Shown in pieces: positions 1 to 32,472 of a DNA stretch of 32,472 nt. Below the pieces are notes generated by a model. The model did not search any database. It was not told the DNA's origin and worked only from the letters and a program-made list of their open reading frames with translations. The translations under genes were made by a program, and so were the position numbers. Numbering within the stretch: position 1 is the stretch's first letter; every line of letters starts with the position of its first letter. Source of the stretch: an uncultured Bacteroidaceae bacterium (lineage in GTDB: Bacteria > Bacteroidota > Bacteroidia > Bacteroidales > Bacteroidaceae). The stretch is taken from the NCBI GenBank assembly GCA_905235565.1, contig CAJOLR010000023.1:1-32472 (forward strand). The letters run 5' to 3'.

Positions 1-6
1 AATTGT

Positions 7-32
7 GGGACATTTTAGGGACGAATCTTTCA
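7..32 (-). promoter_or_regulatory. GGGAC direct-repeat site, copy 2 (left edge)
   Basis: Two GGGAC(A/G) hexamers lie at 7-12 and 18-23, exactly 11 bp apart, followed by AATCTTTC. On the minus strand this reads AAAGATTCGTCCC, five bases, then TGTCCCA. The same arrangement occurs at 3052-3077 upstream of the TPR regulator, with one difference in the first block. Here it lies just past the stop of the S74 protein, so it would sit upstream of a minus-strand gene outside the window. Being an operator is an inference from the repetition and helical-turn spacing. Confidence 0.45.
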
Positions 33-45
33 CAATGCCATTTTA

Positions 46-1344
46 TTACTGTATACGGATCATCCGTTTTGTATCCACAAGTACTCCGTCAGTGGCCAGA
101 GAATACATGTAGATACCGGGTTCAAGTCCATTGCCATCTACCGGAATTCTGACATCCCCTCTATCCGATATGGTCCGGCATTGGATCTGACGTCCATTGT
201 AGTCGTATATGTAGAATAAGGCATCATTGACATTTTGCGGTATGAGACATCTGACAACACATCTTTCACTGAAAGGATTGGGTTCGTTCTGATATAGTTC
301 AGTTGTCTGGTATGGAGAGCGGCCAGCAATCTTTGTGGTTGATTTCAATGCCTCCAGTTCGGAATAGGCCTTGTCTAATTCTGTCTTGAGTTCCTGAATG
401 GAGCGTATCAGCAGCGGTATCATCTCAACATAGTTGACAGAAAGGTATCCATCCTGGTTCTCCGATACCAGGTTGGGATATATTTCCTTGATTTCCTGTC
501 CCGACAGTCCGAAATGCTCTTTCTCAAGAATGCCGGAATCATCATTGTAGTATCCTAAAGGTGTTGAATCCTCTGCACTATTCACCTCAAACTGCTTCAG
601 ACTGTATCTGAAGACGTTCACTTGCATAAGATTATCCAAACTTCCGCTCTCAAGCTGTGCCATATCATGGTTAAGTCTGGAATCTGCCAATGTGTTGTAT
701 GCCGATGCATAAATTGCATCAGTTGTTTTAATGTCACCATGGAAAAGACCTGCATATCGGCCACTTGTATTGAATCCTTCATCATAACTTGATGAACCGT
801 ATATTCCGGTTCCACCGTTCGGTCCGGAAAGAACTCCGCTCACACCAAAATTTAAGCCTGGGCTTGCATAACCTGCAACAGAATATACTCCATAATTCCG
901 TTCGCTGTCGGGATTGTCAACGATTGCTGACAGATATTTCTGGACAGACTGTCTTGGGGTTGACGGTATGTACTCAAAATAGCCTACCCACCAGGTTCCG
1001 TAAGCATTTATGGAAAGATTGTATGGTTTATAATATGAAAGAGACGATATACAAACGGTAATGCCGGTAGTTTCAATTTTGCAATTCTCGCTTATAACTA
1101 CCAAATCAGTAGAATCACTGGTAATGATTACACTTGTTGCTGTTTTGGCCGGAAACTGTATATACAAGGTATCCTCCTCAAAATAAGCTAATGGAGAGTG
1201 TGAACTTGTCCTTTCGCCAACCCTTGCACTCCCGCTGCCATTGGTTCCCGTCGGGACACTCTTAACCAACGGGATATATACTTTTGCACTCATGGCTGTG
1301 ACCATGAAAAACGCTATGGACAAAAACAATGCTCTCTTGCTCAT
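46..1344 (-). CDS. Secreted protein with S74-type chaperone domain and T9SS sorting domain
   Basis: The 432-residue protein starts with a signal peptide (about residues 1-20, ending near MSA). Residues 60-125 form a beta-rich stretch loosely like small Bacteroidetes secreted beta-sandwich domains (tentative). Residues 150-205 are Gly/Tyr-rich (YGVYS, GIYGSS, YAGLFHGD), as in the shaft before S74 domains. Residues 220-320 match the intramolecular chaperone/peptidase S74 pattern (ADSRL, VNVFRYSLK, FGLSGQEIKEIYP, LSVNYVEMIPLLI), with a coiled coil at about 311-336. Residues 350-432 look like a type A T9SS C-terminal domain (LYQNEPNPF, PGIYMYSL, a basic end). It is therefore expected at the cell surface or in the medium, possibly trimeric. 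It begins 18 nt after the regulator gene stops, which suggests co-transcription. S74 domains usually release themselves by autocleavage; whether this one does is unknown. Confidence 0.8.
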   Translation of the reverse strand: MSKRALFLSIAFFMVTAMSAKVYIPLVKSVPTGTNGSGSARVGERTSSHSPLAYFEEDTLYIQFPAKTATSVIITSDSTDLVVISENCKIETTGITVCISSLSYYKPYNLSINAYGTWWVGYFEYIPSTPRQSVQKYLSAIVDNPDSERNYGVYSVAGYASPGLNFGVSGVLSGPNGGTGIYGSSSYDEGFNTSGRYAGLFHGDIKTTDAIYASAYNTLADSRLNHDMAQLESGSLDNLMQVNVFRYSLKQFEVNSAEDSTPLGYYNDDSGILEKEHFGLSGQEIKEIYPNLVSENQDGYLSVNYVEMIPLLIRSIQELKTELDKAYSELEALKSTTKIAGRSPYQTTELYQNEPNPFSERCVVRCLIPQNVNDALFYIYDYNGRQIQCRTISDRGDVRIPVDGNGLEPGIYMYSLATDGVLVDTKRMIRIQ

Positions 1345-1362
1345 ATTGCTGACTATAAACAG

Positions 1363-2973
1363 TTACTTGGATATAAATAGTTCAATAAAGTCCTTTCCGG
1401 ATTTCTCAACAAGACGCAGTTTCCGCTTGCGGACACCGCTCTCAGACAGGTTAATAAATGCGGATATGAACCTGTTGTTGAAGTTCAGGCTTGACAGTAT
1501 GCAAATCACTATGTCCTCACGCACCAGATTCTCAATCTCTATGTTCATGTCTAGAATGGTGTCTATGAATGATTCCGATATCTGGTTGATTATAGCGGTG
1601 CGTTCATCGGTAGAGAATGAAAGGTCATTGTTCAATAGCTTTGATGAGAGGCAGGAGTGGGCATCTGTATTGCGGAATAACTCCTTGCATACCTCCAGTT
1701 TCTCCTTGTACATCTTAAGGATAGACTCTCTTGAAAGGTTCCTGTCATTAAACGGGGCATCGAGCATATGGGCTTTCATAATCTCTATGCTGTTGCTGCG
1801 GGCCTGGTCACGCTGGCGTATCTGCATGCGGGCTATACGGTTGCTGCGGTTTGAGAGATAGAGCAGATATACCATGATGAGGAGTGCCAGAAGCGAGATG
1901 TTGATGATGATAAGTCTCCTGTTCCTGTAACGGGTCTCGCTCTCTTTCAACATTATGACATGATTGCGTATAACATCCTCTATGGCAATGTCCTTGCGCA
2001 TATCATATATGGAGTCAATAAGCTGGTCATGCAACTGCATGTATTCAAGGGCATCATCCGGATAGCCTTTCATTACGGAGAGTACCGCCAGCTTGCCGCT
2101 GTTGTCACATACGGTGTAGAGTTCTTCCGGGCATTCCATGGATTTTCCGTAATAGATATATGCCGAATCAAACTGCTCTGAATCAAAGAATATGTCGGCC
2201 TTTACGCTATAGCCGATTCCAATCTCCGACGGGTCCTTTAGTTCATAGAGATACCTTTCTATGTAGTACATGGCTTTTGAATAGTCCTTGTAGCCATGAA
2301 GATATATCTTTGCCAGGTTCATGTAACACTGGCGGCTACGCAGGCTTGAAGCATGAGGATCTTTGAGCAACACGTTAAATAGTGAATCTGCAACCGGATA
2401 GTCTGCCTGGTAAAGTGCGTTCAGAGCTATGAGATACCTGGCGTTTGATGTAAGAACATTATCGTGAAGCCGCAGGGAGTTCTTAAGGCAAGCGTTAAGG
2501 TTACTTAGAGACAGGTCAAACATCATCTGGTTAAGGTAATGCTGTCCCAGGTTCTGCTCTGTTAGAGCATAGTATCTTACCAATGTGTCGGGAAACAGAT
2601 CCTTAGCCTTTATGTAGGCGCTTACTGCCGAATGGTCATTACCCATATCTGTATATACACAGCCAAGTGAGTACCAGGCCATTGCTGCATGATAGTCTTT
2701 CTTTCCGGCACCGTAATAGGCTGTAGCGGTAAGTATAAGGCTGTCATCCTGAGCTGTTACATAATTCTTGTAATCTGCCTGTGTCTTAAGAATTGCGTAA
2801 TATGCCCTGTCTCGCATATTGTCTGATAAACTGATTGTGGCAAGCATGGAATCGGCAGCTGCCGCATCAGTTTCAAGCAGTTGCTCCACATACTGTAAAT
2901 CACGGTATGTGCCCTTATCCCGGCAGGATACGGTAAGCACAAAAATAAGCAGTATCCAAGAAACTTTTCTCAT
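1363..2973 (-). CDS. TPR / transmembrane / HTH regulator
   Basis: The ATG at 2973 is chosen because it directly precedes a hydrophobic signal (MRKVSWILLIFVLTVSC). An open frame extends 32 codons upstream but would cross the -7 box at 3001-3008. The product has 536 residues. A signal or lipoprotein-like segment is followed by about 300 residues of helical TPR-type repeats (YHAAMAWYSLGCVYTDMGN, YSKAMYYIERYL). A transmembrane helix lies near residues 354-373 (LIIINISLLALLIMVYLLYL), then a coiled region and a C-terminal helical domain (REDIVICILSSLNF...SGVRKRKLRL). That last part fits the LuxR-like helix-turn-helix of Bacteroidetes TPR regulators. The design implies a periplasmic sensor with a cytoplasmic DNA-binding end. 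The Cys at 17 might be lipidated, but the lipobox is poor. The likely target is its own operon and a similar site at the left edge (inference). Confidence 0.75.
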   Translation of the reverse strand: MRKVSWILLIFVLTVSCRDKGTYRDLQYVEQLLETDAAAADSMLATISLSDNMRDRAYYAILKTQADYKNYVTAQDDSLILTATAYYGAGKKDYHAAMAWYSLGCVYTDMGNDHSAVSAYIKAKDLFPDTLVRYYALTEQNLGQHYLNQMMFDLSLSNLNACLKNSLRLHDNVLTSNARYLIALNALYQADYPVADSLFNVLLKDPHASSLRSRQCYMNLAKIYLHGYKDYSKAMYYIERYLYELKDPSEIGIGYSVKADIFFDSEQFDSAYIYYGKSMECPEELYTVCDNSGKLAVLSVMKGYPDDALEYMQLHDQLIDSIYDMRKDIAIEDVIRNHVIMLKESETRYRNRRLIIINISLLALLIMVYLLYLSNRSNRIARMQIRQRDQARSNSIEIMKAHMLDAPFNDRNLSRESILKMYKEKLEVCKELFRNTDAHSCLSSKLLNNDLSFSTDERTAIINQISESFIDTILDMNIEIENLVREDIVICILSSLNFNNRFISAFINLSESGVRKRKLRLVEKSGKDFIELFISK

Positions 2974-3000
2974 AAATCTGTATAGCCAGTTTTTATACAT

Positions 3001-3008
3001 CAAATATA
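3001..3008 (-). promoter_or_regulatory. -7 box of the TPR regulator promoter
   Basis: TATATTTG on the minus strand fits the Bacteroidetes consensus TAnnTTTG exactly and lies 27 bp before the chosen start at 2973. No TTTG is found at the usual -33 distance; only an A/T run is present. That suggests weak basal activity helped by a factor bound at the repeats just upstream (3041-3077). Confidence 0.5.
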
Positions 3009-3040
3009 GAAAAGGCTTTTGCGTATTTGGAAAAAGCGAG

Positions 3041-3077
3041 AGGACAATAATGGGACAAAAACGGGACAAATCTTTCC
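3041..3077 (-). promoter_or_regulatory. GGGACAA direct repeats, copy 1
   Basis: Three repeats, aGGACAA, GGGACAA and GGGACAA, begin at 3041, 3052 and 3063, a strict 11-bp period. They lie directly upstream of the -7 box at 3001-3008, where an activator would bind. The block AAAGATTTGTCCC (minus strand) plus TGTCCCA after five bases is shared with the left-edge copy (AAAGATTCGTCCC). The periodicity and two-locus recurrence are visible; binding by the TPR/HTH protein is inference. Confidence 0.5.
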
Positions 3078-3108
3078 CGCAAAAGCCAACCTATTGTCAA
3101 TAAGGTTT

Positions 3109-5427
3109 TTATAGATTGCCGTAGGTAGGATAGGTGCAGTCATTGGTCAGGGTGAACTGAGCCTGACAGCGTATTTCTTGTGCTGATGCGGCAAAGTCTG
3201 CCTTGTAGTCACCATGCAGTGTCTGCCAGTTTGCTGAGGCCGGGTTAAAACCGGCCAGGTCATATTCTGACAGCTTGAATTCCAGTATCTGGCTCTGTCC
3301 CGGCTCAAGTAGGGCGGTCTTTCCGTATGCCTTTAGTTCCTTGACCAGTTGGGTGAATCCGCCATATGGAGCCTCAATATAAATCTGTACAGCTTCCTTT
3401 CCTGCCACAGAGCCGGTATTGGTAACTTTAACAGAGAGGTTAACCACTCCGTCCACAACCTTGGCCTGGGGCTCACTGTATGAGAATGTGGTGTAGCTAA
3501 GTCCGAATCCGAACGGATATGATACCTGATCGGGATGGCGGTCATAATAACGGTAGCCTATATCCATACGCTCATTATACTCGGTGTAGTCATAGCTCGC
3601 TACCGGTTGGACATCAGGGTTACCCCTGTTGGCGCGGGCTTGTGCCTGGAGTTCACGCGCATTTACGGGGAAATTCGCTGTTGACGGCATCTTATTGAAA
3701 TCAACCACGTATGTGTCAACCAGCTTGCCGGATGGATTTACAGCGCCCTTGAGCACATCGGTAATGGCGTGGCCGGCCTCCTGTCCGGGCAGTCCGGCCA
3801 ACAGTATGGCATCGGGCTGTGATTTCCAGCTGGCGGTCTCAATGGGTGCGCCTATGTTAAGTATCACAACCACTTTCTTGCCTTTGGAATGGAACGCGTC
3901 ACATACATCACTGATTAGTCCCTGTTCTATATCGGTCAATGTGTAGTCTCCTTCATAACCGCGATCTGCAGATTCGCCGCAACTGCGGCCAATGGTAATG
4001 ATAGCCACATCGCTTGCTATGGCATCGGCACGATACTGGTATGGCTTGCGGACAAGTGACTGAGGGATGACATGATTGGTCAGGCCGGTACGCATGAAAT
4101 TACCGGCACTCACTCTGCTGTTATGATCCTGAACATATTTGCTGTAGGCCGATGACACCGATGGCTCCAGCCTGTATCCTGCCGCCTTGAGTCCTTCGTC
4201 CAGACCAACCGCATGGTTATAGTTGACGCTGCCGCTTCCGGTTCCTACCACATAAAGGTCATATGAACTGGTTCCGTAAAGGGCAATCATCTTGCAGCTC
4301 TTGGTTAGCGGAAGAGCGCCGTTGTTCTTGAGCAGGACCATACCCTCTGTAGCACTTGAACGTGATACTTTGGCATGGGCTGTAAGATCCGGATCATTCA
4401 TGAATTGATAACCCTGCATCTTTGGCGAGCGCTCAATGAAAGCCAGGACTCTGGCTACGTTCCGGTCTATTGTCTCCTGACTTAGAGTTCCGTTTCTGAC
4501 GGCATCTGTTATGGCCTGTATCTGGTTGGCACTACCCGGCATTATAAGGTCATTACCGGCCTTTACGGTTGCTACTGCATCGCGGCCACCGCCCCAATCG
4601 GTCATTACCATACCTTCAAATCCCCACTCCTCACGCAGGATGTTCTCTATCAGTCTCTCATTCTCGGGGGCATAAGTGCCGTTAATCTTGTTGTACGATG
4701 TCATTACTGCCCAAGGCTGTGATTCACGGACAGCTATCTCAAATCCCTTGAGATAGAGTTCACGGGCTGTCTGCTCATCAACCCTGGCATCGTTGGCCAT
4801 ACGGTTTGTCTCCTGATTGTTCAGGGCAAAGTGCTTGATTGTGGCACCCACTCCGTTGGACTGGACGCCACGAACCATTGCTGCCGCTGTCTTTCCAGAC
4901 ACTACAGGGTCCTCTGAGTAGTACTCAAAGTTACGGCCAAGCAGAGGATTGCGGTGAAGGTTCAAGGCAGGAGCAAGCAGACAGTCGGCACCATAGCGTT
5001 TTACTTCATCGCCTATAGCCACTCCCACTTCTTCAACCAGCTGCTGGTTCCAGGTTTGCGCAAGTATGGTAGCTACAGGGAAGGATGTGCAATAGTAAGT
5101 TTTGTCATCACCCTGACGTGTAGGATTGATCCTGAGTCCGCCCGGACCATCCGGGAGCATTACAGAAGGAATACCCAGACGCGGAATGGGATAGGTCTGT
5201 CCTGCGCAACCTGGTATAAGGTTTCTGGCATCCTTTATCTCCTGGGCTATGTCATTGCCGTTCCAGGCTCCTATGCCAACAAGCAGGTTTACTTTCTCTT
5301 CCAAAGTCATGGCAGCCACCACCTTGTTGACAGGTGACTTTCCGAACTCGACCTTGCGGTTACATGAAACAGTGATCAGGATCATTGCAGCGGCAACAGT
5401 GAGAGGAATCAATCCTAGTTTCTTCAT
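3109..5427 (-). CDS. Glycoside hydrolase family 3 (beta-glucosidase-like) lipoprotein
   Basis: The 772-residue protein has a signal peptide ending in ITVSC (Cys22), so a lipidated, periplasmic or outer-membrane enzyme is likely. GH3 hallmarks appear in order: LPDGPGGLR (92-99), GRNFEYYSEDP (164-173), KHFALNNQETNR (198-209), MTSYNKING (242-250) and VMTDWGG with the nucleophile Asp277. The second domain has GMVLLKNNGALPL (362-374) and GESADR, whose Glu485 is the probable acid/base. A fibronectin-III-like domain covers about 660-760 (YPFGFGLSYTTF, GKEAVQIYIEAP). The length is normal for three-domain GH3 enzymes. It probably removes terminal beta-linked sugars from oligosaccharides; the exact substrate cannot be read. 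It starts 18 nt after the cca gene, so it may share that transcript despite the unrelated function. Confidence 0.9.
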   Translation of the reverse strand: MKKLGLIPLTVAAAMILITVSCNRKVEFGKSPVNKVVAAMTLEEKVNLLVGIGAWNGNDIAQEIKDARNLIPGCAGQTYPIPRLGIPSVMLPDGPGGLRINPTRQGDDKTYYCTSFPVATILAQTWNQQLVEEVGVAIGDEVKRYGADCLLAPALNLHRNPLLGRNFEYYSEDPVVSGKTAAAMVRGVQSNGVGATIKHFALNNQETNRMANDARVDEQTARELYLKGFEIAVRESQPWAVMTSYNKINGTYAPENERLIENILREEWGFEGMVMTDWGGGRDAVATVKAGNDLIMPGSANQIQAITDAVRNGTLSQETIDRNVARVLAFIERSPKMQGYQFMNDPDLTAHAKVSRSSATEGMVLLKNNGALPLTKSCKMIALYGTSSYDLYVVGTGSGSVNYNHAVGLDEGLKAAGYRLEPSVSSAYSKYVQDHNSRVSAGNFMRTGLTNHVIPQSLVRKPYQYRADAIASDVAIITIGRSCGESADRGYEGDYTLTDIEQGLISDVCDAFHSKGKKVVVILNIGAPIETASWKSQPDAILLAGLPGQEAGHAITDVLKGAVNPSGKLVDTYVVDFNKMPSTANFPVNARELQAQARANRGNPDVQPVASYDYTEYNERMDIGYRYYDRHPDQVSYPFGFGLSYTTFSYSEPQAKVVDGVVNLSVKVTNTGSVAGKEAVQIYIEAPYGGFTQLVKELKAYGKTALLEPGQSQILEFKLSEYDLAGFNPASANWQTLHGDYKADFAASAQEIRCQAQFTLTNDCTYPTYGNL

Positions 5428-5445
5428 AATCAGGTTATAATTATT

Positions 5446-6876
5446 TTATTTAGGTTCCAGCCCACGTTTGCGGGCTTCGGCTAACAGGAACTCAAAAGCA
5501 GCGTCATGCTCATTGGGTATTATACCGTCAAGGATTGCATCTTTTATGGATGCCTTGAGTTCTCCTACCACTGCGGTAGGCTCAAGCCCGAAAACCCGCA
5601 TTATCTCCAATCCGTCAATAGGTGGCTGGAAATTGCGAATACGGTCCTTTTCTTCCAGGTCTACCATCTTACGGCGAACCAGTTTGAAATTATCAAGGAG
5701 GCGTTTTTTCTTCTGCTCGTTCTTGGAAGTTATATCGGCTTCACACAGTGTCATAAGGTCTTCGATGTCATCACCTGCATCAAACAACAGACGGCGTACC
5801 GCAGAGTCAGTCACCTCATCGTCGACAATGGCTATCGGGCGCATGTGCAGTTCAACCATCTTCTGCACATACTTCATTTTCTCGTTCTTGGGCAGTTTCA
5901 TGCGCTCAAATATGCCGGGAATCATCTTCATGCCCACGTAATTGTGGTTGTAGAATGTCCAGCCGTGAGCAGGCTCCCATTTCTTTGTTCGTGGCTTGCC
6001 TATGTCATGAAGCAGTGCAGCCCAGCGCAGCCAAAGGTCATCGCTGTTGCGGGCTACATTGTCCAATACCTCAAGGGTATGGAAGAATACATCCTTATGT
6101 CCACGTCCGTTCACGGTCTCCACACCCTGCAGGGCGGCAAGTTCGGGGAAAATGAGTTCCAGCAGGCCGCACCGGTCCAGATCAATGAATCCTTTGGACG
6201 GTATGGGTGCCAGAAGTATCTTATTGAGTTCCTCCGATATGCGTTCCTTGCTTATTATGCCTATGCGCTCGCGGTTCTTTTCAAGTGAGGCGAAAGTCTC
6301 ATCGTCAATATAGAAGTTGAGCTGTGTAGCAAACCTTATGCAGCGCATCATGCGCAGAGGGTCATCACTGAATGTTATATCCGGGTCAAGCGGAGTGCGG
6401 ATAATTCGGTCCTGAAGGTCATCTATGCCTCCAAACGGATCAACAAGCTCACCAAAACGGTCTGAGTTAAGGCAGATGGCCATTGCGTTTATGGTAAAGT
6501 CCCGGCGGTTCTGGTCATCCTCAAGGGTGCCATCCTCAACAATGGGGTTGCGGGATTCGCGGTGATATGACTCCTTGCGCGCACCTACAAACTCAACCTC
6601 CAGGTTGCCTTTCTTGACTTGAGCTGTTCCGAAATTCTTGAACAGGCTCACATGGGCACCTCGGCCCAGTGCCTTGCCGTAGGCTTTGGCCATCTCCAAG
6701 CCGCTGCCTACCACAACCACGTCTATATCCTTGCTGGGACGCTCCAGAAACAGGTCCCTGACATATCCTCCCACCACATAGCATTCCAGACCCAGCCCAT
6801 CAGCGGTCTGAGAAAGCAACTTGAATTCCTTGCGGTCAAGCAGCCTGGCCAGTTGGTCGTCACTGTAAAGTATCAT
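5446..6876 (-). CDS. cca: CCA-adding tRNA nucleotidyltransferase with HD domain
   Basis: This 476-residue class II nucleotidyltransferase would add or repair the 3' CCA end of tRNAs. The head has GGYVRD (36-41) and the metal-binding DID (50-52), followed by RRDFTINAMAI (124-134) and RMMRCIRFA (175-183), which form the nucleotide and tRNA pocket. The C-terminal half has an HD domain with LLHDIGKP (288-295, His290/Asp291), found in many bacterial members and linked to phosphohydrolase activity. The length and order fit Bacteroidetes CCA enzymes. It starts 25 nt after sprA stops and precedes the GH3 gene by 18 nt, so it may belong to a ruvA-sprA-cca-GH3 transcription unit. A poly(A) polymerase role is an alternative for this family but less likely with the HD domain. 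Confidence 0.9.
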   Translation of the reverse strand: MILYSDDQLARLLDRKEFKLLSQTADGLGLECYVVGGYVRDLFLERPSKDIDVVVVGSGLEMAKAYGKALGRGAHVSLFKNFGTAQVKKGNLEVEFVGARKESYHRESRNPIVEDGTLEDDQNRRDFTINAMAICLNSDRFGELVDPFGGIDDLQDRIIRTPLDPDITFSDDPLRMMRCIRFATQLNFYIDDETFASLEKNRERIGIISKERISEELNKILLAPIPSKGFIDLDRCGLLELIFPELAALQGVETVNGRGHKDVFFHTLEVLDNVARNSDDLWLRWAALLHDIGKPRTKKWEPAHGWTFYNHNYVGMKMIPGIFERMKLPKNEKMKYVQKMVELHMRPIAIVDDEVTDSAVRRLLFDAGDDIEDLMTLCEADITSKNEQKKKRLLDNFKLVRRKMVDLEEKDRIRNFQPPIDGLEIMRVFGLEPTAVVGELKASIKDAILDGIIPNEHDAAFEFLLAEARKRGLEPK

Positions 6877-6901
6877 GGCTTCAAAGTTACGGCTTTTTCC
6901 T

Positions 6902-9900
6902 TTATCTGGTTAGGGTAAACTTAAGTGTCATGCCTGCATCATGTGTCGATGTCGGATAGGCCGAGGTTGACACAAGCGGGAAATTGCTCTGGAAGTCATA
7001 GTAGAAGTTCAGGGTGAGCATCCGGCTGTAAGTGTAGTCCGCGTTGAACGAGAACTTTATGGCGCGGTTACCGCTTGTTGCCTGGGTGGTGGTCTCACGC
7101 AGGTTTCGGCACAGGGCATTCTGATTGCGGAATGAGAAGTCCAGACTCATGTTGAGGTCATTGCTTACCCTGTTTCGTCCGCTGCCAGGCTGTGCCCCGA
7201 ACAGCTTGAGCCCGTTTATCTTGTAGCCTGCGCCCGCGGTTATGTCATCTGAAGTGGTTTCAACTACCTGTACGGCTGTGGTGCTGAGTGTAATCACACG
7301 CGTCTTGCGGAATTCCAGACGGGCCGATATGTCATTGTTGAATGTCATGTTCACTCCTGCCAGCGGAGCGAATGATTCATTGATAGATACAGAACTGATA
7401 TTGAACATCGTACTCGGTACAGGATTGCCGTTAGTCACATCCTCGATGAAACCGCGTCCGTTCATGAACTCCATATAGCTGTTGAAAGTATTGAAGCTGC
7501 CTATTGAATAGACACTCTTATAGGCATGCGTCAGGTTGAAGCTCTTGAAGTATTTCCTGAAGAACGGCAGCTTGCTCAATCCGCTGTAGGTGAGTGACCA
7601 GTTGGGGAGCATACGGAGCATATCCGGAATAAGGTCAAGAGTGGCTCTGTTGGCATTCCGTCCGGAGTATGCAGCCAGGAAGGCGGGAATGAGTACATCC
7701 GATGAATACATGTCCACCCCACCTGTGGACTTGTCATAGACCTGTCCGGCCCGGCTGCTTCCTGCGGGATAGCGTGCCCCTTCATATTCAGCCTCGATGC
7801 GGTCTCGTATGGTTGACAGGCTGCCGGTCAGCCGGTCAAAGCTGCGTGACCGGTAACCATTGTCCGATGAATGTCTCTCAAACGCGCTTCCGATGGAGAT
7901 CGTCGTCATGCTGAAACTGCCGCCCCTTGAACTGGGCATACCTTTATACATGTACTGTACGCTGTTGGACCCTGTCCTGTTCCAGCTTGCCGAAGCATCA
8001 ATCTTGATGTTACGTATGGGCTCGATGGATATCTTAACCTGAAGGTCCTCTATAGATGTTGAAGAGGCTGTATGTGCGATGCTGTCGCCTGAAAACAACC
8101 ATCCGTTGCTCCTGGCTTTGTAAAGATAGTCATCACCGGTCAGACCGAATGCGAAATCCAGCCCGGGGGAAAGCAGTCCGGTTGAGTTGTTCTGTCCTAA
8201 CAACCGGGAGTCGGGCATGAATCCGGGCAGAGACATGGTGTAATCATTCCTGTAAGATACAGATATGTTCCGTACCATCATCATTGTCCTGAGAGCCATC
8301 TTGAACCCGTCTTCAAACGCAAACTTCTGCGCCCTTTCAGGCTTGTCCGGATCCTGAACCACCTTAACCATTACGGACAGGGTATCCTTTACCTTCACTG
8401 AAATGCTGTCAGGACCTTTCTTCCTGAACTTGAGTTTCACGTTGGTTCCGTCTCTAAGTGTCGCCGTCAGCTTGGGATTGATCGTACCCAGATTGTGCGG
8501 AATGATGTTTACGGAATCCGGGAACAGTGTCATCTCCTGCTGGAAGTCCTTTCCCTTGTTGGCGTAAGAGTTGGTCATCTGGGAAATGTTGGCAGCATTG
8601 ATCTTCTTTAGATAAGGTACGCTGTTGTAAAGCCTGAGCAGGTTGAACTTTCCATTCAGTGATATGGAACGCCGGTTGGTTATGATATTACCGTAAGACA
8701 TTCCGTCCGGGTATGTGGTTCCCCGGTTCCATGAATAACCTGAGTTAAATCCGGCATCGGCCGTAATCCAGTCAGTCAAAGGTATCTTGCTGAAAGGTAT
8801 TGAATAAGAAGCGCTGAATGATTGGGTGTAGTCAAGCGGACGTCCCATATTCCGGATACTCATCTTGACGGAGTCTTTCCACATCTGATACTGGTCAGGG
8901 TAGAGGTCCTTGTTGACCACGGTATACGGTTCTTCGATCTCCGCCCTGGTCTTGGCATTGAAAGAGAGCTTCAATAACTGAAGCGGGTCCCATCTTATGG
9001 TAAGGTCGCGGTTCCAGTAGAACTGTTGGGAGAAAGTTACCGGTATCTGCTCCGATCCTTCCAGATCCCTCTCCTGAAGTTCGTGATAACTGCGTTGCAG
9101 GGCGGTGTTGAAAGAGAAACTGCTGGGTAGGAAATGGATTCTGGTGTCCTTGATCACTTTGAACCACTTGGCGTCAAAACCTATTCCTTCAAACGGAGAC
9201 CAGCCTTCCATGCCTGTCGAGTAACTGTAGTCAATGGCGGCCCTCCAGTTCTCTTCATGCTCATAGTCAATGGTGCTGTTGCTCCTGTCACTCTCGTTCT
9301 CCGAATAGCTGAATGAGAAGTTGGCCGGATCATAAGGCATGGGTTTTTCACTCCTGATGTTCAGCTTGGCGTTAGAGATGCTGAAATTATGGCTCTCCCT
9401 CAAGTCCTGCGTTATGGATTTGATGGAGTCACGAGCATTTCCCTTGGGATAAGATTCAATCACATTGTCCAGCAGCAGGTCTGTATCATACGGGCTGTAT
9501 TTGGGGGATGTCTTCTCTTTGGTATAGGAGTAATAGACCGGCACGGAAATCTTGGACTTCTCTGGAAGGAATCGTCCGACGTTCGTGCTGGTGGTTATTG
9601 CATACTTGAAATAATCATCCGTCTTACGGTCTTTTATACCTTGTTCCAGACCTCCGTAACCGGCTGTGCTCATCTGTCCGGACAAGTCTATGGAGGCTAT
9701 GTCCGAGAGCCTGATTCCAAGCGTGCTGTGAGCAGCCATACCACCTTTGCTCTCATAACCTACCAGACGCAGTTCGTTTACCCAAACCTCTGCGTTCTTG
9801 GCGCTCATTGAGTTGTTCCGGATACCTATCATTATGGCACGCACGTTACCTATCGAGGGGTTACCCACAATGCTTATCCTGTTCTCCGGATTGTTGGGGT

Positions 9901-12900
9901 CATACTCGCTGTATGCCGAAACAGATGTAAGAGCTCCCAGGTTTTTCTTTATGTTCCTGTTGTTCTTGACCTGGGTAAGTATGTCAAAATCAATATCCAG
10001 CATGTTCTTTTCGGGCCAAACGGCGCGCCGGTCGGTCTCATTGCTCCCGCTGTAATGGCCGGCTGGAGTCAGGTCAAGCGGTATCTCATACTCATAATAG
10101 TTTCCGGAGTAGTCCGATCCCAGACGTATGAATACCGATATGTCGCCGTTCTGAAGCGTTCCGTCATCCGGAATTACAGCTTCTGCATGGGAGAACATCT
10201 GTATGCGCTTGTATTTGCGCAGGTCAAGTGCACTCTTCTTGTAGATACCACGGGCCTCGCCTGCTCCCAATCCCATCACCTTAAGGCTCATGGCCTGCTC
10301 GTTATCCTGTATCAGCTGCACCTGGTTGGGGTCGATGATACGAGTAACGCCGGGAGGAACCACATAGTTGACAGGAGCGCGGTCTCCGTTCTCCTCTATG
10401 TTGACTGATGTAGCTGAGAATTTTCCGGAAATTGTGGGCGCACGGTTAGTGGTGCTGTATATGGGCTGTTCGTAGTTGCGCCATTGGCTGGTCATCAGTT
10501 CAAGTGACCCGAAACGGACATGGACCTCCTCACTGAATCCTGTCAGATATATACGCATGAACCTTATGGAACTGAAATCACGTATTCCGCCCTCTGTCTT
10601 CTCATATTCAGTCAGAGGAATGCGGAAACAGAACCAGTTCACGGTCTCGGTGCTGCCGTTGCGCAACTTGATCTTAACCTCACGTTTATCGGAAATATAG
10701 TTCTTTCCTATCTGCAGGTCCGAAGGACGCAGTGAAATCCGGTATTGGAAGAACTTTTCATATTCATCCATCGTGTAATCCCCGTTGGCATCCTCAACAT
10801 CGGGGGTGGTACGGGCCGACTGGTCATATCGGCTGCCGCTTTCGGCCGAATTCGGTGAGTTGCCTTCGGTCCCGTTGTATTTACGGTATCGGTCCAGTAC
10901 GGAGAGTTTCTGGTCATCGTAATCAGAACCGCGGTAGTAGTGATATGTGTCGGCGGCGGGATCATCGTAGAATGACTGGAACACATCGGGCTTAACCTTG
11001 CCGCGTATCTGGTTCAGATAGTTTGCGTAAGCAGGCCAGTTACGCTCCTCGTCGGATGTCAGTCCGTTCAGACCCACATCCTGCATTTCACGTGCATCGG
11101 CATTGGTATTGTCGAATGCATATACCAGGCTCTTGCCTGTTGGGACCTTTCCCCATATGGTCTGTGTCCATTTGGTGGTATCGCCATCTACAGGCATACC
11201 GTTCTCATAGAATTTCTTGCCGTCCAGAAGCACATCCTCCGATACCTCTCCCAGATTCAGGTACATGTCACCGCCTGTGCTGCCTGGGTTGTAGATAAAC
11301 GGATCGAGCATCCAGAACTCTATATATTCAATGTTGGCAGCTTCAAAATCGGTTGTGGTCAGCCTGCGCATTATACCACCCCAGTTGTCCTGCGGATTGC
11401 CCAGATGACCGTCCGAGTCAAGGTCAGGGTTCAGATTGTATGGGCCGCGTTCATTGGGATAGTAGGCCAGGTTAAGTATCGGTAGCGTGGTTGACTCACT
11501 TGAAGTGGATTCCTTGTTCGGATAGAGCTCCCGCTCGTATATCTCACGTACATAATGGTTTGAAAGCTGATCCAGGTCAGTCTTAATGTGCGCCGGTGTC
11601 AATGGAGAATTGCGGCGTGTAAACAACGGGTCAATGGTAAACCAGTTCAGCAACGCACGGTTGTATCCTGCCTCAATCTGACCAGTCTTACCGTATCCTT
11701 TCATGCCTTTGGGAACCGCCGACAATGACCATGCAGTTGGCTGTATGACAGATATCCCGTTCTCTGCGGACTCAAAGTCATCTATGTATGACGCCTGTCC
11801 CTGAACTTTGTCCGATACTTCGGACTGCAGAGCGGCCATCTCTGCCTTGAAGTTTATGCTGGATGGTTTTGTGGCGTTTACAAACGGTATCATGTCAATC
11901 AGGTTGGTCAATGCCTGACTTTCATGTTTCCAGTTTACATTAAGACCGTACATGGTGTTGACCAGCGGCTCGACACCCATCGTAACCTTGCTGGTCAGCG
12001 GTTTTTCATTCAAGTGCATGAAAGTACCGCCCATCTGCAGGTCATTGCTGAAGTTATACATCCAGTTCAGACCGGCCATCGTCTTGCGCTGCATGCTGTA
12101 TTCGGTGTTGCTCTCCAACTGTACGTTCACACTTGTACCTGCATCTATGATACTCTGATTGATGATGGTAACCGTACCCATGGCGTAATCGATGGTATAG
12201 TCTCTGTTCTCCTCCAGCGTTACGCCTCCGGCCGTCACTATCACCGACCCTCTGGGTATGTTGGTTGAACCCAGGCTGATTATGTTGCTGCTTGTACCTG
12301 AGTATTGGCCCATCAGCACGAACTTGTCCTTGTCGGCAATGCGCTTGGCAACTACACGCGTTGAGTCATATAGTTCCTGGAATACATATTTGTCGGCTAT
12401 CGCGTCATTGCCTATGACCTTGCGCAGATGACTGCCGAATGGTTCCACAACCGGAAATATTATCCGTCCGTTAGAAGCCTGTACCGTATAGCTGTCAATG
12501 AAATCGAACTTGCCGTTAGGATGGGGGTTGCTGTTGTCGTCCAGACGGTCCAGGTTGAGCATTCGCAGCAACGGCGTGCTCTTGAGTCCTGATTCCGGCA
12601 GGTATGAAAGGCGGCTTCCGGTACTGTCACTGTCATAATATACACCCAGCTTGAACTGGGCACTCTGTATGTTGCCGTGAGTGATGGAATAGATGTTCTT
12701 CATCATCAGGTCCCATGTCCCGCTTCCCGGTGAGTTTGAGTTGGATTTAAGCAGTTTGACATAAAGGGTCTGGCTGGCATCGGTCTTGTCCGATGAGAAC
12801 TCTCCCACCTGATAGCTGTTGCCTCCGTAGGTATATTCATACGCAACGGCCAGAACCTCATCGGACGACAGGGCGTTCTTGAGCGATATGTATCCCAGCT

Positions 12901-14131
12901 GGCTGTTTAGCGTATAGTCCGACGAACTGAGCTTACGTGCGTTCGACACCTTCTCATAGTCTGTGCTCCCTTCCAGGAAAGCCCCCAGTGTCACGGCTAC
13001 CTGATCTATATCGCGCGCTGCTGGATAGTCTGCAGTGATACGGCTGTACAGGTCATTGGCACCGTTTGATGGAACTGGGCCGGCCAGAGCATTCCACATT
13101 CCGTTACTTATGTGGCTTGTCTCACCTATATCGGTAAAAGCCACTATGTTGCGCGGGTTGTCATAGTTGCTCTTCTTGTTGGTGACCCACACCTCAATCC
13201 TGGTTATCTGAACCCCTGAAATGATATTGGGGAGCATTGACATGTTCTGGTCATAGCTGTCACGGAAGAAATGAGCCAGGAAAAAGTGGCGGTTCTCATC
13301 GTAACTGCTGGCGTCAATCTCAAAATCTGTAATCTGCTGTCCTCCCTTAGAACTGACCGATGCCGATGAAGACTCTTTCTGTGAGAGTACCATCTGCAGC
13401 TGAAGCTTTCCGAACTGCAGGTCTGTGCGTATGCCAAACAATGACGATGCTCCCTGAATAAGCGATGAATTCGTGGGGAAACTTATGTTGCCGGCCTCAA
13501 GCAGACGGATTATCTCATCCTCCTTGCCCTCGTAGCGAAGCTTTATCATCTTGGCGTCAATGTCAAAAGTAGCCTCAGTGTTGTAGTTGAGGTTCATGTT
13601 GATCTTGTCGCCCACACTGGCATTGATGTTAAGGTTTATCTGTTCGTCAAAGTCAAATCCTCCTGTGGAGCGGTTCTGGACGGAGAGTGATGGATTCTCC
13701 ACCTTGTTCCGGTTGAAGCCGAACTTGATTGCGGCCGATCCGCTGGTTCTTACCTGCACGCCTCCGGGGCCGAAAATCTTCTCTGCAGGCCCCAGGTCGA
13801 ATTTCATGTCCGTAAAGTCAAACTTGTCCTCGCCCAAGGCTGTCATTTCTTCGGAGTATTTCTCCCTATAGAAAGACTGCAGGGAACGTTGCATGAGCAT
13901 CCTGTTGTACTCTTCGGGAGTCATCACCGTGGGAACCTCAAGATAGCTCTCACCCAGTTTGTGTCCTATTCTGTACGTGTTGTCGCTCTCGTCGTATTTG
14001 ACATCTTCGGTAATGTTCTCCGGGTCAGGAAGTGTCAGCCGGGTACCTTGCGCATATAGGCAGTTCAGGCTCCCGCATACGCAGGAGCCTATCAGCAATA
14101 ATGCCGCAGCAAGGTATCTGGCTTTTATCAT
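6902..14131 (-). CDS. sprA: SprA, outer-membrane translocon of the type IX secretion system
   Basis: A giant 2409-residue protein with an N-terminal signal sequence (to about residue 28, LYAQG) and the repeated pattern of SprA/Sov proteins. Near the N-terminus are an FDFTDMKFDLGPAEKIFGPGGVQVRTSGSA-type segment and a GFDFDEQINLNINASVGDKINMNLNYNTEATFD-type segment; the remainder is mostly beta strands ending in YPTSTHDAGMTLKFTLTR. SprA is a very large single-chain beta-barrel that carries T9SS cargo across the outer membrane. The length is within the family range and no frame break is seen. ruvA lies 20 nt upstream, a neighbour often seen with sprA. The S74/T9SS-sorted protein at 46-1344 is a possible local cargo. 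Confidence 0.95.
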   Translation of the reverse strand: MIKARYLAAALLLIGSCVCGSLNCLYAQGTRLTLPDPENITEDVKYDESDNTYRIGHKLGESYLEVPTVMTPEEYNRMLMQRSLQSFYREKYSEEMTALGEDKFDFTDMKFDLGPAEKIFGPGGVQVRTSGSAAIKFGFNRNKVENPSLSVQNRSTGGFDFDEQINLNINASVGDKINMNLNYNTEATFDIDAKMIKLRYEGKEDEIIRLLEAGNISFPTNSSLIQGASSLFGIRTDLQFGKLQLQMVLSQKESSSASVSSKGGQQITDFEIDASSYDENRHFFLAHFFRDSYDQNMSMLPNIISGVQITRIEVWVTNKKSNYDNPRNIVAFTDIGETSHISNGMWNALAGPVPSNGANDLYSRITADYPAARDIDQVAVTLGAFLEGSTDYEKVSNARKLSSSDYTLNSQLGYISLKNALSSDEVLAVAYEYTYGGNSYQVGEFSSDKTDASQTLYVKLLKSNSNSPGSGTWDLMMKNIYSITHGNIQSAQFKLGVYYDSDSTGSRLSYLPESGLKSTPLLRMLNLDRLDDNSNPHPNGKFDFIDSYTVQASNGRIIFPVVEPFGSHLRKVIGNDAIADKYVFQELYDSTRVVAKRIADKDKFVLMGQYSGTSSNIISLGSTNIPRGSVIVTAGGVTLEENRDYTIDYAMGTVTIINQSIIDAGTSVNVQLESNTEYSMQRKTMAGLNWMYNFSNDLQMGGTFMHLNEKPLTSKVTMGVEPLVNTMYGLNVNWKHESQALTNLIDMIPFVNATKPSSINFKAEMAALQSEVSDKVQGQASYIDDFESAENGISVIQPTAWSLSAVPKGMKGYGKTGQIEAGYNRALLNWFTIDPLFTRRNSPLTPAHIKTDLDQLSNHYVREIYERELYPNKESTSSESTTLPILNLAYYPNERGPYNLNPDLDSDGHLGNPQDNWGGIMRRLTTTDFEAANIEYIEFWMLDPFIYNPGSTGGDMYLNLGEVSEDVLLDGKKFYENGMPVDGDTTKWTQTIWGKVPTGKSLVYAFDNTNADAREMQDVGLNGLTSDEERNWPAYANYLNQIRGKVKPDVFQSFYDDPAADTYHYYRGSDYDDQKLSVLDRYRKYNGTEGNSPNSAESGSRYDQSARTTPDVEDANGDYTMDEYEKFFQYRISLRPSDLQIGKNYISDKREVKIKLRNGSTETVNWFCFRIPLTEYEKTEGGIRDFSSIRFMRIYLTGFSEEVHVRFGSLELMTSQWRNYEQPIYSTTNRAPTISGKFSATSVNIEENGDRAPVNYVVPPGVTRIIDPNQVQLIQDNEQAMSLKVMGLGAGEARGIYKKSALDLRKYKRIQMFSHAEAVIPDDGTLQNGDISVFIRLGSDYSGNYYEYEIPLDLTPAGHYSGSNETDRRAVWPEKNMLDIDFDILTQVKNNRNIKKNLGALTSVSAYSEYDPNNPENRISIVGNPSIGNVRAIMIGIRNNSMSAKNAEVWVNELRLVGYESKGGMAAHSTLGIRLSDIASIDLSGQMSTAGYGGLEQGIKDRKTDDYFKYAITTSTNVGRFLPEKSKISVPVYYSYTKEKTSPKYSPYDTDLLLDNVIESYPKGNARDSIKSITQDLRESHNFSISNAKLNIRSEKPMPYDPANFSFSYSENESDRSNSTIDYEHEENWRAAIDYSYSTGMEGWSPFEGIGFDAKWFKVIKDTRIHFLPSSFSFNTALQRSYHELQERDLEGSEQIPVTFSQQFYWNRDLTIRWDPLQLLKLSFNAKTRAEIEEPYTVVNKDLYPDQYQMWKDSVKMSIRNMGRPLDYTQSFSASYSIPFSKIPLTDWITADAGFNSGYSWNRGTTYPDGMSYGNIITNRRSISLNGKFNLLRLYNSVPYLKKINAANISQMTNSYANKGKDFQQEMTLFPDSVNIIPHNLGTINPKLTATLRDGTNVKLKFRKKGPDSISVKVKDTLSVMVKVVQDPDKPERAQKFAFEDGFKMALRTMMMVRNISVSYRNDYTMSLPGFMPDSRLLGQNNSTGLLSPGLDFAFGLTGDDYLYKARSNGWLFSGDSIAHTASSTSIEDLQVKISIEPIRNIKIDASASWNRTGSNSVQYMYKGMPSSRGGSFSMTTISIGSAFERHSSDNGYRSRSFDRLTGSLSTIRDRIEAEYEGARYPAGSSRAGQVYDKSTGGVDMYSSDVLIPAFLAAYSGRNANRATLDLIPDMLRMLPNWSLTYSGLSKLPFFRKYFKSFNLTHAYKSVYSIGSFNTFNSYMEFMNGRGFIEDVTNGNPVPSTMFNISSVSINESFAPLAGVNMTFNNDISARLEFRKTRVITLSTTAVQVVETTSDDITAGAGYKINGLKLFGAQPGSGRNRVSNDLNMSLDFSFRNQNALCRNLRETTTQATSGNRAIKFSFNADYTYSRMLTLNFYYDFQSNFPLVSTSAYPTSTHDAGMTLKFTLTR

Positions 14132-14151
14132 TTGCTCTTGTCGCCGGTGTT

Positions 14152-14748
14152 TCAGATTCGTTTCAGGGCTTCGCGGATAACAGATTCCACGCTCATGCCC
14201 TCCTGTTCCTTGATTATGGCCTGGACCACTTTCTGTGATGCAGCCTGAGGAAATCCCAAGGTTACCAGAGCGGTTATCGCCTCACCGGCCACCTGTCCTG
14301 CCTGCATTCCGCTCTGCAGTTCAAGAGGCATGTCATCGGACTGGGCCGTACCTATCTTGTCATGCAGGTCCACTATTATTCTCTGTGCCGTCTTGGCTCC
14401 GATGCCTTTAACCTTCTTGAGCAGAGAGTCATTGCCGGAGCTGATTATGCCGATAAGCTCTGAAGGAGAAAACGATGACAGTATCATTCTGGCCGATGCG
14501 CCGCCAATTCCCGGAACGGAGATAAGCATCAGGAACATTTCACGCTCCTGCTTGCCGCTGAAACCGTACAATACATAGGCATCCTCACGTATGGCTTCAT
14601 ACACATATAGACGGCTCTCTTCCTTTCCTTGAATGGCCGAATAGGTATATACGGATATGCCCAGGTCATATGCCACTCCACCGGCAGTCAGGATGACGGC
14701 TTTGGTAGGGGTCAGTTCCTCAATCTTTCCCTGAATAAATTCTATCAT
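14152..14748 (-). CDS. ruvA: Holliday junction branch-migration protein RuvA
   Basis: The 198-residue protein has the RuvA layout: an N-terminal OB-fold starting [19 protein letters not shown], then two helix-hairpin-helix motifs ([14 protein letters not shown] and [16 protein letters not shown]). A flexible acidic linker is followed by a small C-terminal domain ([23 protein letters not shown]) that contacts RuvB. It binds four-way DNA junctions as a tetramer and loads the RuvB motor. It is first in the minus-strand series leading to sprA. Upstream, a 116-bp region shared with divergent ddh holds a palindrome. Confidence 0.95.
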
Positions 14749-14770
14749 ACTTTTATCAGATTACTGTATT

Positions 14771-14778
14771 TAAACGTA
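14771..14778 (-). promoter_or_regulatory. Possible -7 box for ruvA-sprA
   Basis: TACGTTTA on the minus strand differs from TAnnTTTG only at the last base and lies 22 bp before the ruvA start. The 16-bp palindrome at 14795-14810 covers where its -33 element would be. No clear TTTG is seen there. Confidence 0.3.
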
Positions 14779-14794
14779 TCAGTCGGACTATTAT

Positions 14795-14810
14795 TGCACG
14801 CGTGCGTGCA
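14795..14810. promoter_or_regulatory. 16-bp palindrome between ruvA and ddh
   Basis: The sequence TGCACGC-GT-GCGTGCA is a perfect 7-2-7 inverted repeat. From 14795 to 14813 pyrimidine and purine alternate without a break. It sits between two divergent genes at about the -33 position of a candidate -7 box on each side (14771-14778 minus, 14831-14838 plus). That fits an operator for a dimeric regulator acting on one or both genes, but no regulator is identified. Confidence 0.4.
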
Positions 14811-14830
14811 CACCAAAAGGATTTTTTTAA

Positions 14831-14838
14831 TAATTTCG
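14831..14838 (+). promoter_or_regulatory. Possible -7 box for ddh
   Basis: TAATTTCG differs from TAnnTTTG at one base and lies 26 bp before the chosen ddh start. No TTTG is seen at -33, where the right half of the palindrome lies. Confidence 0.3.
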
Positions 14839-14864
14839 CAGCCGAAACAGAAAAACAGAACATT

Positions 14865-15764
14865 ATGGAAAAGATTAAAGCTGCTGTCGTAGGCTATGGA
14901 AACATCGGTAAATATGTACTTGAAGCACTTGAGACCGCTCCTGATTTTGAGGTAGCCGGAATAGTCCGCCGTAATGGCGCCGCTGATTGTCCCAGTGAGT
15001 TGCAGGGATATAAAATTGTAAGGAAAATTTCAGAGCTCCCCAAGCCTGATGTCGCAATATTGTGCGTCCCTTCACGCAAGACCGAAGAATATGCAAGGGA
15101 GATACTCCCCCTGGGTATCAATACGGTAGACAGCTTTGATATACATACTCTCATTCCAGAGACCCGCAAGCGCCTCCAGCAGGTTGCCGAAGAATCCGGA
15201 AAGGTGGCTATAATATCAGCAGGATGGGATCCGGGTACAGATTCCATCGTCCGTGCACTCATGCAGGCCATGGCACCCAAGGGCGTCAGCTATACCAATT
15301 TCGGTCCCGGAATGTCTATGGGGCACTCTGTTGCAGTAAAGGCAATACCTGGAGTAAAGGCAGCCCTTTCAATGACTATTCCAGTAGGTACCGGAATACA
15401 CCGCCGTATGGTGTATGTTGAGATTCTTGACGGTTACCGTTTTGAGGATGTGGCCGCTGCCATCAAGGCGGATCCATACTTTGTCAACGATGAGACACAT
15501 GTTATGCAGGTTGAGTCCGTCGATGCACTCAAGGACATGGGGCACGGTGTAAACCTGACGCGCAAGGGCGTATCGGGCAAGACTCAGAACCAGCTCTTTG
15601 AGTTTGATATGAAAATCAACAATCCTGCCCTGACAGGCCAGATACTTGTATGTGCAGCACGTGCTTCAATGCTCCAGAAGGCGGGTTGCTATACTATGAT
15701 AGAAATTCCGGTAATCAATTACCTTTATGGTGACAGGGATGACCTGGTAAGGCATCTGGTTTAA
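14865..15764 (+). CDS. ddh: meso-Diaminopimelate dehydrogenase
   Basis: The start is placed at MEKIKAAVVGYGNIGKY because the Rossmann motif GYGNIG begins only nine residues in; an open frame of 21 codons upstream carries no conserved sequence and would cover the -7 box. The 299-residue length is usual for the family. Characteristic segments are VAGIVRR after the first beta-alpha unit, a cofactor-side VAILCVPSR, SAGWDPGTDSIVRAL, and GPGMSMGHSVAVKAIPGV. The enzyme converts tetrahydrodipicolinate, ammonia and NADPH to meso-diaminopimelate in one step, feeding lysine and peptidoglycan synthesis. It is transcribed alone; its stop is one base from the stop of the convergent MORN gene. Confidence 0.92.
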   Translation: MEKIKAAVVGYGNIGKYVLEALETAPDFEVAGIVRRNGAADCPSELQGYKIVRKISELPKPDVAILCVPSRKTEEYAREILPLGINTVDSFDIHTLIPETRKRLQQVAEESGKVAIISAGWDPGTDSIVRALMQAMAPKGVSYTNFGPGMSMGHSVAVKAIPGVKAALSMTIPVGTGIHRRMVYVEILDGYRFEDVAAAIKADPYFVNDETHVMQVESVDALKDMGHGVNLTRKGVSGKTQNQLFEFDMKINNPALTGQILVCAARASMLQKAGCYTMIEIPVINYLYGDRDDLVRHLV

Positions 15765-15765
15765 A

Positions 15766-16923
15766 TCAGAAGGATATACCCAGTCCCAGATAAAACTTTT
15801 CCACATTACTGAAACCGGCTCTCAGGCTGATCCGGTAGGGTATAGGCTGCGGCATCCCAAGGATGTCTGGAGTGTGGAATTCCATTTTCCTGAGTATGTA
15901 GTCGGTGAAGATGTCATATGTGAACAGTCCTCCATCTACACAGGTGCGGTAATATAGGGTTCCGGGGGCGAAATAACTGTTGCTGCCTTCCAGACTGCGG
16001 CAGTTACGGACAGTTTTCTGTACGCCCCCGCCCAAGGCTGCACCTAAACTGAATCTACCGAATCCAACTCCGAATTGTGCTGAGATTTTGATCATAGTGA
16101 AGGTGTGCTCTGTCATTATTTCCTGAGGGAATTCGTCCCAGCCAACCAGATATATCCTTTCGGAAGTCTCTTCATCGTAAATCATGGACTCTTTACCTTG
16201 TCCGTGCAATTCCGTGTTGAATCCCAGACCAAAGCCAATAAAGAAATGGTTGGTAAAGAAATAATCGGCGTGGATAGTCACCATCCGCCCTGTTCCGTAC
16301 GTGATATGAAAATCCGAATCTCCGCCATAATGCCAGCATGAGTCCGGACGAGCCTTTTGGCTGTCATTATAATACTCTTCGTCAGTATCATCTTCCGGAT
16401 AATACTCATTATCAGGCCCTATGAATATGTCGTTGTAGAATTCTCCCTTGACCAGGGTCTTGTCATAGTTGTCATATAGGACTCCCAGCCCGTTCTTCAG
16501 GTCATCCTTCCATACTCCGGTGTAAACGCTGCCGTCAGCGTATTCCATTGTACCGGCTCCGTTGAACATCCCGTTCTGCCAGTGTCCGCGGTATTGGGCG
16601 CCGTCGCTGTAAGTGTAGACACCATATCCGTTGAATTGATGCTCATGGAAATCTCCCTTATACATGTCTCCGTCCGGGTAGTAAAGTTCGCCATGGCCAT
16701 CCCACAACCCGTCTTTCCATTCTCCCTCATAAACGGTACTGTCTGCATAAACCATCTTACCGTATCCGTTGAATAGCGAATCGGCAATCTGCCCCGCATA
16801 CCATGATCCATCCTCAAACCAGATTGTATCGGCTGCGGCTATGGAGTCATTTGTTGCTGAAGCATGTGCTGCAAGGGCACTTACCGACAATATTGAGAAT
16901 ATTACAAAGTGTTTGAGTGACAT
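15766..16923 (-). CDS. MORN-repeat protein with putative outer-membrane barrel
   Basis: The start at 16923 is chosen because it gives a signal peptide (MSLKHFVIFSILSVSALAAHASA); the frame extends 19 codons upstream without support. The 385-residue product has about six MORN repeats in residues 40-165 (YEGEWKDGLWDGHGELYYPDG, YKGDFHEHQFNGYGVY, YRGHWQNGMFNGAGTM, YTGVWKDDLKNGLGVL). An acidic linker (YYPEDDTDEEYYND) follows. The C-terminal part has alternating beta strands rich in Gly and aromatics (FFIGFGLGF, ISAQFGVGFGRFSLGAALGGG) and ends KFYLGLGISF with a terminal Phe. That end resembles an outer-membrane beta-barrel insertion signal. Its function is unknown. A gene of similar build could be a surface or envelope scaffold. 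Confidence 0.7.
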   Translation of the reverse strand: MSLKHFVIFSILSVSALAAHASATNDSIAAADTIWFEDGSWYAGQIADSLFNGYGKMVYADSTVYEGEWKDGLWDGHGELYYPDGDMYKGDFHEHQFNGYGVYTYSDGAQYRGHWQNGMFNGAGTMEYADGSVYTGVWKDDLKNGLGVLYDNYDKTLVKGEFYNDIFIGPDNEYYPEDDTDEEYYNDSQKARPDSCWHYGGDSDFHITYGTGRMVTIHADYFFTNHFFIGFGLGFNTELHGQGKESMIYDEETSERIYLVGWDEFPQEIMTEHTFTMIKISAQFGVGFGRFSLGAALGGGVQKTVRNCRSLEGSNSYFAPGTLYYRTCVDGGLFTYDIFTDYILRKMEFHTPDILGMPQPIPYRISLRAGFSNVEKFYLGLGISF

Positions 16924-16950
16924 ATCGGCGTAAAGGTATGGAAAAATCAT

Positions 16951-16958
16951 TAACTTTG
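16951..16958 (+). promoter_or_regulatory. -7 box of the DUF2007-proBA-argF' operon
   Basis: TAACTTTG fits TAnnTTTG exactly and ends 30 bp before the first start codon at 16989, a suitable position for transcription start and a short leader. No TTTG is seen at -33, so strength is uncertain. It lies in a 65-bp region shared with the divergent MORN gene. Confidence 0.45.
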
Positions 16959-16988
16959 CCACTTCACAATAGTTAAACACCCATTGCT

Positions 16989-17207
16989 ATGAATGAAAAA
17001 CAGGATTTGGTTTGTGTTTTCAAAGGTCAGGCCTTTGAGGCAGAGGTGGTTCGCGCCCGTCTGGAGTCCGGCGGAATACCGGCCATGGTCATGAACAATA
17101 CCATGAGCGCCATCTTCTCGACATATACCGCAATGGCCGGCACTTTCGGCGTTCTTGTGAATCCGCAGGATAAGGACCGTGCCGAACAATTACTCAGGGA
17201 ACAATGA
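16989..17207 (+). CDS. DUF2007 domain protein
   Basis: This 72-residue protein has the DUF2007 pattern: VCVFKGQAFEAEVVRARLESGGIPAMV at the start, a short variable middle, then FGVLVNPQDKDRAEQLL. DUF2007 proteins are described as putative signal-transducing proteins with a ferredoxin-like fold, without a defined activity. It is the first gene of the operon; its stop overlaps the proB start in an ATGA, so translation is probably coupled. A role in sensing or regulating the amino-acid genes behind it is possible but not shown. Confidence 0.8.
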   Translation: MNEKQDLVCVFKGQAFEAEVVRARLESGGIPAMVMNNTMSAIFSTYTAMAGTFGVLVNPQDKDRAEQLLREQ

Positions 17208-17983
17208 AACAGCCGCAACGTATAGCTGTCAAGGTAGGCAGCAATGTGCTTACACGTCCGGACGGCCGTCTGGACATATCCCGTATGGCCGCTCTGGTAG
17301 ACCAGATTGCCGAATTGCGCCGTAGAGGCATCGAGGTGCTCCTTATCTCATCGGGTGCCGTGGCATCGGGCAGGGGAGCGCTTCCCCACCTTAAGGATGA
17401 GAGCGTAACCGGCAGGCAGCTTTTTGCCGCTGTGGGCCAGGCCAAACTCATAGAGCACTATTATGACCTTTTTCAGGAATACGGAATAACCGTAGGCCAG
17501 ATTCTTACCACCAAGGAGAATTTCATCAGCGAGACGCTTCACGCCAACCAGATGCGTTGTATGACCGCAATGCTGGACAACGGTGTGGTGCCGGTCATCA
17601 ATGAGAATGACACCGTATCGGTAGAGGAGCTTATGTTCACCGATAACGATGAGTTGTCCGGTCTTGTGGCCCGCATGATGAAGGCGGAGATACTTATCAT
17701 ACTCAGCAATGTGGACGGCGTCTTTACCGGTAACCCCGATGAGCCCGGATCGGAACTTATCCATGATGTTTATCCCGATGATGACTACTACGGCTGTGTG
17801 AGCGGCACCAAGTCCAAATACGGCCGCGGAGGCATGATGACCAAGATGAAGACCGCTCTCGGAGTGGCTGCCGACGGCATTGAGGTCCGTATAGCCAACG
17901 GCCGCCGTCAGGATGTGCTGCTGGATGTGCTGTCCGATCCTGATACCGCCCGTTGCACCCGATTCCATGCCAAAAAGAAGTAA
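17204..17983 (+). CDS. proB: Glutamate 5-kinase (no PUA domain)
   Basis: The 259-residue amino-acid kinase makes glutamyl-5-phosphate, the first step of proline synthesis. Seen in order are VKVGSNVLTRPDG (8-20), LLISSGAVASGRGAL (45-59), NENDTVSVEEL (residues near 139), FTDNDELSGLVA, ILSNVDGVFTGNPDEPGS, and KSKYGRGGMMTKMKTA. The chain ends soon after the kinase fold (ARCTRFHAKKK). The C-terminal PUA domain found in E. coli ProB and many other bacterial ProB proteins is absent, and proA begins three bases after the stop, so nothing was lost by a frameshift nearby. Short, PUA-less glutamate kinases are known. Proline feedback may differ in such forms. Confidence 0.93.
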   Translation: MKQPQRIAVKVGSNVLTRPDGRLDISRMAALVDQIAELRRRGIEVLLISSGAVASGRGALPHLKDESVTGRQLFAAVGQAKLIEHYYDLFQEYGITVGQILTTKENFISETLHANQMRCMTAMLDNGVVPVINENDTVSVEELMFTDNDELSGLVARMMKAEILIILSNVDGVFTGNPDEPGSELIHDVYPDDDYYGCVSGTKSKYGRGGMMTKMKTALGVAADGIEVRIANGRRQDVLLDVLSDPDTARCTRFHAKKK

Positions 17984-17986
17984 ACC

Positions 17987-19231
17987 ATGATAGAGAATAC
18001 CTTAGAACTGCTTAAGAATGCATCGTACTCTCTCCCGATGCTGGAGGAGAACCTGATAAATGATGTGTTGCTCACTCTGGCCAGTGCCATTGAGAGCAAC
18101 TCTGCCGTCCTGCTTGAGGCAAACGCCCGCGATCTGGCCCGAATGGACCGCAGCAATCCTGTCTATGACCGCCTGATGCTGACCGATGAGCGTCTTAAAG
18201 GCATAGCCTCCGATATGCGTCATGTGGCGGAACTTGAGAATCCGGTAGGCAAGGTTATTGACGAACGCGTGCGTCCCAACGGCATGAAGCTGACACGTGT
18301 AAGAGTTCCGTTCGGAGTTATCGGGGTCATATACGAGGCCCGTCCAAACGTGAGTTTTGATGTGTTCTCGCTCTGTTTCAAGTCACGCAACGCATGTGCG
18401 CTCAAGGGCGGCAGCGATGCCTATGACTCCAACTGTGCAATCGTTGACCTGATACACAGTGTGCTCAGGCAGAAGGGAATTGACCCCCATGTGGTTGAAC
18501 TTCTTCCCGCCGGCCATGAGGCAGCTGCCGAGCTCATGAAGGCGGTAGGTCTGGTAGACCTGCTGATACCTCGCGGCAGCGCCCGCCTTATCAAGTCAGT
18601 ACGCGAGCAGGCCCAGATACCTTGCATAGAGACCGGAGCCGGAGTCTGCCACACCTATTTTGACCTGGAGGGAGACCTTAAGAAAGGCTCCGATATCATA
18701 TTCAACGCCAAGACCCGCCGTGTGAGCGTTTGTAATGCGCTTGACTCACTGGTTATCCATGCCGGCCGTCTGAGTGACCTTCCGGAACTCTGCATCCGCA
18801 TGGCCGCCAGGAACGTAGTGATAGAGGCCGATGGGCAGGCTTATGCCGCACTTGAGGGCAAGTATCCTGCCGAACTGCTTGAGCATGCCACCGATGACAG
18901 TTTCGGAAAGGAGTACCTGGCATACCGTATGTCGGTCAAGACCGTAGGGTCGTTTGACGAGGCTCTGATGCATATCCGCCGTTTCACCTCACATCACAGC
19001 GAGAGCATAGTGACTGAGAATGCAGAGCACGCGCGCAAGTTCCAGCAGTATACAGATGCCGCCTGCGTATATGTGAACGTATCCACCGCATTCACTGACG
19101 GCGCACAGTTCGGGCTGGGAGCCGAGATTGGCATCAGCACCCAGAAGATGCATGCACGCGGTCCTATGGGACTTGAAGAGATAACAACTTACAAATGGCT
19201 GATAAACGGTGACGGCCAGACACGTAACTAA
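17987..19231 (+). CDS. proA: Glutamate-5-semialdehyde dehydrogenase (gamma-glutamyl phosphate reductase)
   Basis: The 414-residue enzyme reduces glutamyl-5-phosphate with NADPH to the semialdehyde, which closes to pyrroline-5-carboxylate. Aldehyde-dehydrogenase-like motifs include [57 protein letters not shown], and [12 protein letters not shown]-type sequence here seen as [13 protein letters not shown] with the catalytic Cys. The end [20 protein letters not shown] is typical. The length is normal. It lies three bases after proB and 12 nt before argF'. Confidence 0.95.
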
Positions 19232-19243
19232 AGAACAGACTAT

Positions 19244-20200
19244 ATGAGACATTTTACTTGTGTAAAGGATCTGGGAGACCTGCATCAGGCATTGCAGGAA
19301 GCCCTTGAGATAAAGAAAGACCGTTTCAGATATGTAGAGCTTGGACGCAACAAGACCTTGCTCATGGTTTTCTTCAATTCCAGTCTGCGAACCCGTTTGA
19401 GCACCCAGAAGGCAGCTCTTAACCTGGGTATGAACGTAATAGTCCTGGATGTCAACCAGGGTGCCTGGAAGCTTGAGACCGAGCGCGGGGTAATCATGGA
19501 CGGCGATAAGTCAGAGCATCTGCTCGAAGCCATTCCTGTAATGGGGTGCTACTGTGACGTAATTGGTGTCCGTTCATTCGCCCGTTTTGAGAGCCGCGAG
19601 GATGATTATCAGGAAAAGATCCTAAATCAGTTCATACAGTATTCAGGCCGTCCTGTATTCTCAATGGAGGCAGCTACAGGCCATCCGCTCCAGAGTTTTG
19701 CCGATTGGATCACCATCGAGGAGCACAAGACCGTGGAACGTCCCAAGGTAGTCATGAGCTGGGCTCCGCATCCCAAGTCATTGCCGCAGGCAGTACCCAA
19801 CTCGTTCGCCCAGTGGATGGTGGCCGCCGGTTATGAAGTTGTGATAACCCATCCGGAAGGCTATGAGCTGGATCCCAGGTTTACCCAGGGTGCCAGGATA
19901 GAATATGACCAGATGAAGGCTTTTGAGGGTGCGCATTTCATCTACGGCAAGAACTGGTCGGCCGCCAGCCCTGAACACTACGGACATATTCTCAGTACAG
20001 ACCGCAGTTGGACTGTCAGTGACCGTCAGATGGCAGTAACGGACAATGCCTATTTCATGCACTGTCTGCCCGTACGCCGTAACATGATAGTTACAGATGA
20101 TGTGATCGAGGGACCGCGTTCACTGGTCATACCCGAGGCAGCCAACCGTGAAATATCGGCCACGGTTGTACTGAAAAAGATACTTGAAGGTCTCGGCTAA
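19244..20200 (+). CDS. argF': N-succinylornithine carbamoyltransferase
   Basis: This 318-residue protein is collinear, as I recall it, with the Bacteroides fragilis enzyme that carbamoylates N-succinyl-L-ornithine in the acylated arginine route. Conserved parts are FFNSSLRTRLSTQKAALNLG (43-62), NQGAWKLETERGVIMDGDK (71-89), ATGHPLQSFAD (residues near 150), the MSWAPHPKSLPQAVPNSFAQW segment, and MHCLPVRRN near the end. In the loop that sets acyl specificity, position 90 is Ser (GDKSEH) where B. fragilis has Pro; the acetylornithine enzymes carry Glu at the equivalent place. Lack of Glu argues for succinyl rather than acetyl substrate. It is the last gene of the operon, five bases from the stop of the convergent NigD-like gene. 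Confidence 0.9.
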   Translation: MRHFTCVKDLGDLHQALQEALEIKKDRFRYVELGRNKTLLMVFFNSSLRTRLSTQKAALNLGMNVIVLDVNQGAWKLETERGVIMDGDKSEHLLEAIPVMGCYCDVIGVRSFARFESREDDYQEKILNQFIQYSGRPVFSMEAATGHPLQSFADWITIEEHKTVERPKVVMSWAPHPKSLPQAVPNSFAQWMVAAGYEVVITHPEGYELDPRFTQGARIEYDQMKAFEGAHFIYGKNWSAASPEHYGHILSTDRSWTVSDRQMAVTDNAYFMHCLPVRRNMIVTDDVIEGPRSLVIPEAANREISATVVLKKILEGLG

Positions 20201-20205
20201 GAAAT

Positions 20206-20832
20206 TTACCTGTAAATAAGCTTATACTCATAGTCTTCCTCGTAGCCCTTGCAGCTCAGGAAGACTGTGTCGTTCTTGGCAAGTCCGTATCCATATAGCG
20301 GAATGGATATATAAGCATATTTGGAGTAAACGGGTTTATCGCCGTAAGCATTGTGATAAAGGGTGAAACCGGTCATGCCCGGAGTTTCTATATGTGAGTA
20401 TATAAGGCCGTGCTTCGTACCCTCCTTCTGTACTTTAATGCATACATGCAGGTTTAGGAATCCTCCTCCGATGTAGATGCTCTCTATCTTGACCGGATCC
20501 TTGATACGCATCGTGTCTGGAATCAGGGAGTCTTCGGGAGCTATGTATGAGAGGGTAGGAACCATTTGCAGGATTCGGGCAGTGTTGTCCTCATTCAGGG
20601 CTATGGATGCAACCATCCTGTAGGTTGTATCGGGCTTGAGTTTTTCGCTATTTTCACTAATCCTGTATGACTTGCCGAAATCATCTCTCAACATTGAGAC
20701 ATACCCCTGGCTGTTGGTCATTCCGGTCATGAAACCGCTGGTCATGGTCTCAATTTCCTGTTGTTCGTCATCATTGCAGGAAATCAAGAGAGCCAGAGTG
20801 AGTAACGGTAATAATAGTCCTTTTCTTTTCAT
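20206..20832 (-). CDS. NigD-like lipoprotein
   Basis: The 208-residue protein begins with a lipoprotein signal (LLTLALLISCNDDEQ; Cys19). It has a small N-terminal beta domain (YVSMLRDDFGKSYRISEN, YRMVASIALNEDN) and a C-terminal part with KDPVKIESIYIGGGFLNLHV, the feature I associate with NigD-like proteins of Bacteroidales. These were named from a bacteriocin locus, but most members have no known role, and no bacteriocin genes are seen here. Its start overlaps the stop of the acyltransferase gene (ATGA), so it ends the five-gene operon from the PASTA gene. Confidence 0.65.
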   Translation of the reverse strand: MKRKGLLLPLLTLALLISCNDDEQQEIETMTSGFMTGMTNSQGYVSMLRDDFGKSYRISENSEKLKPDTTYRMVASIALNEDNTARILQMVPTLSYIAPEDSLIPDTMRIKDPVKIESIYIGGGFLNLHVCIKVQKEGTKHGLIYSHIETPGMTGFTLYHNAYGDKPVYSKYAYISIPLYGYGLAKNDTVFLSCKGYEEDYEYKLIYR

Positions 20833-21992
20833 TGTTCCTTAATAGCATTGAGGTGATTAATGAGTGGATTGGCATACATCGTGAGAATCCTTTCACGCAG
20901 AAAATCCCAGTCAGGGTCAGGTATGTCTATTTTTGCCAGCTGTCCGTCCAGATACTTCCTGAATTCATCCTTTTCTGTCTGAGTGTAGAATGCGGCTTGG
21001 GTGTCGTCACCGTGTAGCATGTCCAATGCAATACGGTTACACGGGTATATGCGGTAGCCCTTGAATATATGGCTGTCAATTATATGCGCCACCTGGTCCA
21101 GAAACTGGTTGCGGGGTACGGAACTGTCAAAAGCAGCTATCTCCGGGTCAATCGGGGCCGATACCTGATAATGGATATGTCCCTTGAATCCGAATATTCC
21201 GGTCTTCATGTTGTCCAGGTCAGCCTGTTCGCTCTTTACGTATTCCGGATTATCCCGCTTCAACTGGAATTCGGCAGCCTTGAGCCAGTCACAAGGGTCA
21301 TACTCATAGCTTATCGTAAGCGGGCATATGTGCAGGGACTGCAACCGTTCAGAGAGTGGCATGTCATCGGGCCCTGACATCGCCAGCATTTTGAGTACGC
21401 TTTTCTGGGTGCGGTCATCCGAATCCTTGGCGCGGCCTTCACGCTGTGCCAGCCATACCGGACTATTCTTCTCCTGGATGACAAAACGTATGTATCTTGA
21501 CAGCTGTCTGGATGATTCCAGAAGCTCGGCGGCGGTAGCGGAGCGGTTTACTATGAAACTGCGGTTAAGGCGTACCAGAGTCTCTATCCACGGGTGGATG
21601 AGCAGGTTATTGCCTATCCCTATTTCTACCGATTTCTTGTCTGCCAGGAGCAATATGTAGTCCAGGAATGCGGAGTCCAGGACTATGTCCCTGTGGTTTG
21701 AAATATAAATGAAGTCTTCCCTTCCTTCAGAAAGTGCCGAAAAGTCCTTTGTCAGACCGGTGCTGGCCTTTTTCAGTATCCTTTTCAAGAAAGGATAGAT
21801 CATTCCCTTCTGGAAGCTGTTCACAGTCTTGAAACGTTTGGTGTATAGCTTATGGGCCCAGATAGGTACACCCTTCACTACATCCTTGACAACCCTGACG
21901 AATGCGGGGTCATCAAGCAGTGAAAGCACGGCACCACGTACCTCATTGTCCTCAAGGGAACGCATCTTCTCGAATTCGGAAGGAATCTCCAT
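20829..21992 (-). CDS. Acyltransferase of the glycerol-phosphate acyltransferase type
   Basis: The start at 21992 is preferred: the longer frame to 22037 would overlap the end of ddl, whereas this one leaves a 10-nt gap. The 387-residue product has the catalytic-type motif SNHRDIVLD (98-106) followed by a stretch with FIVNRSATAAELLESSRQL and VWLAQREGRAKDSDD, which fill the acceptor and phosphate-binding places of PlsC-like enzymes. Note five residues, not four, separate His100 and Asp106. No transmembrane helix is evident, so it would attach peripherally to the membrane. A phospholipid or aminolipid acylation step is probable, the acceptor unknown. Confidence 0.75.
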   Translation of the reverse strand: MEIPSEFEKMRSLEDNEVRGAVLSLLDDPAFVRVVKDVVKGVPIWAHKLYTKRFKTVNSFQKGMIYPFLKRILKKASTGLTKDFSALSEGREDFIYISNHRDIVLDSAFLDYILLLADKKSVEIGIGNNLLIHPWIETLVRLNRSFIVNRSATAAELLESSRQLSRYIRFVIQEKNSPVWLAQREGRAKDSDDRTQKSVLKMLAMSGPDDMPLSERLQSLHICPLTISYEYDPCDWLKAAEFQLKRDNPEYVKSEQADLDNMKTGIFGFKGHIHYQVSAPIDPEIAAFDSSVPRNQFLDQVAHIIDSHIFKGYRIYPCNRIALDMLHGDDTQAAFYTQTEKDEFRKYLDGQLAKIDIPDPDWDFLRERILTMYANPLINHLNAIKEQ

Positions 21993-22002
21993 CGCTGTTG
22001 TC

Positions 22003-22980
22003 TTAGAAACTGTCCTCAATAATCTCAGTGAAAACATCCGTAAGGTTCATGCCTGCTGCCTTTATCTGCTGCGGAATGAAACTGGTGGCGGTCATGCCCG
22101 GGGTGGTGTTCACCTCAAGTAGGTTAATCTTGTCGCCGTCAGTGATTATATAGTCATTCCTGATAATGCCGTGACAACCTATCAGGTCATATATCTTTGC
22201 AGTCAGGTCCTGGATGCGGTCACGCAAATCATCAGGAATGCGGGCAGGGGTAATCTCCTCCACATTGCCGTTGTATTTTGCGTCATAATCAAAGAAGTCA
22301 CTCTTGGGAACCACTTCGGTAACCGGCAGCTTGACCTCACGTCTGCGGGTCTTGTAGTATCCGTTGGTAACCTCTGTGCCCTGCATGAACGATTCAATCA
22401 TTATCTCATTGTTCTCCTTGAAAGCCTCCTCTACAGCCGGTATTATCTGTTCACGGGTCTTAACCTTGGTGGTGCCAAAGCTTGATCCTCCGTCGGTGGG
22501 CTTGATGAAGCAGGGCAGTCCCACCTTGCGTATTATCTTGTCAGGATCAACGGAATCACCCTTACGCAGGCGGCGTGAATTGGCTACGTTAACCTTGCAG
22601 CTCTTCATGGTCTTGTTGAGCACGAATTTGTTGAAAGTAAGTGCCGATGCCAATACATCACATGTGGAGAACGGGATGCGCATAAGTCTGAGATATCCTT
22701 CAAATACGCCGTTTTCACCGGGGGTTCCGTGTATTGTGATGTATGCGTAATCAAACACTTTCCTGGTGCTCCCCATCAGGAAACCGAAATCATTACGGTC
22801 AACCGGGACGGTAACTCCGTCCTTTATGTGAACCTGCCAGTTCTTTCCCTCAATCTCAACGATGTAGGGCTCATATCTATCCTTGTCCATGTGCTCAAGG
22901 ATAGTGGCTGCACTCCTTAATGAAACCGGATTCTCGCTGGAATCTCCTCCTGCTACTATTGCAATTATGCGTTTGCTCAT
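22003..22980 (-). CDS. ddl: D-alanine--D-alanine ligase
   Basis: The 325-residue ATP-grasp enzyme joins two D-alanines for peptidoglycan precursors. It opens with IIAIVAGGDSSENPVSLRSA, the D-Ala binding start of Ddl. Later come HGTPGENGVFEGYLRLMRIPF, CFIKPTDGGSSFGTTKV (ATP loop), EVTNGYY and the metal-binding LLEVNTTPGMTATSFIPQQ near the C-terminus. The length is normal. It lies 15 nt downstream of rluD and in a unit with the PASTA protein and an acyltransferase, so envelope synthesis is the common theme. Confidence 0.95.
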   Translation of the reverse strand: MSKRIIAIVAGGDSSENPVSLRSAATILEHMDKDRYEPYIVEIEGKNWQVHIKDGVTVPVDRNDFGFLMGSTRKVFDYAYITIHGTPGENGVFEGYLRLMRIPFSTCDVLASALTFNKFVLNKTMKSCKVNVANSRRLRKGDSVDPDKIIRKVGLPCFIKPTDGGSSFGTTKVKTREQIIPAVEEAFKENNEIMIESFMQGTEVTNGYYKTRRREVKLPVTEVVPKSDFFDYDAKYNGNVEEITPARIPDDLRDRIQDLTAKIYDLIGCHGIIRNDYIITDGDKINLLEVNTTPGMTATSFIPQQIKAAGMNLTDVFTEIIEDSF

Positions 22981-22995
22981 ATTATTGTACTATTT

Positions 22996-24069
22996 TTAAA
23001 AATCTCTTGATTTTACGTAGTCACGCCATCTCCCTATGAGAGTAGCCATATCTTCCGGCAGTTCAGAGTTGAAGAACATCTCCTTACCGCTGACAGGGTG
23101 TACAAAACCCAGGGTTTTGGCGTGAAGTGCCTGTCGCGGACACACTTCAAAGCAGTTCTGTACAAACTGACGGTATCGGCTGTATGTGGTTCCTTTCAGT
23201 ATCTGGTCTCCTCCGTAACGGCTGTCGCTGAACAGAGGGTGGCCTATGTGTTTCATGTGCACCCTGATCTGGTGTGTCCGTCCGGTCTCCAGACGGCATT
23301 CCACCAACGATGTATACCCGAACCTTTCCAGAACGGTATAGTGGGTAACAGCATGCTTGCCCACTTCCGGGTCAAAAGACACAGCCATCTGCAGCCGGTC
23401 CTTGGGGTTGCGGGTTATCTGGCTCTCAACTGTGCCTTCGGCAGGGTCGGGAACGCCCCAAACCAGGGCCTGATATGCCCGCTTGGTGGTCTTGTCATAA
23501 AACTGCTTGCCCAGGCCGGTTTTTGCATCGGGGGTCTTTGCCACTACCAGCAGACCTGATGTGTCCTTGTCTATACGGTGTACAAGACCCACTTGGGGGC
23601 TGTTAGGGTCATAATCCTTGTTGTCGCGCATATGCCACGCTACAGCATTGACCAGTGTGCCGTGAAAGTTGCCGCATCCCGGGTGTACAACAAGTCCGGC
23701 AGGCTTGTTTACCACCATAAGGCAGTCGTCTTCATAAACTATATCCAGAGGAATCTCCTCGGGCTCTATATCGCTGCTGTAACGCGGACGGTCCATCATG
23801 ACCGTGATCACGTCCAGCGGCTTGACCTTATAATTACTCTTTACTGGGCGGCCGTTTGCCATCACCATTCCGGCATCGGCAGCTTTCTGTATCCGATTGC
23901 GTGAGGCATGTTCCAGATGGTCAAACAGGAACTTGTCCACACGGAGCAGACTCTGGCCCTTATCAGCTGCAACGCGGAAATGCTCATAGAGTTCTACCGC
24001 ATCAGGGGCAGGTTCCAGGTCGTCCAGCGACTCGTCAATCTCATCTTGCAGTTCCTGCATGGGGGTCAT
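22996..24069 (-). CDS. rluD: RluD-family 23S rRNA pseudouridine synthase
   Basis: The 357-residue protein has an N-terminal S4 RNA-binding domain (about 40-92: LRVDKFLFDHLEHASRNRIQ, GRPVKSNYKVKPLD) and the RsuA/RluA catalytic domain. The active-site stretch is GLVHRIDKDTSGLLVVAKT with catalytic Asp167, preceded by NKPAGLVVHPG (121-131) and followed by GRTHQIRVHMKHIGHPLFSD. RluD in E. coli modifies helix 69 of 23S rRNA. The Bacteroidetes member is probably equivalent, though RluC-like specificity cannot be ruled out. Start ATG overlaps the PASTA stop by four bases. Confidence 0.9.
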   Translation of the reverse strand: MTPMQELQDEIDESLDDLEPAPDAVELYEHFRVAADKGQSLLRVDKFLFDHLEHASRNRIQKAADAGMVMANGRPVKSNYKVKPLDVITVMMDRPRYSSDIEPEEIPLDIVYEDDCLMVVNKPAGLVVHPGCGNFHGTLVNAVAWHMRDNKDYDPNSPQVGLVHRIDKDTSGLLVVAKTPDAKTGLGKQFYDKTTKRAYQALVWGVPDPAEGTVESQITRNPKDRLQMAVSFDPEVGKHAVTHYTVLERFGYTSLVECRLETGRTHQIRVHMKHIGHPLFSDSRYGGDQILKGTTYSRYRQFVQNCFEVCPRQALHAKTLGFVHPVSGKEMFFNSELPEDMATLIGRWRDYVKSRDF

Positions 24070-24680
24070 TCAAAGAATTCAGAGTCAATTATAGTTGTAG
24101 AGTCGGCCTCCTCTATGCTTTCCACAGGATTGCCGTTTCCGGCAACGATGGTCAGGGTGGATCCTTCGGGTATCTCGGTGCCGGCCTCAATGGTCTCTCC
24201 CTTATATCTTATCTCATAAACCCAGTCCAAATCACCGTCCACATAAACCGTTTTGTCCAGTTTGAATCCTGCAGCTTCAAGTCTTGATTCGGCCGCACGC
24301 AGCGAACTGTTGTCGGCCACATCGGGTACAGCTCTCATGGGTTCCTTTCCGGAATTCAGGGTCAGATATACCTTACGCCCATCCTTTACATAGGCGCCGG
24401 GCTTGGGTTTTTGCTCAATGACACCGCCCTCAACCGCCATCTTGTCATACTTATAGTCCGTAACCTCATATTTCAGCCCGATTGATGCGAGAGCCTGTCC
24501 GGCCTCCTCCTCATACATACCTGACACATCCGGCACTGTGATATATTGGCCGTGGAGTGTATATGATTTTATCCACCTTAATGTCAAGAGCACCAGGATG
24601 GTTCCTATGACAACCATTGCCAGCACATTGATCAGTATAATTACTAAACCGCTTACTTTACTGTTTTTTCCTTTAGCCAT
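24066..24680 (-). CDS. Membrane-anchored PASTA-domain protein
   Basis: The start at 24680 (MAKGKNSKVSG) is preferred to one four codons upstream; it gives 204 residues. A short basic cytoplasmic end precedes one transmembrane helix (about 9-35: GLVIILINVLAMVVIGTILVLL). Outside are two PASTA repeats: VPDVSGMYEEEAGQAL...YVKDGRKVYLTLNSG and VPDVADNSSLRAAESRLEAAGF...EGSTLTIVAGNG, then an acidic tail. PASTA domains bind peptidoglycan or its precursors. There is no kinase domain and none next to the gene, unlike the PASTA kinases of Firmicutes. It leads an operon with rluD and ddl, which points to a role in wall growth. Confidence 0.85.
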   Translation of the reverse strand: MAKGKNSKVSGLVIILINVLAMVVIGTILVLLTLRWIKSYTLHGQYITVPDVSGMYEEEAGQALASIGLKYEVTDYKYDKMAVEGGVIEQKPKPGAYVKDGRKVYLTLNSGKEPMRAVPDVADNSSLRAAESRLEAAGFKLDKTVYVDGDLDWVYEIRYKGETIEAGTEIPEGSTLTIVAGNGNPVESIEEADSTTIIDSEFFE

Positions 24681-24706
24681 TCTTATGTTCAAGAAGTTTC
24701 AAACTA

Positions 24707-24714
24707 CAAAAGTA
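24707..24714 (-). promoter_or_regulatory. -7 box of the PASTA-rluD-ddl operon
   Basis: TACTTTTG on the minus strand matches TAnnTTTG and lies 26 bp before the PASTA start. There is no TTTG at -33. The position relative to the start makes it the best candidate promoter for the five-gene operon. Confidence 0.4.
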
Positions 24715-24773
24715 ATAATTATTCCTATTCTTTTGGGATTATAATGAAATCTTACTTTTATCCAGAGTTCCTG

Positions 24774-24848
24774 ACACTCTATGAAATAACCTGTCAAACA
24801 CCTGTAAATCAATCAGTGATCCATGTTTTACAGAAGATCAAAGAGTGT
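24774..24848. repeat. Nested inverted repeats between the susCD terminator and the PASTA promoter
   Basis: An outer pair ACACTCT/AGAGTGT (24774-24780, 24842-24848) encloses an inner pair CTGTAAA/TTTACAG (24802-24808, 24827-24833) with an 18-nt loop. This is the main content of the 241-bp gap 24681-24921, apart from the terminator and the -7 box. It might fold as RNA or mark a protein site; no known riboswitch is recognised. Confidence 0.25.
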
Positions 24849-24860
24849 GGCATACACTTA

Positions 24861-24898
24861 AAAAAGAAGAGGCTGGCTATAAATTGAAGCCAGCCTCT
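24861..24898 (-). terminator. Intrinsic terminator of the susC-susD-lipoprotein operon
   Basis: A perfect 11-bp stem (24868-24878 with 24888-24898) encloses a nine-base loop. On the minus strand the hairpin is followed directly by TTCTTTTTTAAG. It starts 24 nt after the stop of the lipoprotein gene, exactly where the operon should end. Confidence 0.9.
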
Positions 24899-24921
24899 AT
24901 AGTTTACCGTATGTCTGCCAA

Positions 24922-25923
24922 TTACAATGACTGGGAGAAATCAAAGATATAGTCATCACTACCGAATGGCAAAGTACCCAGCTCAATGATCCAAGCAGCG
25001 TTCATAGTAACATAAAGCTTGCTGGTTTTGGTATCAAGTTCTGCATTGGCATTGGTGAATCTGAATTCTCCAAGGTAGGGATAAGTGCCATAGTAATAGA
25101 AGTTTTCATCAGTCTGTCCGACAACCTGATCCGGAATTGAAACAGAATAGTCTTTCTTGTTGATGTAAACCTTCATCTGCTCGTCATATCCCCATCCATA
25201 CCAGTCAAAGGTGATGATAAGGCCGATGATATCGTCTGCAGTAAAGTCACTGCCATAGATCTCTGCCGGTATATCAGCCGATGCCATTCTGGTAATATCA
25301 GCACCATAAGATGCCTCATAGTCAGAACCGGCACTTTCAGTGCAGAGAATGGTGTTGCCACCTGCAAAATGAGCCTCGTTCAGAGGAGCTGCAGCGGTAA
25401 ACGTAGCGCAGTAGTTATACTTGGAACCGTCAGGCATAGACAGGATTGTAGGAGCACGATGGTTGAAACCCATTACAGGTGACCAACCGGGAACCACAGT
25501 TCCGTCCTTATGAATGACATTTGCAGTAAACTGCATCTTGTCCCCAATCATGGGTGATGGGATGCCAAGTTCTGCGCAAAGCGCAGGCATATCAATCTTG
25601 ACATCAGCAGGGAAAGATGTTATGCCTTCAGCAGCAATTGCAGAAGTAACCTCACCGACAACGGGAGTATAGACGCAAAGCAACTGAGCCTCCTTGAAAT
25701 AGGATTGGTAATCACCCATATACTTAGGTACATCCAGACGGACATGGTAGTCACCATCTGTAGTACCGGCAGCAAGAAGGAGGTCATATTGTGTATTTTT
25801 GCTTACAGATACAGAGAATGTATGCAACGTACCCTCAAGATCATAAGGAAGCTCGGGATCCTTGCTGCATCCGGCAAGAACTGCCGGAATAGCCATAGCC
25901 AAAATTATTTTTGATGTTTTCAT
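24922..25923 (-). CDS. Lipoprotein of unknown function downstream of susD
   Basis: The start at 25923 (MKTSKIILAMAIPAVLAGCSK) gives a clear signal with lipobox LAGC (Cys19). An upstream GTG would overlap the susD stop and adds nothing. The 333-residue product has beta-rich segments (TLHTFSVSVSKNTQYDLLLAAGTTDGDYHVRLDVP, MQFTANVIHKDGTVVPGWSP, KSYSV-like strands) and many aromatics in the C-terminal half (DWYGWGYDEQMKVYI, NFYYYGTYPYLGEF). I do not recognise a named family. As third gene after susC-susD and before the terminator, it is likely a surface lipoprotein that helps bind the same nutrient, as SusE/SusF-type partners do (inference). Confidence 0.75.
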   Translation of the reverse strand: MKTSKIILAMAIPAVLAGCSKDPELPYDLEGTLHTFSVSVSKNTQYDLLLAAGTTDGDYHVRLDVPKYMGDYQSYFKEAQLLCVYTPVVGEVTSAIAAEGITSFPADVKIDMPALCAELGIPSPMIGDKMQFTANVIHKDGTVVPGWSPVMGFNHRAPTILSMPDGSKYNYCATFTAAAPLNEAHFAGGNTILCTESAGSDYEASYGADITRMASADIPAEIYGSDFTADDIIGLIITFDWYGWGYDEQMKVYINKKDYSVSIPDQVVGQTDENFYYYGTYPYLGEFRFTNANAELDTKTSKLYVTMNAAWIIELGTLPFGSDDYIFDFSQSL

Positions 25924-25946
25924 ATTGTTGAATCTGTTAAAGTTAA

Positions 25947-27629
25947 TCACTGAACATCCCAGAATACGTTAGTATATGAACTAACAGTACGGTTCTTGTT
26001 ATTGATGTTCACGTTATTGAGCTGTATCTCATCTTCAGGATACCACATGATTCTGGGATAATCCAGGATAACAGCGCAATCATAGGCCAGAGGCTCGGGC
26101 AGAGGAGTGGCAGCTGAAGTCTGATCATAAGGAGTATAAATCTTTCTCTCAGCATTTCCCTTGAACAGTACAGGATAACCGGTGCGACGGATGTCATTGT
26201 ATGCCTCAACAGAATTGAAGAAGTTGGCAATCCACTTCTCGGTCATGACAATCTCAAGTTTCTTGTCGTTTGTGGCAGCATTGTCATAAGCGCTGTTTAC
26301 GCCAAGCAGCAAGCCGGCGATAGCGGTTTCATCAATTGCAGGCACAGTAGGATCAGAAGCCTTGGATACGGCATTGACATGAGCGATAGAAGCCCTGATT
26401 CCCTCCTCAAGAAGCTGCTTGGCATCGCCGGCTGCACCTTCTGTCAGAACAAGTTCTGCTTTCATGAAAGGAACCGAATATGCCTGGAGCATCTTGTCGG
26501 GGGCGATACCGTTACCCTTACCGCCTACTGTTCCGCCCTGACCGTCATCAAACTTACCGCCTACAGGATAGATACCGATGCAGGTCATTGAATTCTCCTG
26601 TGACATTGAAGTCTTACCTGAGTTACTGCCGGTAAATATAGATACGAAAGCTCCGTCACGATAATCAGTCTCGTTAGAGGCATTGGCAGTTGCTGTAATC
26701 TGGTTTACATAATAGTAAGGAACTCGGGGATCAACGACACCTGCCAGAGGGTTCTGCTTGAAGTTATAGGTCTTACCGTTCAGTACCTCATAGAACCAGG
26801 GATTGATCCATACGCTCTTCTGACCGCCTTCATATTCATCTACATAACCGGACTTACGCTCGTCGGTAGGAGTCTTGGTAGCAGAGTGCGGGAACTGCAG
26901 GTCTTCACCTTCAGCAATGAAATTGTTCTCAGCAAGAAGTGCATCAAGCTCAGTCTGCCATCCAGTGATGTCAGCCTTGGCCTTACGGCTCTGAACCAGC
27001 AGTTTCAGTTTAAGGGTATTGGCAGCCTTGAGCCACTTAACGGCATCACCGCCATAGAACAGGTCATTGGCTCCGATAGCCAGAGGATTGTCGGACTCTG
27101 TATCCTTGAAATTGGCAATAGCCTTGTTGATTACAACCAGAAGGTCATTGTAGATATCCTTGCTGGAATCAGCCTTAGGAGTCTCAATGCCGGCTACGTT
27201 AGCCTCTGAGTAAGGGATATCACCCCAAAGGTCTACCATATTCATATAGGTATAAACCCTGAGTACGCGGCCGATACCTGCGCAGATTGCATCACCGAGC
27301 TCATCGCCCTGCTTAATCATCTCATCACAATTCTTGATGGCATATCTGTAAGCCTGTGTCCAAGTGTTGCCAAGGGTTGAATAACCGGCAACAAGTGAGT
27401 AGTTGTCAACCTCACGGCTTGTGGTATGCTGTACATATGACTCCAGGTGGGTGTTGATATAATAACCCTCAGAGAAAGTGGCAGCGACCTCATATTCCGT
27501 GCAGGTAACCAGCTGGGAAACATCAAGGTCTGTCACTGCATACGGATCCTGGTTGATATCCAGATCGCAACCGGTCAGTGAGAAAGCCATGACTCCGGCT
27601 CCAAGCAAATAAAATATTCTATTTTTCAT
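25947..27629 (-). CDS. SusD/RagB-family outer-membrane lipoprotein
   Basis: The 560-residue protein begins with a lipoprotein signal ending SLTGC (Cys21). It continues DLDINQDPYAVTDLDVSQLVTCTEYEV, which fits the SusD-like_2 type, with helical TPR-like parts (LGNTWTQAYRYAIKNCDEMIKQGDEL; INKAIANFKDTE; AVKWLKAANTLKLKLLVQSRK). The end EDEIQLNNVNINNK and EAYNDIRRTGYPVLF is usual for the family. SusD proteins form the lid on a SusC transporter and capture a glycan or peptide at the cell surface. It lies 13 nt after susC. The ligand cannot be read; no polysaccharide-degrading genes adjoin this operon. Confidence 0.93.
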   Translation of the reverse strand: MKNRIFYLLGAGVMAFSLTGCDLDINQDPYAVTDLDVSQLVTCTEYEVAATFSEGYYINTHLESYVQHTTSREVDNYSLVAGYSTLGNTWTQAYRYAIKNCDEMIKQGDELGDAICAGIGRVLRVYTYMNMVDLWGDIPYSEANVAGIETPKADSSKDIYNDLLVVINKAIANFKDTESDNPLAIGANDLFYGGDAVKWLKAANTLKLKLLVQSRKAKADITGWQTELDALLAENNFIAEGEDLQFPHSATKTPTDERKSGYVDEYEGGQKSVWINPWFYEVLNGKTYNFKQNPLAGVVDPRVPYYYVNQITATANASNETDYRDGAFVSIFTGSNSGKTSMSQENSMTCIGIYPVGGKFDDGQGGTVGGKGNGIAPDKMLQAYSVPFMKAELVLTEGAAGDAKQLLEEGIRASIAHVNAVSKASDPTVPAIDETAIAGLLLGVNSAYDNAATNDKKLEIVMTEKWIANFFNSVEAYNDIRRTGYPVLFKGNAERKIYTPYDQTSAATPLPEPLAYDCAVILDYPRIMWYPEDEIQLNNVNINNKNRTVSSYTNVFWDVQ

Positions 27630-27642
27630 AATAATCAGTCTA

Positions 27643-30600
27643 TTAGAATGTTAAACTCAGATTAAAAGCAACCCTCCTGGTTGAAGGAGCTCCAGTATAG
27701 TCTATACCCTGAATGTTAGTGTTACCGAATGTGTTCACAACGGGATCATAGTTGGAATACTTAGGAACATTAGGAGCAAAGTACCAGAGGTTGCGGCCTA
27801 CTACTGAAACCTCGGCATTTGAAAGTCTCAGCTTGCTTGTAAACTTCTTAGGCAGATTATAAGCAAGGGTTACCTCTCTCAAGCGCCATACTGTTGCATC
27901 GTATGTGGCAACCTCATCGCAAGAGTTGATAGCGAAGGTTGAATAGGTTCCGTCTGAGAACCAGAGGTCAGCCTCACTGATGGCTGTGGTGTTCCAGATG
28001 TAGTTCTGGTCAGCATCAAGGATAGGCTCCAGTGTGTTGGCATCGCCGTAAACACCCTTGACTACGCGCACACCGAGACGATCCTCAGTGTCCTTGGTAA
28101 CGCCACGACCCAGCAAATCTGTCAGGTATGAACTGAATACGCAACCACCCTTCTGGTAGTCAAACATAAAGCTGAGTGACAGATCCTTATACTTTAAGGT
28201 ATTGGTAAGAGAAGTTTTGAACTCAGGGTTAGGATCACCTATTACACCATATTCGGGATCATTGATATACATACCGGTTGACGGATCAACAAGTGGAATA
28301 CCATCGGCTGTACGGGCCAGTTTCTCACCCTTAAGGACACCGTAGGGCTGTCCCTTGATAAGAACTGCCTGAGGAGCTGCGAAGTCACCGCCGAGAACGA
28401 TCTCATCAACACCGTCAGAAAGCTCAACAATCTCTGACTTGTTCTTGGTGTATGTGAGATACATGCTCCATGTGAAGTCCTTGGTTACTACAGGATAGAG
28501 GTCAACACCAAGTTCGAAACCCTTGTTCCTGATTGAACCGAAGTTTGTAACGAATGAACTGTAACCGGTTGAAGGAGCAGAACTCTTGGCACCGATCTGG
28601 TTTTCTGAAAGACGGTTATAAAGGGTAGCGTCAATACCTATGCGGCTATCCAGGAACTTAAGTTCAAGACCTGTCTCTATCTCAGTTGTGAACTCAGGCT
28701 CAAGTTCAGGATCATACAGTACTGTAGGAAGCTCCATCATACCCTGACCCATGTAAGGACTACCTATTACATATGTACCGTTGTTGTAATAAGGACCGGC
28801 ATCATTACCGACCTTTGCCCAACCGGCACGGATCTTACCGAAGTTAAAGAAACTGTCCTCCAGGCCAAGAGCATCGGTGAATACTACAGAACCTGATACG
28901 GCAGGATAGAAGAAACTGTTGTGTGCAATAGGAAGTGTTGAAGACACATCATTACGTCCTGAGATGTTCAGGAATGCCCACTGGTTATAATCCAACAGGA
29001 TATCGGCAAATATACCGTACTTACGTGTCCTTGAATATGACTCACTTGCAGTCTGTCCCTTTGTATTTGATAGCTCAAATATGTTGGGGTTGATGATGTC
29101 GGAACCTGAAGCACCCATTGACTCATAGGTATCCTGGTTATAGTTATAACCTGCAGTTGCCCTTACACCGAAATCAGAGAATCTATTGTTATAGGTGAGC
29201 AACAGGGTTGACTCTATCTCCTGGTCACTTGCCTCGGACTTGCTCAGGTAACCGTTACCGGCATAACCGCGTGAACCAAGGTTTACGATAGTCTTACGTG
29301 AAACCATGTATTCATTTACACCGAGAGTGTAATCCATTGTGAGCCACTTGGCAAACTCATAAGAGAAGTTTGCATTGGCAACGATACGTTTCTGGATAGT
29401 CTTGAACTTATCGTTCTCCCATGCCCAATAGGGGTTGTTGGCCTGTGAAGAGAGCTGGAACAGCAGGTTGCTGCCATCCTTCTTCTTATAAGGGAAGTTC
29501 TGGATATCCCAGCTACGCGGCATTATGAATGCACGTGCCAGAGAGTTCATACCGCCGTTTGATGCGCTTGACTGGTTGTTACCGTACATAGGTGACATCT
29601 GGTCTGTATATGAATAAGCCAGGTTACCGCCGGCGCGGAACTTCTTGCCGAATTTCTGGTTGCCACCCACGGAGAATGAGTAACGGTCAAAATCTGAACC
29701 GGGGATATAGCTATCCTGGTCTGTGCGTGATATGGTCATGTTGAAGTTACCCTCATCTGTTACTTTCTGAACGTTTGCAGACAGGTCAAGCACATGACCT
29801 TTCTGGAACAGGTCCTTAACGTTATTGGGATATGCCTTATAAGGGATATCGCCATTCAGGTCAGGATAAAGCTCAAGAGCCAGATCAGGATACTCAGAAT
29901 CTATGGCAGCATACATGGGGATAGTCATGTCATCCTCAAATGCAGCACCCCATGAACCGTTGGCACCACCGATATTGAAGTCACTGCCCTGACCATACTT
30001 GTTCTGATAATCAGGAAGTGAAGCTATTGTCTCTATAGCGTATGATGAATTCACGTTAACGGTGAAACCCTTCTTGGCGTTAGACTTCTTTGAACCTGAC
30101 TTGGTTGTGATTAGTATGACACCGTTAGCGGCACGTGAACCGTAAAGGACGGCAGCTGCAGCACCCTTAAGAACGTTCATTGACTCAATGTCATTGGGGT
30201 CAAGGGTTGAGATACCTGAACCGAAAGCACCGCTGTTACCGGATCCGCGGCCGGAAGCACCTGTACCGTCGTTACTGTAAGGAATACCATCTACAACATA
30301 AAGAGGCTGGTTGTTGCCACTGAATGAAGAGTTACCACGGATTGTGATACGAGTAGCACTACCTGCATCACCGCTCGGGGCACTGATCTGAACACCGGGA
30401 ATCTTACCGTCCAGAGCACGGAGCATATCGGGCTCAGCCTTCATGATAGCTTCATCAGCATCAACCTTCGTCACCGTGTAACCAAGAGAACGCTCTGAAC
30501 GTTGGATACCTACGGCAGTGATGAGCACATCATCTACCAGTATTGAACCCGGCTGAAGGGCAACGTTGATAACTGTTCTGCCATTAACCGGAACTACGGC

Positions 30601-30834
30601 ATCGTCATAGCCCAGGAAGGAGAACACCAATGTACCGTTGGATGGTACTTGAATTGAATAGGCACCATCCAGATCTGTAGTAGTACCTCTACCTGTTCCC
30701 TGAACTGCCACTGCGACTGCCGGCATTGGGCTTCCGTCCTCGGCCGATGTCGCAATTCCCGTAACTTGCAAATTCTGAGCAAAGGCAAGCCCTGCGCTCA
30801 AAACAGCAGCCATCATTAAGAGAATTTTTCTCAT
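27643..30834 (-). CDS. SusC/RagA-family TonB-dependent outer-membrane transporter
   Basis: ATG at 30834 (MRKILLMMAAVLSAGLAFAQ) is preferred over a TTG two codons upstream; it gives 1063 residues. After the signal peptide there is a carboxypeptidase-regulatory-like domain (about 22-105: VTGIATSAEDGSPMPAVAV, TTTDLDGAYSIQV), then the plug (about 110-235: PDMLRALDGKIPGVQI, ITIRGNSSFSG, PLYVVDGIPY, LNVLKGAAAAVLYGSRAANGVILI-type sequence), and the beta-barrel ending RRVAFNLSLTF. It imports nutrients with SusD as lid and TonB energy. Its leader and first codons lie in an inverted repeat matched to a second susC start at 32462, and no -7 box is found upstream, so it is predicted to be off in this orientation. 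Confidence 0.95.
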   Translation of the reverse strand: MRKILLMMAAVLSAGLAFAQNLQVTGIATSAEDGSPMPAVAVAVQGTGRGTTTDLDGAYSIQVPSNGTLVFSFLGYDDAVVPVNGRTVINVALQPGSILVDDVLITAVGIQRSERSLGYTVTKVDADEAIMKAEPDMLRALDGKIPGVQISAPSGDAGSATRITIRGNSSFSGNNQPLYVVDGIPYSNDGTGASGRGSGNSGAFGSGISTLDPNDIESMNVLKGAAAAVLYGSRAANGVILITTKSGSKKSNAKKGFTVNVNSSYAIETIASLPDYQNKYGQGSDFNIGGANGSWGAAFEDDMTIPMYAAIDSEYPDLALELYPDLNGDIPYKAYPNNVKDLFQKGHVLDLSANVQKVTDEGNFNMTISRTDQDSYIPGSDFDRYSFSVGGNQKFGKKFRAGGNLAYSYTDQMSPMYGNNQSSASNGGMNSLARAFIMPRSWDIQNFPYKKKDGSNLLFQLSSQANNPYWAWENDKFKTIQKRIVANANFSYEFAKWLTMDYTLGVNEYMVSRKTIVNLGSRGYAGNGYLSKSEASDQEIESTLLLTYNNRFSDFGVRATAGYNYNQDTYESMGASGSDIINPNIFELSNTKGQTASESYSRTRKYGIFADILLDYNQWAFLNISGRNDVSSTLPIAHNSFFYPAVSGSVVFTDALGLEDSFFNFGKIRAGWAKVGNDAGPYYNNGTYVIGSPYMGQGMMELPTVLYDPELEPEFTTEIETGLELKFLDSRIGIDATLYNRLSENQIGAKSSAPSTGYSSFVTNFGSIRNKGFELGVDLYPVVTKDFTWSMYLTYTKNKSEIVELSDGVDEIVLGGDFAAPQAVLIKGQPYGVLKGEKLARTADGIPLVDPSTGMYINDPEYGVIGDPNPEFKTSLTNTLKYKDLSLSFMFDYQKGGCVFSSYLTDLLGRGVTKDTEDRLGVRVVKGVYGDANTLEPILDADQNYIWNTTAISEADLWFSDGTYSTFAINSCDEVATYDATVWRLREVTLAYNLPKKFTSKLRLSNAEVSVVGRNLWYFAPNVPKYSNYDPVVNTFGNTNIQGIDYTGAPSTRRVAFNLSLTF

Positions 30835-30942
30835 AGACAATTTATTTAGTTTGACAATAGTTTGTTATTATCCCATTTTGTTTGATTCTTTGAACTGCTC
30901 ATACTGTAAATAAACTAACAGTCAAAGTAGTAGCCCAACTTT
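30824..30942 (-). repeat. Left inverted repeat: susC leader plus recombination site
   Basis: Read on the minus strand, 30942-30824 matches 32346-32472 on the plus strand. A 27-bp block (30916-30942 with 32346-32372) is identical, then the right copy has eight extra bases (TTGTTATT), then 92 bp (30824-30915 with 32381-32472) are identical to the end of the window. The repeat includes the susC start and first codons. Its true end inside the second gene is beyond the window. Confidence 0.95.
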
Positions 30943-30945
30943 GAC
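30921..30945. repeat. Left recombination site
   Basis: The arms GTCAAAGT (30921-30928) and ACTTTGAC (30938-30945) are perfect 8-bp inverted copies around the asymmetric 9-bp spacer AGTAGCCCA. This arm-spacer-arm form is typical of core sites of tyrosine recombinases. The spacer and outer arm recur in reverse orientation at 32351-32367. Confidence 0.75.
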
Positions 30946-30950
30946 CTTTC

Positions 30951-30961
30951 ACCAGACTGGT
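30951..30961. repeat. Small palindrome inside the invertible segment
   Basis: ACCAG-A-CTGGT is a perfect 5-1-5 palindrome, enclosed by TGACC/GGTCA (30942-30946, 30959-30963), just inside the left site. It could be an accessory binding site or a weak hairpin after the recombinase gene; there is no U-run for a terminator. The remainder of this 183-bp gap (30835-31017) is mostly the repeat. Confidence 0.3.
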
Positions 30962-31017
30962 CACAGCAATTGTCTATGACAAATATTACTTAAATAAATA
31001 GCCTTTTATGATACTGA

Positions 31018-32211
31018 TCAGTTACTGAACTTCTTCAGCTCCCTTACTATTGTCATGTCCATCACGGCACAATATCTCATGGTTGTTCTGATATTCTTGT
31101 GACCCAACAATTTCTGCACAGTAGTCACAGAGACCCCTTTGTAAAGCAGAATGGTTGCATTTGTGTGCCGGGACGAGTGGAACGATATATGTTTCTCCAA
31201 TCCCGCCTTATGATATGCCTTTTTTAGTACTCTATCCGTCACCGCATTAGATGGCAAATTGAAAAACTCCAACAAATCATCTCCGTATCTTTCAATCAGT
31301 TCCAACCCCTTGCCTTCAAACATCAATCCAAGAGGAATCTTTACATCTATACCGGTCTTGACACTTTTGTAACTAAGCCAGCTCTCTTTACTCCTTAAAT
31401 CAAAATTAGCACTTGAGAGTCTGATAAAATCAGAGTATCTCATTCCCGTATAGCAGCAGAACAGGAATGCATCAAGACATTTTGCCTCATTATCCAGAGG
31501 TCTTCTATGCATGCATCTGGAGTATTGTTCCAGCAACTCCAGTTCGGCTGGCGAAAGATATGAGCTATGATAGCTGTCATGGGTGATCTTTATGGAATTG
31601 AATGGGTTTTGCCCATGTGCCATTACCCCTTGGTTCTCGGCAGAGTTCAGAAACGTCTTAAGATGCGTCAGGTGCTTTGCTATGGTGTTGATTGCACAAC
31701 CTCTGTCTTTCATCCATTTTTCGAATCCTTTTATAAAAGGTATGTTTATTTCAGAAATATGGAGGTTTGGTCTGAATTCATCCAGCAGTTTCAAAGTAGT
31801 CATCTTATTGCTCTTGGTACTTGGCCGGTTCAGACTTGTATCGATGTATCTGTTCATGAGCGTTGATACTGTCACATCACTATTTCGACACTCTGATTTA
31901 CAATAACCTCTTTGTCGTGCCAGATCAACCAGCCTGTCAAGTCTGACTTCATTTCCATTTCTCCAGAGCTCAATCTCCATAGCCTCAAGCTTGTTCCGGG
32001 CATCATATATCATCATGTTAAGACCTGTTGCATTGGGATGATTCCTGATTTCCTCCCTGGCGCGATCCCACTGGCAGGGCTTGATATAAATGTTTGTGCT
32101 GAAGTATTTTCTCTTACCATCCTGATACGCCTCAATCTGTATAAGAGCAGTCCCGTTTACGCATAAAAACCCACTACGGTTGTAGACAAATCTGTATCTG
32201 ACCTTTTCCAT
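31018..32211 (-). CDS. Tyrosine recombinase (DNA invertase candidate)
   Basis: The 397-residue protein has an N-terminal arm-binding domain (about 1-95, with IQIEAYQDGKRKYFSTNIYIKPCQWD), a SAM-like core-binding domain (about 112-212) and a catalytic domain. Catalytic residues appear in order: Arg258 in CYTGMRYSDF, a probable Lys285 in the beta-hairpin YKSVKTG, His345/Arg348 in SFHSSRHT, His371 in LLGHKN, and nucleophile Tyr380 in MRYC. No residue is missing, so it should be active. It lies wholly between the two inverted repeats and points towards the susC at 27643-30834. It resembles the Bacteroidetes integrases that invert promoters, and no phage or conjugation genes are nearby. Its local base composition is more AT-rich than the operons to the left. 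Confidence 0.9.
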   Translation of the reverse strand: MEKVRYRFVYNRSGFLCVNGTALIQIEAYQDGKRKYFSTNIYIKPCQWDRAREEIRNHPNATGLNMMIYDARNKLEAMEIELWRNGNEVRLDRLVDLARQRGYCKSECRNSDVTVSTLMNRYIDTSLNRPSTKSNKMTTLKLLDEFRPNLHISEINIPFIKGFEKWMKDRGCAINTIAKHLTHLKTFLNSAENQGVMAHGQNPFNSIKITHDSYHSSYLSPAELELLEQYSRCMHRRPLDNEAKCLDAFLFCCYTGMRYSDFIRLSSANFDLRSKESWLSYKSVKTGIDVKIPLGLMFEGKGLELIERYGDDLLEFFNLPSNAVTDRVLKKAYHKAGLEKHISFHSSRHTNATILLYKGVSVTTVQKLLGHKNIRTTMRYCAVMDMTIVRELKKFSN

Positions 32212-32269
32212 TGTTGTAATTTAATATAAAAAAGATGTTTATTTTTGAATTTTTTCCATTGGAATTGCC

Positions 32270-32277
32270 TATATTTG
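32270..32277 (+). promoter_or_regulatory. Promoter inside the invertible segment, pointing right
   Basis: TATATTTG fits TAnnTTTG exactly; a TTTG at 32244-32247 lies 22 bp upstream, a little longer than the usual spacing. Transcription would start near 32284, pass the right repeat, and reach the susC-like ATG at 32462 after about 178 nt. No comparable promoter reads left from 30943-31017. If the segment inverts, this promoter would instead drive the left susC. Confidence 0.6.
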
Positions 32278-32342
32278 CGCGAAATGTCAAAATATACATA
32301 AAAATTTTTGAATATTTGATAGATATTTATACAAATTGAACT

Positions 32343-32367
32343 TCGAAAGTTGGGCTACTACTTTGAC
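32343..32367. repeat. Right recombination site
   Basis: The spacer TGGGCTACT (32351-32359) and outer arm ACTTTGAC (32360-32367) are identical to the left site in reverse. The inner arm TCGAAAGT (32343-32350) is imperfect against GTCAAAGT. The spacer identity is what strand exchange between the two sites would need. Confidence 0.75.
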
Positions 32368-32472
32368 TGTTATTGTTATTGTTTATTTACAGTATGAGCA
32401 GTTCAAAGAATCAAACAAAATGGGATAATAACAAACTATTGTCAAACTAAATAAATTGTCTATGAGAAAAAT
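32346..32472 (+). repeat. Right inverted repeat, including second susC leader
   Basis: This is the partner of 30824-30942 in opposite orientation, 127 bp to the window edge against 119 bp on the left. The one difference is eight extra bases near 32373-32380, which form a TGTTAT tandem. The 92 bp after it are perfectly identical, through the leader and start codon. Confidence 0.95.
32462..32472 (+). CDS. Start of a second SusC-like gene (partial)
   Basis: The window ends 11 bases after an ATG that reads MRK, identical at DNA level to the start of the left susC and preceded by the same leader. It is therefore probably the 5' end of a second SusC/RagA transporter gene on the plus strand. The body of the gene is not visible, so a truncated or decoy copy is also possible. 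Confidence 0.55.

Follow-up and report, generated by a model that had tools for sequence, protein, structure and literature searches.

A probable self-contained invertible promoter cassette between two divergent SusC operons in an uncultured Bacteroidaceae bacterium

How might a cell with two divergent SusC receptor operons, separated by a recombinase gene, choose the one that it expresses? The question is raised by the right-hand end of the stretch of DNA analysed here (the window), 32,472 nucleotides that make up the entire contig C23 in the genome of an uncultured gut bacterium of the Bacteroidaceae (G000; 2.2 Mb in 91 contigs). The locus comprises an inverted repeat, an enzyme gene, a pair of dyads, a one-sided promoter motif and complete operons, and it recurs in relatives. 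We regard a self-contained invertible promoter cassette as a highly probable explanation of the whole; in particular, a cassette with its own enzyme and one outward promoter very probably picks, by turning, the receptor that is made.

The inverted repeat and the two operons

The left arm of the repeat (30824..30942, 119 bp) contains the start of susC1, its leader and a proposed crossover dyad. The right arm (32346..32472, 127 bp) stops at the contig end, and the right limit of the repeat falls beyond the visible window. The arms are 100% identical over an outer block of 92 nt (30824-30915 and 32381-32472) and an inner block of 27 nt (30916-30942 and 32346-32372); 8 additional bases separate both blocks in the right arm, which accounts for the difference in length. 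Each arm includes a susC leader and the opening 11 bases of a susC gene, with ATG codons at 30834 (minus strand) and 32462 (plus strand). Chance was rejected as the origin of the repeat on account of the 92-bp perfect match. As in an inverton, the repeats lie around an outward promoter, which is recognized by its motif.

Operon 1 runs leftward on the minus strand. It begins with susC1 (27643..30834), which encodes a SusC/RagA family TonB-linked protein of 1063 aa, and continues with a SusD-like gene (25947..27629) and a third gene (24922..25923) whose product matches nothing in Pfam or NCBIfam at the limits applied. On the right-hand side, the window holds only the opening bases of a second susC (32462..32472, plus strand), and we infer that they continue as susC2 on another contig, C56 (8010-11210 of locus L006). 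The final 92 bases of the window, once reverse-complemented, match the end of C56 exactly, and this 92-mer occurs in three places only in the genome, two on C23 and one on C56. The gene order on C56 is a 1066-aa SusC, a SusD-like protein, a BT_2262-like protein, a Lipid_bd-domain protein and an S41 peptidase. Both SusC1 and SusC2 score above the cut-off for TIGR04056 and TIGR04057, and a nutrient-uptake role is predicted from membership in the SusC/SusD families.

The genus mate G027 carries the corresponding locus on a single contig, where operon 2 (93% identity over 4.9 kb, its susD reading as two ORFs) lies directly right of the recombinase gene and the locus is enclosed by the chromosomal flanks that G000 has on C23 and C56. 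C56 would thus be the right half of the locus. An earlier note, made from the window sequence, had described a 119/127-bp inverted repeat with a susC leader and start codon on each side, which the coordinates bear out, and had predicted a second susC operon, which is present on C56 and contiguous in G027. It had also proposed to check that the right-hand ATG leads into a transporter gene; by way of the presumed join, C56 yields a complete susC operon, and an ATG leading nowhere is thereby rejected, given that join.

The recombinase, its candidate sites and the promoter

Between the arms lies a gene for a tyrosine recombinase of 397 aa (31018..32211, minus strand), an intact reading frame with Arm-DNA-bind_5, Phage_int_SAM_5 and Phage_integrase domains. 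Within the catalytic domain, R258, H345-x-x-R348, H371 and Y380 can be read from the sequence as what we take to be the R-H-R-H-Y catalytic set of the family. The protein attains no NCBIfam equivalog cut-off. Elsewhere in the G000 genome there are six further, weaker tyrosine-recombinase matches, and these enzymes could act at the cassette instead.

Relatives of the enzyme were found in 4 of the 37 genomes of the genus (E 1e-60), and in 63 of 399 family genomes and 7 of 393 order genomes (both at 1e-65); the search of viral_contigs gave one candidate stretch and zero confirmed relatives. The window enzyme is 87% identical to that of G027 and 41% identical to that of G030. We considered 35 distinct relatives' loci, namely six from the order search, the best 28 new ones from the family search, and G019, with G000, G027 and G030 left out of the count (L041 and L104 are identical DNA). 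Divergent susC genes flank the enzyme at 26 of these loci; in the DNA examined around the remaining nine, mostly 1.5 kb per side, susC stands on a single side or is absent. L042-L044 have no divergent susC pair around the enzyme. At 23 of the 26 divergent loci, the susC on the 3' side of the enzyme is headless, aligning only from reference residue 53-81, and both susC genes are complete at the other three (L097, L101 and L040). In the recombinase tree, the window enzyme groups with those of G027, G030, G019 and six of another genus, the other 29 rows standing apart; G030 and G019 sit on long branches and their placement is unsure.

Each arm carries at its inner end a dyad consisting of CAAAGTAGTAGCCCAACTTT plus one base, which is likely to be the crossover site. 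The left dyad, CAAAGTAGTAGCCCAACTTTG, lies at 30923..30943 (plus strand), and the right dyad, CAAAGTAGTAGCCCAACTTTC, which shares 20 of 21 bases with it, at 32345..32365 (minus strand). They are 1422 bp apart, and the distances from them to the respective susC ATGs downstream are 88 and 96 bp. The 19-bp dyad core, allowing up to two mismatches, occurs in the 2.2-Mb genome at the two arms only, and a reversed control pattern gave 0 matches. G027 has CAAAGTTGTAGCCCAACTTTG and a copy with a final T, and G030 has GAAAGTTGCGCCCCAACTTTC at both arms.

To rank candidate sites, we used a weight matrix of 23 sites out of the 35 relatives' loci, chosen by a motif already noticed in the repeats; at least three of the 23 (from L097, L099 and L101) are leader copies from another genus. 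With this matrix the dyads rank first and second in the window (15.1 bits; next 9.5), in G027 (17.5; next 8.4) and in G030 (8.3; next 6.6). When the other genus is left out, which leaves 17 sites, an unrelated site scores best among 64,906 positions and the window dyads take the next two places; those of G027 are still first and second, and those of G030 fall outside the top four. The 17-site result indicates a fair resemblance to susC-internal sites for the dyads of G000 and G027, and none that is evident for those of G030.

Note that similar dyads also occur in the leaders of some single-operon species that lack this enzyme. In G018, for example, a leader dyad scores first with both the 23- and the 17-site matrices, so the dyad may serve another role. 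Palindromic elements resembling the dyad, such as CAAAGTTTTAACCCGACTTTG in G018, are present in susC leaders of single-operon species of the genus, at L061 (8022), L057 (3493) and L054 (2416). Such palindromes may be relic sites or RNA hairpins; when leader RNAs were folded, hairpins of variable sequence appeared in many of them.

The motif TAnnTTTG is the Bacteroides -7 element. On the 5' side of the enzyme gene, the plus strand carries a promoter -7-like element, TATATTTG, at 32270..32277, aimed right towards operon 2, and a second promoter-like element, TATTTTTG, at 32240; both are recognized by motif and are the same in G027. The C56 SusC2 is too short in the promoter survey, and the 32270 element would be its promoter. 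TAnnTTTG is absent from the minus strand of the right side and from both strands of the left intergenic region (30841-31017). A candidate promoter facing susC1 on the left, TAATATTTG, was rejected, as it misses TAnnTTTG by one spacing base and is absent from G027. In G030, the motif is likewise confined to the 5' side of the enzyme gene, and across the recombinase loci (G000, G027, G030 and G019) it is found upstream of the 5'-side susC in four of four cases and of the 3'-side susC in none of four. At loci without a recombinase, 18 of 19 susC genes have TAnnTTTG at up to about 230 bp (shuffles give 4.7), with distances unreliable and the ATG misplaced for some genes, and 13 of 19 have the longer TAnnTTTG[CG][CG] (0.8 expected). 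G005, which lacks a recombinase, has a TAnnTTTG for each of its two divergent operons. Read-through from the recombinase gene into susC1 may occur, which counts against a switch.

The predicted switch and its alternatives

The following mechanism is proposed. The putative recombinase would act at the dyads on the inner ends of the arms and invert the intervening 1.42 kb. From the 5' side of the enzyme, the outward promoter would read across the site into one susC leader, so that in the sequenced orientation operon 2 (on C56) would be on and operon 1 (in the window) off, and after a flip operon 1 would be on and operon 2 off. Both orientations would thus be expected to occur, with the operon that is off being silent. 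Because the dyads lie upstream of the ATGs, each SusC would keep its own start codon and signal peptide, and hence whole operons would be exchanged, not protein heads.

Most elements of this mechanism had been anticipated in the earlier note. The complete recombinase that it placed between the arms is there as an intact frame with three domains, and the inside promoter aimed outward on one side corresponds to the motifs at 32240 and 32270, on the plus strand only. Its suggestion that crossover upstream of the start codons leaves both coding regions intact finds support in the dyad positions, and the layout that it read as a two-operon switch is supported by the second operon, the one-sided promoter, the matching dyads and the recurrence in relatives.

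Three other explanations were weighed. The switch may have inverted formerly and now be locked or decaying, with operon 2 permanently on. None of the assemblies compared (one per species) showed the flipped state, the promoters of G000 and G027 both face operon 2, and G005, in the same flank-tree clade, has two divergent operons without a recombinase, all of which would suit a locked switch. However, the 397-aa frame of the recombinase is intact and 87% identical to its G027 counterpart, and the arms are still identical save for the 8-bp insertion, and we therefore consider a locked switch unlikely.

Alternatively, gene conversion between the leaders of two susC genes could be the main origin of the repeat, with the enzyme a bystander or active elsewhere. 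This would be in keeping with an identity that reaches far beyond the dyad, up to the start codons, and with the fact that leaders of single-operon species are also alike. Against this, the dyad core is restricted to the two arms in the G000 genome, and at the corresponding chromosomal position G030 repeats the gene order around a recombinase of only 41% identity, which makes gene conversion quite improbable as the main source. An assembly artefact, in the inverted repeat or in the order of the contigs, might be suspected, since the contig stops within the repeat and its link to C56 is itself deduced, but G027 and G030 carry the layout inside single contigs, and an artefact seems extremely improbable. 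The invertible cassette is accordingly the reading that we retain.

The locus occupies a variable chromosomal position. Its flank in the window consists of genes for a PASTA-domain protein (24066..24680, minus strand), an RluD-like protein (22996-24069) and a D-Ala-D-Ala ligase (22003-22980). The other flank, on C56 (L006 2628-3538), contains EF-P, identified by Pfam, and an ORF of 53 aa (3377-3538) that resembles ribosomal protein L34 and is presumably rpmH. Among the 37 genus genomes, 34 yielded EF-P and 36 the RluD-like gene, and both are on one contig in 30. Judged by spacing, the hotspot is empty in 11 of these 30, EF-P and the RluD-like gene being about 1.1 kb apart (two of the 11 were annotated). 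The 19 filled hotspots comprise 15 with a single SusC operon (one of them, G024, also with a remnant of operon 2), the divergent pair without a recombinase in G005, the pairs with a recombinase in G027 and G030, and other genes in G008; SusC operons thus occupy 18 of 30. The G008 hotspot (L051 11240-18466) has a 2408-aa ORF and no SusC, and BLASTP finds no relationship between this ORF and the window's 2409-aa SprA_N-domain protein (6902-14131).

Relatives of SusC1 (88-89%) stand alone in G006, G011 and G018, and so do relatives of SusC2 (83-89%) in G002, G014, G015 and G033. On a flank tree of the EF-P, PASTA and RluD proteins, operon 2 (four rows) requires four changes and operon 1 (three rows) three, and shuffled labels require no more. 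Operon 2 is common to G000 and G027, on opposite sides, but the identity between the other SusC proteins of the two is only 29.5%. The scattered distribution and the flank tree indicate that the contents of the hotspot slots change often between species. A more speculative, and on balance doubtful, idea is that the gap between EF-P/rpmH and PASTA/RluD is a dedicated two-slot station at which SusCD operons are swapped between species, with the invertase as reader; the leader dyad that many of these operons share would double as the crossover site, so that an incoming operon with a standard leader would fit either slot and be switchable at once, in a manner somewhat reminiscent of an integron, here for outer-membrane receptors.

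Comparison with known systems

The closest known system is the SusC/SusD shufflon of B. fragilis (region EE, invertase Tsr0667), which, in the accessible text of the papers on it, has inverted repeats across susC/ragA start codons, an invertible promoter and alternative SusC/SusD pairs (PMC5729914, PMC4747536, PMC11852207). The present locus shares these three features. However, as far as that text describes it, the shufflon moves large segments with multiple gene pairs, whereas here a single 1.4-kb segment contains the enzyme gene and the promoter and lies between two operons. Tsr0667 is described as active at three SusC/SusD clusters and nine other regions (PMC4747536, accessible text), whereas the dyad core of this genome occurs nowhere else in it. 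With two dyad places, one recombinase and two operons, the locus has neither the more than two gene pairs nor the distant sites of a multi-operon shufflon. The accessible parts of other papers report receptor shufflons in B. thetaiotaomicron (PMC12548429), inversions near susC/susD in IBD (PMC10939037) and inversions in general (PMC12632263, PMC12118408, PMC10994844, PMC11892184). Invertible promoters of Bacteroidales capsule and surface-layer loci also lie between inverted repeats, often near an integrase gene (PMC12118408, accessible text), but their segments, as described there, are 183-345 bp and turn one operon on or off, whereas the present segment includes the enzyme gene and serves two operons.

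A partial-text literature search, with subscription papers mostly outside its reach, returned no paper with this exact layout. Switches of this kind are already known in the group, and the compact two-way form with both genes whole looks like a new variety of SusC/SusD phase variation. If it works as proposed, it would be a minimal either-or switch for two outer-membrane receptor operons, in which 1.4 kb accommodates a single enzyme gene, a single promoter and two sites.

The comparison extends to the 23 relatives' loci with a headless 3'-side susC, where a flip would exchange the heads of the proteins; the B. thetaiotaomicron BT1040-BT1046 cluster resembles such SusC head-swapping loci. Like the present locus, they have an enzyme (38-48% identical to that of the window) between divergent susC genes, an inverted repeat between enzyme and susC, and a headed gene on the 5' side of the enzyme. 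Here, in contrast, both susC genes are complete and both dyads precede the ATGs, so that no crossover would fall within susC. Among the relatives, one susC body that lacks its head in L096 possesses one in L097 (96.9% over 324 aa), and weaker crosses of this type link L104/L097, L102/L107 and L111/L122; these crosses, with differing partners, fit switching or reshuffling. In G019 (L076 6419 and 7543), off the hotspot, a divergent susC pair and a recombinase are accompanied by a 17-bp inverted repeat, GTTGTGCCGGAACTAAC, and its recombinase has no arm-binding domain match.

In L097 and L101, which belong to another genus, the left dyad is part of a complete susC gene's leader, and its partner on the right is inside susC (leader dyads of that genus are at L097 718-737, L101 628-647 and L099 854-873). 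A flip in L097 would end the moved head at a stop right after the site, ahead of the ATG of the complete gene. If it works as proposed, the window locus would link promoter switching and SusC head-swapping, in that one recombinase family seems to do either, according to the position of its site; L097 and L101 combine a leader site with a susC-internal one.
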